From contig QZIL01000021.1 of the NCBI GenBank assembly GCA_003599025.1, forward strand, positions 1 to 64,000: DNA of 64,000 nt, in the 5' to 3' direction. Positions within the stretch are counted from its first letter, which is position 1, and each line of letters starts with the position of its first letter. The notes beneath the pieces are model-generated. The model had not been told where the DNA came from, did not search any database, and was given only the letters and a program-made list of their open reading frames with translations. The translations under genes were made by a program, and so were the position numbers. This document shows positions 1 through 64,000 of this stretch, piece by piece. The DNA is from Nitrospiraceae bacterium (GTDB taxonomy: Bacteria; Nitrospirota; Thermodesulfovibrionia; UBA6902).

Positions 1-332
1 TTGTGCCTGAACCTTATGAGCCGCCGGCCTGTGAGTTTTGCCGCAAGCCCCCCTGCCCAGCTGTCAGCAGAACTGTGCGTCGAGACGATGTCTATATTCT
101 CCTCCCTGATTATCTTTATCAGCTGCGGTATCAGCTTCAAATAATTCTTTCCGCGGAAATCCAGTTCATAAACCTTTATGCCTGCTTTCCTTGACTTGTC
201 AGCAAGTATACTTTCCCTTTGGCATGCAATTATGACCTTGTGGCCTCTTTTACTGAGGCCGTCTGATTCGGCCAGGACCCTGTTCTGCTGACCGCCCCAT
301 CCTTTTAATGTTTCCGTATGGAGAATGTTCAT
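1..332 (-). CDS. GT4 glycosyltransferase, N-terminal part (cut by window edge)
   Basis: The reverse strand reads an open frame from an ATG at 332 to the window edge, about 110 residues. The N-terminus (MNILHTET, then GWGGQQNRVLAES near residues 11-23) is the GT4 acceptor-side Rossmann start with its Gly-Gly-Gln turn. A THSSADSW segment near residue 90 matches the THSGVDSW of the next gene, so the two are tandem paralogues. Only the acceptor half is visible, so the sugar and acceptor cannot be named. By family it should be a cytoplasmic or membrane-associated sugar transferase in envelope polysaccharide or LPS assembly. Confidence 0.8.
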   Translation of the reverse strand, partial: MNILHTETLKGWGGQQNRVLAESDGLSKRGHKVIIACQRESILADKSRKAGIKVYELDFRGKNYLKLIPQLIKIIREENIDIVSTHSSADSWAGGLAAKLTGRRLIRFRH

Positions 333-390
333 ATTTTTATAGCCACAAAGCCACAAAAGCTCAAAGATACTAAGACATAACTTAACAAAC

Positions 391-463
391 GTCATTCCCC
401 GACTTGATCGGGGAATCTAGTGTTTATTTAAAGGAACTGGTTTCCCGCTTTCGCGGGAATGAC
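391..463. repeat. Paired-hairpin palindromic repeat (GTCATTCC family)
   Basis: Two short hairpins, one with arms CCCC/GGGG and one with arms CCCGC/GCGGG, lie head to head between GTCATTCC and GGAATGAC ends. The same architecture recurs at 17327-17408, 33791-33860, 56881-56971 and 63511-63610. Around this copy, 340-390 and 505-540 carry a degenerate inverted GCCACAAAG/CTTTGTG pair, giving a nested element of about 200 bp. Its right side supplies the last codons of the glycosyltransferase that ends at 513. Confidence 0.85.
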
Positions 464-512
464 AGAAACTACGGCATTGGCGACGTAATTATAATTAAGT
501 AACATACTCATT

Positions 513-1616
513 TTATTTGTGCCTTTGTGTCTTAGTGGCCAACAATTTATTATAAAGCCCCTCGATCTTGTCGACCATATGCCCTGCTGAATGGCCTTCC
601 ATAACAAGTCTTCTTGCATGTTCAGCAAATTGAGCTGACATATCAGGGTGCCCGAGCAACCGTATTATACCTTTTGCGAGGCCTTCATGGTCCCCGGACT
701 CGATGAGAAGGCCGGTCTTTTCATGGATGACCACCTCAGGCACTCCCCCGACTTTTGTCGCTACAACAGGCACGCCTGCTGCCATTGCCTGCATAAGACT
801 CTGGGGCAGCCCTTCTGACCAGGAACTTAAAACTGATATGTCCGAGAAGGAGTATATTTCAGGTATGTCTTTCACGAACCCGGTAAATATTACGTGCTTC
901 GAGATGCCCAGGTCCTGCACAAGTCTTTCGAGTATATCTTTCCTCGGGCCGTCTCCTACAAGCAGGAACCTGGCCCGGGGATAAGCAGAGACCACGGCCT
1001 TTACTGCCTTCAGCGTCACCTCATGACCCTTGATGCTCCTGAGAATGCCGACATTTGTTATCACTATGGAATCCGCATCAAACCCGTATCTCGTCCGTGC
1101 TTCCGGGTTTTTCTTCACATTGAAAAATTCAGGACTGACCCCTGTCGGTATACTGACAACCTTATGGGCCGGAAACCCGCAGCCTTTTACAAGATGGTCC
1201 TTCATATTATCTCCGCAGGTTATATAGACATCCGGCAGGTAGTGAATGAAATTCAGAAGATTCCTTTTGAGCGGCAGATTAAGATGTCTTGTCCTCGCAA
1301 GCACGGGGACACTCGCAAATCTCGCGGAGATACCGCCGATCCATGAATCGACACCGCTATGCGTATTAACAACATCAAACCTGTTGTCCTTTAAAAACTT
1401 CGTCAGCCGTGCGATGCTGTCCACATCATAAAGCTTCCTCATCGGCATGATATGCACGTCAAGTCCTGCCCTGACAGCTTCATCTTTTATACTCGCGTGC
1501 TCCCTGCATACAAGCGCCACATAGTGGCCCCTTTCAGACAGACCTGCTGCTTCTGCGAGCACTCTTTTTTCCTGTCCTCCGAGACCGTCAGACCATTCTG
1601 TGTGAAGGATTCGCAT
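513..1616 (-). CDS. Glycosyltransferase family 4 protein
   Basis: A 367-residue GT4 (GT-B fold) enzyme. The acceptor domain opens with MRILHTEW and a GGQEKRVLAE turn at about 13-22. The donor domain has NVGILRSIKGH near 190, LLVGDGP near 220 and the nucleotide-sugar site SEGLPQSLMQAMAAG near 268. There the second Glu of the usual E-x7-E pair is Gln. It is a tandem paralogue of the gene ending at the window start and probably adds a sugar to a lipid-linked glycan on the inner face of the membrane. The last eight residues (ATKTQRHK) are encoded by the flanking dispersed repeat, so the natural C-terminus has probably been replaced. Donor and linkage are unknown. Confidence 0.9.
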   Translation of the reverse strand: MRILHTEWSDGLGGQEKRVLAEAAGLSERGHYVALVCREHASIKDEAVRAGLDVHIMPMRKLYDVDSIARLTKFLKDNRFDVVNTHSGVDSWIGGISARFASVPVLARTRHLNLPLKRNLLNFIHYLPDVYITCGDNMKDHLVKGCGFPAHKVVSIPTGVSPEFFNVKKNPEARTRYGFDADSIVITNVGILRSIKGHEVTLKAVKAVVSAYPRARFLLVGDGPRKDILERLVQDLGISKHVIFTGFVKDIPEIYSFSDISVLSSWSEGLPQSLMQAMAAGVPVVATKVGGVPEVVIHEKTGLLIESGDHEGLAKGIIRLLGHPDMSAQFAEHARRLVMEGHSAGHMVDKIEGLYNKLLATKTQRHK

Positions 1617-1689
1617 TTATTTGAAATATATTGGGGCGTGTGATAAATATATTGGCAAAATAGCTTTAGGAAGAAAAATGGCTTTTACC

Positions 1690-1785
1690 TTCCCCCTTAG
1701 ATTAAGGGGGATTAAGGGGGTTACTTCAAAGTAATCCGGCAAAGTAACTCCCCCTGGCCCCCTCTTATATAAGAGGGGGTAACGT
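1690..1785. repeat. Palindromic repeat cluster (CCCCCTT...AAGGGGG family)
   Basis: Two hairpin-forming units, TCCCCCTTAGATTAAGGGGG and CCCCCTCTTATATAAGAGGG, are separated by an inverted GTTACTT/AAGTAAC pair. The reverse complement of the second unit is nearly the same as the segment inserted in frame in the AddB-like gene at 54290-54344. This places intergenic and in-gene copies in one mobile or amplified family. Confidence 0.8.
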
Positions 1786-1791
1786 GCCTTT

Positions 1792-2538
1792 TTATCTTCC
1801 TTCAACATGCAATATTCTTGTTCTGGTCCTTAATGTCCTGAGGACCAGATATACGATAAGACCGATAACAAATAGTGTCAGCCATACAAAATCTACCTGC
1901 ACTTTTCCTCTTGTAAATACATCTCCTCCAATATCCAGAAGGGTAAAAGAAGCAATGATCAGGAAAAAAGCGGTGTATTCCCTTTTAAGGATATTTTTAA
2001 ATGAGAAGGTGAGCTCAGGTTTCTGCCAGTTCCTGAAACTCGGCCAGAAGGCCGGTGTCCTGTCCGACCAATCCAGGAACCCCTCACCGAATTTGCCCCT
2101 TAAAAACTCCTCTTCAGCAAACATGATCCTTTCATAGTAAAGCCAGAAAGACAGGACCGCCAGAATGGCAAACCACACCACCTGAACAAAGAGGACCATT
2201 CCGAGAAAAATTAAAAAATTCCCGAGGTATAGAGGGTGCCTTACCGTTGAATACAGTCCTGTTGTATTCAGCACCTCTGCCTTCTGGTGTTCAGTGTTTC
2301 TCCCTGACGTCCTTTTAGGAGCATAGGCGACCACAATACAGCGGACCAGCAGTCCGGCAAAAGAGACGAGTGCGCAAAACCCCTCCCATAGATATTCAGC
2401 GGTCTCCCCCGCTGTCTGTTCCAGATATTTGGATTGCCCCAAAGCAATCAACAGAAGAGGGACAATTAACAGGGGGAAATAGCTCCGCCACCTGAAAAGC
2501 CAGTTGCCTGATCTGGCAAACTCCTCCCTTAAAGCCAT
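1792..2538 (-). CDS. ICMT/phospholipid-methyltransferase family membrane protein (possible lipid A 1-phosphate methyltransferase)
   Basis: A 248-residue polytopic membrane protein with the SAM-binding signature of the isoprenylcysteine carboxyl methyltransferase superfamily: GRNTEHQKAEVLNTTGLYS, then RHPLYLGN at about 79-107, and a C-terminal YYERIMFAEEEFL helix. Hydrophobic segments lie near 20-35, 52-72, 107-140 and at the end. Leptospira LmtA, which methylates the lipid A 1-phosphate, belongs to this superfamily. The next gene on the strand side is an MsbA-type lipid A flippase, so modification of a membrane glycolipid is a reasonable inference. The superfamily is broad and the substrate stays open. 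Confidence 0.75.
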   Translation of the reverse strand: MALREEFARSGNWLFRWRSYFPLLIVPLLLIALGQSKYLEQTAGETAEYLWEGFCALVSFAGLLVRCIVVAYAPKRTSGRNTEHQKAEVLNTTGLYSTVRHPLYLGNFLIFLGMVLFVQVVWFAILAVLSFWLYYERIMFAEEEFLRGKFGEGFLDWSDRTPAFWPSFRNWQKPELTFSFKNILKREYTAFFLIIASFTLLDIGGDVFTRGKVQVDFVWLTLFVIGLIVYLVLRTLRTRTRILHVEGR

Positions 2539-2603
2539 ACTATCCTCCCGATTTTTCTTTCATAAAAAACTGCCACTTAATTCTTAAATCTAAAAAAGTA
2601 TTG

Positions 2604-2739
2604 TCCACAGATTAACGCAGATTATCACAGATTTATAAAAAGCTCAATTATCTTTTATTGCTTTCTGGCCTGTAAGCTTGCCGGCCTGCATGTGTCTGTA
2701 ATATTTAAATCTCTGGCTTTATCTGTGAAATCTGTGGAT
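2604..2739. repeat. Inverted repeat with CACAGATT/AATCTGTG arms
   Basis: The left arm (TCCACAGATTAACGCAGATT, then ATCACAGAT) and right arm (ATCTGTGAAATCTGTGGA) are inverted copies enclosing about 90 nt. It fills most of the 244-nt gap between the ICMT-family gene and msbA. I see no open frame in it; it looks like another dispersed non-coding repeat. Confidence 0.65.
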
Positions 2740-2782
2740 ATAATTGCCTTTCCTATGATAATCAGTGTCTGCATCGTCCCTA

Positions 2783-4498
2783 TTAGCTTAATGAAAATGC
2801 ATGATAAAGCTTCTTATAAGCATCATTTCTTGAAATAAGATATGCATGGTCGCCGATATCCACTATGGTGCCTTTCTCAATTATCACTATCCTGTCCGCG
2901 TTCTTGATGGTAGAAAGCCTGTGCGCGATCACAACCGTAGTCCTGCCCCTCATCAGTTTTTCGAGCGCCTTCTGCACCAGGGCCTCAGAGACTGAATCAA
3001 GGGAAGACGTTGCCTCATCGAGGACCAGTATTGGCGGGTTTTTCAGGATGGCCCTCGCAATGGCTATCCTCTGCCTCTGCCCCCCTGAGAGCCGGAGCCC
3101 CCGTTCTCCAATGACCGTATCATAGCCAGCCGGGAGTTCACGGATGAATTCATCTGCATATGCCATCTGCGCTGCTGCAATTATTTCCTGCTCTGAGGCG
3201 TCTTTCCTTCCGAAGCCGATATTCTCACGGATTGTATCATTAAATAATATGATGTCCTGGCTCACTATCCCGATAAGTTCCCTGAGCGAATGCAGTTCAA
3301 TGTCATTCAGGTCCTTACCGTCAATGGTAATCGTCCCTTTTGTCGGAATGTGGAACCGGGGGATAAGGTCTACGAGCGTGGACTTGCCCGCTCCGCTCTG
3401 CCCGACTATGGCGATGACCTCTCCGTGCCTGATATCCATATTAATGTCCTTCAGCACCGGAGCTTCATTACCGGGATATGCAAAAGATACATTGTCAAAT
3501 TTCAGTGATTCATTGAAACTCTCCAGATTCAGATTTCCAGCAGCTTCGTGGGCTGTATCGAGTATCGTGTCCACCCGCTCCATCGAGGCCTTGGTTTCCT
3601 GGTATGTTGTATATGCCTCACCGATCTTCTTTATCGGTGAGAATACCATATAGATCGCCACAAGAATTGAGGCAAGTGCCCCAGGCGACAATTCTCCCCT
3701 TGCAATAAGTAAAAATCCGAACCATAAAGCGAAAGCAATACCAATTCCGGTAATTATCTCAATAAACAGCATGGTAAATTCCTTCAGCCGGACGACCCTC
3801 ATCATCTCCCTGTAGTAGCGCTGGTTTTCATTATGATATTTTTCCCCTACCGTGCCCTCACGGTTGAATACCTTAATAATACGCATGCCGATGATCGCTT
3901 CCCCTATTCTGTGCGTCACAAGGGAAATTCTCTTCTGGGCCTCTTTCCTTTTCTTCTTCACACTTTTGCCGAACTTTCTGGTGCTGAGTCCGATAAGCGG
4001 AACAAGTATAAGGGTCATCAGGGTCACCTTCCAGCTCCGGTAGAAAGCGATGCCGAGGAGAAAGACAACAGTCGGCAGTTCCATGACAAAATTCTTTATT
4101 ACATGAGATATAAGGCCGTCCAGCACTTCAACGTCATTGATTATCCTTGAAATGATCACTCCGGAAGATTCTTTATTAAAATAACTGGCAGGGAGATACA
4201 GAATATGATCAAACAATCTGTTCCTCAGCTCCCTGATCATCTTCATCGCAGCAGACTTCATCAGATACGTCTGGCAGAAATTCAGGACACCTTTTAATAT
4301 AAAGAGCCCGACAACACCGAAAGGTATGTATTTCAGATACTCATAATTTTTCCGGACGAGCACCTCATCAAGCGCGGGCTTGACAAGCCAGGCAATGGCT
4401 GCGGTAATACCGGAAACCATAAGTCCGAGGACGATACCGGCAGCGATTCTCGGCCAGTATGGACGTGTCATTTTTATAACTTTCTGCAGATGTGTCAT
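2783..4498 (-). CDS. msbA: Lipid A/LPS-type ABC transporter, fused permease and ATPase (MsbA)
   Basis: A 571-residue half-transporter with an N-terminal six-helix ABC exporter domain (about 1-310) and a C-terminal ATPase. It has Walker A GQSGAGKS (366-373), Q-loop VSQD (about 412-415), signature LSGGQ (470-474), Walker B ILVLDEA (490-496), D-loop SSLDS and H-loop AHRLS (about 527). Length and order match MsbA, which as a homodimer flips core-lipid A across the inner membrane. The lipid-methyltransferase-like neighbour and glycosyltransferases fit an envelope role. General lipid or peptide exporters share the architecture, so the substrate is inferred. Confidence 0.88.
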   Translation of the reverse strand: MTHLQKVIKMTRPYWPRIAAGIVLGLMVSGITAAIAWLVKPALDEVLVRKNYEYLKYIPFGVVGLFILKGVLNFCQTYLMKSAAMKMIRELRNRLFDHILYLPASYFNKESSGVIISRIINDVEVLDGLISHVIKNFVMELPTVVFLLGIAFYRSWKVTLMTLILVPLIGLSTRKFGKSVKKKRKEAQKRISLVTHRIGEAIIGMRIIKVFNREGTVGEKYHNENQRYYREMMRVVRLKEFTMLFIEIITGIGIAFALWFGFLLIARGELSPGALASILVAIYMVFSPIKKIGEAYTTYQETKASMERVDTILDTAHEAAGNLNLESFNESLKFDNVSFAYPGNEAPVLKDINMDIRHGEVIAIVGQSGAGKSTLVDLIPRFHIPTKGTITIDGKDLNDIELHSLRELIGIVSQDIILFNDTIRENIGFGRKDASEQEIIAAAQMAYADEFIRELPAGYDTVIGERGLRLSGGQRQRIAIARAILKNPPILVLDEATSSLDSVSEALVQKALEKLMRGRTTVVIAHRLSTIKNADRIVIIEKGTIVDIGDHAYLISRNDAYKKLYHAFSLS

Positions 4499-4626
4499 GA
4501 TCCTATAGTATATAGAAAAGCAAATATATGTGAAAGTCAGACAGTGGGAACGCTGCGGATTCTGTTGTCTTTGCTTCCTTTATTGCTGTATTATATCAAA
4601 TCAGATTACAATTTCTGTTCTGCTCG

Positions 4627-4645
4627 TATGATAGATTCTATCATA
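4627..4645. promoter_or_regulatory. Perfect palindrome, candidate operator
   Basis: TATGATAGA-T-TCTATCATA is a perfect 9-bp inverted repeat around one base, in the intergenic region between divergent msbA (starts 4498) and the epimerase gene (starts 4732). Position and symmetry suggest a dimeric repressor site. No regulator gene is adjacent and no second copy was noticed. Confidence 0.35.
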
Positions 4646-4731
4646 AAGATGTACAGTGAAATATTCTCACCATGAACGGGCTGATTACAGGACAGTCATT
4701 ATTTACAGATAATTATGTTCGGAGGATCTTA

Positions 4732-5739
4732 ATGAAGAAAAAAGTTGCAGAGAGTAATTTCCGGGGAAAGAATGTTCTTGTTACAGGTTGCGCCGGTTTC
4801 ATAGGATGGAAGGTCTCTCATCTATTACTTGAGATGGGGAAAAATGTCATAGGCATTGACAATATAAACAACTATTACGACCCGTCGCTCAAGATATGGC
4901 GGCTGAATTCTTTAAAGAAATATCCGGGCTTCAATTATTACAGGGTTGATATAGGAGACTACAAAAAACTGAAAAAAGCCTTTGATGACAGCAAGATTGA
5001 TGCAGTCATAAATCTTGCTGCAAGGGCCGGGGTAAGGGCATCGGTAGAAGACCCGTGGGTTTATCTCGATACGAACACAAAAGGGACCCTGAACCTGCTT
5101 GAATGCTGCAAAGACAACAAGGTGAAAAAATTCGTCCTTGCATCCACATCAAGTCTTTATGCCTCACTGGACATGCCATTTAAAGAGACATCCGTAACAG
5201 ATACACCATTGGCACCATACTCCGCAACCAAGAAAGGGGCTGAGGCATTATGTCACGCTTACCACTATCTTTATAAAACTGACATAAGCATACTCAGATA
5301 CTTTACCGTCTACGGTCCTGCAGGCAGACCGGACATGAGCATCTTCAAATTTCTCAGGAGCATGGATACAGGCAGACCGATTCCATTATATGGTGACGGA
5401 AGCCAGACAAGGGATTTTACTTATATCGATGACATAGCTGACGGCACTATCAGATCACTAAGGCCTGCTGGCTTTGAGGTATTCAACCTCGGGAGCGACC
5501 ATCCCGTCAAACTGAACTATGTAATAAGCCTGCTGGAGAAATTCCTCGGCAAAAAGGCAAAGATCAAAAGATATAAACTGCACCCCGCAGATGTTACCGC
5601 TACATGGGCAAATATCGATAAGGCCAAAAAGGTCCTGGGATGGAAGCCGACCATGCCGCTTGAAGAGGGCATTGAGAAAACAGTCAACTGGTTTGTGGAG
5701 AACAGGGACTTTGTTAAGAAATTAAAATGGGTGGATTGA
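4732..5739 (+). CDS. NAD-dependent epimerase, UDP-glucuronate 4-epimerase-like
   Basis: An extended SDR of 335 residues from the ATG at 4732, preceded by a good Shine-Dalgarno (GGAGG, 6-7 nt). An upstream in-frame ATG at 4672 lacks one. NAD motif GCAGFIG is at 19-25, catalytic Tyr and Lys are in YSATK (162-166) and SSTS-type serines are near 138-140. FTVYGPAGRPDM and RDFTYIDDI are typical of UDP-GlcA 4-epimerases (CapI-like), which make UDP-galacturonate. It would supply an acidic nucleotide sugar to the polysaccharide genes. UDP-Glc/GlcNAc 4-epimerase is the alternative. Confidence 0.85.
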   Translation: MKKKVAESNFRGKNVLVTGCAGFIGWKVSHLLLEMGKNVIGIDNINNYYDPSLKIWRLNSLKKYPGFNYYRVDIGDYKKLKKAFDDSKIDAVINLAARAGVRASVEDPWVYLDTNTKGTLNLLECCKDNKVKKFVLASTSSLYASLDMPFKETSVTDTPLAPYSATKKGAEALCHAYHYLYKTDISILRYFTVYGPAGRPDMSIFKFLRSMDTGRPIPLYGDGSQTRDFTYIDDIADGTIRSLRPAGFEVFNLGSDHPVKLNYVISLLEKFLGKKAKIKRYKLHPADVTATWANIDKAKKVLGWKPTMPLEEGIEKTVNWFVENRDFVKKLKWVD

Positions 5740-5752
5740 AGTTAATGTATCC

Positions 5753-6643
5753 CTACCTGGGATAAATCGCCCTCAGCGCTTCACTCACATCTGAATATTT
5801 AAATTCATACCCGGCATTCAGTGCCTTCTCAGGCAATACACGCTGGCCTGTGAGCAGAACAGACCCGAGCTCCCCAAGGGTCAGCTTAACCGCAAAACCC
5901 GGCACCGGAATAAATGAAGGGCGATGAAGGGCCTTCCCGAGTGCCCTGCTGAATTCCTTATTGGTCACCGGGGTTGGAGCTGTTAAATTAACAGGGCCGG
6001 ATATTGATTCATTTTCAAGCGCGAGCTTTATAATACCGATTATGTCATCCCTGTGAATCCAGGAAAACCACTGTGTGCCGCTGCCTATAGGCCCCCCCAG
6101 AAAAAATTTAAAAGGGATGACCATCTGCGCCAATGCCCCTCCGTCTGCTTCGAGCACCCCGCCGATGCGGACCGTAACCACCCTGAGTCCCAGATCGCGT
6201 GCCTTATACGCCTCAGCCTCCCATTGTCTGCAGACATCGGCAAGGAAATCATTGGCAGGCGGCGTATCCTCGGTCACATATTCATCCCCGTGCGCTCCGT
6301 AATAACCGACTGCGGATGCGCTGACAAGGACCTTCGGCCGTGCATGTGCATTTTTTATCGACTCCACAAGCGCCCGTGTTGTGTTGATACGGCTTGACAG
6401 GATGCGCTTTTTTCTCTCCTTTGTCCACCGCTGAGGCGCGATAGGCTCCCCTGCAAGATTAATAAAGGCATCGAAAGTTGAAATTACATCCGGGGGTATG
6501 AGGTCCGGGGGATTCCATGTTAATTTATCTTTTGATGATGATTGTCTTCTGGTGGTGACAGTAACAGAATGCCCGCTGCTCCGAAGCTCATGCGTCAGCG
6601 GAGTGCCTATAAATCCTGTGCCGCCTGTTATGAGGATGTTCAT
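5753..6643 (-). CDS. TIGR01777 family SDR protein (YfcH-like)
   Basis: A 296-residue atypical extended SDR. The NAD(P) motif GGTGFIG at 7-13 follows the MNILIT start, and the family-specific INLAGEPIAPQRWTKERKK lies near 65-85. SASAVGYYG (about 107-115) holds the family's YYG. The C-terminus carries the DUF1731 region (RVLPEKALNAGYEFKY...). Members occur from E. coli YfcH to human SDR39U1 and their reaction is not settled. It converges with the epimerase gene, leaving only 13 nt between stops. Confidence 0.9.
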   Translation of the reverse strand: MNILITGGTGFIGTPLTHELRSSGHSVTVTTRRQSSSKDKLTWNPPDLIPPDVISTFDAFINLAGEPIAPQRWTKERKKRILSSRINTTRALVESIKNAHARPKVLVSASAVGYYGAHGDEYVTEDTPPANDFLADVCRQWEAEAYKARDLGLRVVTVRIGGVLEADGGALAQMVIPFKFFLGGPIGSGTQWFSWIHRDDIIGIIKLALENESISGPVNLTAPTPVTNKEFSRALGKALHRPSFIPVPGFAVKLTLGELGSVLLTGQRVLPEKALNAGYEFKYSDVSEALRAIYPR

Positions 6644-6685
6644 ATGACAATTATAACATCGAGGAAAGGAAACAACATGACCAAT

Positions 6686-6757
6686 ACCCCTCTGTATCTC
6701 CCCTTATAAAGGGGAGAATATAAATCCTCTCCTTGCCAAGGAGGGGGCGGGGAGGTC
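6686..6757. repeat. Palindromic repeat pair (CTCCCCTT/AAGGGGAG family)
   Basis: Two hairpin units, TCTCCCCTTATAAAGGGGAG and CTCTCCTTGCCAAGGAG, with a GGGGCGGGGAGG tail, occupy the gap between the TIGR01777 gene and the 3' end of tgt. They belong to the same general class as 1690-1785 and 38229-38269. Hairpins here could act as 3' stabilisers, but no U-tract marks an intrinsic terminator. Confidence 0.7.
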
Positions 6758-6765
6758 AATAGCTA

Positions 6766-8405
<1,640 letters not shown>

Positions 8406-8602
8406 GGAAGATTATAGCATACCAGGCCATATCAAATATTGTATTTTTGCTATATCCGGCATGAGGTTATATTACGTTCAAAATACATTCTGATAAATTG
8501 TTTCTACTATAAACATTTCTATTGACTTAGCATATTTTTTGGAGTTTTAATCGAGATAACAGCACACGTTATAATTGAGCAATATCGAATGATGGGTTAT
8601 GC

Positions 8603-9493
8603 ATGAATAATATTTCACGAAGACAATATGAAACTCATACCCACAGTAAACATTGGTTTTCAAGTGATATCTTGAAAATTCCAAATACGCTTGAAGTTAT
8701 AGTCACTTGCTGGGAAAGGGCAGAACAGCGCCTTCAATATGAAATTGATGAAAATTATCCGGGACTCAATGAGGAATGTATTACAAGAATCTTTCATGGC
8801 TTGTTAGCGAAAGAACTTAGGAAGGCAAGTGACGAGTTCCTTATTGAGAAAGAATTCCTGAGGGATTTGAAGAACGCTTTTCCTGATGCCGATTTTTCCC
8901 AACTAAGCGGATTCTCCAGTGGACTAATTGCTAATGTAACATTGCATGAGCGAGAGACAGAAAGAATTACAGGCGGGGACATCGGTCTCATGATAGTTCG
9001 CCCTAAAATATATTGCAATATTACACCTAAATATGACGGCAATTACAGACGAGGATTGCTCTGTCAGGCAAAGCTTAAAGATTCCAAAGGCAAATGGGGA
9101 AGATTCTCTTCGAAACAAAAGAACGTATTACCTGAACGATTAGAGTACTTTGGATTGCTTTTATATAGCTATAAAGACGAAGAGAGGCATAAGCTGAATA
9201 ATTTTCTGTGGCAGATTTGTAATAGTGCGTCATCCTTCAAGGAGGTAGAAAACTGGTCAAAACGTGACAATTTCCCTTCTCCTGTCGACTCAGGATGGGT
9301 CATAAGGAAAGTTGGCGAGGAGGAGATTGGGACTCACGATGATGAGATACTGGATGAGATCATAGCGCCTCTTGGAAATCCTGCTCTGATAATAACAATA
9401 GACTGGCCCAATGACAAACGTCCGTCCACAGAGATTTATGTCTCATCAAAATGCGAGCATAAAATTAAAAATATCATTAAAAGATGCGGTTAG
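8603..9493 (+). CDS. Unrecognised protein, candidate PD-(D/E)XK-type nuclease
   Basis: A 296-residue protein that I cannot assign to a named family. Its pattern resembles a restriction-endonuclease fold: a helix with Glu71 (LLAKELRKA), an acidic strand GGDIGLMIV with Asp126, and LLCQAKL with Gln155 and Lys157, the Q-x-K form of the active-site strand. RYSSKQ-like and ERLEYFGLLLYSY helices follow. It starts the plus-strand pair with the gene at 9552 (58 nt apart) and sits between minus-strand genes, suggesting a transferred cassette. A nuclease role is inference. Confidence 0.6.
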   Translation: MNNISRRQYETHTHSKHWFSSDILKIPNTLEVIVTCWERAEQRLQYEIDENYPGLNEECITRIFHGLLAKELRKASDEFLIEKEFLRDLKNAFPDADFSQLSGFSSGLIANVTLHERETERITGGDIGLMIVRPKIYCNITPKYDGNYRRGLLCQAKLKDSKGKWGRFSSKQKNVLPERLEYFGLLLYSYKDEERHKLNNFLWQICNSASSFKEVENWSKRDNFPSPVDSGWVIRKVGEEEIGTHDDEILDEIIAPLGNPALIITIDWPNDKRPSTEIYVSSKCEHKIKNIIKRCG

Positions 9494-9551
9494 GGAGGAA
9501 ATTGAGAATAAATAATAATTCAAGTAAAGCGATGGTTGAGGGAAAAAGTAG

Positions 9552-10208
9552 ATGACAACATATAAAATCACAAGAGACGATTTCACTATTCCACGTACTC
9601 CTATAGATCTCGCTCGCTATGTTCATGAAACTTACAACAAGATTTATCACACTCCTGAATTGAAACGAGTTGCTCGTCTTCGCAGGCAGCCATACAAGAC
9701 ATTTTTAGAAGAGTTGATGCCATTCAGTGACTTCTGCACGTGGAAATATGGAAATAGAGATGACATTCTCTGCGCTCTTGCACAGGGGACACTTGCGCGC
9801 GATGGTCTCGTGTTCGATATGACGACCAGAATCGAGCATTCCGTAGAAATCACCTACCCAGTAGATGGCCTGCAAGTTGTCAATGATGGGAGGCAGTTGA
9901 ACGAGAGCGGGATGACGTATGCCAATTGGGACTGCAATGATATGTCAAAACAACAAGCAGCAATCGAGCTCACAATAAAGATAGCATACAAGAAATCTCT
10001 TCGGAACTATCTCTCTCCTGGTGGCTCCAGTCTAGTCTTCGTTTTTGATCATAGGTTGTTCTGGGATTGCAATCCGAAGCATGTAGAATTATTGGTATCG
10101 TTGCGATCACATCTTTCACTACTCAATTTTCAGGCTGATGACGTACTTCTGATGCTTGTACACGGAAGTCAAAGAAAAATCATTGAAGTGAAGAATCTAA
10201 ACAAATAG
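9552..10208 (+). CDS. Unrecognised 218-residue protein paired with the 8603 gene
   Basis: I do not recognise this protein. It begins MTTYKITRDDF, has a basic stretch near 38-48 (KRVARLRRQPYK), two Cys near 62 and 75, and a C-terminal half of alternating strands ending LVHGSQRKIIEVKN. There is no signal peptide, membrane segment or obvious nucleotide-binding loop. It follows the candidate nuclease gene on the same strand and is probably co-transcribed. The isolated pair may be a two-component accessory function, but nothing in this sequence fixes what it does. The gap to the convergent gene (10209-10307) holds nothing visible. Confidence 0.6.
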   Translation: MTTYKITRDDFTIPRTPIDLARYVHETYNKIYHTPELKRVARLRRQPYKTFLEELMPFSDFCTWKYGNRDDILCALAQGTLARDGLVFDMTTRIEHSVEITYPVDGLQVVNDGRQLNESGMTYANWDCNDMSKQQAAIELTIKIAYKKSLRNYLSPGGSSLVFVFDHRLFWDCNPKHVELLVSLRSHLSLLNFQADDVLLMLVHGSQRKIIEVKNLNK

Positions 10209-10307
10209 TGGTGATTGCTGTTTTATAGTTCTTCGTATTTCATAATGAATTAATCAACAAATACCATAAACATTAAATAATAAAACTAAGGATTTGTCAG
10301 TCGGTCA

Positions 10308-11642
10308 TCACTTGTATATCAGATTAAATAGCTCATTAGCTTTTTCTATATCAAGAGGCTTCAATATCTTATATTCCTCTAAGGCAGAACCTCTGTCATC
10401 TAAAAACTGATAAGTAATCCCAAGATTATAATGTGCCAATGCAAAATCAGGGTTGATCCGTATTGCCTGTTTATATGATTCAATTGCCTCTTTGAGCATA
10501 CCTAAGTACGTATAAACAACACCAAGTTCAGAATAAGCTTTGTAATCATCAGGATTAATTCTTATTGCCTGCTTATATGACTCAATTGCCTCTTTGTGCA
10601 TGCCTAAGTCCCCATATGCGTAACCAATATTAAAATGAGCACTGTCATAATCGGGATTAATCCTTATTGCCTGCTTATATGACTCAATTTCCTCTTTATG
10701 CCTGCCTGAATTCCCATAAGCAACACCAAGATTATAATAAGCTACGTCATTGTCAGGGTTAATTCTTAGTGCGTTCTTGAATGACTCAATTGCCTCTTTC
10801 CACATGCCTGACTCCCCAAATGCAGCTCCAAGATTAATATGTACCCCATCAAAATCAGGGGAAATTCTTATTGCCTGCTTATATGCCTCGATTGCTTCTT
10901 TCAACATGCCTGACTTCCAATATGCAAGCCCAATATAAAACCAATACTCTGCTGTCTTTTTGTAATCTTCGATAGAAGAATCTTTTAAAGAAGTCATCTT
11001 CTTGCTGCCAATATTATTCTTTATCAGATTTACAGGCATTGCAAAATTAAGGTTTTGAGCCTCCTCTAACAGAAAAGTTGTAATACCGATAACTTCGCCA
11101 GATGTATTAAATACAGGACCGCCGCTGCTGCCTGATGAAACCGGGGCAGTTATCTGAAGAACCTTTTTGTCGGATGAAATCTCCCTTATCCCGCTTAATA
11201 AGCCATCAGAGATCGTATTCTCAAGCCCCTGCGGACTGCTGATGACATAAACCTTCTCGCCAACAGTTGCCTTTTCACTGTCCCCTATTTTGACAGCTTG
11301 AAATTTTTCCCCTTTGACTTTAAGAATAACAAGGTCAGTTCCCTTGTCGGCAAGAATCAATCCCTCAACATCTAAAACCTTATCCCCGGCTTTCACCTTT
11401 ATGCCCTTTGCATTGCTGATAACATGGTAATTGGTAACTATAGCCCCATCTGCCCTGACTATGAACCCGCTCCCCTGACTTATCAGTTCCCCCTTATCAT
11501 TATAAGTCAGCACAACTACAACCGCTTTGGTGTTATCCTTGAAAATCTTGTCAGCGTCGGCAAAGGCAAGCGCAGGAAAAACCAGAATTAAAACAAAGAA
11601 GAAAATAGAGTGATGATTTCTGAGACATATATTACTTTTCAT
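10308..11642 (-). CDS. Secreted trypsin-like (S1C/DegP-type) protease with six TPRs
   Basis: From the ATG at 11642, preceded by a GGGGGG Shine-Dalgarno, this is a 444-residue protein. The longer frame to 11717 adds 25 residues without a signal sequence. A signal peptide (hydrophobic 13-25, cut near ALAFA/DA) directs export. The protease domain has His73 (TNYHV), Asp103 (KGTDLVIL) and Ser173 (GSSGGP). From about 225 to 435 come six TPRs with KEAIESYKQAIRINPD cores, replacing the PDZ domains of DegP. It probably cleaves or monitors periplasmic proteins, with the TPRs binding substrate or partner. The repeats are also very alike at DNA level. Confidence 0.85.
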   Translation of the reverse strand: MKSNICLRNHHSIFFFVLILVFPALAFADADKIFKDNTKAVVVVLTYNDKGELISQGSGFIVRADGAIVTNYHVISNAKGIKVKAGDKVLDVEGLILADKGTDLVILKVKGEKFQAVKIGDSEKATVGEKVYVISSPQGLENTISDGLLSGIREISSDKKVLQITAPVSSGSSGGPVFNTSGEVIGITTFLLEEAQNLNFAMPVNLIKNNIGSKKMTSLKDSSIEDYKKTAEYWFYIGLAYWKSGMLKEAIEAYKQAIRISPDFDGVHINLGAAFGESGMWKEAIESFKNALRINPDNDVAYYNLGVAYGNSGRHKEEIESYKQAIRINPDYDSAHFNIGYAYGDLGMHKEAIESYKQAIRINPDDYKAYSELGVVYTYLGMLKEAIESYKQAIRINPDFALAHYNLGITYQFLDDRGSALEEYKILKPLDIEKANELFNLIYK

Positions 11643-11803
11643 CTTGTCCCCCCTTTCTACCATAAGAGGCATATGCAATAAACTGTATGATAATTTATTG
11701 CATACAGCAAATGCCATACAAATTTAAGAACGAAATTGCTATCTGATAGCGAGGTATTTAAAGGACTCAAACCCAGTGGTTGAGGAAGATGGCAAAGGAG
11801 TGA

Positions 11804-12028
11804 TCAGGCGGCTTCATGCTGCACCGGGCTTACTTCTACAACAACCTTATTTAAGGTCTCGCCTGCAACAATACTTGCATTGAGAATCTCCAGTCCTGCG
11901 AGTTTGCCGTCCGGTCCGTAATTGGCAATAACATCTTCACTAAGCTCACGGTTTTCGGCCGTTCCCGGGTCAAGCGGTTTGAATTCAATATATAGAGCAT
12001 CAACTTCTGAATCATACTGGATTTTCAT
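11804..12028 (-). CDS. DUF2283 protein, putative partner of the DUF4258 protein
   Basis: A 74-residue protein matching DUF2283: MKIQYDSEVDALYIEF at the start, then AENRELSEDVIANYGPDGKL and GLEILNAS. DUF2283 genes commonly follow DUF4258 genes, as here, with 12 nt between them, an arrangement usually read as a toxin-antitoxin-like pair. It would be the antitoxin-like member. An SD-like GGAGG precedes the ATG (AAGGAGGATATATT). Confidence 0.85.
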   Translation of the reverse strand: MKIQYDSEVDALYIEFKPLDPGTAENRELSEDVIANYGPDGKLAGLEILNASIVAGETLNKVVVEVSPVQHEAA

Positions 12029-12040
12029 AATATATCCTCC

Positions 12041-12307
12041 TTACTCGTTAGAATAATACACTTTTACGGTTATTACAATGATTTTATCATTTTCATCGGC
12101 AAAAACAGGTTCAACAGTTTTATATTTGTATATCTTCTGATTTACCATTGATACTTCGTTGTATTCAAACTTATGTTTCCGCTTAAATTTTCCGAGTTTT
12201 GCAGATTCCCATGTGCCTGAATTGATTGCTATAACAACTTCCTCTACTGACGCTCCCCTGAGAGACATCTGGGCTTTTGCATGGTCTGAAAATTTTATCT
12301 GTTTCAT
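12041..12307 (-). CDS. DUF4258 protein, putative RelE/BrnT-like toxin
   Basis: An 88-residue protein with the DUF4258 opening FSDHAKAQMSLRGASVEEV (about 6-24) and a C-terminal strand pair KIIVITVKVYY. The His-Ala...Arg pattern and size recall small mRNA interferases of the RelE/BrnT class. With the DUF2283 gene immediately downstream it forms a candidate TA module. It starts 3 nt after the upstream CopD-like gene ends, so it may be expressed with argS. Toxicity has not been shown for most members of this family. Confidence 0.8.
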   Translation of the reverse strand: MKQIKFSDHAKAQMSLRGASVEEVVIAINSGTWESAKLGKFKRKHKFEYNEVSMVNQKIYKYKTVEPVFADENDKIIVITVKVYYSNE

Positions 12308-12310
12308 ATT

Positions 12311-12760
12311 CTAATAATGCCCTGCATAAATCCCCGCAGCAATGGCAAACAGGCTCAGCCCCAGTACTACCCAGTGAAATATCTGAAGCGCGTTAAAGAC
12401 TGTTTTCATATCAGCCTGGGCTCCCGGCTTTGAGAAGAGTTTTTTGAATATCATCTTCTCCAGACCAAACAGAAGAGATGCGTAAACTACCCACAGTACG
12501 ATCATTATCCAGACGCCTGTACTGAATCCTTTTACTGAAAGCAGATACAGCCCTGACAGCCCGGCAAGTATGACCATGACCTTTGCGATTTTTCCGAACC
12601 TGTGCTCCACACCCTGAAACACCATTACCATTTCGAGTGATTTATCCATGCGCAGGATCATGGGAAAGGTCACGAGGGTCACAAAGGCCACCCCTCCGAT
12701 CCAGATAACAATAGACAACACATGAATGGTTAATGCAATTACATATTCCATGTCAGTCAC
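12311..12760 (-). CDS. CopD-like four-helix membrane protein
   Basis: A 149-residue integral membrane protein with four hydrophobic helices (about 6-30, 56-76, 80-100, 127-147). HVLSIVIWIGGVAFV near 13-27 is the His- and Trp-containing first helix typical of CopD-like proteins, and a second His lies in FHWVVLG. Such proteins are linked to copper or haem at the inner membrane, but many members are uncharacterised. The start overlaps the argS stop by 4 nt, so translation is probably coupled. Confidence 0.65.
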   Translation of the reverse strand: MTDMEYVIALTIHVLSIVIWIGGVAFVTLVTFPMILRMDKSLEMVMVFQGVEHRFGKIAKVMVILAGLSGLYLLSVKGFSTGVWIMIVLWVVYASLLFGLEKMIFKKLFSKPGAQADMKTVFNALQIFHWVVLGLSLFAIAAGIYAGHY

Positions 12761-14442
12761 ATCCTTTCCGGGGCGCTGACCCCGAGAATCTTCAGGCCTT
12801 CATCAAGCACAATTTTAACTCCCCTGCAAAGACTGAGCCTTGCAAGGGTAAGCCTGTTGTCCTCTGTTATGATCCTGTGTTTGTAGTAGTAAGCATGAAA
12901 CACACCGGCCAGCTCCTGCAGATAATAAGTGATCCTGTGAGGCTCGCAGGCAAGTGCCGCCCCCTCAAATACCATCGGATACTGAAGAAGCTTTTTGACA
13001 AGTAGGATTTCCTCCGGTTCTATTAATGCCGCAAGGTCTGTTCCCTCGATTTCTGAATTTTGAATTTTGAATTTTGAGTTTTGAATTCCAATGCCTTTCT
13101 CCTCCGCAAGTCGGAAGAGGCTCGATATCCGTGCGTAAGCGTACTGGACATAGAAAACCGGGTTCTCCGCTGACTGCTCTTTTGCTACATCAATGTCAAA
13201 TTCCAGTTGGCTGTCGGCTTTTCTTGTCAGAAAAATAAACTTGGTGATGTCCGGGCCGACCTCATCTATGACCTCTCTGAGGGTTATAAAGGCCCCTGCC
13301 CTTTTTGACATCTGCACCGGTACCCCATGTCTGAGAAGAGAGACCATCTGAATGAGTATCACCCTGAATTTCTCCTTCGGCAGATCAAAGGCCTCAAGTA
13401 CAGACCTGATCCTCGGGATGTAACCGTGATGGTCAGCACCCCATATATCAATAATTGTATCAAATCCCCTGTCAAGCTTGTCCTTGTGATAGCAGATGTC
13501 TGACGCAAAATAAGTATATTCACCGTCCTGCTTTTTCACTACCCTGTCTTTGTCATCTTCAAAACGGGTAGAACTGAACCACACCGCCCCGTCTTTGTCG
13601 TATATCAGGTCTTTTGCCCGGAGTGCATTTATTGCGCCTTCAACCTTGCCCTGCTCATGAAGCTCCTTTTCACTCTGCCAGTTGTCAAAGACAACGCCAA
13701 AATCCTTCAGGTCGCTTTCAAGGTTGGCAAGCATCATTTTATATGCATGATCTGTAACTGCTTCTCCGCATTCATCAAATGGAACTTTAAGATACAGGTC
13801 TCCATCATTTTTCTGTAAGTCTTTTGCAATGTCCGCAATATAATCGCCTTTGTAACCGTCTTCAGGAAAGGGCACATCGTTGCCATGTAACTGCTGATAG
13901 CGGGCATATACGGAACGGCCCAGCAGCTTTACCTGCAGGCCCGCATCATTAATATAGAACTCCTTCTGCACATCATATCCTGCAGCCTTCAGGATATTGC
14001 ACAGCGCGCTTCCTACAGCAGCACCCCTGCCATGCCCGATATGCAGCGGTCCTGTGGGGTTGGCGCTTACAAATTCTACCTGAATCCTGGCGCCCTTTCC
14101 AATGTCTGACCTCAGAGATGAATGCTCTTCTTCAAGGAGGGCCTGAAGGCCTTTGTGAAAGTATTCCTGTTTGAACCTGAAATTAATAAACCCCGGGCCT
14201 GCAATATCAACATTCTCAAAAAAGCCCGGCTGCTGCCCGGTTATCTCTGCAACGATCTCTTCTGCTATTTTTCGCGGGGGCTTTTTTAATAATCTGGCAA
14301 GCCTCATGGCAACCGTAATTGCGATGTCTCCCACTGACTCATCTCTGGGGATTTCAACCTCTATATCCGGAAGAGTTACACCCCATCCGGCGTTAAGACT
14401 TTCCAGTGCTTTCTGAACTCTATCGATGATATCCTGCTTCAT
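12757..14442 (-). CDS. argS: Arginyl-tRNA synthetase
   Basis: Class I synthetase charging tRNA-Arg. The ATG at 14442 (MKQDIIDRVQKAL) is taken over a TTG two codons upstream. An Add1 tRNA-binding domain at about 1-110 is followed by the ATP site PTGPLHIGHGRG (HIGH 134-137), the KMSKS-equivalent QMSKRAG near 362 and an anticodon-binding helical domain ending LKILGVSAPERM. About 13 extra residues (GIQNSKFKIQNSE) interrupt the C-terminal domain near 445. They come from an A/T-rich repeat at 13051-13089. The enzyme should be functional. Confidence 0.96.
   Translation of the reverse strand: MKQDIIDRVQKALESLNAGWGVTLPDIEVEIPRDESVGDIAITVAMRLARLLKKPPRKIAEEIVAEITGQQPGFFENVDIAGPGFINFRFKQEYFHKGLQALLEEEHSSLRSDIGKGARIQVEFVSANPTGPLHIGHGRGAAVGSALCNILKAAGYDVQKEFYINDAGLQVKLLGRSVYARYQQLHGNDVPFPEDGYKGDYIADIAKDLQKNDGDLYLKVPFDECGEAVTDHAYKMMLANLESDLKDFGVVFDNWQSEKELHEQGKVEGAINALRAKDLIYDKDGAVWFSSTRFEDDKDRVVKKQDGEYTYFASDICYHKDKLDRGFDTIIDIWGADHHGYIPRIRSVLEAFDLPKEKFRVILIQMVSLLRHGVPVQMSKRAGAFITLREVIDEVGPDITKFIFLTRKADSQLEFDIDVAKEQSAENPVFYVQYAYARISSLFRLAEEKGIGIQNSKFKIQNSEIEGTDLAALIEPEEILLVKKLLQYPMVFEGAALACEPHRITYYLQELAGVFHAYYYKHRIITEDNRLTLARLSLCRGVKIVLDEGLKILGVSAPERM
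13051..13089. repeat. In-frame TTTTGAATT repeat inside argS
   Basis: Four tandem copies of a GAATTTT(T)-type word encode the QNSKFKIQNSE stretch of ArgS. A similar AGATTCAAGATTCAAGA run precedes an in-frame palindrome in the AddB-like gene (56481-56549). Both look like expansions or inserts of dispersed simple repeats that stayed open. Confidence 0.6.
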
Positions 14443-14490
14443 GAACAATAAGTTTAAAGCTACCCAATAAGTAAGTCAACCGGCATGGAG

Positions 14491-14547
14491 GTCGCATGTA
14501 AAGGTCTTACGGCACTGCTGCTCTCCTGCTTAATGCAACATGAGGTT
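14491..14547 (-). repeat. Partial copy of the foldback element (right arm only)
   Basis: This 57-nt stretch upstream of argS matches the right arm and flank of the element at 18654-18834: GCAT(T)GTAAAGGTYTTACGGCA, then TTWATGCAACAT and AGGTT in the same order and spacing. The left arm and the conserved core are missing. Orientation relative to the downstream gene is the same as for the two full copies. Confidence 0.55.
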
Positions 14548-14570
14548 TGGATATATAATCCCAGAAAACA

Positions 14571-14606
14571 GAAAAACTCCTTGTGGTTAGCCACAGGGAG
14601 TTTTTC
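14571..14606 (-). terminator. Intrinsic terminator at the 3' end of the polysaccharide supercluster
   Basis: AAAAACTCC-TTGTGG-TTAG-CCACAG-GGAGTTTTT folds into a long, nearly perfect stem with a 4-nt loop and a U-tract at the end in either direction. It lies just after the WecA-like gene, the last minus-strand gene of the cluster, and before argS, so it separates the two transcription units. Confidence 0.85.
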
Positions 14607-14641
14607 CGGTCCCCTAAGTCTGTCAGACATATGAGCTTTCT

Positions 14642-15682
14642 TCAGTCTGTCATTTCCCACCTGCGACCGTGTCTCGCGCCCCCAACCATAAGCATCCCTA
14701 TAATTCCAAAAATGATCGCCCCCTGTATAACAGCCTTGATACCTTCCAGCGGTTCCTGTGCATGGCTTATTACGATCGCACTTATCCCCATCGAGAAAGT
14801 CACAGAGCAAATAATAAGCACACTCCCCAGTGAATCAAACCCAACGTCCATCAATCTGTGATGGAAGTGGTCCTTACCTGCATACCTGAGCCACTCAATA
14901 ATGTTGCTGACCTTTTTTTCCCTTATCCGCATTATGGTCGTGAATGTCATGTCGAATATGGGAACCCCTAGGACCAGGAGAGGAACACTCAACCTTATAA
15001 CATTGTCACTTGCCCAATGGCCGATTACTGCGATACTGGCCAGCACAAACCCCATAAGGGTGCTTCCTGCATCTCCCAGAAACATTTTTTCCTGTTTAAA
15101 ATTGTGAGGCAGAAAACCCAAGCAGCTTGCCATCAGTATCAGGCTTAACATACAGATCATATCCTGCCCGGTCATATATGAAATCACGGCAAAACAGAGC
15201 GAACTTATAGCTGTAATACCGGCTGCCAATCCATCCAGCCCATCGAGGTAATTCACAGCATTGGTAATGCCCGCAATCCATATTATGGTCAGTAACACCT
15301 CTCCTGCTGTTCCAGCCGCAGTATTAGGTAAAAAATCGATACGGTAGCCTGAACAGATAATGATAAGGGACGCAGCCAGCTGGCCTGCCAGCCTGATGCT
15401 GCAGGATAGCCCCTTTTTATCGTCAATAATTCCCATGATAAATATTATCCCCGCGCCTGCTATCAGGGGGAGAAAGTAATGAAAGGATGTCAGATTAAAC
15501 AGGTGGCCTGATACCAGCCCGGCAAAAATTGCGGCACCTCCCAGAAGCGGCACCGGATGCTTGTGCGTCTTTCTGTGATCGGGGTTATCCAGGAAGTTGT
15601 ATCTTAATGCAATTTTTCTAATTAGAGGTGTTAAAAGCAATACCACCACGCAGGACGTTATCACGGGCATCAGCATATTCAC
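14642..15682 (-). CDS. Undecaprenyl-phosphate GlcNAc-1-phosphate transferase-like (WecA/TagO, MraY family)
   Basis: A 346-residue polytopic enzyme with about ten hydrophobic helices. It has the Asp pair IIDDKKG (87-88), the substrate loop NAVNYLDGLDGLAAG (141-155) and DHFHHRL near 271, all typical of WecA/TagO-type polyprenyl-phosphate sugar-1-phosphate transferases. Such enzymes start glycan synthesis by loading GlcNAc-1-P or a related sugar onto undecaprenyl phosphate. It is the last gene of the supercluster, followed by a strong terminator. Its start overlaps the PIG-L gene by 65 nt; the in-frame ATGs at 15676 and 15670 do not remove the overlap. The sugar is inferred. Confidence 0.88.
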   Translation of the reverse strand: MNMLMPVITSCVVVLLLTPLIRKIALRYNFLDNPDHRKTHKHPVPLLGGAAIFAGLVSGHLFNLTSFHYFLPLIAGAGIIFIMGIIDDKKGLSCSIRLAGQLAASLIIICSGYRIDFLPNTAAGTAGEVLLTIIWIAGITNAVNYLDGLDGLAAGITAISSLCFAVISYMTGQDMICMLSLILMASCLGFLPHNFKQEKMFLGDAGSTLMGFVLASIAVIGHWASDNVIRLSVPLLVLGVPIFDMTFTTIMRIREKKVSNIIEWLRYAGKDHFHHRLMDVGFDSLGSVLIICSVTFSMGISAIVISHAQEPLEGIKAVIQGAIIFGIIGMLMVGGARHGRRWEMTD

Positions 15683-16322
15683 AATTATGTATCTCCTTTA
15701 GTATTCTTAAGGCCTTGAAGCCTTCTGCATATTTGACTCTTCCCTGGTATCCGCGAAAGTTGGCACAGGACCTGGCGCTCTCAAGGATGGTAAGGTCCTT
15801 GACCCTTGTCCGGTTGATCTGCGAAGCATGTGTGCTTAGAAGGTCCAGCTTTTTGTCCAGTACATCTCTGATATCAACAAATATATCAGGCTGAAAATTC
15901 TTGCTTGACGGCACCTCATAAAAAAGCACCTCTCTTACAAATCGCGTTGCGGAGATGGCGGCCTCTGCTGCAGTCCGGTGGTCCTGATGTGTGTCATCAA
16001 AATAGTTAATCAAAATAGAGTGCGGATCTGTTTCATTTATAACATCTTCAATTAGGGAGATTATTGTTCTTGTTGAGGGAAGGTCCGTGTCGCTGAAATT
16101 GCCCCAGAAGACTTTTTTCACATTGATCAGCTTCGCGGATTCCTCCTGTTCTTTTCTTCTGATCCAGCGTTCTCCTCCAACATCACCCATTGTCAGTATA
16201 AGAAGATAGATGTTATATCCTTTTTCAGCGTACTTCAGCAAGGTACCTCCACAGCCGAATTCAATATCGTCCGGATGACATCCTATGGCCAGAATATTAT
16301 TGCTATTTGAGCTGTAATTCAT
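15618..16322 (-). CDS. PIG-L family deacetylase
   Basis: A 234-residue LmbE/PIG-L protein with the zinc-site HPDD at 16-19, followed by EFGCGGTL, TMGDVGGER near 45-51 and the third ligand region HQDH (112-115). The family removes acetyl groups from N-acetylglucosamine-type sugars on lipids or small molecules. In this cluster it probably de-N-acetylates a sugar nucleotide or lipid-linked sugar. It overlaps both neighbours (20 nt with wbqC-like, 65 nt with the WecA-like gene), so the three are translationally coupled. Confidence 0.88.
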   Translation of the reverse strand: MNYSSNSNNILAIGCHPDDIEFGCGGTLLKYAEKGYNIYLLILTMGDVGGERWIRRKEQEESAKLINVKKVFWGNFSDTDLPSTRTIISLIEDVINETDPHSILINYFDDTHQDHRTAAEAAISATRFVREVLFYEVPSSKNFQPDIFVDIRDVLDKKLDLLSTHASQINRTRVKDLTILESARSCANFRGYQGRVKYAEGFKALRILKEIHNCEYADARDNVLRGGIAFNTSN

Positions 16323-17025
16323 GCGTTACCTCTTCTCCGATCAGAATTTGTTTGCTATACGGTCCTTCATTGAATAATAAATCCACACTTGACATGTATG
16401 GAATGAACGCACTTCCTTTTCCAGCATATTGCTGATGATATACAGGATGCTTAAACTTCTGATAGATTAATTTAATGCCTGCCCGGTCAAATTTATACTC
16501 TTCCAGGTAACCTCTGCCGCCTTCACCCGAAAGATATGCAGTGGCCTTGAATTTTTTACATATTTCTATGATGCGATCTGTTTTGGTAGCACTTATCCCA
16601 AGATTGTGCTCATAATAAAGGGGCGTCGTTATTTCAAGCTCTTTCAGAATATATTTCATCATATCTATGTTTATATGGACTAACCGTTCCGTTTCCCTTG
16701 ACAATATATCTTCAAAAAACGGGATGTAATCATTAAAATAAAGAGAGCTCTGATACCATGTTTTTATGCTGTTGAAATGTTTTTTGCGCCAGCCATTGCT
16801 GTTATCTATCAATACATCACATATTTTTTTCCTGCCTGTACCGCTGGATTGAACAGGCACTGTCAGCCACATCCATCCATCTTTTGTCCTGATTTTGTTT
16901 CTGTTCTGGAACTCTCTCTCTTTATACTGGACCTGGTCCAGAAAGACAAAGCAGTCGCTTTTGGCGATTTTGTCGAACAATCCCAACCATGGCATGTACT
17001 GAGGCTGATGCACTGATAAAATCAT
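16303..17025 (-). CDS. WbqC family protein
   Basis: A 240-residue WbqC-like protein: HQPQYMPWLGLFDKI (6-20), DQVQYKEREFQNRNKI near 30-45, a WLTVPV strand and TTPLYYEHNLGI...KTDRI later. WbqC homologues lie in O-antigen and capsule clusters and are thought to act in amino-sugar modification, without a proven reaction. It is the first of a tight trio with the PIG-L and WecA-like genes. The upstream 301 nt (17026-17326) are AT-rich and hold no gene that I can see. Confidence 0.88.
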   Translation of the reverse strand: MILSVHQPQYMPWLGLFDKIAKSDCFVFLDQVQYKEREFQNRNKIRTKDGWMWLTVPVQSSGTGRKKICDVLIDNSNGWRKKHFNSIKTWYQSSLYFNDYIPFFEDILSRETERLVHINIDMMKYILKELEITTPLYYEHNLGISATKTDRIIEICKKFKATAYLSGEGGRGYLEEYKFDRAGIKLIYQKFKHPVYHQQYAGKGSAFIPYMSSVDLLFNEGPYSKQILIGEEVTHELQLK

Positions 17026-17326
17026 TTTTTATTTACCTCCAGCAATGAAAATACATAAAGATAAATATTATCATCCTGAGATAAGTGTCTCATAATTGGT
17101 CTACTCCCCCTCTGATATTGATAAATCAACTTATGACCTGCCTATAGAAAAGCTAATCGGATTTGTTTAGATAAAATTAATAGGGGGATACTACCGAGCT
17201 ACAATGGGGGATTGAACTATTGATATGCTTGAAATGGGGAATTTCATTAATACGAATCAAAACTTGATCCTGGGATCGAGTTTGTTATGGATGGTTATAG
17301 TATTTATAAATCATCAACCATTGACT

Positions 17327-17408
17327 GTCATGCCCGAAGTCCTTAATCGGGCATCCAGTATCTATTAAAAAGACTCTGGATTCCCGCTCAACAGACTGCG
17401 GGAATGAC
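17327..17408. repeat. Paired-hairpin palindromic repeat (GTCATTCC family)
   Basis: GTCATGCCCG...CGGGCATCCAG and CTGGATTCCCGC...GCGGGAATGAC form two hairpins facing each other about 20 nt apart. The first hairpin uses TGCCCG/CGGGCA where other copies have different paired bases, so stems keep pairing while sequence varies. It lies in the 428-nt gap between the GT4 gene and the WbqC gene. Confidence 0.85.
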
Positions 17409-17453
17409 ACCTCTGATGTGTATAGCCTATTATGAGATTGTTAATTATTGCTG

Positions 17454-18608
17454 TCATCTGCACACCGATTCATATAAATCAGAAAAGCTTGCCACCATTC
17501 TCGATGCACTGAATTTATCGTCTGCCCAGAACCTTGCCATCTCACCCATTCTTTGCCTTTTGTCATTGTCTTCTATTAACGATATCAATGCCCGGGCCAG
17601 CCCGTCTGCATCACCGGGGGGGACCAGTATTCCGGTTTCCATGTCCTTTACTATCTCAGGTATTCCTCCAACCTTTGTTGCAACAACCGGTATGCCGCAG
17701 GCACCTGCCTCAATCAATGTCCTGCCGACTGCCTCATTAAGCGATGGCAATACCAGAATATCCAGACCCGGCAGTATTTCCGGGATGTCCTCTCTCCAGC
17801 CGGTAAAAGTGACGCGGTCGGATATTTTCAGCTCCCTGCACCTCGATTCCAGTTTGTACCTTAACGAACCTTCCCCGACCACCAGAAACTCTGCCTGAGG
17901 GCACTTCTCTGCCACAGAGACTGCGGCCTCAATAAAGTACCCCGGTCCCTTTATCTGCTCCAGCCTTCCTACCATTCCGACCAGAACCGAACCCGACTTA
18001 ATGCCTAATTTATCACGCCTGCCATTTTTATCAGCCTTTACATTCCTGTAAAGCTCCAGTTCGAGTCCGCTGTTGATAATATCGACTTTTTCAGGCCGCG
18101 CCACATTATAGGAAGACAGGTCTTTTTTCTCCAGGTCCGTGAGAGCGGTTATCCTGTCAGTAAAATGTGTAAGAAACCGTTCAGCCATAATTACTAATTT
18201 GCTCTTTGCAGGCCCGAAATACCCATAAAAGTTATGGCCGTGTGAAGTGTGAATTACACCCGCCCTTCCTGCAAGCCGGGCAGCGATCCTTCCTAGCGCT
18301 CCCGCCTTTGCAGTATGAGTGTGTACAATATCAAACTTCTCCTTCCTGAATAAACGATAGAGTCTGAATAATGCGATGATATCATCTAAAGGTTTCACAT
18401 CTCTCTGGAGTTGAGGGACGGTTATGACCCTGTTTTTAAATTCGGTAAGAAAATTTTCAGTCATTGAAGACGGGTTTTTTGAAGGCCCTGTTATTAAGGT
18501 TATATCAAACCTGTCAGGGTCAAGGGATTTGCACACCAGCCTGATTATGTCCGGTGATCCGCCCCAGTCAAGGCGTGTAATTACCTGTGCGATTTTAATT
18601 TTTTTCAT
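17454..18608 (-). CDS. Glycosyltransferase family 4 protein
   Basis: A 384-residue GT4 enzyme. The N-terminal half has VITRLDWGGSPD (9-20) and the VHTHTAKAGALGR strand (95-107) followed by HTSHGHNFYGYF. These resemble polysaccharide GTs of the EpsD/CapM type. The donor domain has GMVGRLEQIKGP (211-222), VVGEGSLR and the E-x7-E site NEAVGRTLIE (291-300). It presumably adds one sugar to the lipid-linked repeat unit at the cytoplasmic face. A full foldback element lies in its upstream region (18654-18807). Confidence 0.9.
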   Translation of the reverse strand: MKKIKIAQVITRLDWGGSPDIIRLVCKSLDPDRFDITLITGPSKNPSSMTENFLTEFKNRVITVPQLQRDVKPLDDIIALFRLYRLFRKEKFDIVHTHTAKAGALGRIAARLAGRAGVIHTSHGHNFYGYFGPAKSKLVIMAERFLTHFTDRITALTDLEKKDLSSYNVARPEKVDIINSGLELELYRNVKADKNGRRDKLGIKSGSVLVGMVGRLEQIKGPGYFIEAAVSVAEKCPQAEFLVVGEGSLRYKLESRCRELKISDRVTFTGWREDIPEILPGLDILVLPSLNEAVGRTLIEAGACGIPVVATKVGGIPEIVKDMETGILVPPGDADGLARALISLIEDNDKRQRMGEMARFWADDKFSASRMVASFSDLYESVCR

Positions 18609-18653
18609 ATATGGCTTACCTTACAGTTTCATTACATTACTCATATGAGGCAT

Positions 18654-18807
18654 GCGGTTTTGACGGAAAAGCTTTACCTGCGATACCTTAGCGAGATTTA
18701 TTAACGCACAAATAATGTCTTTCCGGACTTCACCATGCGTTACGTCCTGCCGTTAATATTTATTCCCAATATCTCATCGCATTGTAAAGGTTTTACGGCA
18801 AGACCGC
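18654..18807 (-). repeat. Foldback element, full copy A, upstream of a GT4 gene
   Basis: Terminal arms of about 32 nt (18654-18685 and 18776-18807) are inverted copies: GCGGTTTTGACGGAAAAGC on the left against GCGGTCTTGCCGTAAAACC for the right arm reversed. The centre holds CACCATGCGTTACGTCCTGC (18731-18750), which differs by one base from the centre of copy B at 39489-39660. It ends 45 nt before the start of the downstream minus-strand gene. Arms differ between copies but still pair, which favours a conserved hairpin. The rest of the 309-nt gap (18808-18917) holds no gene. Confidence 0.75.
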
Positions 18808-18917
18808 TTGACTGATTTATGCAACATTAAGGTTAACATTATTAGCAAGAAGGGAAGCCTGGAGTATGTCTTCCACTTGACCCCTCTACTCCTTGACTCC
18901 TGCCTATTGACCCTCAG

Positions 18918-20075
18918 TTAATACCTGTACAATTCCGTACATCTTACACATGCGGGAAGCATTCTGTTTTCCCGCACAGTGCTGCGAAACCTGACCGCTT
19001 TTTCACTGTTCCACACTTCAGCAAAACTTTCCGCCCTCACATTCCCGAATGAGTAATCGAAGTTCAGGCATGGTCTCAGTTCTCCGTCAGGGAATATATA
19101 TCCTGTCATCCATGGACTTACACATCTGCCCTGTCCATTTGACGGGGCATATGAGGGATTAAGGTAATAATCATTAAGCTGCTCCTTCGAAAAATTGGGA
19201 TACATGTCTATAGGGAAGTCCGGTTTGCTTCTGGAGATGTCCTTAATCTTTGCATGCAGTGCTTCAGGATCAACTTGCGGCTCACAAACAAAGCCCTCCC
19301 AGTTTAAGGAAGAACAGTCAAGCATCCGGTCAAACTCAAGCTGCTTCTCCATTGTGTCCCTGTCAAGAAAAATAAGATTGTGAAAGGTAAGGGAGTTTGC
19401 CCTGATTTCCTCTGCCACGGTCACCATCTGTTCAAGATGCCGATAATTGTGCCGGTTTATAGTGCACTGCAGATTAATCAGGGGGGTTTTTGTCTTCATC
19501 TTTTCTTTCAGGTCTGTTACCTCTTTAAGGCCGTCCATAATCCTGCTGTACAGACCGGGCACCCCGCGTATTTCATCATGAAGCTCCATCCCCCCGTCAA
19601 CCGACACATTGAGTTCATCCAGCCCGCTCTCAACCAGCCCATGTCCATACCTGGATAGCATTGACCCGTTTGTAATCATCAGGCAGTGAAGTTCTTTTTT
19701 CTTAATATATCCTATCAGCTCATGGGCATGGCGATGCAGAAGCGGCTCTCCCCCGAACAGGGTAATATTAGGCCTGAAAGACGCAATGTCATCAATGATT
19801 TTTTTCATGTCTTCAACCGGCATATCAGCAGTCCTGTCCCCTGCGGGTTTATTTCTTGTGACACCCTGGTCCCCCCACTGTCCGCACATCCTGCAGCGCA
19901 GGTTGCATCGATGAGTCAAAAACAGGGTGACAGCTTCAGGCAGCCCCGCCTCTCCATTGCCGGCATAATATGCGTAATATGCCTTTGAACGTTTTGCCGC
20001 TACCTTACCTGCATATACAGGCTGGTTAAATATCTTGCCCAGAAATCTTCTGGAATTTCTCCACGGGATTTGCAT
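18918..20075 (-). CDS. Radical SAM/SPASM protein in the polysaccharide cluster
   Basis: A 385-residue radical SAM enzyme. The [4Fe-4S]-SAM motif is C57-NLR-C61-RM-C64, preceded by VTLFLTHR. GGEP, the SAM amine-binding motif, occurs as LFGGEPLLH near 107. The C-terminal SPASM region has CVSPW, a CLNFDYSFGN stretch and CVRCTELYRY. Its start overlaps the DegT aminotransferase gene by 50 nt. No short peptide gene lies beside it, so it may act on a sugar or other small molecule rather than a peptide. Function beyond radical chemistry is open. Confidence 0.88.
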   Translation of the reverse strand: MQIPWRNSRRFLGKIFNQPVYAGKVAAKRSKAYYAYYAGNGEAGLPEAVTLFLTHRCNLRCRMCGQWGDQGVTRNKPAGDRTADMPVEDMKKIIDDIASFRPNITLFGGEPLLHRHAHELIGYIKKKELHCLMITNGSMLSRYGHGLVESGLDELNVSVDGGMELHDEIRGVPGLYSRIMDGLKEVTDLKEKMKTKTPLINLQCTINRHNYRHLEQMVTVAEEIRANSLTFHNLIFLDRDTMEKQLEFDRMLDCSSLNWEGFVCEPQVDPEALHAKIKDISRSKPDFPIDMYPNFSKEQLNDYYLNPSYAPSNGQGRCVSPWMTGYIFPDGELRPCLNFDYSFGNVRAESFAEVWNSEKAVRFRSTVRENRMLPACVRCTELYRY

Positions 20076-21270
20076 GTTCAGTTCCTTTTATCTGTTTTGT
20101 AGAAGTAACCAGTCCGATTAATCTTCTTATGTCTTTTCCGGACAGCATGGAGTGAACCGGCAATGCTATGAGGTGATCGGCAAGATGCACGGCATTCGGA
20201 AAGGCATCCTTTTCATAGCCGAGATCATAGACGTGGTGCAAAGGATTTACATCCATGCTGGCGCTTTGTATCCCTGCCTGTTTAAGGGCAGCCTCGATCC
20301 TCTTCTTCCGGTCCATGTCTTTCACCATGATCGGAAGGCGGTTAAAGGAAGGTTCCATTGTTTCCCTTATTTCAGGAAGAACTATTCCCCTGTCATCTCT
20401 TAATGTGTTCATAATAGTTGCAGCACTATAATGCCGATCCAGGACTGATTGATTAAACCTCTTTAGAAGTGAGGCCCCTAATCCAGCCTGAACAGGCGTA
20501 TACTTAAAAACCGGGAAGTCATCAGGATATGTCTGATTTTTTGACGGACCCATAAACGGACAGGCAATGGTATAAAAAAGCGGCCTGAATAACATCGCCA
20601 GCACTATAAATTTAACAAAGAGAGAACACTCCTGAATAAATCCGGCGTCCTTGAAACCGCCAAGGGTTTTCTCGATGTCGTCTCTCAGTCTGTCTGAATT
20701 TACAATTAAGGCCCCTCCTCCGTAAGTAGGCAGGTGCTTCCCCCTGTTAAAGCTGAATATGGCGGCATCGGCAAAACTGCCGGTCAGCCGTCCGTCCACT
20801 TTTACGCCCATCGCCTGGGCACAATCCTCAACAAGAAAAACATCTTCAGGCAAATCATCCTTTATCTTCGCTATGTCACCAACAGGCATGCCGAACATGT
20901 GAACACAGACAACGCACAGGGTGTCGGATGTAACCGCTTCCCGCACGGTGTTAGCTGTCATGTTAAATTCCTTTCCCGATATGTCGCACAGCACCGGCTT
21001 GAGGCCGGCCTTCCTTATGGCAACAACAAGGCACCTTGCAGCATGGGCCGGAATGATCACCTCTCGCTTCAGAGATTTCGTTTTCAGAGACTGAAGAATG
21101 GTGTAAAAGGCTGCTGTACCTGAGTTGACGAGATATATTCGTCCTGATGGAATGAATGAAGAAAGGGTGGCCCCGAACCTTTCCCTGCTATTTCCTGATA
21201 AAAAATACAGCAGGCCGGAAACCATATCAGACAGGGTTATCCTGTAACCTATGACAGGTATCTTCAGCAT
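20026..21270 (-). CDS. DegT/DnrJ/EryC1/StrS family aminotransferase
   Basis: A 414-residue PLP enzyme of the sugar-aminotransferase family. It has NSGTAAFY at 49-56 (PLP phosphate loop), VEDCAQAMG (147-155) with Asp149 for the pyridine nitrogen, and the Schiff-base Lys178 in FSFNRGKHLP. Typical substrates are nucleotide keto-sugars, giving amino sugars. Hydrophobic stretches near 222-240 and the N-terminal IGYRITLSDM are less usual for the family. It overlaps the radical SAM gene by 50 nt and abuts a methyltransferase, so the three may modify one sugar. Confidence 0.87.
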   Translation of the reverse strand: MLKIPVIGYRITLSDMVSGLLYFLSGNSRERFGATLSSFIPSGRIYLVNSGTAAFYTILQSLKTKSLKREVIIPAHAARCLVVAIRKAGLKPVLCDISGKEFNMTANTVREAVTSDTLCVVCVHMFGMPVGDIAKIKDDLPEDVFLVEDCAQAMGVKVDGRLTGSFADAAIFSFNRGKHLPTYGGGALIVNSDRLRDDIEKTLGGFKDAGFIQECSLFVKFIVLAMLFRPLFYTIACPFMGPSKNQTYPDDFPVFKYTPVQAGLGASLLKRFNQSVLDRHYSAATIMNTLRDDRGIVLPEIRETMEPSFNRLPIMVKDMDRKKRIEAALKQAGIQSASMDVNPLHHVYDLGYEKDAFPNAVHLADHLIALPVHSMLSGKDIRRLIGLVTSTKQIKGTEHANPVEKFQKISGQDI

Positions 21271-21945
21271 TTATTTTTTAACGCCTTCAAACATGATAAT
21301 CGGGGCCATTGGCTTTAAAGGGAAAAACAGGGGTCTCTCACGCACGATTTCAAACCCTGCATTTTTCAGGATGACGCGTATTTCCGCAGGCTTGTATGTG
21401 CTGAGATTGAGGTTTCTGCTGGTCGCATCGTAGTACTTTGCGAGTTTGTACTTCACGACAAGAAAAGGGTTCAGTGAATTACGGATGTCAAAGATAATCC
21501 TGCTGCCCTTTTTGCATACTCTTGCTATTTCATTTAAGGAGCTGCTAACTTTTGCAATAGAATCCATATTGAGGAATACGTTTATACAGACTACCTTATC
21601 GAAGAAGGCATCCTCAAAAGGCAGATCGGATGCATCTGCCCTCCGCAACGTTACGCCAGGCCGCAGCTGATTTAATCTCCTCTCCGACTTTGATAATGCC
21701 TCGTCCCACTGGTCAACTCCAAAGATCTCCAGTCCGGGAAATGCCTTTATGAGACCGGCAAGGAACAACCCCTCTCCGCAGCCTACTTCAAGAAGCCGCC
21801 CTTTCTGCATTGCGCACATGTCCTGGGCGGTCTGCCGCACCAGATACTGCCAGTAGCCTGAGGAATATTCTCCCCTTTCCTCAGGCTTTGACATTGCCTG
21901 GTGAAGACGGTAATACATTTTTTCAATTGACATAAACTTTTCCAT
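21271..21945 (-). CDS. Class I SAM-dependent methyltransferase
   Basis: A 224-residue Rossmann methyltransferase with SAM motif I LLEVGCGEGLFL (51-62), an acidic motif II region (IFGVDQWDEA) and RADASDLPFEDAFFD near 110. Such enzymes in glycan clusters methylate sugars or the end of a chain. The stop abuts the DegT start, while its own start overlaps the upstream GT4 gene by 23 nt. An internal ATG at residue 6 is an alternative start. Confidence 0.85.
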   Translation of the reverse strand: MEKFMSIEKMYYRLHQAMSKPEERGEYSSGYWQYLVRQTAQDMCAMQKGRLLEVGCGEGLFLAGLIKAFPGLEIFGVDQWDEALSKSERRLNQLRPGVTLRRADASDLPFEDAFFDKVVCINVFLNMDSIAKVSSSLNEIARVCKKGSRIIFDIRNSLNPFLVVKYKLAKYYDATSRNLNLSTYKPAEIRVILKNAGFEIVRERPLFFPLKPMAPIIMFEGVKK

Positions 21946-23086
21946 AATCCGATAATAAACCTCCTACTGTCTTGCTGATCATTTCCCACCTGAAGTCCTT
22001 CATCACTCTCTCCCTTCCCTTCATGCCATAACTCCCGGCTAACTCTCTGTCCGAGAGGATCTGAATTATCTGATCAGCGAGAAGCTCTGTGTCCAGAGGA
22101 TCGATCAATACTCCTGTTTCTCCGTTAAGTACTGAGTCTGAAGTGCCTCCCGATCTCCCGCCAATTACAGGTTTGCCGCAGGCCCCGGCCTCAATAAAGG
22201 AAATACCGAAGCCCTCCACAGCTTCAAATCCATCAGTTTCTCTGTTAGGCAGCACATACAGGTCACAGGCGTTATAATATTTTGGAAGGTCTTCATCACT
22301 GACAAATCCTGCGAAAACAATATGATCTTCAAGATGTAATTCATGTGCCAGCATCTGAAGCCTCTTTTTTTCGGGACCGTTGCCAATGATTACATATCTT
22401 ATGTCCGGTATCTTCTCAACCACTTTTTTCAAAGAACGGATGACCGTGTCATTGCCTTTTCTCGGTACCAGGCGGCCTACTGTCATTATCACTCTCCTGT
22501 TTTCCAGATCATGCTTTTTCACCAGGTCCCTGACGTCCATATCAGGCCTGAACTGGTCCGCATCAACTCCGGGAGTGACTTTCAACAGCTTCTCATCAGG
22601 TATGCCGAACCTGCTGTATTCTTCATCAGTATAAGAGCTGTTCGTAATGACCCTGTCGGCATTGTCCAGGATGCATTTAAGCATTTTCAAAAACAGCTTA
22701 CTGTCTTTAAACTTTATCGTTTCTCCCCCATATACCCAGACATGGTAAGGCATATTAAACAGTTTCCTGAAAATCAGGCCTACGGCCCCGATGATCATCG
22801 GCTGACCGCATATCAGCAGGTCTATCTTTTCTTTTCTCGTTATCCTCATTGTATGGACAAAGAGCAAAATTGCACTCAGGAATTTCTTAATGATATCCGT
22901 CTCCAGAGAATACTTTTTACGGACGACCTGTATTCCGTTTACCCTGTCAAACTCAAGAGAGCCCCTTACACGCGGTGCCAGGACAAGACACTGATCAGCG
23001 GGGAGAGATTTCCAGATGTTATAAAAGACCGTAGCGATACCGCTCACAATCGGTGGAAAGTCATATGTAATCAGCAAGGATCGCAT
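21923..23086 (-). CDS. Glycosyltransferase family 4 protein
   Basis: A 387-residue GT4 enzyme. The acceptor half starts ITYDFPPIVSGIATV (6-20), the PP-x-x-GG/SG turn common to mannosyl- or phosphatidylinositol-mannoside-like GT4s. The donor half has MTVGRLVPRKGNDT near 193-206, VIIGNGPEKKRL and the E-x7-E site VEGFGISFIEAGACG near 293-307. A short extra loop (NRETDGFEAVE) precedes it. It probably transfers a hexose to the growing unit. Confidence 0.9.
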   Translation of the reverse strand: MRSLLITYDFPPIVSGIATVFYNIWKSLPADQCLVLAPRVRGSLEFDRVNGIQVVRKKYSLETDIIKKFLSAILLFVHTMRITRKEKIDLLICGQPMIIGAVGLIFRKLFNMPYHVWVYGGETIKFKDSKLFLKMLKCILDNADRVITNSSYTDEEYSRFGIPDEKLLKVTPGVDADQFRPDMDVRDLVKKHDLENRRVIMTVGRLVPRKGNDTVIRSLKKVVEKIPDIRYVIIGNGPEKKRLQMLAHELHLEDHIVFAGFVSDEDLPKYYNACDLYVLPNRETDGFEAVEGFGISFIEAGACGKPVIGGRSGGTSDSVLNGETGVLIDPLDTELLADQIIQILSDRELAGSYGMKGRERVMKDFRWEMISKTVGGLLSDYGKVYVN

Positions 23087-23092
23087 CTGAAA

Positions 23093-24241
23093 TTAATTAC
23101 TCCTCAAAAGTCCCTCGAATATATTCAACATATCCACACTCATTTTCTGAAAAGAATATTCACCTGCTTTTTGAAAGCCCCTTTCCTGTAAATGCTGTCT
23201 CAGGCCCCTCCGTGTCAGAACGTCTTCGATTGCCCGGGCCATTTCATCCGAATTCAGGGGGTCAACAAGCACAGCTGCATCCCCCAGGATCTCTGGGATG
23301 CATGACCTCTTTGAACTTATAACCGGAGTCCCGCAGGCCATTGCCTCAAGAGGAGGAAGCCCGAATCCTTCATAAAATGATGGAAACAGAAACACCTCTG
23401 CTCCACTATAGATGGCCGGAAGGTGTTTGTTTTCAATAAAACCCGTAAATATCGCTTGCTCCGCTATTCCCAGCTCTACACAAAGCCTTTCCATTTTATT
23501 ACGGCCACCATCTTTTTTGCCGCCCAGTACAAGTTTATATTCTCTTCGCAGCTCATGTTTTATTTTTGCATATGCTTTAAGAATGCCTTCCACATTCTTG
23601 TGCGGCGCAAAATTACCTACATAAAGCATGTAGTTCCCCTCAATGCCATAATTATTTTTGGCCCTCTTTATTTCATCCATGCCTCTAGGGTTAAATTCAT
23701 CGCCAAATCCTTCATAAATTACTTCGACCTTCCCTTCCGGCGCTTCAAATAAATCCACGATGTCTTTTTTTGAATAGTTCGAAACGGTAAGGATTTTAGC
23801 TGCATTCTTTGCCATGAGACGAGACCACAATTTCAATATAGGACCAAATCTGTAAGCTGTCCTGTGTCCGCCAGCAGCCTGACTATCATTCACTGAATGC
23901 CCGATTTTGACGAATGGTGTTACATCATGAACTGTTATTACCGTCGGACAGTGAGCTAAAAGTGGCGTTTTGTAATATGGTGAAAAGAATATGTCTATTT
24001 TTTCCCTTTTCAGCAATTTGGGAAGCTCGACCTGATCCCAGATAACAGTAGATTTCTCGGTCATGATAATATGTTTCATGTTCTGGTGTGCCGGAGAGAA
24101 GAACGTATTCTGGTTTCCAATAACAATAAACTCCCATGAAGGGGCTATATCAGGGGCATACTTCAGAAAATTAGAGACAAACCTGCCTATGCCGTTAACT
24201 TCATTCCTTCTGATGTCTCTGGCGTCAATTCCGATCTTCAT
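23093..24241 (-). CDS. Glycosyltransferase family 4 protein
   Basis: A 382-residue GT4 enzyme from the ATG at 24241 (MKIGIDARDI); a longer frame would use a TTG at 24280. IGIDARDIRRNEVNGIGRFV is the common GT4 opening, IWDQVELPKLLKREKID comes near 84-100 and TVITVHDVTPFV near 113-124. The donor half has LYVGNFAPHKNVEG, LVLGGKKDGG and the E-x7-E site SFYEGFGLPPLEAMACG. It resembles mannosyl- or rhamnosyl-transferases, but specificity cannot be read from sequence. Confidence 0.9.
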   Translation of the reverse strand: MKIGIDARDIRRNEVNGIGRFVSNFLKYAPDIAPSWEFIVIGNQNTFFSPAHQNMKHIIMTEKSTVIWDQVELPKLLKREKIDIFFSPYYKTPLLAHCPTVITVHDVTPFVKIGHSVNDSQAAGGHRTAYRFGPILKLWSRLMAKNAAKILTVSNYSKKDIVDLFEAPEGKVEVIYEGFGDEFNPRGMDEIKRAKNNYGIEGNYMLYVGNFAPHKNVEGILKAYAKIKHELRREYKLVLGGKKDGGRNKMERLCVELGIAEQAIFTGFIENKHLPAIYSGAEVFLFPSFYEGFGLPPLEAMACGTPVISSKRSCIPEILGDAAVLVDPLNSDEMARAIEDVLTRRGLRQHLQERGFQKAGEYSFQKMSVDMLNIFEGLLRSN

Positions 24242-24298
24242 TTGTAAATATCGCAAGTCAGACAAAGGAGGCCGCAGCAAAGGTTTTCATAACATTCA

Positions 24299-25366
24299 TC
24301 AGGAGAGCAATGAATCATAAATCCCCTCGATCATGCCCGTATTCTTTCTTACATCAAACAGCTGCTCGGCCCTGCCTCTGGTCTTTTCTCTCATACTGCA
24401 CAGAATCCGGCGATCATCCGATACTTTTCTTATTATGGCCGCCAACTTCTCATGATCACCTGCAGGAAACATGAATTCTTTCAGCTCTTCACCCATGGCT
24501 TCCCTGCTGGACATGAGATCAGTAGCTATTACGACCTTTCCCATCGCCATCGATTCAATTATCATCCTCGAAAGGCCCTCTTCTTTCATTGCGGGTAAAA
24601 CCACTGTATCAACTGCCGACATATCATCGAGGATATTCGGCCTGTAATTTTTATATGTTACGCTGACGCCTCCTGACATCGCGCCAAGTTCCTCCAGATA
24701 TTCCGGGTCTCCGTCTCCCATAACGGTCAGTTCCACTTCCCTGTTTATGCTCCTCATTGCCCCAAGGAGTGCATCTATGCCTTTTCTGCGCTGTATCTGT
24801 CCAAAATAACCGATTTGCAGGGGCCCGTTATTTTCGCATCTGTCTGAAGGCCGGAATGCATCCAGTTCAACCCCGTTAAAAATAATAGCGACTTTGTTCT
24901 TCCTGTCCCTGAATCTCCTGGCAGCGGTCCCGGATACCGCAATCAGTCGGTCTGTCAAATAATACAGAAGCCTGTCCCCCAAGACATGGGAATCTGATAC
25001 ACGTGCATGGAAAATAACACGCACCCCGGAGACCTTTTTTACCAGCACTGCATAAAAGGCCTCACGTGGCGACTCTGTATGAATCAAATCGATCCTGTTT
25101 TCCCTGACTATCCTCCACAACCGGACCAGACTGCTTGCAGGAGATGCAGCATTAATCGTCCGGATCCTCGGGAACGGCAGAATAAATGTTTTCACGCCCA
25201 GCCTGGCGGCTTCTTCAGACAATTCATCTTCCTTCGGTACAACCAGAAAGGGCTGGAACCTGTCTCTGTTAAGATATTTAATCAACAGATGCAGGCTTCT
25301 CTGCCCGCCTCCGCGCATGGAGCTGAAGCAGCTTGTAAACAATATGTTATATTTCTGCGGCCCCAT
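24299..25366 (-). CDS. Glycosyltransferase family 4 protein
   Basis: A 355-residue GT4 enzyme. It begins YNILFTSCFSSMRGGGQRSL, with the GGGQRS turn of the acceptor domain, and has RIDLIHTESPREAFYA near 92-107. The donor half has QIGYFGQIQRRKGIDALL near 187, LTVMGDGDPEYL and EEGLSRMIIESMAMG, the E-x7-E site. The start overlaps the upstream GT4 stop by 20 nt. It is one of five consecutive nucleotide-sugar GT genes (21923-27510). Confidence 0.9.
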   Translation of the reverse strand: MGPQKYNILFTSCFSSMRGGGQRSLHLLIKYLNRDRFQPFLVVPKEDELSEEAARLGVKTFILPFPRIRTINAASPASSLVRLWRIVRENRIDLIHTESPREAFYAVLVKKVSGVRVIFHARVSDSHVLGDRLLYYLTDRLIAVSGTAARRFRDRKNKVAIIFNGVELDAFRPSDRCENNGPLQIGYFGQIQRRKGIDALLGAMRSINREVELTVMGDGDPEYLEELGAMSGGVSVTYKNYRPNILDDMSAVDTVVLPAMKEEGLSRMIIESMAMGKVVIATDLMSSREAMGEELKEFMFPAGDHEKLAAIIRKVSDDRRILCSMREKTRGRAEQLFDVRKNTGMIEGIYDSLLS

Positions 25367-26552
25367 TGTTCCTCTTGAGCAGCCCCTGGTACAAATCTTC
25401 TATTTTTTCAAGCATCCCCTGTACTGAAAATTTCTTCTTTACGATCGCCCTTCCTTCTACACCCATCTGTATGGCCTCTTCTCTATGATTAAGCATGTAT
25501 AACATAGCCCCTGCCAGCGAAGCGGTATCTTTCGGCGGCACAAGCAGGCCGTTTTTCCCATGTTCGACTACTTCAGGAAGACCCCCGAGGGATGTTGCTA
25601 TGACTGGCTTGCCTGCAGCCATGGCCTCAATTATTGCCAGTCCGAGCCCCTCCCTTTCAGATGACGGCAGGACCGCAATATCAACTGAGGACATAATTTC
25701 AGAGATGTCCGTGACTGTCTCCCTGAATATGATGTATGAACTTATTCCAAGTCTTTCTGCCTGTTCTTCAAGTTCCCCCTTCAGTGCCCCTTCCCCGACC
25801 AGGACAAATTTGACTTTATCTGAACAGGTATCAATAACAGATTTTGCGGCATCCAGAAGATATTTATGTCCCTTGTGCGGCGCAAAAGAAGCCACACAGC
25901 CGATTACAATCTCTTTTTCATCTGCAATACGTCTCTGTGAATTACGTTCAAATTTATCAATATCCACACCGTTATAAATGACCTCCAGCTTATCGGCCCT
26001 GATTTTTTCACGGTCGCCTGCGAGATCTGCTACAGCCTGAGAACAGCACAATATTCTGTCACTGAAACAACTCAAGAATTTCTCTATAAATAACTGCCTG
26101 CGGGTACAATCCCAATAAGTTGTGTGCATGTGAGAAAGTACGACCGGAGTCCTGGCAAAAATACCTGCCAGTCTTCCCATGGTAGTAGCCGTGCAGCCAT
26201 GGGTATGAAGGACATGAATTCTTTCTCTTCTTAATTTCCTGCAGAGGTTCGCAAAAAACAGGACATCCCTGTGTGATCTCATATTTAATATCTGGACATC
26301 GATTCCCTTATTTTTCAATTCATCAAATATCCGGCCTCCGCGGACCAGACACCAGACACTGGGATGAAACCGGTTTTTATCCAGCCCTGTTGCGATAGTG
26401 TCGACAACTCGCTCCAGTCCCCCGATTTCCAGGGCCTCCACCATGTGCACTACGTTTATAACGGACCTTTTCCGTACGCTACCGCACGCACGCGATTTAT
26501 GTCCTGTGGTACTGCTGAACACGTCCACTCTGTCTTTATTGAGGGAATACAT
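25347..26552 (-). CDS. Glycosyltransferase family 4 protein
   Basis: A 401-residue GT4 enzyme. After about 30 uncertain N-terminal residues comes INVVHMVEALEIGGLERVVDT (32-52), with the GGLERV turn seen in PEP-CTERM/XrtA-linked and other exopolysaccharide GTs. VLHTHGCTATTMGRLAG lies near 105-121. The donor domain has CVASFAPHKGHKYLL, LVGEGALKGELE and the E-x7-E site EREGLGLAIIEAMAAG. The true start may lie downstream of 26552, since the first 30 residues look unlike the family. Confidence 0.9.
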   Translation of the reverse strand: MYSLNKDRVDVFSSTTGHKSRACGSVRKRSVINVVHMVEALEIGGLERVVDTIATGLDKNRFHPSVWCLVRGGRIFDELKNKGIDVQILNMRSHRDVLFFANLCRKLRRERIHVLHTHGCTATTMGRLAGIFARTPVVLSHMHTTYWDCTRRQLFIEKFLSCFSDRILCCSQAVADLAGDREKIRADKLEVIYNGVDIDKFERNSQRRIADEKEIVIGCVASFAPHKGHKYLLDAAKSVIDTCSDKVKFVLVGEGALKGELEEQAERLGISSYIIFRETVTDISEIMSSVDIAVLPSSEREGLGLAIIEAMAAGKPVIATSLGGLPEVVEHGKNGLLVPPKDTASLAGAMLYMLNHREEAIQMGVEGRAIVKKKFSVQGMLEKIEDLYQGLLKRNNGAAEI

Positions 26553-26586
26553 CAGTATGCGAATTTCCTCATGTGAAGCATGCTAT

Positions 26587-27510
26587 CTAGGCTTTATCCC
26601 CCGAGACATGCCACTTGAGCACTTTCAGGTTATTCAATATGCGTCCCCTGTGATTACCGCCGTCACCCGCTATAAGATGATACCTGACCGCAATATACGC
26701 CATTTCTATAATTACCCCGGCCATTAAAATAGGTTTTATAACAAGATACCCTTTGGCTTTGTATTGCTTCATGAAGAAATACAAAGCGCTTCTGTGCCAG
26801 GCTATATCTCTCAGCCTGATGTTTTTTGCTGTTGAGCTTCCTCCGGAGTGCGTTATCCTGAAGTCAGGACAAGAAATCGTCTTTAGACCTATTTGCCCGA
26901 TTCGGACTCCAAGATCAGTATCTTCAAAAAAGAGGAAGAAATTCTCATCAAAACCACAAAGGCTCTTGTACACGGAACTTTTCATCAGAAAACAGCTTCC
27001 GGAGGGATATCCATGCACCTGTATTTCTGACTGGTTCAGCAGAGTAGCGTCCCTGAAGGTCAGCATATTAAGAAACAGACAGTAATTCATCATGTCTCTA
27101 ATACGCGGGACTGTCCTCAGATATTTGTAGCGCAGATTGCCATTGTCATCAAATACTATCGGAACAATTGCCCCGATGTCTTTTTTGTCTTTGAAATAAT
27201 CGAAAAGCTTTTTGAAGTCAGCATCAAGCAGTGTTGTATCGGGATTCATTAACAGAAGGTGTTCGCCTTCAGCCATTCCTGCGCCCTGATTGTTTGCCCG
27301 CCCGAACCCGACATTGACCCGATTTTCAATTAACTTCGCATACGGGAATTCATGCCTGACCATGTCCGGGCTTCCGTCAGCAGATGCGTTATCTATTACT
27401 ATGACCTCGAAGGAGACACCTCCCATTCTCTCATAGATGGATTTAAGACAGTCTCGCATTGGTCCTTTGGAGTTCCAGCTTACTATAATTATTGAAACAT
27501 CCATTTTCAT
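26587..27510 (-). CDS. Glycosyltransferase family 2 protein, rhamnosyltransferase-like
   Basis: A 307-residue GT-A enzyme. It opens VSIIIVSWNS, and DNASADGS near 42-49 and LLLMNPDTTLLD near 84-95 hold the acidic residues that bind the metal and nucleotide. GYPSGSCFLMKSSVY and FDENFFLFFEDTDLGVRIG near 166-200 match WbbL-type rhamnosyltransferases. A hydrophobic C-terminal segment (about 258-275) may anchor it to the membrane. Its stop/start overlaps the methyltransferase upstream by 4 nt. Confidence 0.9.
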   Translation of the reverse strand: MKMDVSIIIVSWNSKGPMRDCLKSIYERMGGVSFEVIVIDNASADGSPDMVRHEFPYAKLIENRVNVGFGRANNQGAGMAEGEHLLLMNPDTTLLDADFKKLFDYFKDKKDIGAIVPIVFDDNGNLRYKYLRTVPRIRDMMNYCLFLNMLTFRDATLLNQSEIQVHGYPSGSCFLMKSSVYKSLCGFDENFFLFFEDTDLGVRIGQIGLKTISCPDFRITHSGGSSTAKNIRLRDIAWHRSALYFFMKQYKAKGYLVIKPILMAGVIIEMAYIAVRYHLIAGDGGNHRGRILNNLKVLKWHVSGDKA

Positions 27511-28208
27511 TTTTGTGGTACAGCCTTGAACAGGACTACCACACCGAAAAGATTCGGGAAACTCCTTGACAGAAATGAGCGAGACCAGTCATAGACCGGT
27601 CTAAAAAAAGGCAATTTATATTCAAGGGGGAGATCACACTTAGTGACACTCCAGTCTACCACAGAATATCCGCAATCCTTAATAAACTGCCGGGCGGAAT
27701 AGAATGTAAAAAAACGAAGGTGGGTCTTGTCGAGCACCCCTGAATCCTGATAATCATATCTTCCGAACAAGAGTTCCTTTCGCACACCATACGACGCAAC
27801 ATTCGGAATCGTTGCGATTATAAAGCCCCCTGGATACAGGAGTTCCCTGCTTTTAACCAGAACGCTCCGCGGATTCACCAGATGCTCCAGTACATCAAGG
27901 AACAGTATGACATCATATTTTCGGGATATCGCATCCCATATGTTCTGGTCTTCTATGCTTCCGGTAAAGACTTTTTCATAAAACTGTTCTGCCGAACGGG
28001 CCGCCTCTCTGTTTATCTCAACCCCCCAGACTTTATTGCCCCTCTTCTTTAAAACCTCTCCCAGATATCCGCTGTGACAGCCGACTTCCAGGACAGATTG
28101 ATCCCCCCTGGTAAGTTCAAGGACCTGTTTATACTTCAGCCCCATCCCTGACTTGAAATCCTGATGGTAATGATACCCTTTATATAAGTCGTTTTCGCCC
28201 ATTGTCAT
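27507..28208 (-). CDS. Class I SAM-dependent methyltransferase
   Basis: A 233-residue methyltransferase. SAM motif I is VLEVGCHSGYLGEVL (about 38-52), then VWGVEINREAARSAEQ, and the VILFLDVLEHLVNPRSVL segment near 98-115 is motif II. Sequence style matches sugar- or chain-terminating methyltransferases of O-antigen clusters. It starts one base after the next upstream gene ends and overlaps the GT2 gene by 4 nt, so it lies inside a tightly coupled operon. Confidence 0.88.
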   Translation of the reverse strand: MTMGENDLYKGYHYHQDFKSGMGLKYKQVLELTRGDQSVLEVGCHSGYLGEVLKKRGNKVWGVEINREAARSAEQFYEKVFTGSIEDQNIWDAISRKYDVILFLDVLEHLVNPRSVLVKSRELLYPGGFIIATIPNVASYGVRKELLFGRYDYQDSGVLDKTHLRFFTFYSARQFIKDCGYSVVDWSVTKCDLPLEYKLPFFRPVYDWSRSFLSRSFPNLFGVVVLFKAVPQK

Positions 28209-28209
28209 G

Positions 28210-28860
28210 CTATAAAGAACTTACTACCTTTCGATACAAATCCAGGACTATCGGGGGGGTAAATGGTTTCACATACGACCTCCAGTTTTTTGATGACGCG
28301 CCTGAGTTAAACTGCTTCCACATGCCAACATGTTTTATAAACTCATCCATATTAATGGAATCCTCCCGGACGCTTTTAAACCCTAATCCTATTACGGTGT
28401 GCGGGAATGTTTCCTCCCCGAGAAAATCAACAAATGAGGATGAGAAAATAGATAGAAGACTTTTAAAGCCTTCAGGGGTAAACCTCCAGTAATCGTACGG
28501 GAAGTTATGTATGGAGAAATTCATGACCGAGCTCACAATAGCAGCCCCTCCCGGTTTAAGGATCCTATGCACTTCCTTTACTGCTTCTCTGAAGAACTCA
28601 ACATGCTCAAGGGTGTCCATGATAAGGACTGTCCCGACAGATTCTGATGGAAGGGCTATATTATGCAGGTTCAGGACCCTGTCCACACCCGGCCCCTCCC
28701 GCATATCACAGCCAACGTATTCCTTCCCCCGGAAAAGCCGGCGGAGATCCGCAAATCCTTCCTGCCCCGGGACCTGTAAAGCGCCGAACTCATAAACCGG
28801 TTCCATGAGAGGCAGTGTCTGTGAGGCGATCTCAACATAGTCCTTTATAATCTCTCTCAT
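28210..28860 (-). CDS. SAM-dependent methyltransferase, atypical motif I
   Basis: A 216-residue methyltransferase-like protein. VLIMDTLEHVEFFREAVKEVHRILKPGG (around 77-105) is a clear motif II/III run, and YDYWRFTPEGF near 126 is typical of cluster methyltransferases. The motif I region (VYEFGALQVPGQEGFADLR) has lost the GxGxG glycines, so SAM binding may be altered. It follows the flippase gene by only 4 nt. Together with the adjacent methyltransferase it may cap or decorate the glycan. Confidence 0.82.
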   Translation of the reverse strand: MREIIKDYVEIASQTLPLMEPVYEFGALQVPGQEGFADLRRLFRGKEYVGCDMREGPGVDRVLNLHNIALPSESVGTVLIMDTLEHVEFFREAVKEVHRILKPGGAAIVSSVMNFSIHNFPYDYWRFTPEGFKSLLSIFSSSFVDFLGEETFPHTVIGLGFKSVREDSINMDEFIKHVGMWKQFNSGASSKNWRSYVKPFTPPIVLDLYRKVVSSL

Positions 28861-28864
28861 ATAG

Positions 28865-30343
28865 TCACCATCCTTTCAATGACTGTATATTGATCTTTAT
28901 ATTGTCAAATAAACGATAATTCAGAAGCCGGTCAACCATATAGGTCATGCAAAGATATGCTCCGATAAAAAGCATTATGAGCAATACTAACTCCGGCAAG
29001 CCTGTATTGATCAGGCGGGTTTTCAGCAGGAAGACAAGTAATACCGGAAATCCTGTATTGACCAGAGACGTGACAGTGGCCCTGCCGAAGTTAATGACAC
29101 CGCACCCGGTTGCTTTAGTTATCAGATAAAAAGCCGCAAGATTCGGCAACAATGTAGAAAAAAGAACAGCCATAGAAGTCCCAACTATCCCCCATTTTAC
29201 AGAAAGAGGATAGATCAGAATAATTAATATAATTAAGACCCAGAATTGCAATTTTGTAACTATCCCGGGGTTCCCCGTGGATACAAAGACCTGTCCGGCA
29301 ACTGTCCCTATGGACCTCACTACTCCCCATATAACCAAAACCTGCATTACAGGCACCATCGGAAGCCATTTCTCTCCTAAAAATATAACGGTAAAATCAG
29401 GGGCTAATATAAAAATCATTCCGGCTGCTGGAAATGACAAAAACGCCGTCAGCTGCAGGACCTTTAAAAATCCCTCCCTTAACCTGGGAAGATCGTCCTG
29501 AATCTTGGAGTAAGCCGGGAATGATACCTGAGAGATAACGCTCGAAATTTCTGTAGCGGGAATGTTTGAAATTTTGTAAGCCATCTGATAAAAGCCGAGC
29601 GCGGTCAGACCAAGCAGCTTTCCTACAAAGATATCATCTCCCTGGCTTATTAAGAATACGAGTATGCTTGATCCAAAAATCCATTTCCCAAAAACTGCCA
29701 GTTCTTTTACCTTTATCAGGTCAAAACGCAGGGAAGGTCTGTACGGATGGATTATGTAGCTCGCAACAAGTTTGACTATACTTGAAGCAAGCAGACCGAG
29801 AACAAGGGCCCAGACACTCCTCAGCGCAAAAGCCGCGGATACAGCTATCGCAAAGTCGGCCAATGTACCGCACAAATGATAGATATACATCCTTTTAAAT
29901 TCCAGTTCTTTTTCATAATAAACGAGCCCGATATTGGTAACAGCCTGGAAAAGCACAGTACATCCGATTGCCCGGATTATCAACGCTGCTTCAGGGGCCT
30001 GAAAAAACGATGCAGCATAAGGCGCAGTAAGATACAATATTGCAAACAGAGCAACTCCACGCAAAATCGACACTGTCCATGCGCTGTCAAGATATGACCT
30101 GATATCTTCTTTCTTCTGAATTAACGCTGTCTGAAATCCGGTCTGCGAAAAAGTTTCAAGGGTCGCCATGCTTAAAAGCGCAACTCCAAGCAGGCCGAAC
30201 GCATCAGGTGCAAGAATGCGGGCAAGAACAACAAGCCTTGCCAGACTAAATACCTGTTGAGTAATTCTGAGGGCAAAAACCCAGGCTCCGCCTCGTGCTA
30301 TCCGTTGAGATAACCTAGTTTCCTTGTGAGAAAACTGGTTCAT
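28865..30343 (-). CDS. Polysaccharide flippase, Wzx/MOP family
   Basis: A 492-residue membrane protein of the polysaccharide transporter branch of the MOP superfamily, with about 12-14 hydrophobic helices. The ATG at 30343 is chosen because AAAGGGAAT precedes it; the ATG at 30361 has no clear Shine-Dalgarno. RIARGGAWVFALRITQQVFSLARLVVLARIL at the N-terminus and PDAFGLLGVALL are hallmarks of this branch (WzxC-like). It should move the undecaprenyl-linked repeat unit across the inner membrane, between the cytoplasmic GTs and the periplasmic polymerase. Confidence 0.9.
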   Translation of the reverse strand: MNQFSHKETRLSQRIARGGAWVFALRITQQVFSLARLVVLARILAPDAFGLLGVALLSMATLETFSQTGFQTALIQKKEDIRSYLDSAWTVSILRGVALFAILYLTAPYAASFFQAPEAALIIRAIGCTVLFQAVTNIGLVYYEKELEFKRMYIYHLCGTLADFAIAVSAAFALRSVWALVLGLLASSIVKLVASYIIHPYRPSLRFDLIKVKELAVFGKWIFGSSILVFLISQGDDIFVGKLLGLTALGFYQMAYKISNIPATEISSVISQVSFPAYSKIQDDLPRLREGFLKVLQLTAFLSFPAAGMIFILAPDFTVIFLGEKWLPMVPVMQVLVIWGVVRSIGTVAGQVFVSTGNPGIVTKLQFWVLIILIILIYPLSVKWGIVGTSMAVLFSTLLPNLAAFYLITKATGCGVINFGRATVTSLVNTGFPVLLVFLLKTRLINTGLPELVLLIMLFIGAYLCMTYMVDRLLNYRLFDNIKINIQSLKGW

Positions 30344-30373
30344 ATTCCCTTTAAGTCCCATAACATTTCAACT

Positions 30374-31738
30374 TCATACACTATTGCCTTCAGGTGCAGC
30401 ACCGATTTCCGGCAGCATTATAACGATTGCGGCCAGAAAGCAGAACGGCTCCATTATCCGAACGATAATAAATGTGCTGGCAGTCAGCGCCTGGACCAGC
30501 AATCCCGCGAAACCGCCCAGAAAACCGAGGGTCAGGCCTTTGGCCCAGCCTTCTTCCACCCGGTCGAGTGTTTGTTTCCCCTTTATGAATATAATTGCCA
30601 TAATCCACATGTATGCGATGAAGCCCATAATGCCTGTCTCCCCCAGCACTCTCGGATATTGGGCATCCACAATACCTAATCCCGTTACTCCGTATCCCAA
30701 AAACGGTCGCTCGGTCCACAGGTGCATGATGCGTATCCATTTGTCGATACGCAGTGACCCTGATTCGGCAATAGTCACATCTTTACCAAGTACGTTATAT
30801 GTCTTGCCGGACGCAAACGTGACATCTATACGCTGCTTGACTGATTGAGGTATTACAACCGGCAACAGGGCAATTATCAGTAAGAGCCCGGCCACTAAAA
30901 CAAGCCTGGCCCTTTTTGTCAGGGCTACGATAGTTATAAGCATGGGAAAGAAACCTAGCCAGGACCCACGGGACAGGGTAAACAGGAATGGAGGTACAAT
31001 TAACCCGAGGAAAAGCAGCAGGGGCATGAGCAGATTCAGTGATCTGCAGTAAACAATAATCCCGATCGCTATGGCCATCATAAAAAGGAGGTAGCCGCCA
31101 AGGGTATTGGCCTCTTCTCCCTCTGATATATCAAAGGGCGCCGCCACCCTTTCAAACCCCGACAATTTGAGATACCAGGCGTATATGCTCACGATAAGAC
31201 ATACAAGCAAAAGCAGAAACACATATTTCCTGACCTGTCCCATGTCCCGCAGGTTATTCGCAACCATAAAGAAGAGCAGGAAATATTCGATATACTTCAG
31301 CACATAAAAAAAAGCGGATTTTATATTCACATGGCCCTGCAGTGCCCCGAACAGCGTGGCCAGCACGGCAATGAACACGTAGGCAAGGATAGGACGGACC
31401 AGAGGGTTGGACCTCAACAGTCCCAGTTCTTTATGTATGGCCATCTTGGATATCCAGCTGAAAAAGATAACGAGCAGCAGCAGGTCATCCACCCTTATAA
31501 CCACCTCACGGCCTGGCACACCACCTATGCCGATCTCCGGCGAAAGAAGCATCGAAAAGATCAGGATGATAAGCGCTGCATCGGTATTTACAAAGGCGAT
31601 AAAAAAAACGATCCCCGCAAACAGGACCATGCCCGGTATTGCCAGAGGTGATTTAACTACATATAAAAACGCTATCCCGGACAGAAAAATTAATGAAGTG
31701 ATGACAGCGGTATTTGAACGTTCATTCGTTATATGCAT
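30374..31738 (-). CDS. O-antigen ligase/polymerase-like membrane protein (Wzy/WaaL)
   Basis: A 454-residue polytopic protein with about 11-12 helices and a large periplasmic loop near 310-360. FLFTLSRGSWLGFF (about 252-265) and RPFLGYGVTGLG (about 345-356) are the Arg- and Gly-containing motifs of the Wzy_C/O-antigen ligase family. It lies between the flippase and the BY-kinase/co-polymerase, so polymerisation of the repeat unit is more likely than ligation to lipid A. The sequence alone does not separate the two. Confidence 0.87.
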   Translation of the reverse strand: MHITNERSNTAVITSLIFLSGIAFLYVVKSPLAIPGMVLFAGIVFFIAFVNTDAALIILIFSMLLSPEIGIGGVPGREVVIRVDDLLLLVIFFSWISKMAIHKELGLLRSNPLVRPILAYVFIAVLATLFGALQGHVNIKSAFFYVLKYIEYFLLFFMVANNLRDMGQVRKYVFLLLLVCLIVSIYAWYLKLSGFERVAAPFDISEGEEANTLGGYLLFMMAIAIGIIVYCRSLNLLMPLLLFLGLIVPPFLFTLSRGSWLGFFPMLITIVALTKRARLVLVAGLLLIIALLPVVIPQSVKQRIDVTFASGKTYNVLGKDVTIAESGSLRIDKWIRIMHLWTERPFLGYGVTGLGIVDAQYPRVLGETGIMGFIAYMWIMAIIFIKGKQTLDRVEEGWAKGLTLGFLGGFAGLLVQALTASTFIIVRIMEPFCFLAAIVIMLPEIGAAPEGNSV

Positions 31739-31760
31739 ATTCTAATATTAAGGCGGTTAT

Positions 31761-33701
31761 CTAAACCGGCTGGCTTTGCTCCCCGTAATAGCTCTCTTTA
31801 TCACCATAGTGAATTGGATGTAACGCGGTACCCTTCTGAAGCCTGTTATGATTCAGGACTATTCCGGAAATATTGGCGCCGACAGATTCGATCTGGATTT
31901 TGGCCCTCAAAAGGGATTCCCTTGGCAACTTACCGACCTGATAACACAGAACAACACTGTCAACCCTGGAAGCCAGAAGACTGGCATCGGTTACAGGCAG
32001 AACAGGCGGAGAATCAAAGAATATATAGTTGAACCTTCTCCTCAGCTCTTCAATCAGCTCCACATTTTTTCCCGATTCGAGTATCTCTGCGGGATTAACA
32101 GGCGGGTGTCCGCTCGGAAGTATCCATATATTATCCATGCCTGAAGACCCGGTTATCATCTCAAGCGCCGCATCACCCAAAATAATGTCCGATATGTTCT
32201 TCAGCGCCTCATCCAGAGTCGCTGTTCCGGATATGACTTCTGTCAGACCGGGCCCGCTCCTGATACCAAAAGACCTGCTGACAGCAGGTTTCCTTAAGTC
32301 GGATGATACCAGCAGGGTTTTTGCTCCTGTCTGGGCAACAGCCAGTCCCAGATTAACAAGCACAGTTGTCTTGCCTTCCCCGGCTCCCGCGCTTGTGACA
32401 AGGATGGTCTTTCTGGAAGGGCCGAGCCTCAGGTTGGTCCTGATATTGCGGAAGGATTCAGCCATAAGCGAGGTGGGCAGGTGATGGGTGATCATCCTGA
32501 TGTATATATCAGCCGACTCCCTGCTGCTGATGTCCGGCATATTGGACGCAGGTTTTGACCGCCCCTTTTTGATATCTCTGTCTGCAGATGGAACCACACC
32601 CAGGACCGGCAGTTTCATTATATTTTCCGCCTCTTCAACGGTCCATATAGACCTGTCCATGGCTTCGAGGACGAAAACAAGGCCAATCCCTGTTAAAAGT
32701 CCTATGAGTCCTCCAAGAAGCACGTTGATATTTCCCGCTGTGTTTACAGGCGCGTTTGACAGTACCGCGGGATCGATAATGGACACATCTCCCACTTTTT
32801 GCGCCTCTGTAATGCGCGCCTCTTCAAGTTTCTCCTTAAACATCATGTAGAGTTTTGTATTGATTTCAACCTCTCGCGCCAGTTTGACCTGCTTAAGTTC
32901 CTGCTCCGACAATTCCATATTCTGAAGCGCGTATGAATCGCTTTTTATTTCGAGCCGTGATTCAAGGTCATTGATCTGCTGCTTGAGCTCTATGATCTTC
33001 GGGTTTTTTCCTGTATACCGCTGAGAAAGCCTGGCCAGCTGGTACTTCAGTTCCACAAGATTTTCCTGAAGATTGCCGGTCTCTTTACCACTGTAAGCAA
33101 GCTCCTTTAATCTGCTCGCCTCTTCTTTGGCCCCTCCCATGGTCCTCTCAGACTCTTCCAGCCTTTTGTTCAGGATCAACAACTGTTCTTCTATGAACAG
33201 CCGTGAACTGCGCGCCTGCTCTCTTTTCTCTCTCAAGTTTTCCTCAACATAAACAGCTGCCACCGTGTTGGCCAGATTCATGGCATCTTCTGCAATATTT
33301 GAAATTCCTGTAATCTCAATAATGTTAGTCTGGTCGAGCCTCTTTGTCTCGATCTTCTCCTGCAGATTACTCACAACCTTATGGACCTGGTCCATTGGTG
33401 AATCTTCCTGTATAAGTCCAAGCCTTATGGCAGAGTGCCTTATTATGGGATACCCCTTAATGATATTTGTCTGTGAAGCCATTATGTCTCCGGGATTATA
33501 CACGATCCACTCTGTCAGGAGCCCCGCAATGGTTTTACGTTCTTCAATTTTTACAGTAGTTGATGACTTGTACACAGGAGGCGCTGGAGGAAACAATATT
33601 AATCCGGCTATTACGCCTGTCAGCAGCGTAGCGAGTACAAGGAACTTCCTTTTGTAAAATATCCGTGTGTAATCTTTTATATTAAATTCATATTGCGGCA
33701 A
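31761..33701 (-). CDS. Polysaccharide co-polymerase/BY-kinase (Wzc-like)
   Basis: A 646-residue single-chain bacterial tyrosine kinase. It has a Wzz domain with TM1 at about 20-37, a long coiled-coil GNVR region (150-300), TM2 at about 325-345 and a cytoplasmic kinase. Walker A is AGAGEGKT (438-445), Walker A' LLVSSDLR (463-470) and Walker B IFFDSPP near 575. The C-terminus ends with a short Tyr cluster (YGDKESYYG), the probable autophosphorylation site. It should set chain length and couple polymerisation to export through the SLBB protein next door. Confidence 0.92.
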   Translation of the reverse strand: MPQYEFNIKDYTRIFYKRKFLVLATLLTGVIAGLILFPPAPPVYKSSTTVKIEERKTIAGLLTEWIVYNPGDIMASQTNIIKGYPIIRHSAIRLGLIQEDSPMDQVHKVVSNLQEKIETKRLDQTNIIEITGISNIAEDAMNLANTVAAVYVEENLREKREQARSSRLFIEEQLLILNKRLEESERTMGGAKEEASRLKELAYSGKETGNLQENLVELKYQLARLSQRYTGKNPKIIELKQQINDLESRLEIKSDSYALQNMELSEQELKQVKLAREVEINTKLYMMFKEKLEEARITEAQKVGDVSIIDPAVLSNAPVNTAGNINVLLGGLIGLLTGIGLVFVLEAMDRSIWTVEEAENIMKLPVLGVVPSADRDIKKGRSKPASNMPDISSRESADIYIRMITHHLPTSLMAESFRNIRTNLRLGPSRKTILVTSAGAGEGKTTVLVNLGLAVAQTGAKTLLVSSDLRKPAVSRSFGIRSGPGLTEVISGTATLDEALKNISDIILGDAALEMITGSSGMDNIWILPSGHPPVNPAEILESGKNVELIEELRRRFNYIFFDSPPVLPVTDASLLASRVDSVVLCYQVGKLPRESLLRAKIQIESVGANISGIVLNHNRLQKGTALHPIHYGDKESYYGEQSQPV

Positions 33702-33790
33702 AGAAAGTCACTCCTCTGTTTTATGAATGCAACATTTAGGATCGTTAACTTATTGCTACCTGTAAAAGTGATGTCCTGCCTTCATGGTCT

Positions 33791-33860
33791 GTCATTCCGG
33801 GCTTGACCCGGAATCCAGAAGAAGACTGGATTCCTCCCGATGCAACAGGACGGGAATGAC
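33791..33860. repeat. Paired-hairpin palindromic repeat (GTCATTCC family)
   Basis: GTCATTCCGGG-CTTGA-CCCGGAATCCAG and CTGGATTCC...GGGAATGAC face each other about 7 nt apart. It fills much of the 206-nt gap between the SLBB export gene and the BY-kinase gene. Hairpins at this place could lower read-through or stabilise the upstream message. Confidence 0.85.
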
Positions 33861-33907
33861 ACTGCGTGGGACATTTCTTCTGCGTCATTCAATAGCTCCG
33901 TCAAACC

Positions 33908-34942
33908 TTACTTTGACAGGGTCTTCACTGTTGTGCCGCCGGAAGTTATGGGGCCGAGAATCTGGCTCATGAAGTAATTCACATCTGCTATGAATTTTTT
34001 CGGAACGTAGACAATGTCTTCAGTCAGTATTTCAACGTTCTGACTTACATCTCTGCCCTTAAAAGCATCGTTCAGATTAATTCTCTTACCTTCAGGGTTC
34101 TCTTTCCCCCCCCTGATAAGCATGACGCTGGATGGCACAGAATCATCGGTAAAACCGTTTGCGCTGGCTATGGCCTCCAGCACAGACTTGCCGCCCGTCA
34201 CATAATACACACCCGGAGTTCTCACTTCACCGAGGACAATGACCTTTCTGCGATCAAGCATTTCAGAGGTGGTTGGAATATAGATAATGTCCTCAGCCTG
34301 CACACGTATATTCTGTCCCAGGTCGCTCTTGTCAATGGCCTTGGACAGATCAAGCTTTAGTCCTGTGGGGTTTTGCTGCCCCTCCCTGATAAGTGTCACG
34401 CCTGAGGGGGATGCTGTGTCAGTGAAACCCTGCGCACTGGCTATGGCCTCCATCACGGTGTTTTCCCCTGTAACAAAATAGACCCCGGGATGTTTCACTG
34501 CTCCCATCACAACAACTTTTTTTCCGCCAGATTTTCTGAATGATATGGAGACCTCAGGGTGCTTGATATAATCTGTCAGTCTTGTTTTTATCCTCTCTTT
34601 AAGCTCGGCGAAGGTCAATCCCGAAGCCCTGATGTCCCCTGCCAGAGGAAAAGATATTCTTCCATCAGGACGCACTACAACCTCTTCTCTCAGGTCTTCT
34701 TCAAGCCATACGGAAATAAACAGTACGTCCCCTTCCTGTATGATATATTCCCGGGAATTGTGCTCCGAGTGCGTATCAACTGTGAAATTGTCCTCTGCAG
34801 TATTTATTTTATTAATGGCCGCACTATGTGCATTAAAGGCGGAACCTTGAGTCAGCAATACAAGTACGCAAGCCCCCATTACAGGAATAAGGATACCACG
34901 GATTAAACTTGGCAGCAGTTTATTAAGTAAAGTATATTTCAT
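33908..34942 (-). CDS. SLBB-domain polysaccharide export protein (Wza/GumB-like)
   Basis: A 344-residue exported protein with a hydrophobic signal segment at about 13-38. The Poly_export domain follows (YIIQEGDVLFISVWLEEDL near 66-84; VRPDGRISFPLAGDIRASGLT) and then two SLBB domains (VVVMGAVKHPGVYFVTG and VIVLGEVRTPGVYYVTG). The signal has no clear lipobox, unlike Wza. It probably forms the periplasmic/outer-membrane channel for the polymer and pairs with the BY-kinase. The two SLBB repeats are very similar, which suggests recent internal duplication. Confidence 0.9.
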   Translation of the reverse strand: MKYTLLNKLLPSLIRGILIPVMGACVLVLLTQGSAFNAHSAAINKINTAEDNFTVDTHSEHNSREYIIQEGDVLFISVWLEEDLREEVVVRPDGRISFPLAGDIRASGLTFAELKERIKTRLTDYIKHPEVSISFRKSGGKKVVVMGAVKHPGVYFVTGENTVMEAIASAQGFTDTASPSGVTLIREGQQNPTGLKLDLSKAIDKSDLGQNIRVQAEDIIYIPTTSEMLDRRKVIVLGEVRTPGVYYVTGGKSVLEAIASANGFTDDSVPSSVMLIRGGKENPEGKRINLNDAFKGRDVSQNVEILTEDIVYVPKKFIADVNYFMSQILGPITSGGTTVKTLSK

Positions 34943-34948
34943 TCTTTA

Positions 34949-35776
34949 TTAATAGTGAACCAGGCTGCCTTCCTTTTTTGCCTTTCTAACAGCATATGAA
35001 AAGGTCATGACCCCGACAGGCAGAAAGACTGCCGTAAAGAGAGCGAGTGCCCCTATATGCGGGACAAGATCCGAAAAAGAGCTCCCTGCCAGAAGCGCGC
35101 CCCTGAGCCCGTTTAATGTATGAGTGATCGGCAGAAACATCGCAATGTCCTGGAGGAAATCCGGCAGAACAGCGACCGGATAATATACCCCGCCAAGGAG
35201 GCTGGAGGCTGTAAGGAACACCCAGGTCACAGGATCACCCTTTTTAAAAATCATGATGACGGCTGCAGATATAATGCCCAGACTGCCCGAGCTTGTTAAG
35301 GTCAGGATGAGAATAATCAGTGCAGCGGACAGTTCATTTAATTTCAGATTCACCTTGAAAATTAATATCCCTATTATCAGGTACAGAAATATGTCAGCAG
35401 TTGCCAGAAGGAATTTCCATAGCGCCTGGCTTACAAGCATTATGGAGAGCCTCGTAGGAGTGAGCAGGATTGCTTCGAGTGTTCCGGTTATCTGTTCATT
35501 TCGTATCGCGTTTGCAAAGCTGCTCAGGCCTGATGAAAGGTAGCCGGAAAAAGCGATGCCGATCAATACAAAAGGGAAATATTCCCCTCCATATGCCTCC
35601 AGATAAGGACTCACTTTATAACCAAATGTTCTGGAAATAAAGAAGAACGTGAGCACAGTAAGAACAATGCCTGAAAGATTGAAGAAAAAGAATAAACGGT
35701 AACTGGTATCTATAAGGAAGTCACGTTTTATGAAGGCATACGCCCTACGCAGAAACATAAGGTCCTTCCCTTTCAC
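34949..35776 (-). CDS. ABC-2 type transporter permease
   Basis: A 275-residue membrane protein with six hydrophobic segments and the ABC-2 pattern (IRNEQITGTLEAILLTPTRL near 95-114, the coupling helix region; LGGVYYPVAVLPDFLQ near 195-210). It overlaps the ATPase gene by 32 nt, so they form one exporter. Such exporters move drugs, lipids, polysaccharide or peptides. Here it lies 3' of the radical SAM/peptide genes and 5' of the SLBB gene, so the cargo could be the modified peptide or a glycan. Confidence 0.88.
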   Translation of the reverse strand: MKGKDLMFLRRAYAFIKRDFLIDTSYRLFFFFNLSGIVLTVLTFFFISRTFGYKVSPYLEAYGGEYFPFVLIGIAFSGYLSSGLSSFANAIRNEQITGTLEAILLTPTRLSIMLVSQALWKFLLATADIFLYLIIGILIFKVNLKLNELSAALIILILTLTSSGSLGIISAAVIMIFKKGDPVTWVFLTASSLLGGVYYPVAVLPDFLQDIAMFLPITHTLNGLRGALLAGSSFSDLVPHIGALALFTAVFLPVGVMTFSYAVRKAKKEGSLVHY

Positions 35777-36551
35777 AGATGTCTGCAGGTCCGGTTACCC
35801 TTCTGAATATCTCATACAGGTCAGCCTCTGCTGATCCGGTTTCATCCCTCAACTCTCCTAAAGTACCCATTGCCATAATCCTGCCGTGATGCATAATTGC
35901 TATACGGTCGCATATCTCTTCTGCCTCAGCCATCTGGTGTGTAGTCATAAAGACAGTCTTTCTTCTCTTTTCCACAAGCTCTGCTTTGATAAACGTTCTT
36001 AATTTAGAGGCCGCGAGCGGGTCAAGGCTCTTTGTCGCCTCATCAAGAAAAAGTATCTGAGGATCATTGAGCAGGCTCCGGGCAATGAGCATCCGCTGCC
36101 TGATGCCGCTTGAGCATTTCTGGAAACTGATATCAGCCTCTTTCTCTATTTCGAGCAGAGAGAGGACCTCGCCTATTTTTTCCTTTGATGATTCAGAGGA
36201 CAGTCCGGAGAGGGCTGCAAAGAAATCGAGGTTTTGCCTTCCGGTAAGTCTCCAGTAAAAAGACCTGTCATCACCGCTCACAAGACCGATGGACGCCTTG
36301 ACTTTGCTCTCATAAAGAGACGTGTCATATCCGTTTACAATAATACTGCCCGACGTAGGAATTATGAGTGTGCAGAGTAGCTTGATCAGGGTTGATTTCC
36401 CTGCCTGGTTCGGCCCGACCAGGCCGAAGAGTTCCCCCTCCCTCACGTCAAGTGCTACCCCGTCAACTGCTTTAAGGATCTCCCTTCTGCCCCATATCGG
36501 CCCCTGCCGGAAATGCTTCTTTAAATTCGATGTATGTATGGCAATATTCAT
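35745..36551 (-). CDS. ABC transporter ATP-binding protein (DrrA/NatA-like)
   Basis: A 268-residue ATPase. Walker A is GPNQAGKS (46-53), the signature is CSSGIRQRM near 148 (divergent from LSGGQ, as in many ABC-2 ATPases) and Walker B ILFLDEATKSLDP near 167. TTHQMAEAEEICDRI near 202 is the H-loop region. It overlaps the fusion protein upstream by 4 nt and the permease downstream by 32 nt, so all three are co-translated. Confidence 0.9.
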   Translation of the reverse strand: MNIAIHTSNLKKHFRQGPIWGRREILKAVDGVALDVREGELFGLVGPNQAGKSTLIKLLCTLIIPTSGSIIVNGYDTSLYESKVKASIGLVSGDDRSFYWRLTGRQNLDFFAALSGLSSESSKEKIGEVLSLLEIEKEADISFQKCSSGIRQRMLIARSLLNDPQILFLDEATKSLDPLAASKLRTFIKAELVEKRRKTVFMTTHQMAEAEEICDRIAIMHHGRIMAMGTLGELRDETGSAEADLYEIFRRVTGPADICEREGPYVSA

Positions 36552-38218
36552 GACCTGAGTGATACCTGTTTTGAAAAATGAAACATTACTCTTAAAGCAG
36601 TTCCTGCCCCTGCACGTATCCTTTTCACATAATCATGGACACCTGCCCTCTCACCTTCCTTTTTCTGAATCAGGGAGAGTTCGCTTTTTGAAGGGAAAAG
36701 TAATCTCCACAAAAACAGAAACCTGTCCTTTATCGACTCATTCATGCCAAGGCAGATAAGCCACTCGCCCGTTAAAATAGGGGTGCCGCGCAATACAGAA
36801 GAAAGAAACGTGCGCTCGATAAGGCCGATCCTCCGGGGCCTCAACCTCCTGAGGACCTCCTCAGGTATATCTGCATTGAAAATCCCTGATACAAGGTACA
36901 GAGTGTAATAAACACTCTTGGAAAGATTAAAGGCAGATGCGTCCTTAACAAGCATCTCCCAGTCAATTTCTTCACCCTTTGATCTCAGGACCTCGTTAAT
37001 ATCGCACAGTCTTACAAGGGGATGAAAGGAATGATTCAGTGCGTGCATGCATAAGTAAATGATGTTGTGGTGAAGGGAAAAGGTCCTTATGTGCGCATTG
37101 TCCAGATTCATTGATATCGATTCATCCCACAACCTGTTCATATCAATCCTTTGCATTACATTTAAATGGAAAGGTGAGAAATTAACGATATGCCAGTGAA
37201 CATGCAGTGAGACAGGAGAAACGCCATCTGACCTGTATACGATGCTGTTGCGATACTGCCCTGTTGCTACAGTGCTGAAATCCCTGATCTCAAATTCAGG
37301 TTTGAACCCGTGTCTGCGTAATGTACGGTCTGCTTTTGCAAGGTCATCTTTTCTGACAAGAAGATCTATGTCCCCCATCGGGCGCATACCGACATCTTTA
37401 TAAACCGATTGGGCCAATGCAAGCCCCTTAAAGACTATAATCTCTATCTTCTCCCTGTTAAAGGCAGCTGCAATCATTTCAAGAGAATGGAGCATCGGGA
37501 TGTTCTTGCCTGAAACAGAATAATAAAAGTCCTTCAGATGGCCCCTGACATGACAGGGGGCCACGTGCTCTATCCCTTCTATCTTGTTCAATGTCCTGTA
37601 AACTAAAGATGCCGTGTCCTCTCCCTGAAGCTGTTTCAGAAAATAGTCCCAGTCAACATACTGGTCAAGTATCTTACAGACAGCCATTTCACGCTCATTA
37701 TCAAGGACCGTGACTGAGCAGAGGCGTATAAGCCTGTCTTCTGCCTTCATCTCCCGGCTGAACCTGTTCATTGTGCGGCATTTAATTCGGTACGCCGTCA
37801 TCTTGAAAAGCTGGTAAAAGTCAAATAAAACGTTGATCGCCCTGCCGTGCCATTTATCCAGACAGATGGAAAATAATTTCTTATGGATCTTGACTACCCT
37901 GCCCAGCAATTGCCGGTCTTTGAAGGCTTCTTCTTCCGTATATGCCATGTCCGCCTTGGGCACAAGTATGACTTCCCCATGCTGAACTGTTTTTCTTACT
38001 AGCCTATGAAGAATGAGTGCGGAGTTTCTTTCAAACAGGATTATGTCCCCCGGCTCCACTTCTGATGCACTGCTTTTTTGTACTACAACCCGGTCCATAG
38101 GATTTATAATTGGCTGCATGCTGCCGGTAGCTGTGTGGAAAGACCATTCCTTTACGTTCAAGACTGATTCCTTTATATAGTCAACGCAGAATAATCCGGC
38201 TTTTTCTTCAATATCCAT
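36548..38218 (-). CDS. Fusion of an S26-like peptidase domain and an NTP_transf_5-type nucleotidyltransferase
   Basis: A 556-residue two-part protein. Residues 25-105 look like an S24/S26 peptidase: TGSMQPIINPMDRVVV with Ser33, EPGDIILFE, and ILHRLV with His71, as in the Ser/His signal peptidases (SipW/Sec11 type). No transmembrane helix precedes Ser33, so it may be cytoplasmic. Residues 245-520 match the PF14907-type nucleotidyltransferase: IVFKGLALAQSVY (Lys264-Gly265) and MRPMGDIDLLV with Asp283/Asp285. Both domain types occur as separate genes near PqqD/HprK-like genes; I infer processing or transfer on the 48-residue peptide. It overlaps the ABC ATPase gene by 4 nt. Confidence 0.75.
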   Translation of the reverse strand: MDIEEKAGLFCVDYIKESVLNVKEWSFHTATGSMQPIINPMDRVVVQKSSASEVEPGDIILFERNSALILHRLVRKTVQHGEVILVPKADMAYTEEEAFKDRQLLGRVVKIHKKLFSICLDKWHGRAINVLFDFYQLFKMTAYRIKCRTMNRFSREMKAEDRLIRLCSVTVLDNEREMAVCKILDQYVDWDYFLKQLQGEDTASLVYRTLNKIEGIEHVAPCHVRGHLKDFYYSVSGKNIPMLHSLEMIAAAFNREKIEIIVFKGLALAQSVYKDVGMRPMGDIDLLVRKDDLAKADRTLRRHGFKPEFEIRDFSTVATGQYRNSIVYRSDGVSPVSLHVHWHIVNFSPFHLNVMQRIDMNRLWDESISMNLDNAHIRTFSLHHNIIYLCMHALNHSFHPLVRLCDINEVLRSKGEEIDWEMLVKDASAFNLSKSVYYTLYLVSGIFNADIPEEVLRRLRPRRIGLIERTFLSSVLRGTPILTGEWLICLGMNESIKDRFLFLWRLLFPSKSELSLIQKKEGERAGVHDYVKRIRAGAGTALRVMFHFSKQVSLRS

Positions 38219-38228
38219 GTCACATTAA

Positions 38229-38269
38229 CCTCCTCCCCTTACCAAGGGGGGGCTGGGGGGGTCCCTCCT
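38229..38269. repeat. Palindromic repeat upstream of the fusion gene
   Basis: CCTCCTCCCCTTACCAAGGGG plus GGCTGGGGGGGTCCCTCC is of the same class as 1690-1785. On the coding (minus) strand it ends AAGGGGAGGAGG about 10 nt before the fusion gene's ATG, so the repeat appears to provide the ribosome binding site. Confidence 0.7.
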
Positions 38270-38271
38270 TC

Positions 38272-38418
38272 CTAAGCCATCAGTTTTGTACAGGGAACCG
38301 CCTTCATACATACTCTCGGAGCGATACGTGAGGAATTGCATACCACTGACAATACTTCAATCTTCTTCTCATATACGATCTCAGGCTTTTTATATGCTTT
38401 TTTCTTCTCTTCCTTCAT
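38272..38418 (-). CDS. 48-residue Cys-containing peptide, candidate radical-SAM RiPP precursor
   Basis: A small frame begins one base after the radical SAM stop (TGA-G-ATG), with AGAGG 7-8 nt before the ATG, so it is translationally coupled. The product has a charged N-half (KKKAYKKPEIVYEKK, 5-19), then IEVLSVV (20-26), and a C-half with Cys27, Cys37 and Cys43 ending TKLMA. A Lys-rich leader with a YxxPEI(V/I)xE motif, then a Cys-bearing core, beside radical SAM and PqqD genes is the normal look of a precursor peptide. Exact cleavage site and modification are unknown. It is not homologous to anything that I can name with certainty. Confidence 0.75.
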   Translation of the reverse strand: MKEEKKKAYKKPEIVYEKKIEVLSVVCNSSRIAPRVCMKAVPCTKLMA

Positions 38419-38419
38419 C

Positions 38420-39448
38420 TCACACCTCTAAACATGTTCCCCTGGCAGTATTTTTCAGCGCTTTTGCAAGCATACACGCCGCACTCGACGGCCCCAGATA
38501 ATCTTCATCTTCAGACACCGCCAGTCCTGGGCAGCGGCGGCAGTATGGCGCCTTATCACACGATCTGCAGGTATGGAGTTCATCAAACTTAATCGACCTT
38601 ATTCGCTGAAAATGTCCTGACTGCATAATCTGTTCAATTGATTGTTCCCGTACGTTTCCTGCGTCCTGTTTCCAGCCGACGCAGGGATAAACTTCACCAT
38701 ATGGGGATATCAAAAGGTTGTTCAGTCCGGCAGTACACATAAATGTGTCGTCATTAACAGACTCCAATGGCTCAAAAGAAGCGGCCCTGTCGTCCTCCCT
38801 GAATATTTTAGTCATACCATCGGTATCGAGTCTGTAACGCAACGTGTCCCTTGAACCGTCATCTTTCGGTACAACGGTCATGTCATATACGAAATCCGAG
38901 TCGAGTTCATGGGACAGCTTTGTTAAAGCACCCAGCTGGTCTGCATTCTGATTCATCAGGAGGCTTTTAACTACTCTTTTTACCCCTCTTTGACCAAGCA
39001 GCTGAAAAGCCCTCATGGTCTTCTTAAAGGAACCTTTCGTGCCGGTAATACTGTCATGTATTTCAGGGTCAGCAGCGTATACGCTCATCTCTACCGACAG
39101 GGGATTGAGTTGCTTTATCTCATCAGCCATTTCACTGCTGATAAACGTGCCGTTTGTTAACAGCCTCAATGCAAACCCTTTGCTGCGGCTATAACGCGCA
39201 ATTGTGAAAAAATCCTTTCTAGTTAAAATCTCACCGCCGCTGAATGTTATATACAGGGACTGAAGGGCTGCCAGTTCATCAATAACAGACATGATCTCTT
39301 CTGTGGTTAGCTCTTTTTTATCATCCCTGCGGACGCAGTAGCAGTGGCTGCAGGCCATGTTGCATCTGTGTGTAAGCTCCCAATGTACAATAAAGGGGAT
39401 GTTCCTCTCCATTGTCTTTTTTATAATGTCGTTGTAATGGTCCTTCAT
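38420..39448 (-). CDS. Radical SAM/SPASM peptide-modifying enzyme (candidate)
   Basis: A 342-residue radical SAM protein. The cluster motif is C29-NMA-C33-SH-C36 after VHWELTHR, with FSGGEIL near 73 as the GGE motif. From about 235 the SPASM region has CTAGLNNLLISPYGEVYPC, and CRSC, CRRC and a final Cys near 327 follow, enough for two auxiliary [4Fe-4S] clusters. Such enzymes make thioether, C-C or epimer changes on peptides. PqqD and an HprK-like gene lie upstream and the Cys-containing peptide immediately downstream, so that peptide is the natural substrate. Foldback element B precedes it. Confidence 0.88.
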   Translation of the reverse strand: MKDHYNDIIKKTMERNIPFIVHWELTHRCNMACSHCYCVRRDDKKELTTEEIMSVIDELAALQSLYITFSGGEILTRKDFFTIARYSRSKGFALRLLTNGTFISSEMADEIKQLNPLSVEMSVYAADPEIHDSITGTKGSFKKTMRAFQLLGQRGVKRVVKSLLMNQNADQLGALTKLSHELDSDFVYDMTVVPKDDGSRDTLRYRLDTDGMTKIFREDDRAASFEPLESVNDDTFMCTAGLNNLLISPYGEVYPCVGWKQDAGNVREQSIEQIMQSGHFQRIRSIKFDELHTCRSCDKAPYCRRCPGLAVSEDEDYLGPSSAACMLAKALKNTARGTCLEV

Positions 39449-39488
39449 ATTGTCCTTCTTTACCTTTCGGTTACATTAAAATGTGTAT

Positions 39489-39660
39489 AGCGGGCCGGGT
39501 AGACTTGCAGCAAAAGCTTTACCATCGATACCTCAGAGAAGCTTTTTCAAGGCATATCTGCGTTTTTCGTAATTCCACCATGTGTTACGTCCTGCTATAC
39601 TCACTAATTCCAATGTCCTATCGCATTTGTAAAGGTTTTGCTGCATGTCCACCCGCCGCT
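39489..39660 (-). repeat. Foldback element, full copy B, upstream of the radical SAM gene
   Basis: Arms of about 42 nt (39489-39530 and 39619-39660) are inverted copies, AGCGGGCCGGGTAGAC against AGCGGCGGGTGGAC and TTGCAGCAAAAGC against ATGCAGCAAAACC. The core at 39576-39595 (CACCATGTGTTACGTCCTGC) is 19/20 identical to that of copy A. It ends 41 nt before the radical SAM start. A 36-residue frame on the minus strand inside it is not conserved in copy A, so I treat it as non-coding. Confidence 0.75.
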
Positions 39661-39682
39661 TTGTACATAATCAAGGTTTAGT

Positions 39683-39985
39683 TTAAGTAAGGGCCTCTTC
39701 CTTCGGGTGTTCAAGATATATGAGCATGTCTCTCGCGTACAGATCATTAATAAATTCTCTCGTGTCGTTCAGCGCGTCATCATAAGACACGTCAAATTCC
39801 TCTGAAATGACCAAAGCGATCCGGTCTGTTCTGAGGTCCCCGTTTAAAAGCTCCCATATCCGCGAACCTGTCCCGTTCAGGACCATCACCTTGTTCTCCT
39901 GAGGTGAAATAATTACCGCTTCGTTGTCTATCACCCGTGATGCTGTTTGAGGCGACCTGTCAGGATACATGCTGTTTAAGTCCAT
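39683..39985 (-). CDS. PqqD family peptide chaperone
   Basis: A 100-residue PqqD-like protein. It has the fold's strand pair (EAVIISPQENKVMVLNGTGSRIWELL, about 22-47) and a C-terminal winged helix (DALNDTREFINDLYARDMLIYL). PqqD domains bind RiPP leader peptides and present them to radical SAM enzymes. It overlaps the HprK-like gene by 26 nt and lies one gene before the radical SAM protein. The gene order corresponds to that of the HPr-rel-A type systems, where PqqD and an HprK-like kinase are paired. Confidence 0.88.
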   Translation of the reverse strand: MDLNSMYPDRSPQTASRVIDNEAVIISPQENKVMVLNGTGSRIWELLNGDLRTDRIALVISEEFDVSYDDALNDTREFINDLYARDMLIYLEHPKEEALT

Positions 39986-40796
39986 CTATATGCCTCCAGA
40001 ATGAATTATCTTTTGTAAAATGCATTTCATACAAGCCATATTCAACAAGAATTCTGCTGAATATATCAAAGAGTTTCTCAACCGGCTGCAGCTTGTTCGG
40101 AATATGTGGAACCGTTAAGATATCTGCCAGGGCCTGCGAGAGGGACAATTCTTTTATATACGTTGTGTTGTCCTGCTTCAGTGTAAATATTCCGCCAATA
40201 TCATAGCCTCTGTTTTCCCTTTTGCCTATATGCATGTCCAGCCAGTGGGGGGCAGTGTAGGCCTGATATTTGCCGTTGCTTCGTTTAATGATCACCATAT
40301 CATCACTTAATATGGTACAGTCGTCTGACAACGCAGACACAGTTGATTTACCTGCGCCTGAGTGGCCCATAAATATATAAACTTCATCATCCTTCAGTAT
40401 CCCCGCTGCGTGCAAAACCACCGCATCTTCGTGCAGGATAAGCCTGAAGGTAAACATATTTCTCAGGAGAGTGCCGAGTCCCATTAACATGCCGCTTCTG
40501 CTTATAAGGGCCGAGCCGCAGGTAAGGTCTTTGTTAATTTTACTCTCCAGGTGATCGTCTGACAGTCTTAATTCATCGCCAGTGACCGACAGACCGGCCC
40601 AGGAGGAATTATTGACATACGGCTCATCAGTAAGCGTTATGTCCAGAGTAAGGGATGGCGGCCTGTCAGAAAGGAAAAGAGAATAATCCCTCCGGACACT
40701 GCTGATGAATTCAGAGGACTCTGATCTTAACATGATGCAAATTTCTGCAACTTCTATTTTTATCTCTTTCATCAGTCTCCGCTTTGCTTCAGACAT
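39960..40796 (-). CDS. HprK-related kinase (HPr-rel-A type)
   Basis: A 278-residue protein resembling the C-terminal domain of HPr kinase/phosphorylase. It has VVLHAAGI near 126-133, Walker A GHSGAGKS (144-151) and an ILSDDMVII acidic pair (Asp165-Asp166). No HPr or PTS gene is visible in the window. In the related HPr-rel-A systems the kinase accompanies PqqD and a nucleotidyltransferase, and its substrate is unknown. Phosphorylation of the precursor peptide or a partner is inference. It overlaps both neighbours. Confidence 0.85.
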   Translation of the reverse strand: MSEAKRRLMKEIKIEVAEICIMLRSESSEFISSVRRDYSLFLSDRPPSLTLDITLTDEPYVNNSSWAGLSVTGDELRLSDDHLESKINKDLTCGSALISRSGMLMGLGTLLRNMFTFRLILHEDAVVLHAAGILKDDEVYIFMGHSGAGKSTVSALSDDCTILSDDMVIIKRSNGKYQAYTAPHWLDMHIGKRENRGYDIGGIFTLKQDNTTYIKELSLSQALADILTVPHIPNKLQPVEKLFDIFSRILVEYGLYEMHFTKDNSFWRHIDGLKQHVS

Positions 40797-41830
40797 TCCT
40801 TGATGTGAATAATGGGATAGTTCAGTAAATTAATTATGTTCTGTTCGTCCGGTTTTTTGTAATCACTGTTTAAAAGCACATGCAGTACCGGCCTTGTTGG
40901 GTGGCCCTGATTGATTGCAGCAACCCGGCATGTTTCTCCGGTATTTAATCTGACCAGGCTTCCGACAGGGTAGACCCCGACCATATTAATAAAAGCCTTC
41001 ATTACTTTATAGTCATAGGAGTGTTTCATCTGTAATATGTTATGTACCGATTCATGGGGCATACATCTGTCGCGATGCGGCCGTGAATGGGTCAGGGCCT
41101 CATATGTGTCCGCAAGATGTATTATCCGGGAGTATATATTGAGGGATTCTCCTCTCAGGCCACGGGGATAGCCTGATCCGTCTATGCGTTCATGATGCTG
41201 AAGTGCGACCTGAACAGCTACTTCGGGCAATTCATCGGCCTCCTCCAGAATTCCGGCACTCATGAATGTATGGTTCTGTATTTCCCTGTATTCTTTAGAG
41301 GAAAGTTTTCCGGGCTGCATGGCCTGCTTCATATATTTCATCATTCCTATATCATGAAGAAATGCCGAGATACCGAGTTCTGTTAATCCGGTCTTGTCGT
41401 AACCTATGTCCTGCCCGATTTTAATTGATAATATACTCACATTGACTACATGGCTGCTGAGATAATCCTGCGCGTTCCCGGACATTAGAACAGGCAGATG
41501 ACTGTTATTGAGGAGCAACTGCTCGACAAGTTTCTCTACGCATAAATTTACAGGACCACACTTAATAACTTCATTCCCGGACAACCTGTCATGGATCTCT
41601 TTTGCAAGAGCCATTGCCATATGATAAAGGTCCGAACTTTCACTTTCATTTTGTGCAGTGCTTTTCTGCTTTTCAGAAAGCTTTGAACTGAATACATCAA
41701 AGGACGTGTCGTCCAGACCACCCGGCCCGCTATATCCCTCTGCAGAAATATCGCGCTCTGCCTGTGTCTCCTGTTCTATAGCCTTATGCCTGATATAATC
41801 TCTGTGACTGCTGGCCTTCACTTCTTTCAC
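40772..41830 (-). CDS. HD-GYP domain protein, probable c-di-GMP phosphodiesterase
   Basis: A 352-residue protein. The HD-GYP domain has FLHDIG (His159-Asp160), NHTFMSAGIL, HHERIDGSGYP (His212-His213, GYP 220-222) and HLADTYEALT. An N-terminal DUF3391-like stretch without the receiver domain is the rest. The full set of metal and GYP residues argues for activity on c-di-GMP, a common control of exopolysaccharide. It is the first gene of the minus-strand supercluster and overlaps the HprK-like gene by 25 nt, so it reports or tunes c-di-GMP for the whole unit. Confidence 0.92.
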   Translation of the reverse strand: MKEVKASSHRDYIRHKAIEQETQAERDISAEGYSGPGGLDDTSFDVFSSKLSEKQKSTAQNESESSDLYHMAMALAKEIHDRLSGNEVIKCGPVNLCVEKLVEQLLLNNSHLPVLMSGNAQDYLSSHVVNVSILSIKIGQDIGYDKTGLTELGISAFLHDIGMMKYMKQAMQPGKLSSKEYREIQNHTFMSAGILEEADELPEVAVQVALQHHERIDGSGYPRGLRGESLNIYSRIIHLADTYEALTHSRPHRDRCMPHESVHNILQMKHSYDYKVMKAFINMVGVYPVGSLVRLNTGETCRVAAINQGHPTRPVLHVLLNSDYKKPDEQNIINLLNYPIIHIKECLKQSGD

Positions 41831-42410
41831 CCAGTCTTAAATCCGATTCCGGAGACTGCTCCGCCTTTTCAGTTACATAAATGCTTTTTGCACAATGAAA
41901 CTGACAATCCCTGATTTTTTTAAATACGCTAACTGCAAATACAGTGATGAAGCCCTACAGTCAGGCAGATAGAGCAATTAATATGCCATTACAATGAGTT
42001 ATAGGTGGTTATCCTATTGGACATATGGGTGGATAACCTATTGTTATTATTCGATAATTTCAGCGCAAGCAATTGTTGACTTACAACCTGTTGAATCGAA
42101 TGGATTTCCAGATATTCCACTTATCATAGAAGCCTCTTTTCAAAAAAGCCTGCATGTGACAGACATTCACCATCAATTAAATCTGGACATGCTCAGGCGT
42201 CAGTTGTATGACGTATTGGTGCAGCACATGTCAAAAATAATATAGAGAAACTTCTTCCTGCCCAAAATTACAAATAATGGATCTAAATTATTTTGGTGAA
42301 CAGTTGCCTCATTTGTTTTTTCATGAAAGTCTTAAGATTTTCTCTCGTGAGTCGAAAAGATATAAACCAAAAGGTAAATATGCTCTTGTAAATTTTTGCT
42401 ATAACTGCTC
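41831..42410. other. Divergent intergenic region (580 nt)
   Basis: AT-rich sequence between the HD-GYP gene (minus) and the receiver-domain genes (plus), so it should hold both promoters. GGTTATCC (42007-42014) and GGATAACC (42031-42038) form an 8-bp inverted repeat around 16 nt, a possible regulator site. An 83-residue frame at 41994-42245 has an unnatural Trp/Tyr-rich start and is not called. I see no clear -35/-10 or sigma-54 pair. Confidence 0.5.
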
Positions 42411-43400
42411 GTGAATAATATAAGAGAAAACATATCACGTAAACTTGCCAATCCCCGCACCAGGGCATATGTCCATTTTTTCTTACTGTTTATCGGCGCT
42501 GCAGGCATACTGCTTACGTCTTTGAACTGGGAAGTATTGCAGGGAATTCAGGAGAACCAGGACAAGGTACTGCATTATAAGGCAGGGCGTTTGATTGCAG
42601 TATCATGCTTTCTCCTGGTTTATTTCTGCATCCTTGCCCGGGTCCTGTTTGTAGGGGAGCACAGAAGTTCCATGACAGTCTTTCTGTTGTGGCTTCCGAC
42701 CATGCTGGCTGCGGGCCTTGTCATAGGGATTGTTGTTGCACTTGCTTTTGCAGTTATTAAGGAAACAATAGACGGAGGAGGAGCAGGTTCTGTAGAATGG
42801 CTCGATATAACAGCAACACTGGACGGCGCCGCATCACTTACAGGTCCCATAGCACTCATCATAGCTATTACACCGGTACTTATCCCCCTTGATATGCTTA
42901 TGCAACTGCCGAAACTGCTGCTGTCTGATGTCAGGACCGGCTTAAAGACATTAGACAATTATATTAAGGAAAGCAGATCTCATGAAAACCTGAAAAAACA
43001 TACTGACGTGCTCGTTGTTGAAGACGATATTATGTGCGCAACCACAGTGATGAATTTCTGCCGCAGGAATGACCTTAAGTGTCATCATATATCGACTGCT
43101 TCAGAGGCTGATACATATCTTCGGGACAATATCAGGAACATCCGTCTTGTTGTCCTTGACAATTTCCTCAGGGTAGACGAGTCCGGCAACAGAATGACCG
43201 GAGGTGAATGGCTGATGATGATAAGTGAAGAATTCCCTGTAAATAAACGCCCGTTTCTTGTGGTGATCATTTCAGGACATACAGAGTTTCTGAGAGACGC
43301 TGCTTCACAGGCGAACCTGGTATTGCAGAAACCCTGGGACCCTCACGCCTTACAGGACTTTCTCAGAGAGAATAAAATAATAAACCATAGGAGGACATAA
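42411..43400 (+). CDS. Membrane-anchored receiver-domain protein
   Basis: A 329-residue protein with a GTG start. Hydrophobic helices at about 21-38, 60-81, 89-115 and 143-160 make an N-terminal membrane domain. The C-terminal receiver domain has EDD (204-206), phosphoacceptor Asp250 (VVLDNF), IISGHTE near 290 and the conserved Lys in LQKPWD near 312. A receiver behind a membrane domain with no output module is unusual. It is followed after 3 nt by a second receiver protein, and together they are placed to control the divergent polysaccharide cluster. Confidence 0.8.
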   Translation: MNNIRENISRKLANPRTRAYVHFFLLFIGAAGILLTSLNWEVLQGIQENQDKVLHYKAGRLIAVSCFLLVYFCILARVLFVGEHRSSMTVFLLWLPTMLAAGLVIGIVVALAFAVIKETIDGGGAGSVEWLDITATLDGAASLTGPIALIIAITPVLIPLDMLMQLPKLLLSDVRTGLKTLDNYIKESRSHENLKKHTDVLVVEDDIMCATTVMNFCRRNDLKCHHISTASEADTYLRDNIRNIRLVVLDNFLRVDESGNRMTGGEWLMMISEEFPVNKRPFLVVIISGHTEFLRDAASQANLVLQKPWDPHALQDFLRENKIINHRRT

Positions 43401-43403
43401 CAA

Positions 43404-44534
43404 ATGATAAGAGAGAAAAGACACCTTATAGCAATTGTTGATGATGAGCCTAACAGCCTTAAAGCCATGCGGAGGCAGCTCATGGATTCTTATGATGTCG
43501 CAACGTTTAATTCTGCAGATGAACTGCTCGGCTCACTTCACAAAATAAGTCCGAGTCTGTTCATCCTTGACTGGCTGATGCCCGGGAAGGACGGGATATC
43601 TCTCTGCCGGGACATAAGAAAAATGCATCGGTTTGATCTGGTCCCCATTGCCTTTTACAGCGGGATTGATCCGTCCACTTCAAACATACAAAAAGCCCAT
43701 GAGGCAGGCGCGCAGACTTTCATCCCGAAGGCATCTTTTTCGTCATTTACGCTTATGCATATCGATACACTTGTGGACGGTTATGATCGTATGTCCAGAT
43801 ATCTGAGGCATCAAAAGACCATGCTCTCCGTACTGAAACACGATATGTCCAACCTGCTTACGGGAATAATCACCGGCATGCATGTCCTGCTGATGGACGA
43901 TTATTTTAAAAATGATCAGGTCAGGGAGGAAACAAATACGATCACTCAGGCGTGTGACAAACTTCTGACCCTTTTCGGAGACCTCAGTGAAGTAATTGTT
44001 GATAATGACCGGAATATAAACAAGCCCCTGCCCTGCGTAAAAGTCACAGAAATCAGAGCGTCCCTGCACAATTCGCTCAGGGACATCATGCGTAAAGTCA
44101 TCATTGAATTTCCGGACACATTAGAACTCGCCTGCGACCCGGTTGCAACTGCACGTGCTATTCATTACATGGTGAGGTTTGTGGATAAAACCGTAAGTCA
44201 GCATATTGATTTACTGATACGATCCGGCATGGGTGAGTCCGGAGTGACCTTCACTATTAGTCTGCACGGTAATTTCAAAGAGTGCCTTGAATCCTCCCTC
44301 ATAAATATACTCGATCTCGAAAATTATGACGACCGGCACGATTTACTGGCCGTCCAGTATTTTCAAAACTATCTGAACCAGAACAACACTGACATCTCCA
44401 TTATATATAATGGAACTGCAACCGAGATCAGTTTTCTGGTCCCTCAGCAATCTCAGGACCAGCATAGCCAGGCACAGCCGGATACAGTTTTCAGCTCCTG
44501 CGCGGCAGAAGATATCAGTGTCAGTCCGCTCTGA
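43404..44534 (+). CDS. Receiver domain plus histidine-kinase-like DHp protein
   Basis: A 376-residue protein. The receiver (1-120) has Asp13-Asp14 (IVDDEP), phosphoacceptor Asp56 (ILDWLMPGKDG) and Lys109 (IPKAS). From 132 comes a DHp-like helix pair with His146 in VLKHDMSNLLTG, the H-box style of phosphotransfer histidines. The following region (about 220-350) lacks N- and G-boxes, so kinase activity is doubtful and a phosphotransfer role is more likely. It starts 3 nt after the preceding gene's stop. The pair probably forms an unusual phosphorelay. Confidence 0.78.
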   Translation: MIREKRHLIAIVDDEPNSLKAMRRQLMDSYDVATFNSADELLGSLHKISPSLFILDWLMPGKDGISLCRDIRKMHRFDLVPIAFYSGIDPSTSNIQKAHEAGAQTFIPKASFSSFTLMHIDTLVDGYDRMSRYLRHQKTMLSVLKHDMSNLLTGIITGMHVLLMDDYFKNDQVREETNTITQACDKLLTLFGDLSEVIVDNDRNINKPLPCVKVTEIRASLHNSLRDIMRKVIIEFPDTLELACDPVATARAIHYMVRFVDKTVSQHIDLLIRSGMGESGVTFTISLHGNFKECLESSLINILDLENYDDRHDLLAVQYFQNYLNQNNTDISIIYNGTATEISFLVPQQSQDQHSQAQPDTVFSSCAAEDISVSPL

Positions 44535-44674
44535 GAAAAGTGCCCTGACTTAAAGAAATGGCGTGCCTTGTTTCTGACAATCAATTCTCTTCGGGTTTGG
44601 AATGATTGATCGGGTGAATTAAAAGAAGAAGTTTCCGGTGAGACACCTTATACACAGAAGTCCCGCCGGACTGT

Positions 44675-45922
44675 CTATTTGTTCATCATATCAAGAAAAT
44701 CCTTGTTGCTCTTTGTCCCCGTAATCTTGTCGAGCAGGAACTCCATGCTTTCGACTGTGCTGAGGGAATGAAGCACCTTTCTTAATATCCACATCCTCTG
44801 AAGCGTGCTCTTGTCAACAAGAAGTTCTTCCTTCCTGGTGCCCGAGGCGTTGATGTTAATGGTCGGGAATATCCTCTTGTCTACGAGTTTTCTGTCAAGG
44901 TGCAGCTCCATATTGCCGGTCCCCTTGAATTCCTCAAAGATAACATCATCCATCCTGCTGCCTGTATCAATAAGGGCAGTCGCAAGGATCGTCAAACTTC
45001 CTCCCTCTTCGATGTTTCTGGCAGCTCCGAAAAATCTCTTCGGCTTCTGGAGCGCGTTGGAATCAAGTCCGCCTGAAAGCACCTTGCCGCTTGCAGGTAT
45101 CACTGCATTGTAAGCCCTGGCGAGCCTGGTAATTGAATCCAGAAGGATAACGACGTTTTTCCTGGTTTCCACGAGTCTCTTGGACCTTTCAATAACCATC
45201 TCGGCAACCTGCAGATGCCTCTGAGGGGGTTCATCAAACGTCGAACTTATTATCTCTGCATCCACCTGTCTTTTCCAGTCAGTGACTTCTTCAGGTCTTT
45301 CATCGATCAGAAGTACGATAAGATGGACTTCCGGATGGTTTTTCTTTATTGCCTTTGCTATGGACTGGAGCAGCATGGTCTTACCTGTTCTCGGGGCTGC
45401 GACAACCATGCCTCTCTGTCCCATACCTATCGGCGTTACAAGGGACATAACGCGTGTAGAATAATCCGACTTGCTGTATTCAAGGTTTATTGCCTGAGTT
45501 GGATAATACGGTATGAGGTTGTCAAACAGGGCCCTCTCAATGCTCTCATCAGGCGGCTCATGGTTAACGGCCTCTACTTTAAGAAGCGCAAAATACCGCT
45601 CGCTCTCCTTCGGCGGCCTTATCTGTCCGGTAACAAGGTCCCCTGTACGGAGGTTGAACCTCCTTATCTGTGACGGGGAGACATATATATCATCCGGCCC
45701 CGGCAGATAACTGTAGTTCGGGGAACGGAGAAAACCAAAACCATCCGGTAGAATCTCGAGTACCCCCTCCCCGAAAATCAGACCGGTCTTTTCAGTCTGG
45801 GCCTGGAGAATAGCGAAGATCAGGTCCTGCTTCCTCAGACCTCTCGCACCTTCAACGCTCAGTCCTTTTGCCATCTTTGTCAGCTCATCGATCGTCTTTT
45901 CTTTGAGATCCGTAATATTCAT
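44675..45922 (-). CDS. rho: Transcription termination factor Rho
   Basis: A 415-residue Rho from the ATG at 45922, which has a perfect AAGGAGAT seven nt upstream; the longer frame from 45955 does not. N-terminal Rho_N helix (1-45), cold-shock-like RNA-binding domain with GFGFLRSP (61-68) and [16 protein letters not shown]. The ATPase has Walker A APRTGKT (176-182), Walker [17 protein letters not shown] near 252 and the R-finger/Q-loop region. Usual length for the family. It should terminate unprotected transcripts as a hexameric RNA helicase. A consensus promoter is at 46070-46098, leaving an approximately 140-nt leader. Confidence 0.97.
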
Positions 45923-46069
45923 GCTATCTCCTTGATTATTGCTTTTGTTTGCCATGGGATAATACTTCCTCTCTTAGCGGGAATACATTTTCTTGATAAA
46001 ATCTGCTCTTGGAGGTTTGTAACCTTTCAGCCTCAAACGGGATTGTTAAAAAGAAGATTTGTTATCCAA

Positions 46070-46098
46070 ATAGTATAATAGTTTAATTTATTTGTCAA
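46070..46098 (-). promoter_or_regulatory. Sigma-70-type promoter for rho
   Basis: On the minus strand TTGACA (46098-46093) and TACTAT (46075-46070) are separated by 17 nt, matching the -35 and -10 consensus with one -10 mismatch. It precedes the rho ATG by about 150 nt. The rest of the 274-nt gap to cutA shows no gene. Confidence 0.7.
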
Positions 46099-46229
46099 TA
46101 CTAAAACCAGCCATTAAAAATATTTATTTTCAGGGTGTAGCCCGGATTCATCAGGGTATTAACGGCGGCATTTAAGTACAGATATTAAGCTTAATTGCTT
46201 TTTTAATACGGTCTCTGCAAAATATTCCC

Positions 46230-46559
46230 ATGCCCGGTCAGACTGACAAGGAAATTGTTATTTTCATCACAGCGCCGAACGAGGATGAAGCGGCCCGTAT
46301 CGCCCGCTCCCTTGTCGAAGCCCGCCTCGCTGCCTGCGCGAATATAGTCAGGAACATCCGCTCGATATACACCTGGCAGGGAAGCGTCCAGGACGATACC
46401 GAAGTCCTCATGGTAGTAAAGACCCGAGAGGTCCTGTTCGAGGCAGTATCGGCCAGGGTCAGAGAGCTCCACAGCTACGATGTGCCTGAGATCATAGCGC
46501 TGCCGATCATAGACGGTTTTCCGGACTATCTTAACTGGCTTAGAGGATCAACTGAATGA
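46230..46559 (+). CDS. cutA: Divalent cation tolerance protein CutA
   Basis: A 109-residue CutA1 protein. It has IVIFITAPNEDEAARIARSLVE, the CANIVRNIRSIYTWQG segment (about 36-52) and EVLMVVKTRE, then HSYDVPEIIALPI near 83-95, all family hallmarks. It folds as a compact trimer and is linked to copper/divalent-metal tolerance, though its biochemical role is unsettled. It is followed 18 nt later by the OsmC-family gene. Confidence 0.95.
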   Translation: MPGQTDKEIVIFITAPNEDEAARIARSLVEARLAACANIVRNIRSIYTWQGSVQDDTEVLMVVKTREVLFEAVSARVRELHSYDVPEIIALPIIDGFPDYLNWLRGSTE

Positions 46560-46577
46560 AACGGGAGGTCAAATAAC

Positions 46578-47045
46578 ATGGAGGAAAAACTCACCGAAGA
46601 ATTAGAGGACTCCTTAAAGGGATGGAAAGAAAAGACCCCTCTTGAAAGCAGGGGGTTCCTGACATGGGAAAAGGACCTGGTATTTACATCAAGGATACGC
46701 GGATATTCATTCGAATATGACCCGGCCGCGCAGGAGGGCTGTTTCCCCACCGACACCCTGCTGATGAGCGTGGCCGGCTGCCTGGGGATAGATGTTGTCA
46801 TGTTTCTTCAGAAAATGCGGGCAGAGATCAGCGAATTTGAGATCGAAACATCAGGTGAGCGAAATCCCGTGCCGCCGCAGTATTTCAAGGCGATCAATAT
46901 GGTTATCAATATTGCCGGGAAGGGTATTACACCAAAAAAAATGGACCGGGCCATTTCACTTTCACAGGAAAAGTACTGCTCGGTCTATCATTCACTGCGC
47001 AAGGACATTGAATTCAAGGTGAGCTACAAGATCAGTGAGGCTTAG
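46578..47045 (+). CDS. OsmC family protein
   Basis: A 155-residue OsmC-like protein. The first reactive Cys is in SVAGCLGIDVVMFLQKMR near 66-83 and the second in KYCSVYHSLR near 133-142, the pair that makes an Ohr/OsmC peroxide-reducing site. SRGFLTWEKDL near the N-terminus and FEYDPAA also fit. It belongs to the group of detached OsmC proteins (YhfA-like) rather than to Ohr. The gene follows cutA. Its stop overlaps the convergent gene's stop by 4 nt. Confidence 0.88.
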   Translation: MEEKLTEELEDSLKGWKEKTPLESRGFLTWEKDLVFTSRIRGYSFEYDPAAQEGCFPTDTLLMSVAGCLGIDVVMFLQKMRAEISEFEIETSGERNPVPPQYFKAINMVINIAGKGITPKKMDRAISLSQEKYCSVYHSLRKDIEFKVSYKISEA

Positions 47046-47401
47046 GATACACCGAGTTCTTTTTTGAGCCAATCTTCGAGTTTCCCTGTAATCGGGTACA
47101 TACCTGCGATACAGTCCGGGACCTTGCACTTCATTGCAGCCAGCAGCAGCTCTTCCGGGATGTCAATAATGCAGCCTACGTTCTGGCTCATCATACGCTT
47201 CAGCAGCATGATCATGAGCATCGGCTTATCATTTACGAGGTCCACATAGAGCATATAGCCGCTTGTGATATCAATTAGTTTTCCGGACTCACTGCGCGGG
47301 CCGGAGGAAGGGCTCATAAATATTTTTGGAGTTACTTCCCACCTTATGCCCTGAATGAAAGACTGGTTCTGCTTAACGTCATTAATGCTTATCAGTTTCA
47401 C
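47042..47401 (-). CDS. Hypothetical 119-residue protein
   Basis: An unrecognised small protein. The longest frame begins at 47494, inside the HIT gene, but its first 31 residues read through an AT-rich promoter region. A GTG at 47401 (VKLISINDV) is the likelier start, with no visible Shine-Dalgarno. The middle holds the segment SGYMLYVDLVNDKPMLMIMLLKRMM, and the C-terminus DCIAGMYPITGKLEDWLKKELG. The convergent overlap with the OsmC gene and the shared short gap with the HIT gene are as seen for a real gene. I see no domain I can name. Confidence 0.55.
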   Translation of the reverse strand: MKLISINDVKQNQSFIQGIRWEVTPKIFMSPSSGPRSESGKLIDITSGYMLYVDLVNDKPMLMIMLLKRMMSQNVGCIIDIPEELLLAAMKCKVPDCIAGMYPITGKLEDWLKKELGVS

Positions 47402-47468
47402 GGGTTTTATTATAATAAAAAAATATTCATTTTGTTTATAATTAAAAAAATCAAAAGGAGTCCACAAT

Positions 47469-47810
47469 ATGAACTGCCTGTTCTGCAAAATCATAGCAAA
47501 AGAAATTCCTTCAAAAACCGTTTATGAGGATGAAACCGTACTGGCTTTTGAAGACATAACTCCCCAGGCCCCGGTCCATATTCTGATCATCCCCAAAAAG
47601 CACATATCAACAATACTTGAAATAGATAAAGATGACCACGAATTGATAGGGCATATGTTTGAAGTCGCAAACACACTCGCAAAAGAGAAAAAGGTAGCTG
47701 AAAGGGGCTTCAGGCTTGTGATGAACTGCAACCGCGAATCAGGCCAGACCGTCTTTCACATCCATCTCCACCTGCTTGCAGGAAGGGCCATGCACTGGCC
47801 CCCGGGGTAG
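47469..47810 (+). CDS. HIT family nucleotide hydrolase/transferase (HinT-like)
   Basis: A 113-residue histidine-triad protein. N-terminal CLFCKIIAKEIPS with Cys3 and Cys6, then DITPQAPVHILIIPKKH, and the His triad HIHLHLL with His97, His99 and His101. HinT enzymes hydrolyse adenosine 5'-phosphoramidates. An AAAGGAG Shine-Dalgarno precedes the ATG. It stands alone in a short unit; the following 118 nt hold a degenerate TTAAAGATT/AATCTTTAA pair and no gene. Confidence 0.95.
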   Translation: MNCLFCKIIAKEIPSKTVYEDETVLAFEDITPQAPVHILIIPKKHISTILEIDKDDHELIGHMFEVANTLAKEKKVAERGFRLVMNCNRESGQTVFHIHLHLLAGRAMHWPPG

Positions 47811-47928
47811 TCAAAGAGATTAAAGAATTAAGATTTATAATTTAAAGTTAGAATTGTACGGGATCAATCATCCTGCCTTATATCTAAAATCTAGAATCTT
47901 TAATCTTAAATAGTGAATTTATATCTCC

Positions 47929-48627
47929 ATGGACAAAAAGACCAAAACATCATACAAGACAGTTCTTGTAAAAATATACCGGGCACTGTTCAGCCACTTC
48001 GGCCCCCAGCACTGGTGGCCGGGTGATACGCCTTTTGAAATAGCAGTGGGCGCTATACTTACCCAGAACACAAATTGGGGAAATGTAGAGAAGGCCATCA
48101 GCAATCTGAAAAAGAGCTGTTCGCTTGACGCAAATGTCCTGCATAAATTGCCTCACGCAAAACTTGCCTCTCTTATAAAACCTGCCGGGTATTTCAATAT
48201 AAAGGCAAAAAGACTGAAACACTTCCTTGCATTTTTGACAGATCAGTACAGCGGTGTAATTGAATACATGAAAGATGAAGACCTTCATCTTCTCAGGCGG
48301 CAGCTGCTTGAGGTGAACGGTATAGGACCCGAGACAGCAGACTCCATTCTGCTCTATGCTCTCGATAAACCGACCTTTGTTATTGATGCGTATACAAAGA
48401 GGGTGCTGATAAGACACAACATCATGCCGGAAAATGCAACATACCACGAGATGCAGGAGCTTTTCCACAAAAATCTGCCGTCAGATGTACCCTTATATAA
48501 TGAATACCATGCACTGCTTGTCATGACAGGCAAACACTACTGTAAACCAGAGCCCAGATGTCAGGGATGTCCCCTGGAAGGGAAATACTTGTTGCAGGGC
48601 AAAGCGCTGCCCTGCCCAGGCAGATAA
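47929..48627 (+). CDS. Endonuclease III-like HhH-GPD DNA glycosylase
   Basis: A 232-residue base-excision glycosylase. It has the HhH motif EVNGIGPETADSILLYA (128-144), the catalytic Asp153 in FVIDAYTKRV, and a C-terminal Fe-S-type Cys set C205-x5-C211-x2-C214. At position 135 it has Glu where endonuclease III has its Lys nucleophile. That pattern is shared with MagIII-type 3-methyladenine glycosylases, so it is probably monofunctional. The fourth Cys is 14 residues away (C229) rather than 5, so the cluster may be altered. It lies 9 nt before trmB. Confidence 0.85.
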   Translation: MDKKTKTSYKTVLVKIYRALFSHFGPQHWWPGDTPFEIAVGAILTQNTNWGNVEKAISNLKKSCSLDANVLHKLPHAKLASLIKPAGYFNIKAKRLKHFLAFLTDQYSGVIEYMKDEDLHLLRRQLLEVNGIGPETADSILLYALDKPTFVIDAYTKRVLIRHNIMPENATYHEMQELFHKNLPSDVPLYNEYHALLVMTGKHYCKPEPRCQGCPLEGKYLLQGKALPCPGR

Positions 48628-48636
48628 TACCAATAT

Positions 48637-49335
48637 ATGGATAACTTGTTAGACATAAAAAAAACACATACCAAAGGCAGGAAATTCGGCAGGATGAGCA
48701 GGAGGGAGCATGACGCGCTTAGAACCATTCTCCCTATGGTAAAACTCAGCACAGAGACAATGATGGACGGGACCGAGGTCTTTGGAAGGGAGGCCCCTCT
48801 GTACCTTGAAATAGGGTTCGGCAACGGGGGCTTCCTGCTCGAAAAGGCGGTTACTACCCCTCAACACGATTTTATCGGTATAGAAATTTATGTGACCGGG
48901 ATATCAAAACTGCTGGTTAATCTCGTCAGCACAGACAATCCCGATGCCCTAGCCGTTACCAATGTGAGGGTATTCAATAAAGACGCTATGAGCGTCCTTA
49001 TAAATAATATCCCTCCCGGCTCTCTGGATGGAGTTTATATTCTCTTTCCGGACCCGTGGCCCAAGAAGAAGCATAAGAAGCGGCGGCTCATAAATCCCGA
49101 ATTGGCGGTCATCCTTTTTTCAAGACTCAAGACTGAGGGTTATGTAGTCGTTGCTACAGACAAGCAGGATTATGCTGAAGACATAGAGAGAGCTTTCATT
49201 TCCTCCGGCTTCAGAGCGGTAATGGAGGGGCCTTCTGAAATAGATAAAACAACTTATGCATTGAAGGCCTCTAAAGAAAACAGGGAATTGAGGGCATACA
49301 GGTTTATTAAGGGCAATTTGAGTCTGCCCGAATAA
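48637..49335 (+). CDS. trmB: tRNA (guanine-N7-)-methyltransferase
   Basis: A 232-residue TrmB that methylates G46 of tRNA. SAM motif LEIGFGNGGFL near 57-67, FIGIEIYVTGI near 79-89, NVRVFNKDA near 108-116 and the signature FPDPWPKKKHKKRRLI near 136-151 are all present. The N-terminus is a little longer than in E. coli. The final codons run to 49335 and the next 113 nt are AT-rich without a gene. Confidence 0.95.
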   Translation: MDNLLDIKKTHTKGRKFGRMSRREHDALRTILPMVKLSTETMMDGTEVFGREAPLYLEIGFGNGGFLLEKAVTTPQHDFIGIEIYVTGISKLLVNLVSTDNPDALAVTNVRVFNKDAMSVLINNIPPGSLDGVYILFPDPWPKKKHKKRRLINPELAVILFSRLKTEGYVVVATDKQDYAEDIERAFISSGFRAVMEGPSEIDKTTYALKASKENRELRAYRFIKGNLSLPE

Positions 49336-49448
49336 GTCTGCGTAGTCTCAGCGGGCCTATCTTCTTGTTTAATAAACAATAATACTGCTTAATATACTGC
49401 CTCCTAATATAAATAATGCCACTATTTATATTAATATTAAAATATATC

Positions 49449-49477
49449 TTGACATTGCAATTAATACACTGTATTAT
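49449..49477 (+). promoter_or_regulatory. Sigma-70-type promoter at the head of the AT-rich island
   Basis: TTGACA (49449-49454) and TATTAT (49472-49477) with a 17-nt spacer match the consensus well. The downstream units are the 88-residue-frame gene, the ORF6N gene and the 50438-53775 operon. It marks the left edge of the AT-rich island. Confidence 0.65.
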
Positions 49478-49522
49478 TTTCAATAAATAACAAATTATAT
49501 TTTGATATACAGAGACCGTTTC

Positions 49523-49768
49523 ATGAATCAAAAATCAAAATCAGCAAGTAAAATCGAAGAAAACAGACACGAGCGTTTTAAAAGAATCGCTGCTAAAAGG
49601 ACCAATGAGCTCCTCGAAAAGATCAGGATACTCGGCAATTGCTCCAATAAGAGTTCTTATGAATATACTGAAGAGGAAGTTAATAAAATCTTTAGCGAGA
49701 TAGATAAACAGTTGCGATTAACTAAGTCGAGGTTTTCGGCGGGGAAGAGGGAGAGGTTTAAGCTGTGA
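49523..49768 (+). CDS. Small basic protein, unknown function
   Basis: An 81-residue protein from the ATG at 49523; the frame opens earlier only with a TTG at 49502. It is rich in Lys, Arg and Glu: a helix NRHERFKRIAAKRTNELLEKI near 16-36, then YEYTEEEVNKIFSEIDKQL. It looks like a helical, perhaps RNA- or DNA-binding protein, and I cannot name its family. Its last 65 nt recur at 50377-50441 with the same stop, so the gene's tail has been duplicated around the ORF6N gene. Confidence 0.7.
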   Translation: MNQKSKSASKIEENRHERFKRIAAKRTNELLEKIRILGNCSNKSSYEYTEEEVNKIFSEIDKQLRLTKSRFSAGKRERFKL

Positions 49769-49822
49769 AAACAATAAACTTCAGGGGACATTATTATGCA
49801 AGTCAAGGAGGGCTCTTATCAC

Positions 49823-50350
49823 ATGGAAAAAGGGACATCGATCATACCCATTGAACGGATTGAACATTCGATACTTCTGATTCGCGGTGAAAAGGTTATG
49901 CTGGATGCTGACCTTGCAGCACTATATGGGGTAACAACAAAACGTCTCAATGAACAGGTAAAGCGTAACAGAGACCGCTTCCCCGAGGACTTCATGTTCC
50001 AGCTAACTGGCAAAGAAAAAGCAGAGGTGGTCGCAAATTGCGACCACCTCAAAGCGCTGAAATTCTCACCTAATTTACCATATGCCTTTACGGAACATGG
50101 GTCGATTATGCTTGCCACTGTATTAAACAGCCCGGCTGCAGTACAGGGAAGCATTCAGGTCGTGCGTGCCTTTGTCCGGCTGCGCCAGATACTTGCTTCC
50201 AACGCTGAGCTTGCACTCAAGCTTAACGCTCTGGAAAATAAATACGACGCACAATTTAAAGTGGTCTTTGACGCAATCCGTCAGCTTATGACCACACCGG
50301 GACAGCATAAAAGAAAAATTGGGTTTTTAAGGGAGAAGGAAAGTAAATGA
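49823..50350 (+). CDS. ORF6N domain protein
   Basis: A 175-residue protein with an ORF6N (KilA-N-related) DNA-binding domain. IPIERIEHSILLIRGEKVM and LDADLAALYGVTTKRLNEQVKRN near 8-50, FPEDFMFQLT and the YAFTEHGSIMLATVLNS helix are typical of this phage- and plasmid-associated family. An AAGGAGG lies about 12 nt before the ATG at 49823; an ATG at 49796 is possible. A CGACCACCTC run near 50040 forms a short palindrome. It is flanked by direct repeats of the neighbouring gene's 3' end (see 50377-50441). Confidence 0.88.
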   Translation: MEKGTSIIPIERIEHSILLIRGEKVMLDADLAALYGVTTKRLNEQVKRNRDRFPEDFMFQLTGKEKAEVVANCDHLKALKFSPNLPYAFTEHGSIMLATVLNSPAAVQGSIQVVRAFVRLRQILASNAELALKLNALENKYDAQFKVVFDAIRQLMTTPGQHKRKIGFLREKESK

Positions 50351-50376
50351 AGCGACCAGGATTTTCTCTGTAATTT

Positions 50377-50441
50377 ATAAACAGTTGCGATTAACAAAGG
50401 CAATGTTTCTGTTGGGGAGGAAGGAGAGGTTTAAGCTGTGA
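50377..50441 (+). pseudogene. Duplicated 3' tail of the 49523 gene
   Basis: ATAAACAGTTGCGATTAAC and AGGAGAGGTTTAAGCTGTGA recur here from 49703-49767 with a few changes between. The copy is a truncated remnant. It carries GGAGAGG and a GTGA stop/start junction, so it appears to supply both the ribosome binding site and the GTG start of the gene at 50438. Confidence 0.75.
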
Positions 50442-51109
50442 CAAGATTTCATCAACACTTATATTCAGATACAAGCTTAGACGAGTTAGTCACCTATAGC
50501 ATTCACTCTTTGCTAGAAGAAAGTAAAGAAGCAACTTTCGAGAACATTGTTGCTAAATGTTTTGAACTATTTCCGGAAAAGTTTTCCCTTATCGGATATC
50601 CTCAATGGCCTGATTCTGCAAGAGTAAATAAGTCATGGCTCAGATGTAGAACTGACTTCAAATATATAAAAGGGTCTGTCAAGAGCGGATTTGCACTTAC
50701 TTCAAAAGGACTTGAGATTGTAGAAAAAGTTCAGAAGAAATTAAGGCGACCTGTATCAGAAAAAATTGCAGTTTCACAAAAGAAAGCTAAGGAAAGAACT
50801 AAAGAGGAACAATTCATTAACGAGTTGGAACGATCCGAAGTTTTCAAGAGATACCTATCTGACCATGATAAGACAGAAATCAGCCATTTTGAATTTTGCG
50901 ATATGCTTTATTGCACACTTGAAAGTTCACCTAAAGCATTAAAGGAAAATTTAGATAAATTAAAAGGATATGCTCAAAAGTTAAATAGGAATGAAGTATT
51001 AAAATTTCTGATTTTTTCTGAAATAAAATTATTCCACTTATTGCAAGGCAAAGCTTCGCAAAACGAATATGTCGGAGGCATGAACAAAGGGAAAACAAAG
51101 GGGGTATAA
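50438..51109 (+). CDS. Possible winged-helix protein of a GHKL-ATPase operon, unknown function
   Basis: A 223-residue AT-rich gene with a GTG start in the duplicated tail. The N-terminal 90 residues read like a winged helix: ELVTYSIHSLLEESKEATFENIVAKCFELFP, then KSWLRCRTDFKYIKG and GFALTSKGLEIVEK. A Lys-rich linker and a helical C-terminus (about 120-215) follow. I cannot name the family. It ends one base before the ATPase start, so both are translated together, which suggests a DNA-binding or adaptor subunit for it. Confidence 0.65.
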   Translation: MTRFHQHLYSDTSLDELVTYSIHSLLEESKEATFENIVAKCFELFPEKFSLIGYPQWPDSARVNKSWLRCRTDFKYIKGSVKSGFALTSKGLEIVEKVQKKLRRPVSEKIAVSQKKAKERTKEEQFINELERSEVFKRYLSDHDKTEISHFEFCDMLYCTLESSPKALKENLDKLKGYAQKLNRNEVLKFLIFSEIKLFHLLQGKASQNEYVGGMNKGKTKGV

Positions 51110-51110
51110 C

Positions 51111-53027
51111 ATGTCAGTTGTTCGGAGAGACCTCAAAATAGATAAACGCGTTGTAAAACAGTTATCCGAGTCAGCTATAAAAAAAGACCCCGTTCAAGCA
51201 TTGGTCGAATTAATTACAAATAGCGATGATAGCTACAGGAGACTTGAAAGCCATGGGTTGACAACTACGGGTAATATCGTAGTAGAAGTTGTCCGGAAAC
51301 ATAAAAACAGTATATTTAGCTTAATTGACCAAGCTGAAGGATTTGATGACCAAACGATGGATGAGCGAGTTGGCGGATTTGGAACTAATACAAGTGGTTT
51401 AACCAAAGGATTAAATGTGAGAGGTTTCTTTGGGCGTGGACTTAAAGAGGCCATTTTAGGATTAGGCAATGGCTCAGTCAGTAGTGTTAGAGATGGATAT
51501 CAATATATCTGTTCTTTAAATGAAGAAGCATTCTACGAAAGAGAAGACGCTGTTAAATTGAATAAAGAACTTAAAAAGAAGCTTGCAGATGAATTTGGAA
51601 TAGATAAAAATGGCACAGTAATTACTATCTCTGTTACTAAAGATGGCGTGAATATTCCTCAAATCGATAATTTAACTTATCAATTAGCGAGATATTTCAG
51701 TTTAAGAGATATAACTTCTTCTAAGAAGAGGTCTGTATATCTCATAGAAAAAGATGAAAAGGGCCGAAGCAAGAAAAATCCTATAAGATTAGAATACCAG
51801 ATCCCTTTAGGAAAGGAAGTTCTTAATAAAAAGGGAATATCCCTTGAAAATTATTCATCAGCAGAAGTTGATTTGCAAATATTCAAAGCAACAGATCTAT
51901 TGACTCAAGATGGTCCATGTAGAGAAGGCGGAATATTAATAAAAGGTAAAACTGCTATACATGATGTGACTTTATTTGGTTATGAAGATAATCCTTACGC
52001 TCAAAAAATATTTGGATATGTTAAGTGTAAATATATAGACGAGTTAATGAAAAAAGAAGAGCCTATCCTTTCAGATAGAAGGGATGGATTGGATTGGCAT
52101 CATCCTTTATGTAAGGCTTTGAGGGATGTTGTTACAAAAGAACTTAAACCTATAGTAGACGAAATTAAAAGAGAAGAGGAGAGCCAAAAAAAGTTAGTAG
52201 AGAATGAAAAAACCAGACAGCGCTTCCTTACCGCAATAGAAAAAATTAATCAAATAGCACTTCAAGAACTAGGAGCAGAAGGAGAAGGCAGGTCAAAAGA
52301 AAAGGAAGGAAAACCGTCAACGCCACCTCCAAATGGATTTGATTTCATACCCGAATATTATCAAATTATTGCTGGAAACAGAGCAACTCTTACATTAAAG
52401 GTCGTTGTTCCATGGGTAATCCCTTCCGGAAGCATTATAAACGTCGAAACTGACAGCGATGATATAAGAATTGAAAATAAAATTTTTACTGTTAAAGAAG
52501 AGGAAGCAGTAGATGGAGTCGTTGTATTGAATCCAAAGATTTATGGTAAACGAGTTGGCACTGAAGCAATTATTACTGCAAGAACAAAAGATTTTAAAGC
52601 AGAGGCTCTTATTAAAGTAGTCGCTGCGATAGATAAAAAAAATAAGCACAAAGAGAGGAAGGGCAAAACAAAAGAAGGCCTTTTTAATGATATAAAATAT
52701 GATCCCGCATTAGGCCCAAAAGTTAGACATTACTTCGACAAAGAAGCAAGTATTATTAAAATATCTAGTAAGCACCCATCTGTTGAAGTATATTTAGGCC
52801 CCAATGGTGAGGGGCAAGATGCTTTGCATTGTCAAGTACTTGTAGCGGAATTGGTAACGGACGCCGTGTGTCGTGAATTAGCAAGAAGAAAAGCTGAGAC
52901 TGGTAGACTTCCAATCTTAGGTGAATATATGGATGCAGTTAATAGAGAGCATTACAGATTAATAAATGAATACGCACATATTATTCATCAGTATTTGGTC
53001 GCACCGGAAGGTAGAAGAAAGAAATAA
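51111..53027 (+). CDS. GHKL-fold ATPase (MORC/Hsp90-like), candidate defence protein
   Basis: A 638-residue protein. The N-box is ELITNSDDSY (Glu33, Asn37, Asp39/40), the G1 box DQAEGFD (Asp73-x-A-x-Gly77) and the G2 box GFFGRGLKEA (105-114), so it should bind and hydrolyse ATP. A transducer-like region to about 340 is followed by a basic coiled coil (340-385), a Pro-rich spacer, a beta-rich domain and a C-terminal helical part. GHKL ATPases of MORC type are known from prokaryotic defence islands. It is strikingly AT-rich compared with the flanking genes. Confidence 0.8.
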   Translation: MSVVRRDLKIDKRVVKQLSESAIKKDPVQALVELITNSDDSYRRLESHGLTTTGNIVVEVVRKHKNSIFSLIDQAEGFDDQTMDERVGGFGTNTSGLTKGLNVRGFFGRGLKEAILGLGNGSVSSVRDGYQYICSLNEEAFYEREDAVKLNKELKKKLADEFGIDKNGTVITISVTKDGVNIPQIDNLTYQLARYFSLRDITSSKKRSVYLIEKDEKGRSKKNPIRLEYQIPLGKEVLNKKGISLENYSSAEVDLQIFKATDLLTQDGPCREGGILIKGKTAIHDVTLFGYEDNPYAQKIFGYVKCKYIDELMKKEEPILSDRRDGLDWHHPLCKALRDVVTKELKPIVDEIKREEESQKKLVENEKTRQRFLTAIEKINQIALQELGAEGEGRSKEKEGKPSTPPPNGFDFIPEYYQIIAGNRATLTLKVVVPWVIPSGSIINVETDSDDIRIENKIFTVKEEEAVDGVVVLNPKIYGKRVGTEAIITARTKDFKAEALIKVVAAIDKKNKHKERKGKTKEGLFNDIKYDPALGPKVRHYFDKEASIIKISSKHPSVEVYLGPNGEGQDALHCQVLVAELVTDAVCRELARRKAETGRLPILGEYMDAVNREHYRLINEYAHIIHQYLVAPEGRRKK

Positions 53028-53028
53028 A

Positions 53029-53775
53029 ATGACCAACGACATCTTAGACAAAATCGACTCCCTCAAATCCTCTCTCGACACCCATCGCCCATTCCCGGAC
53101 CATGTTGTCAAGCAGCTAAAAGACTATTACCGCATCGGCCTGACATATACGTCCAATGCGATTGAGGGGAACACTCTCACGGAGTCTGAAACAAAGGTTG
53201 TCATAGAAGACGGTATAACTATAGGCGGGAAGTCTTTGAGAGAACATAATGAGGCTATCGGACATGCCAAGGCCTACGACCATATTTATTCTCTCCTGAA
53301 CCGGAACATAACCGAAGAAGATGTTTTAATTCTTCATAAACTCTTTTTTCAGCTGATTGACTCCGAAGACGCAGGCAAGTACAGAAAGCGCAACGTCATC
53401 ATTACCGGAACTGATTACCTGCCCCCTCATTATGCTGAAGTGCCTGTGCTAATGAAGCGACATATTGAAAACATAAACGGTAAAGCTCAGGACAAACACC
53501 CTCTTGAGCAGGTAAGCGACCTTCATGCTGAATTTGAGGCGATTCATCCTTTCACAGACGGCAATGGCAGGATCGGAAGACTTTTATCAAGTATAATGAC
53601 TATGAAGAATGGCTACTGTCCCGTTATCGTGCCTCCCGTAAGAAGGGCGGAATACATAACTGCATTGCAAAAAACAAACAAAGGGGATGCATCCTCTCTA
53701 CGTACGTTTATTCTGAGTATCATTTATGAAGAAATGAAATCATTGCAGAAACTCGTGGAACACTTGATCAAGTAA
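53029..53775 (+). CDS. Fic family protein (AMPylator) with N-terminal inhibitory motif
   Basis: A 248-residue Fic protein from the ATG at 53029, one base after the ATPase stop (TAA-A-ATG). The catalytic motif HPFTDGNGRIGR is complete (His173 to Arg184) and the N-terminal inhibitory motif is SNAIEG (Ser42-Glu46-Gly47), so it is a self-inhibited class II enzyme that transfers AMP to a target hydroxyl. A C-terminal helical extension (205-248) follows. The short gap suggests that it is the third gene of the operon, but its base composition is closer to the core genome. Confidence 0.9.
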   Translation: MTNDILDKIDSLKSSLDTHRPFPDHVVKQLKDYYRIGLTYTSNAIEGNTLTESETKVVIEDGITIGGKSLREHNEAIGHAKAYDHIYSLLNRNITEEDVLILHKLFFQLIDSEDAGKYRKRNVIITGTDYLPPHYAEVPVLMKRHIENINGKAQDKHPLEQVSDLHAEFEAIHPFTDGNGRIGRLLSSIMTMKNGYCPVIVPPVRRAEYITALQKTNKGDASSLRTFILSIIYEEMKSLQKLVEHLIK

Positions 53776-54035
53776 TTACCTGTTATAAATCATGTTGCAT
53801 TCACTGGCCTTTTACCCGGAAAATACATTTAACGTAATGCAGATGTTGGAAAATAAATTAATTTTCGATACATTAGACGCAACATTCACTTATCAGAGCG
53901 TAAACACTGTAATTCAAAACCATATGCATAATTTATATTTAATACATCGAGTTAATTAATTTGTTTTTCAATGTCTGCATTATTTAGGTTAAACAATAAT
54001 GCCTCATAAGGATAGTTTAATTTAGGCAGGAATAA
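53776..54035. other. Intergenic region, no gene seen
   Basis: AT-rich stretch between the Fic gene and the AddB-like gene. It contains ATGTTGCAT (53792-53800) on the plus strand and a TTAATTAATTTG stretch near 53950. No frame with a plausible product and no clear consensus promoter was found. The last bases (GGCAGGAA) act as a Shine-Dalgarno for the GTG at 54036. Confidence 0.5.
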
Positions 54036-56861
54036 GTGAAACAAGGGACCCTTTTCATAGCGCCCATCGGCGCGCGGAACAAAAGAGAGCATCTGTTCAG
54101 GGAAATACTCTCTCTGAACCCTGACAATAATTTTTCCTCTGTCCTTTTTCTAGGGCCGAACAATTTTGTCCTTTCAGAGACCAGGAGACAATTTTTTTCA
54201 TATCTGAAAAAACAGCATAACCGGTCCGCATATGTCCCGTTTCAGACATTTACCATAAAGCAACTCGCTTTACAGGATTATGAAATAACTCTCCCTTCAC
54301 CCCCTCTTAATTTAAGAGGGGGACGGGGGGAGTTACTGCAGACATCCAGCAGACCTTCGGTCATTTCCGAACTCATACGTCCCCTGCTTCTCTGCGAAAT
54401 CCTCAAAGATACCAATATCGGCTATGCTCGCATCCTTTCGGACCTTTACAGAAAAACCGGTCACTACATTTTGGACAAGTCCTTCGCACAAATAAAGGAA
54501 GAGATCAGTTCACTTATATTCGAAGAAAAGGCAAGGGAACGGGCTGTAAGGGCAATAGAAGTCCTTGAGTCTTATGAGGACGAATTGAAAGGGAAGAACC
54601 TCGTTGATCCCGTTAATGTACTGAGAGATGTAGGGGCTGGCCCCTGTGCCTGCCCTGGGCAACCACAGGGGATTGCCCCTACAATAGTCATAGACGGTTT
54701 CTTTGATCCCACCCCGCTTGAAATGGAGCTTGTGAAAACACTCCTTGACAGGACTGAAAACGCGTTTGTGCTGGCAGAAGAAGGTACCGAAATACTCCAG
54801 GGCATACGGTCGTATCAGCCGGGAATGGAAACAAAACAGTTAACGCCCACACTCACAAGAGAAAAGACAGGCTGTTACACATATCCCGCAATGGAAGATG
54901 AGGTTGAAGGCATTGTGCGTAACGTAAAGAAGCTCCTGCTCGAGGGCATGAAGCCGTGGGAGATAACAGTCAGTTTTTCTGTCCTGTCAAAGTATCTGCC
55001 GATGACAAGGAGAATTTTCAAAAAACACGGGGTCCCTCTGAATATCGGAGAATATGACCTGTCAACCACAGGGCCTGTGACAGCACTGCTGGAGCTGCTG
55101 AACTGCATTGTGGAAGACTATCCGAGGAATGCGCTCCTCTCTTTTATGACCTCTCCGTACTTCCCGAACATTCCGGATGCCCTTAAAGAACGTGCCGTCA
55201 GTTATTCATACAGGGCAGGGATCATCAAGGGGAAGCAGTCCTGGCTCTCTCTTAAAGGTGTCCTGCAGGCCCGGCATGAAGAAAGGGTGTCAGAGGCTGA
55301 AAAGGAACGGCTGGATGATTTTCACAAGGAGATCAGCAGGATCATTGCGGTCATTGAAAATATAAAACAGAAGAAAGACCTTCTCCCGTTTATCAATGAA
55401 TTTGAGGCCGCGATTGATAAATGGGGCTTTTATGATTACTTCAAGTCCCCGGAAAAAAACCTGCCGGGAGATGACACAGCTGACAGACTGATCAGCCTGT
55501 TTTCTGAACTGAGACATTTCGCCGGAATATATTCGCAGGGACCCGGGACAGCAGGTACACCTGAATTTTATCTAAGGTATCTGCTGCAGGATATGACCGG
55601 CTTTGATGAAAGAAAGGACGGGGTGAAGATCATACCTTATGAACTGGCTGCAGGGACCGAGCCTGAGGCTTTTTTCTTCGGGGGGGTTCTTGAGGGCGAT
55701 TTCCCCTCGAGGCCTGACATAGACCCCATACTGCCTGAGAAAGTAAAAAAGGCCCTGGGCATGCCAGATCTGGAGCATTACATGAACAGGCAGAAACTCT
55801 ATTTCAACAGGCTCCTCAATATTTCACGGCATGACCCGGTCTTTTCCTGTCCTGCTGCCGAGGGTGATAAAATATTCCTCCCCTCGCCATTTCTTGACTG
55901 GGAAAAGATGCTTTCACCCATTGAATTCAATATCTTCACTGATGAAGATGTCCTGGTTAGGAAAGGTTCCGCACAGAAACCTGAGAGCAGCACCAGTGCA
56001 GAGACATATTTTGACAACAACTCTGCAGGCATCCTGCGCAGCATCATCGGGGCGATGTCAAAGAGATACTTCAGGGTGACGGACCTTGATTATTACAGAA
56101 AATGCCCCTTCAGATTTTATCTTGACAGGATACTCGGCCTTGAAATGGAAAAGCCCCCGAGATTTGAGGTGGAGTACAGGCTGTGGGGCACACTTGCTCA
56201 CAGGACGATGGAGCTCTTGTTCAAAGACAGAGAGTGGAAAATGGACGAGTTTGAGGACAGGCTTTTCAAGTCTCTTGAGCAATGCCTGAAGGAGATCCCG
56301 ATAGCTGAATTCTGGGCAGATGTAACAAGGGAAATATTCCGCAATCTCCTCCCCTTGCTCGGGAAGCAGGAGACCGACCTCAGACTGAAGGGCTACATTC
56401 CATGGCTTGTAGAGGAAAAGATAGATGCTGAGATCGAAGGGGTGAAATTCAGAGGAAAGATTGACAGGATTGACAGAAAGATTCAAGATTCAAGATTCAA
56501 GAGTCAAGATAATCCCCCCTTTGGCAAAGGGGGGCAGGGGGGATTTTCAGATGATTCGGTCATTCTCCTGGATTACAAGACCGGGGAGATTGACAGGAAA
56601 AGCCTCCAGCTGCCCCTGTACTCCCGGATGTGGCAGGAGACGCATTCACAGCAGGTGGATGAAGCCGGATACTATTCTCTGAAGGACGGCAAGTTGACAT
56701 CTTACCCGCCGAAGAAAAAAAGCATGGAGGAGTTTATCAGGGAGGCGCTGGAAGAAGCAGCAGTGCTTATAACACAGATGAAGAAAGGCATGTTCCCGGC
56801 AGAGCCGGTCACTAATGCATGCAGAAACTGCGATCACAGCGCATTGTGCGGGAAAGGGTGA
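54036..56861 (+). CDS. AddB/RexB-like PD-(D/E)XK nuclease subunit
   Basis: A 941-residue protein with a GTG start. The N-terminal part is helicase-like but without Walker A, as in AddB. The C-terminal half has KCPFRFYLDRILGLE near 688, GKIDRIDR near 806, LLDYKTGEID near 843 and a terminal CRNCDHSALC near 928. These Cys residues form the Fe-S staple around the nuclease motifs. With the adjacent AddA-like gene it should form a double-strand-break end-processing helicase-nuclease. Three in-frame repeat inserts (near 85-103, 200-218 and 815-838) interrupt it, the last within the nuclease domain between GRID-type and DYK-type strands. Confidence 0.9.
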   Translation: MKQGTLFIAPIGARNKREHLFREILSLNPDNNFSSVLFLGPNNFVLSETRRQFFSYLKKQHNRSAYVPFQTFTIKQLALQDYEITLPSPPLNLRGGRGELLQTSSRPSVISELIRPLLLCEILKDTNIGYARILSDLYRKTGHYILDKSFAQIKEEISSLIFEEKARERAVRAIEVLESYEDELKGKNLVDPVNVLRDVGAGPCACPGQPQGIAPTIVIDGFFDPTPLEMELVKTLLDRTENAFVLAEEGTEILQGIRSYQPGMETKQLTPTLTREKTGCYTYPAMEDEVEGIVRNVKKLLLEGMKPWEITVSFSVLSKYLPMTRRIFKKHGVPLNIGEYDLSTTGPVTALLELLNCIVEDYPRNALLSFMTSPYFPNIPDALKERAVSYSYRAGIIKGKQSWLSLKGVLQARHEERVSEAEKERLDDFHKEISRIIAVIENIKQKKDLLPFINEFEAAIDKWGFYDYFKSPEKNLPGDDTADRLISLFSELRHFAGIYSQGPGTAGTPEFYLRYLLQDMTGFDERKDGVKIIPYELAAGTEPEAFFFGGVLEGDFPSRPDIDPILPEKVKKALGMPDLEHYMNRQKLYFNRLLNISRHDPVFSCPAAEGDKIFLPSPFLDWEKMLSPIEFNIFTDEDVLVRKGSAQKPESSTSAETYFDNNSAGILRSIIGAMSKRYFRVTDLDYYRKCPFRFYLDRILGLEMEKPPRFEVEYRLWGTLAHRTMELLFKDREWKMDEFEDRLFKSLEQCLKEIPIAEFWADVTREIFRNLLPLLGKQETDLRLKGYIPWLVEEKIDAEIEGVKFRGKIDRIDRKIQDSRFKSQDNPPFGKGGQGGFSDDSVILLDYKTGEIDRKSLQLPLYSRMWQETHSQQVDEAGYYSLKDGKLTSYPPKKKSMEEFIREALEEAAVLITQMKKGMFPAEPVTNACRNCDHSALCGKG
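54290..54344 (+). repeat. In-frame palindrome inside the AddB-like gene (1)
   Basis: ACCCCCTCTTAATTTAAGAG with a GGGGGACGGGGGGAGTTACT tail. It is nearly the reverse complement of 1740-1785. It encodes a TLPSPPLNLRGGRGELLQ stretch without breaking the frame. Confidence 0.8.
54634..54690 (+). repeat. In-frame palindrome inside the AddB-like gene (2)
   Basis: GTAGGGGCTGGCCCCTGTGC and ACAGGGGATTGCCCCTAC form arms of an inverted repeat separated by a short CTGCCCTGGGCAACC stretch. It encodes GAGPCACPGQPQGIAPT, a low-complexity insert rich in Pro, Gly and Cys. Confidence 0.75.
56481..56549 (+). repeat. In-frame palindrome inside the AddB-like gene (3)
   Basis: An AGATTCAAGATTCAAGATTC run is followed by AATCCCCCCTTTGGCAAAGG and a GGGGCAGGGGGGATT tail. 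It encodes about 23 residues (IQDSRFKSQDNPPFGKGG and more) between GKIDRIDR and the DYK motif of the nuclease domain. Confidence 0.75.
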
Positions 56862-56880
56862 ATGGGTTTGGCATATGTTT

Positions 56881-56971
56881 GTCATTCCCGCGAAGGCGGG
56901 AATCCAGACACCGTCCCTGCGGAAGCAGGGAACCATCAAGTAACTGGATTCCGGGTCAAGCCCGGAATGAC
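56881..56971. repeat. Paired-hairpin palindromic repeat (GTCATTCC family)
   Basis: GTCATTCCCGCGAAGGCGGG with AATCCAG, a central CCCTGC/GCAGGG hairpin, and CTGGATTCCGGGTC with AAGCCCGGAATGAC. It fills the gap between the AddB-like gene and the AddA-like gene; the rest of the gap is non-coding. Confidence 0.85.
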
Positions 56972-57021
56972 GTCTATGAGGCTTTATTAACATATATCTT
57001 GGTAACACCTGACAACTATAC

Positions 57022-60000
57022 ATGAGCTATTTAGACACAAATAAAAGCGTAATGATCTCTTCTCCGGCAGGTTCCGGCAAGACCGAGAAGCTGGCGCGGC
57101 GCTATATCGCACTTCTTCAGAGCGGAGTGGATGTGGAGAGGGTCCTGGCTATCACATTCACCGACAAGGCGGCCGCGGAGATGAAACAGAGGATACTCCG
57201 CATTCTCAGGGATGAAGATGATAAATTGTTCCGCAGCCTGCTCGAAAAAATGCCGCTCATGCGCGTGACCACGATACATTCCTTCTGCGGGACCCTGCTG
57301 AGGCGCTTTTCCTTTGACGCGGACATTGACCCTAATTACCGGATCTCTGATGAAATTGCTTCAGGCATGGAATGGGAAGAAATATTATATGACATACTGA
57401 TGGATGTAGGGACACGGCAAACCCCCCTTTTAATTCCCCCCTTGGTAAGGGGGGACTCAGAGGGGTCAAGTACTTCGGGCTTCATCCTGCAGACACTGAG
57501 CGAAAAGGGTTTCAGGGGGCTGGACTATTTTAAAGGAACAATGGATTATCTCTTCAAAAAAAGACCGTTCTCTCTTGAGGCCCAGTCCTTCATCCATGTT
57601 CCGTCAGTGAGTGATGAATTGATAGAAGAACTGCATTCATGGGACGGTGCAGCAGATGCCATTGATAATTATAAAAGACTTTTTCTGAAGGGTTCCCGGA
57701 AGGAACTGGAATACATTAAAGAGTCCTTTTTGACAGCAGACGGGACTCCCCGCAAAAGGACCCCTTCTCACCTGAAAGGCATAGAAAATTATCATGAGTG
57801 GGCACAGAAAATGTCCTTTTACTGGATAGACACAAGACTTGAGGAATGTTCAGAACGGAGCGAAAGGCTCTGGACCATATTTAACACGTGTCTCCACAAT
57901 TACTCCGCAAGAAAAAGATCAAAAGGTGTGCTCGATTTCAGCGACCTTGAATATCTTGCCTACCGTATGCTCACTGAAAACCCGGAATGGGCAAACATCC
58001 TTTACGCCTTTGACGAAAAGACCGACCACATCCTCGTCGATGAATTCCAGGACACGAACAATTTCCAGTGGGCAGTCATCAACAAGCTTACAGAAGAGTG
58101 GCGCTCCGGCCTTGGCGCCAAAAGGGAGGGAGGCACCAGGCCCACGATATTTTTTGTCGGGGACGAAAAGCAGTCGGTCTACTTGTTCAGGGGGGCGAAT
58201 GTTGAGATTTTCCACAGGGCAAAGGCCCAGATGGAGACCTGGCTCGGAAAGGAATTTCTGTACGAGGAGGCAAAGGAGAATTACCGGAGCAGGCCGGCGA
58301 TCATCAATTTCACCAACATAGTTTTTTCAAAGGTAATGGGCCGTCCCGGCAACTGGCCCTGGATAACACGCTACAGCCCCTTTACTGCAAAGAGGCCGGG
58401 CTTTCCGAATAATGGACGCATCGAACTGATACTCCTCCAGCCTGAGGAAGATATAAAAATAGAGGAGAGGAAGCTGAAAGAGGCTGACGTTATCGCGCAG
58501 AGGATAAAGTCCATTAACGGCAATTTCGAACTTGCAGAGCGGGGCAGCGAGCTGAAGAGGGTTTGCAGGTATTCGGACATCGCTATACTGCTTAAAAAGA
58601 GGACGCATCTCGCACCATATGAAGAGGCCCTGAGGAAATACAGCATCCCCTTTGTTGCTGTGAAGGGGATCGGGTTTTATCAGGAGACTGAGATCGCAAT
58701 GCTGAGGGCACTGGTATTTTTCCTCTCAAACCAGCATGACGATTACAGCCTCTATCTCCTGCTTAAAAGCCCCCTGTTCAATGTCCCCGAAAGCGATATC
58801 CTTCAATTGGTCAGACTGGAAGGCGAAAGCCTGTTTGAGAAGATGGGGAATACCCCCCCTTTAGATAAGGGGGGACACAGGGGGGTTAATGAAGCCTTCA
58901 CCCTCCTCCAGAACTGGCTCACACAATCAGCGCATATGCCAATTGCTGAACTGATCGAACACGCCCTTGTCCGCACCAGGGCGTGGATATATTTCCATGA
59001 GGAACAGAAAAGGGCAAATATAAAGAAATTCATACGTATCATTGAGGACCTTGAGGCAGGAGGAAGCACGCTTGTCCGTACAAGGGAATTTCTTGAGAGG
59101 ACAATTAACGAGCAGGAGGCAAAGGCAAATGTCAATACCGAGGGCATGAATGCAGTGAGCATTATGACCATTCATGCTGCAAAAGGGCTTGAATTCCCGG
59201 TTGTTATTGTGCCGGGGATCGAGGAGGCTTTCACTCCAAAGACAGGTGACAGCCTCATATATGAAATACCCCCCAGGGAAGGTCAGGAGCAGGGCCGGTT
59301 CTTTTTCAAATCATTGCCGGAAGCGTCAATACGGGACAGCGATGATGATTTCCTTATTCACAAGGCAAAGGAGATAGAGGAGCAGATAAGGCTTTTCTAT
59401 GTGGCGGTGACCCGGGCAGAAGAGGCCCTCATTCTCACCGGTTACTGGGACATCAGGGAAAACAGCTTTCTTGGTTTTCTCACTAAAGGCCTTGGGCTTG
59501 AGAAACAGAACGGGACGGTCATCGTTGAGGACCCGGACATCCCCGGACTGGCACTGCTGTCTGAAGAAGACGTCAGCATACTTTACAAACATGCGCGCAG
59601 GGAAGAAGTTATCCAGGCCGACTACGGCCGGATCGGAGTCATCCCCTTGTCCATCCCCAAGGCCGCTTCATGGCGGTCCGTGACTGAAACAGCTGAGGTA
59701 CGGAGCCGGCACGGAGAGGAGTGGCTGATAATCGGGGACATAATGCACAGGATATTTGAAGGCATATCAAAGGGGCTCATGCAGGAGCAGGACATACCAG
59801 CTAAGGCAGAGATGCTCTTCAGGGCAAAAGGGATGGGCAGGGAACAGATCGGAGACAGGATCGTGCTCATCAATAGAGACATAGAGACATTGAAGGCAAA
59901 AGGCGTCTGGCAGGACATTATAATGCCGGGCAAAGACAGATTCTCTGAACTCCCGTTTGTACTTGATGCCGGAGATAATGTATATAATGGAAGGATCGAC

Positions 60001-60204
60001 AGGATAATTAAAGAGAACAATGAATATAAAATTTATGACTACAAGACCTTCCCTGTCAAGGACAATGAGGTCAACTACCTTTTAAAGGAGTATTCCTTTC
60101 AGATGAATATATATAAGCAGGCCGTGCGGAGATTGTTTAAGACTGATGCTGTTAAGTCCCTTATTGTGTTTACGCATACGGGGGAAGTGAGGGAGTGCAG
60201 ATGA
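57022..60204 (+). CDS. AddA-like UvrD/Rep helicase-nuclease subunit
   Basis: A 1060-residue SF1A helicase with a C-terminal nuclease. Walker A is SSPAGSGKTEKL (13-24), motif Ia AITFTDKAAAEMKQR, Walker B/DEFQDTN near 338-345, then FVGDEKQSVYLFRGA and FYVAVTRAEEALILTG (motif VI). The nuclease has HRIFEG, YNGRIDR near 990 and IYDYKTF near 1003-1009, the PD-(D/E)XK core. With the AddB-like subunit it should unwind and resect double-strand ends to start recombination. Two in-frame palindromes (near 130-151 and 609-623) sit in it. Its stop overlaps rsmA (ATGA). Confidence 0.92.
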   Translation: MSYLDTNKSVMISSPAGSGKTEKLARRYIALLQSGVDVERVLAITFTDKAAAEMKQRILRILRDEDDKLFRSLLEKMPLMRVTTIHSFCGTLLRRFSFDADIDPNYRISDEIASGMEWEEILYDILMDVGTRQTPLLIPPLVRGDSEGSSTSGFILQTLSEKGFRGLDYFKGTMDYLFKKRPFSLEAQSFIHVPSVSDELIEELHSWDGAADAIDNYKRLFLKGSRKELEYIKESFLTADGTPRKRTPSHLKGIENYHEWAQKMSFYWIDTRLEECSERSERLWTIFNTCLHNYSARKRSKGVLDFSDLEYLAYRMLTENPEWANILYAFDEKTDHILVDEFQDTNNFQWAVINKLTEEWRSGLGAKREGGTRPTIFFVGDEKQSVYLFRGANVEIFHRAKAQMETWLGKEFLYEEAKENYRSRPAIINFTNIVFSKVMGRPGNWPWITRYSPFTAKRPGFPNNGRIELILLQPEEDIKIEERKLKEADVIAQRIKSINGNFELAERGSELKRVCRYSDIAILLKKRTHLAPYEEALRKYSIPFVAVKGIGFYQETEIAMLRALVFFLSNQHDDYSLYLLLKSPLFNVPESDILQLVRLEGESLFEKMGNTPPLDKGGHRGVNEAFTLLQNWLTQSAHMPIAELIEHALVRTRAWIYFHEEQKRANIKKFIRIIEDLEAGGSTLVRTREFLERTINEQEAKANVNTEGMNAVSIMTIHAAKGLEFPVVIVPGIEEAFTPKTGDSLIYEIPPREGQEQGRFFFKSLPEASIRDSDDDFLIHKAKEIEEQIRLFYVAVTRAEEALILTGYWDIRENSFLGFLTKGLGLEKQNGTVIVEDPDIPGLALLSEEDVSILYKHARREEVIQADYGRIGVIPLSIPKAASWRSVTETAEVRSRHGEEWLIIGDIMHRIFEGISKGLMQEQDIPAKAEMLFRAKGMGREQIGDRIVLINRDIETLKAKGVWQDIIMPGKDRFSELPFVLDAGDNVYNGRIDRIIKENNEYKIYDYKTFPVKDNEVNYLLKEYSFQMNIYKQAVRRLFKTDAVKSLIVFTHTGEVRECR
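57411..57475 (+). repeat. In-frame palindrome inside the AddA-like gene (1)
   Basis: An ACCCCCCTTTTAATTCCCCC stretch is followed by CTTGGTAAGG and a GGGGACTCAGAGGGGTC tail. It belongs to the CCCCCTT/AAGGGGG family and encodes a TPLLIPPLVRGDSEGSS stretch in an early accessory region of the helicase. Confidence 0.75.
58849..58890 (+). repeat. In-frame palindrome inside the AddA-like gene (2)
   Basis: AATACCCCCCCTTTAGATAAGG with GGGGACACAGGGGGG. It encodes NTPPLDKGGHRGVN in the middle region; the frame remains open and the surrounding helicase motifs are intact. Confidence 0.75.
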
Positions 60205-60959
60205 AACGGCCCTTCGGACAGCACTTCCTCTTTGACCCCAACATCCTGAAAAAGATCATCGCGTGCAGCGGGGTAACGAAAGAGGATACGGTCGTTGAGA
60301 TCGGCCCGGGGCTAGGGACGCTCACAAAGTTTCTTTCATTCTACGCCAAAAAGATCATCGCTATCGAGATCGACAGGAGGCTGATAGAGAAACTTGAAGG
60401 GATACTGGCGCCATGCAGCAATGTAGAACTGATTCAGGCAGATGCAATGAAATTCCCTTATGATACGATTGAGGGCAATTTCAGGGTTGTTGCGAACATC
60501 CCCTATTATATAACCACCCCTCTTTTATTCAGGCTGCTTGAATTCAAAGAAAAGGTGACCGGCATGACACTTCTGATGCAGAAAGAAGTGGCAAAAAGGA
60601 TCACTGCTTCACATGGCAGCAAGGATTACGGCGTGCTCTCTATATCAGCGCAGTATCACACAAAACCGGAGTTGAAGTTCATGGTATCACGAAGGGCCTT
60701 TGTGCCGCCCCCTGAAGTCGATTCAGCTGTTGTGCACTTTGATGTATCGCATTTACCCCTTTTCCCGGTCGTTGACGAGAGATTGTTTTTTGATATAGTA
60801 AAGGCGGCCTTTTCACAAAGGAGAAAGACCGTTTTAAACAGCCTTAAGAAATTTGAAGGCATAGGTCATGCATTATCTGCCAGTGGCATTGACCCTAAAC
60901 AGCGGCCGGAAAAGCTGAGCATAGAGGACTTTACGAGACTTGCTAACGCACTCAAGTAA
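60201..60959 (+). CDS. rsmA: 16S rRNA (adenine-1518/1519-N6)-dimethyltransferase RsmA
   Basis: A 252-residue KsgA/RsmA from the ATG at 60201, which overlaps the AddA-like stop as ATGA. A GTG at 60195 is a weaker choice. Motifs are [18 protein letters not shown] motif [21 protein letters not shown] and the catalytic [26 protein letters not shown] and the C-terminal helical domain ([13 protein letters not shown]) follow. It dimethylates two adenines in the 16S rRNA 3' end. The length is normal and all motifs are complete. Confidence 0.96.
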
Positions 60960-61047
60960 GTCCCTGTTCAGGCCGAAAGACAATTACAGTCAACAGGCCT
61001 CTTCATTTGCCACTGGTTATATCAAGCTATGTCTGCACTGTAACTAT

Positions 61048-63462
61048 ATGAAAAAGTTAGTTTTACAGTCGTTACTGGCTTTCATCCTCCTGGTATCCGG
61101 CAGAGATGGGATGGCGGAGTATGTCCCAGGGGAGGTCCTGGTCAAATTCAGGGGCACTTCAGCTGCATCAGCAATAAGGAATTTGCATTCAAGTGTCGGC
61201 TCACACAAGAAAAAGGAATTCGCCCGCACCGGTCTGCAGCATATAAAACTTCCTTCCGGCATGAGTGTGGAAAAGGCAGTTGAATATTACAGACAGGACC
61301 CGAATGTTGAGTATGCAGAGCCGAATTATATAGTGCACGCAGCAGCAATCCCGGATGATCCTTCATTTAACAGTCTATGGGGGCTTAACAACACAGGGCA
61401 ATCTGGTGGAACGAATGACGCAGACATAGATGCGCCCGAGGCCTGGGACACAATAACAGGGTCAGACAGCATCATAATTGCAGTTATTGATTCAGGCGTT
61501 GCATATGACCACCCGGATTTTGCGGACAACATATGGTCAAATACTAATGAAATACCATTTAACGGGATTGATGATGACGGAAACGGATATATTGATGATG
61601 TCTACGGCTGGGACTTTGTTGAGAATGACGGTTATCCTCAGGACTATAATTCACACGGCACACATGTAGCAGGCATTATAGCCGCACAGGGCAATAACGC
61701 AAGCGGTATCACAGGGATTATGTGGAACGCAAAAATAATGGCCGTACGGTTCCTCGGACTTACCGGAAGCGGTACAACCGCTGATGCCATTTCCGCGATC
61801 CTTTATGCAAGGGCAAACGGTGCCCGCGTAATCAATAACAGCTGGGGCAGCACTGACAACAGTCAGGCCTTAAAAGATGCAATTGACGAATTCCCAGGGG
61901 TTGTAGTCTGCGCTGCAGGCAATTCCAGCAACAACAACGACGGAACCACCACTTTTTATCCGGCAAGTCACGACAGTCCGAACATAATAGCTGTTGCTGC
62001 CACTGACCGGAATGACGGACTCGCTTCCTTTTCCAACTATGGAGCAACTAAAGTAGACCTTGCAGCACCTGGAGTGGATATATACAGCAATATTCCGTTA
62101 TTCAGTTATGGCCCTCCTGAAACTCTTTATAGTGAGAGTTTTGACACTACTTCGGGGCCGCTCCCGCTTTCAGGCTGGGACCGCGGCGGCACCTATTCTT
62201 CCTGGGCAGTGACTGGAGGGACAGGGACAGGAGGGACCAACAGCCTGGAAGACAGCCCCGGTGGTAATTATCTCAACTATACTGTGTCATGGGCAGGATA
62301 TATGACCCCGGTAGTTTCAGAGAAAAATTACAGGTATCTTCTGGGTTTTCAATGGAAAGGCAACCTCCAGAGCAATTATGATTATCTCGATATTATCCTG
62401 TCGGTTGACGGGGTCAACTGGGGGTGGATCGACTACCTTACAGGGTCCACAAGCGGGAATTTCTCGGGTTATTCAGTGGATTTAACAGAGTTCGCTGACA
62501 ACTATGATCAGTTTTACTTTGGCTTTGGATTGTATTCAAACGGCTCTGTTTCCGCGGATGGTGTGTATATTGATAATGTCACCCTTACAAAGGAGCCTAT
62601 ATCCATCTCCGGATACTCTTTCACAAGCTATAGCGGTACATCTATGGCAGCCCCTTACGTGGCAGGTGTTGCAGGTCTGGTCCTGGCAAATAATCCATCC
62701 CTGGATTACTACCAGGTAAAGGCCATCATCCTGAACAGTACAGACCCGAAAGCATCGCTCAGCGGCAAGGTCCTGACAGGCGGCAGACTGAATGCTAATA
62801 GTGCAGTCCTTAATTCAGCCTTTCCAAATACGCCTTCAGACCTGTCAGCTACAACAGTTTCTCCTTCACAGGTCAATCTCTCATGGAATGATAATGCCGT
62901 TGATGAAACTGGTTTTATGATCAGCCGGAAAAAGGGGGCAAATGGATCTTTTACAGATGTAGCTTCTGTCGGGGCAAACGTAATATCATATTCCGACACC
63001 GGCCTTTCACCGGGGACCACGTATTATTACAGAGTACGTGTATTCGGCGGGTCCTCAGGAGATTTCAACTTCTCTAACGAAGACAGCGCTACTACCCAGA
63101 CAACCCCTTCGAACAACAACAACGGAGGTGGGGGCGGCGGCGGGGGAGGTGGCGGCGGCTGTTTCATCGCCACAGCAGCATATGGCAGCATGATGCATCC
63201 ATACGTTAAAGAGCTGCGTGATTTCAGGGACAATTATCTTTTGACAAATGCCCCGGGACGGGCATTTGTCGAATTGTATTACCGGTATTCTCCCCCTGTT
63301 GCGGATACTATCAGGGAGAATGAAAGTTTGAAATTTATATCACGGCTGATACTCACACCTCTTGTCATTTTAATAGTATACCCGTACCATTTTATCGGCT
63401 TGTTATTTGTCCTCTCTGTTTCTGTAGCGGTCATAAGAAGATCGGTAAATATCAGAAGCTGA
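61048..63462 (+). CDS. Secreted subtilase (S8) with FN3 domain and CFI-box-CTERM tail
   Basis: From the ATG at 61048 ([10 protein letters not shown]...) a signal peptide of about 23 residues leads an 804-residue protein; the longer frame from 60940 lacks one. An I9/fervidolysin-like prodomain (about 25-100) precedes the S8 core: Asp147 ([13 protein letters not shown]), His202 (HGTHVAG), Asn263 (INNSWGS) and Ser532 (SGTSMAAPY). An insertion of about 150 residues lies between Asn and Ser. An FN3 domain (about 590-685), a poly-Gly linker (694-705) and the CFI-box-CTERM region ([10 protein letters not shown], then DFRDNYLLT and a hydrophobic end) follow. It is likely to be surface-anchored. Confidence 0.9.
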
Positions 63463-63510
63463 TTAGAACCCATCTCAAATCCAGGTAATATCTTCAAGGT
63501 TCCTTATATC

Positions 63511-63610
63511 GTCATTCCCGCGAAGGCGGGAATCCAGAATATTATATTTATGGTTCACCGTCTTCATGAGGACAACGTCTGGATGCCCGCTTACTACATG
63601 CGGGCATGAC
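63511..63610. repeat. Paired-hairpin palindromic repeat (GTCATTCC family)
   Basis: GTCATTCCCGCGAAGGCGGG with AATCCAG on the left and CTGGATGCCCGC...GCGGGCATGAC on the right, with about 45 nt of unrelated sequence between. It is located between convergent genes (the subtilase and the MFS gene) where transcription should end. Confidence 0.85.
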
Positions 63611-63649
63611 AATTAATTGCATTTCAATTACGAGAAAGGTTTTTGCCAT

Positions 63650-64000
63650 CTATAAGTTCGTTGATACATTTACCTTTCCGGAACAGGTAAAAAAAATCAC
63701 GGCACTCACCGCGAGCAGGAGGGCCGCTGCACCAAACGCCCTTCCATATCCGTACACCGATGCAATGATTCCGGAGACAATAGGGCCTGTCGTATGACCG
63801 ATATCCATTATCGACCCCAGTATTCCCATTGCCGAGCCGTGCGCCTCCCTGCTGCTGAGATCCGCTATCAATGCTGATGTTGCAGATGTTACTATGGACA
63901 GGCTGAGGCCGAACAAAATACTGAGGGCAAGAAGCGGTACAAACGAACCGAAATACTGAATGCTCCATATGCACGCAGCTCCTGTCAGCGCCCCGGTCGT
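63650..64000 (-). CDS. MFS transporter, C-terminal part (cut by window edge)
   Basis: The last 116 residues of a major facilitator protein on the minus strand, running into the window end. It shows four hydrophobic segments and the MFS motif-C/D-like SSREAHGSAMGILGSIMDIGHTTGPIVSG, typical of drug/metabolite efflux members. The ATG-like start near 63916 would be TTG and is only an internal codon (the frame continues SILFGLSL upstream). The substrate cannot be inferred. Confidence 0.8.
   Translation of the reverse strand, partial: TTGALTGAACIWSIQYFGSFVPLLALSILFGLSLSIVTSATSALIADLSSREAHGSAMGILGSIMDIGHTTGPIVSGIIASVYGYGRAFGAAALLLAVSAVIFFTCSGKVNVSTNL

Follow-up and report, generated by a model that had tools for sequence, protein, structure and literature searches.

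A 48-residue reading frame beside a radical SAM gene of a Nitrospiraceae bacterium as the probable precursor of a modified peptide made by a cassette resembling that of linear polyphosphorylated peptides

Does a reading frame of 48 codons, starting one base beyond the TGA of a radical SAM gene (38420-38422), encode the precursor of a modified peptide, and if so, what kind of pathway would mature it? The frame lies in a stretch of 64,000 nucleotides from a Nitrospiraceae bacterium (contig QZIL01000021.1), which is referred to at its full length as the window, and its product is MKEEKKKAYKKPEIVYEKKIEVLSVVCNSSRIAPRVCMKAVPCTKLMA (48 codons and a stop, minus strand, 38418 to 38272), with cysteines at positions 27, 37 and 43. 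The original prediction had proposed this frame without giving a strand, and the frame, its AGAGG ribosome site at 38425-38429 and the three cysteine positions were all recovered in this study; the plus strand of the same interval contains stops in translation and is not open. The accompanying remark that routine calling would miss the gene is doubtful, as 147 nt exceeds the minimum length used by common gene callers.

With reference to the coding evidence, the sequence comparisons show that the frame is a real coding gene for a precursor peptide, with a maturase and a leader-binding domain encoded close by. Among 396 genomes of the phylum, BLAST detected a 70% identical frame in G334, a genome from another genus of the same family. 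Stops or frame shifts in the same spacer of relatives, which the original prediction had named as counter-evidence, were looked for in a codon-level comparison with G334, and none of either was found. Third codon positions account for 29 of the 48 nucleotide differences (binomial p 1e-4), and the values of pN 0.18 and pS 0.88 are near those of the radical SAM gene between the same two genomes (pN 0.21, pS 0.81). Additionally, a leave-out HMM, trained on the frames of other organisms only (window and G334 excluded), recognized the window frame at 41.2 bits (E=1e-11), against 12.1 bits for the top of 5000 residue shuffles, and the runner-up among 1831 six-frame segments of the window had E=0.3. 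The stretches KKAY, IVYEKKIEVLSVVCNS and CMKAVPC are kept between the two precursors, and the interval from Cys27 to Cys37 is variable. NCBIfam and Pfam hold no family for the window precursor, NCBIfam holds none for eight members of the precursor family, relatives included, and the precursor profile matched no PDB chain.

Table 1. Position and basis of the features assigned to the peptide cassette in the window
Feature	Coordinates	Strand	Basis
ABC-2 type permease	34949..35776	-	PF01061
ABC transporter ATPase, DrrA-like	35745..36551	-	Pfam; 228 bits to drrA, below equivalog cut-off
S24/S26 SpI-like protease fused to NTP_transf_5 nucleotidyltransferase, 556 aa	36548..38218	-	PF14907 4.5e-51, PF00717 6e-05
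Precursor peptide gene, 48 aa	38272..38418	-	ORF; G334 homologue under purifying selection; leave-out HMM E=1e-11
Predicted core VVCNSSRIAPRVCMKAVPCTKLMA, Cys at core 3, 13, 19	38275..38346	-	Cys27/Cys43 invariant n=17; Cys37 in 3-Cys subfamily
Predicted leader, residues 1-24	38347..38418	-	ungapped register with LPP motif; -3/-1 residues
YKKP (YxxP, expected RRE-binding), residues 9-12	38383..38394	-	Tyr9/Pro12 invariant n=17; LppB/TbiB1-type RRE nearby
Radical SAM/SPASM maturase, 342 aa	38420..39448	-	Pfam PF04055 + PF13186; CX3CX2C + SPASM Cys conserved
AGAGG ribosome-binding site of precursor	38425..38429	-	-11 to -7; sequence
PqqD-family discrete RRE, 100 aa	39683..39985	-	Pfam PF05402 E=7.8e-15
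HprK-like kinase, 278 aa	39960..40796	-	HprK_rel/ScmC profiles (below cut-off); P-loop + D165; model

Relatives of the locus were sought by scanning GTDB contigs with a radical SAM alignment of three sequences, which yielded 80 loci; a scan of genome contigs with a single radical SAM sequence gave no relative, and an alignment of seven sequences was too diverse for patterns. Many of the 80 loci bring an HprK-like kinase, a PqqD-like protein and the radical SAM enzyme together, and in these loci a small frame with Y-x-x-P-x-[IV] and Cys adjoins the radical SAM gene. We aligned 17 precursors, most of them from metagenome bins, which belong to Nitrospirota (the window and G334), Omnitrophota (L022), Lentisphaerota (L028), Chloroflexota and Acidobacteriota and have in common the motif Y-x-x-P-x-[IV]...E...[AS]/xxC...C, the slash marking the predicted cut. 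Tyr9, Pro12, Glu21, Cys27 and Cys43 are invariant in 17/17, the invariance of Tyr and Pro being partly due to selection, since the first candidates were chosen by a regular expression with Y..P and Cys; a second, stricter expression, fixing also the Glu and the first Cys, contributed L022, L033 and L036, and L030 and L040 were found by profile. The original prediction considered all three cysteines to be targets for thioether or disulfide formation, and such bonds are plausible. Its Cys-bearing core holds, but only Cys27 and Cys43 are family-wide, Cys37 being restricted to a three-cysteine subfamily (window, G334, L022 and L028) with an extra Cys-Met ahead of the last Cys. The leader is basic, as had been claimed, but its kept motif is Y-x-x-P-x-[IV]-[IV]-[YH], containing the YxxP expected to bind the RRE, and not PEIVYE as such. 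Outside the host's family the nearest precursor is that of L022 (MDKKRKKEYLKPKIVYEKKIEALAAVCNTQWMGPGSTCCMKISCVKRSS), whose radical SAM protein falls, with 96/92 support, in one group with its counterparts from the window and G334. The core varies in length and sequence among relatives; a core Lys is kept in most of them and Met38 in the three-cysteine subfamily, and either might, at a guess, serve as the cross-link partner of Cys. A weak precursor match, L004, was set aside, as it has a stop and no cassette. Separately, a Chloroflexota sister group (L045, L046, L048, L049, L052, L054 and L060) displays WxEPxI leaders and cores in which the first Cys is absent and a single Cys stands near the C-terminus (FCY, FCV, FCT, GCL), where a separate core chemistry is possible.

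Along the minus strand the genes follow the order HprK-like kinase, PqqD/RRE, radical SAM/SPASM enzyme, precursor, SpI-like/NTP transferase fusion, ABC-2 ATPase and permease. Among solved proteins, the radical SAM profile built from seven relatives is nearest to SkfB, followed by PqqE and CteB. No curated NCBIfam equivalog cut-off was passed by the enzyme, and homology thus does not fix its chemistry: the top match, the mycofactocin maturase, scored 142 bits against a cut-off of 265, StsB, among the best matches, 127.6 bits against 625, and the AlbA and SkfB models also stayed below cut-off. The RRE matched TbiB1 (4.8e-06) and LppB (9x8z, 2.1e-04) in single-sequence comparison, two proteins whose structures were solved with YxxP leaders bound. 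In the kinase, the P-loop and Asp165 are conserved in 20-23 relatives; since a single-sequence PDB search was uninformative, a structure model (pLDDT 89.5) was used, and its best fold match is PEP carboxykinase with HPr kinase/phosphatases second, at modest TM-scores that make this fold-level evidence. PEP carboxykinase and HPr kinase/phosphatase folds have a common core. Matches to the protease model belong to the LexA/signal peptidase fold, among them SipA, LexA and the human signal peptidase. Ser33 of the protease is present in 14/15 and His71 and Asp90 in 15/15 relatives, all three being found in 13/13 of a second alignment. Judged from these alignments, the catalytic residues are intact and the cassette parts look functional. 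As further observations on the layout, an HD-GYP-like protein is encoded at 40772-41830 (-) with a 25-base overlap with the start of the kinase gene, and this gene is possibly a co-transcribed cyclic-di-GMP phosphodiesterase. Between the precursor stop and the protease gene lies a GC-rich, inverted-repeat-like element (38225-38267, core CTTACCAAGGGGGGGCTGGGG), which has partial copies at six other sites of the genome, is absent from the G334 spacer, and is a dispersed repeat that may affect expression of the genes behind the precursor.

The known system closest to this arrangement is that of the linear polyphosphorylated peptides (LPPs; Popov et al. 2026, PMC13381572), in which LppB presents the leader to the SpI-like protease LppS for cleavage, the HprK-like LppK phosphorylates core Ser3, and the remaining members are LppN, an NTP transferase, and a pump of the MsbA-like type, the clusters lying in capsule loci. 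Common to both are a discrete RRE, related to LppB by sequence matches, an HprK-like kinase with an NTP transferase, a SpI-like leader protease with a Ser/His/Asp triad corresponding to the residues that LppS needs (Ser29, His68 and Asp93; PMC13381572), an exporter, a polysaccharide locus and the lack of an adjoining lasso cyclase. The LPP leader motif, YxxPxVLxHQxIxFET/xxS (PMC13381572), whose register is independent of our candidate search, can be aligned with the window precursor without a gap, placing Y9KKP12 on YxxP, Ile20 on the Ile at motif position 12, Ser24 on the Thr at -1 and Cys27 on the phosphorylated Ser3. Residues before the predicted cut are A, V or S at -3 and A or S at -1 in 16/17 relatives, with L042 shifted by one residue (examples are EAMA/SVC, EAIA/GVC, EVLA/AAC and EVLS/VVC), and such small residues obey the signal peptidase I rule. 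Based on this register and the -3/-1 rule, we place the predicted cut behind Ser24, which would give the core VVCNSSRIAPRVCMKAVPCTKLMA. Contrarily to LPPs, the window cassette adds a radical SAM/SPASM enzyme, has Cys27 in place of phospho-Ser3, lacks the HQ and FET residues of the leader and exports through an ABC-2 ATPase and permease instead of an MsbA-like pump. LPPs, with phosphorylation as their primary modification, were called restricted to Bacillota by their authors (PMC13381572), whereas cassettes of the window type occur in Nitrospirota, Omnitrophota, Lentisphaerota, Chloroflexota and Acidobacteriota. Because the Ser3, HQ/FET and MsbA features differ, we do not class the cassette as an LPP one, though it would work like LPP machinery with an extra enzyme. 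The main text of PMC13381572 makes no mention of radical SAM, and a description of radical SAM paired with LPP-type machinery was not found in the main texts of open-licence literature on HPr kinase with radical SAM and RiPPs, SynChlorMet, Chloroflexi radical SAM RiPPs, and radical SAM with signal peptidase RiPPs.

Our preferred explanation, to which we give a probability of roughly 65%, is that the product of the frame is the precursor of a ribosomal, modified peptide and that its cassette combines LPP machinery with a radical SAM/SPASM enzyme. The chemical steps, their order, the product with its cross-link and phosphate, and its biological role are what we infer from the genes, as follows. 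The PqqD-type RRE would bind the leader through Y9-x-x-P12 and present it to the enzymes; the radical SAM enzyme would modify the core, most likely by thioethers from Cys27 and Cys43 (and Cys37 in the subfamily) to other core residues; and the kinase would phosphorylate a core Ser, here most likely Ser29, which the window and G334 precursors have in common, and in Chloroflexota relatives the C-terminal Ser. In pseudomycoidin, PsmK phosphorylates and PsmN places a hexose on the phospho-Ser, suggesting a glycosyl-phosphate here, so that the NTP transferase may add a sugar or nucleotide to the core phosphate. The SpI-like domain would then cut after Ser24 and free VVCNSSRIAPRVCMKAVPCTKLMA, which the ABC-2 pump would export; the product is probably exported. 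This explanation is favored by the recurrence of the order kinase-RRE-radical SAM-precursor, the RRE similarity to proteins bound to YxxP leaders, the gapless leader register with small -3/-1 residues, the protease residues matching LppS, the action of LppK/LppS and PsmK/PsmN on peptides, the nearness of the radical SAM profile to the thioether-forming SkfB, and the exopolysaccharide setting, as for LPPs. It is weakened by the Cys at the LPP phospho-Ser3 position, by the C-terminal Ser, found in most Chloroflexota and Acidobacteriota precursors, being absent in the window and G334, by the ABC-2 transporter, by the radical SAM scores below every curated cut-off, and by the SpI-like gene, which was detected in 10/17 precursor loci and in none of the other 7/17 within the stretches examined (the G334 contig starts inside the RRE gene, and L036 ends shortly past the precursor). 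What the original prediction claimed, that the radical SAM enzyme has a partner precursor whose leader is basic and whose core bears Cys, is supported. The prediction is incomplete, for it had not placed the RRE, kinase, SpI-like protease, NTP transferase, exporter and exopolysaccharide locus; it is the full cassette that turns the reading away from a simple sactipeptide-like precursor and towards an LPP-like pathway to which radical SAM is added.

An ordinary radical SAM peptide, like a sactipeptide or ranthipeptide (a bacteriocin, for example), with the kinase and NTP transferase acting elsewhere, such as on exopolysaccharide, is the best of the competing explanations, and we consider it unlikely. 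Systems such as SkfB, StsB and CteB likewise have a radical SAM/SPASM maturase adjoining a Cys-bearing precursor, and the structural neighbors SkfB and CteB, the StsB score and the two invariant core Cys would fit it; but a kinase and NTP transferase accompany the window maturase, which passes no curated maturase cut-off, and its leader carries YxxP where theirs carry HIxxI. Moreover, kinase and RRE lie within 7 kb of radical SAM and precursor in 14/17 loci across phyla, including loci where no exopolysaccharide gene was checked, and the related kinases of LPP and lasso systems have the peptide as their substrate. Far less probable is a peptide-derived redox cofactor retained in the cell in the manner of PQQ or mycofactocin. 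PqqD with radical SAM/SPASM is indeed the PQQ/mycofactocin pair, and the mycofactocin maturase heads the NCBIfam matches, but none of the PQQ, mycofactocin, SynChlorMet and GeoRSP maturase/RRE equivalog cut-offs was reached, on which ground we rejected PQQ and mycofactocin; the core is also variable, an exporter, a leader protease and exopolysaccharide genes adjoin, and no partner dehydrogenase was found among the genes scanned. SynChlorMet (ScmC/ScmD/ScmE/ScmF) similarly unites an HprK-like protein, a PqqD-like protein and radical SAM/SPASM enzymes, but the window proteins are far below all Scm profile cut-offs and its precursor family gave no match. The paeninodin/pseudomycoidin-type lasso peptides, in which the C-terminal Ser of paeninodin-like members is the phosphorylation site, also have an HprK-like kinase, an NTP transferase, a discrete RRE and a Y/WxxP leader; the window differs in its radical SAM enzyme and SpI-like protease, and a lasso peptide was rejected because no macrolactam synthase or B2 protease occurred among the window proteins scanned with Pfam around the precursor. 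A chance frame in an intergenic spacer, which the short length and the four same-genus genomes without the precursor and without a close radical SAM might suggest, is rejected as extremely improbable in view of the purifying selection against G334, the leave-out HMM score and the recurrence in distant phyla of the precursor at its place downstream of the radical SAM gene.

The LPP-like cassette with radical SAM sits within an exopolysaccharide locus. Beyond the ABC-2 genes, the window harbors exopolysaccharide export, chain-length, polymerase-like, flippase and glycosyltransferase genes. In G334 a 67% identical radical SAM gene immediately precedes the precursor and the same fused protease/transferase gene comes next, followed in the window's order by ABC ATPase, permease, Wza-like (52% identical to that of the window), Wzz-like, O-antigen-ligase-like and flippase genes, and by this shared order the genes for the peptide and for exopolysaccharide make up a single block. 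The precursor was found in 2/37 genomes of the host's family, indicating a patchy, accessory locus. Tentatively, and with odds well below even, the cassettes could represent a distinct, widespread RiPP class whose peptide is cross-linked by radical SAM, (glyco-)phosphorylated and exported as a component or conjugate of exopolysaccharide. A radical-SAM-bearing counterpart of LPPs in five phyla other than Bacillota would connect peptides of the radical SAM kind with exopolysaccharide loci, and, if true, the RRE, SpI, HprK and NTP transferase kit would be a portable module accepting different core chemistry; the precursor, the predicted cleavage point and the named residues are directly testable. 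Also in the exopolysaccharide locus of the window, a further radical SAM/SPASM protein (18918-21270, -) has a DegT-type aminotransferase as its neighbor.

Again, related cassettes were observed elsewhere. A second radical SAM peptide cassette of the same genome (contig C40, L122 = 14000-26000; 5336-11675) has two near-identical precursors, YAEPKVLATYGREDLKGIMMPHGSVPNPSGCGCGGGS and its copy, with the leader Y[AE]EPKVLATYG and the core end SGCGCGGGS, together with two radical SAM genes, an HprK-like kinase, a SpI-like protease, two PqqD-like genes and, on the other strand, NTP_transf_5, and this supports the idea of a modular kit. On contig C59 of this genome (L121 = 1-12000; 2955-8063), PqqD-like, HprK-like, B2-type transglutaminase-like, NTP_transf_5 and ABC-2 genes stand together in what may be a cluster of the lasso-like or a related type, where neither a cyclase nor a precursor was identified. 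Within the phylum, L016 (1366-1545 and 4547-4762) and L017 (2943-3119) contain related cassettes with dissimilar cores, one of which is Gly-rich (GGGGQGGGGQGGGG), the long ones displaying at least four Cys after IPERT[SA]YAC.
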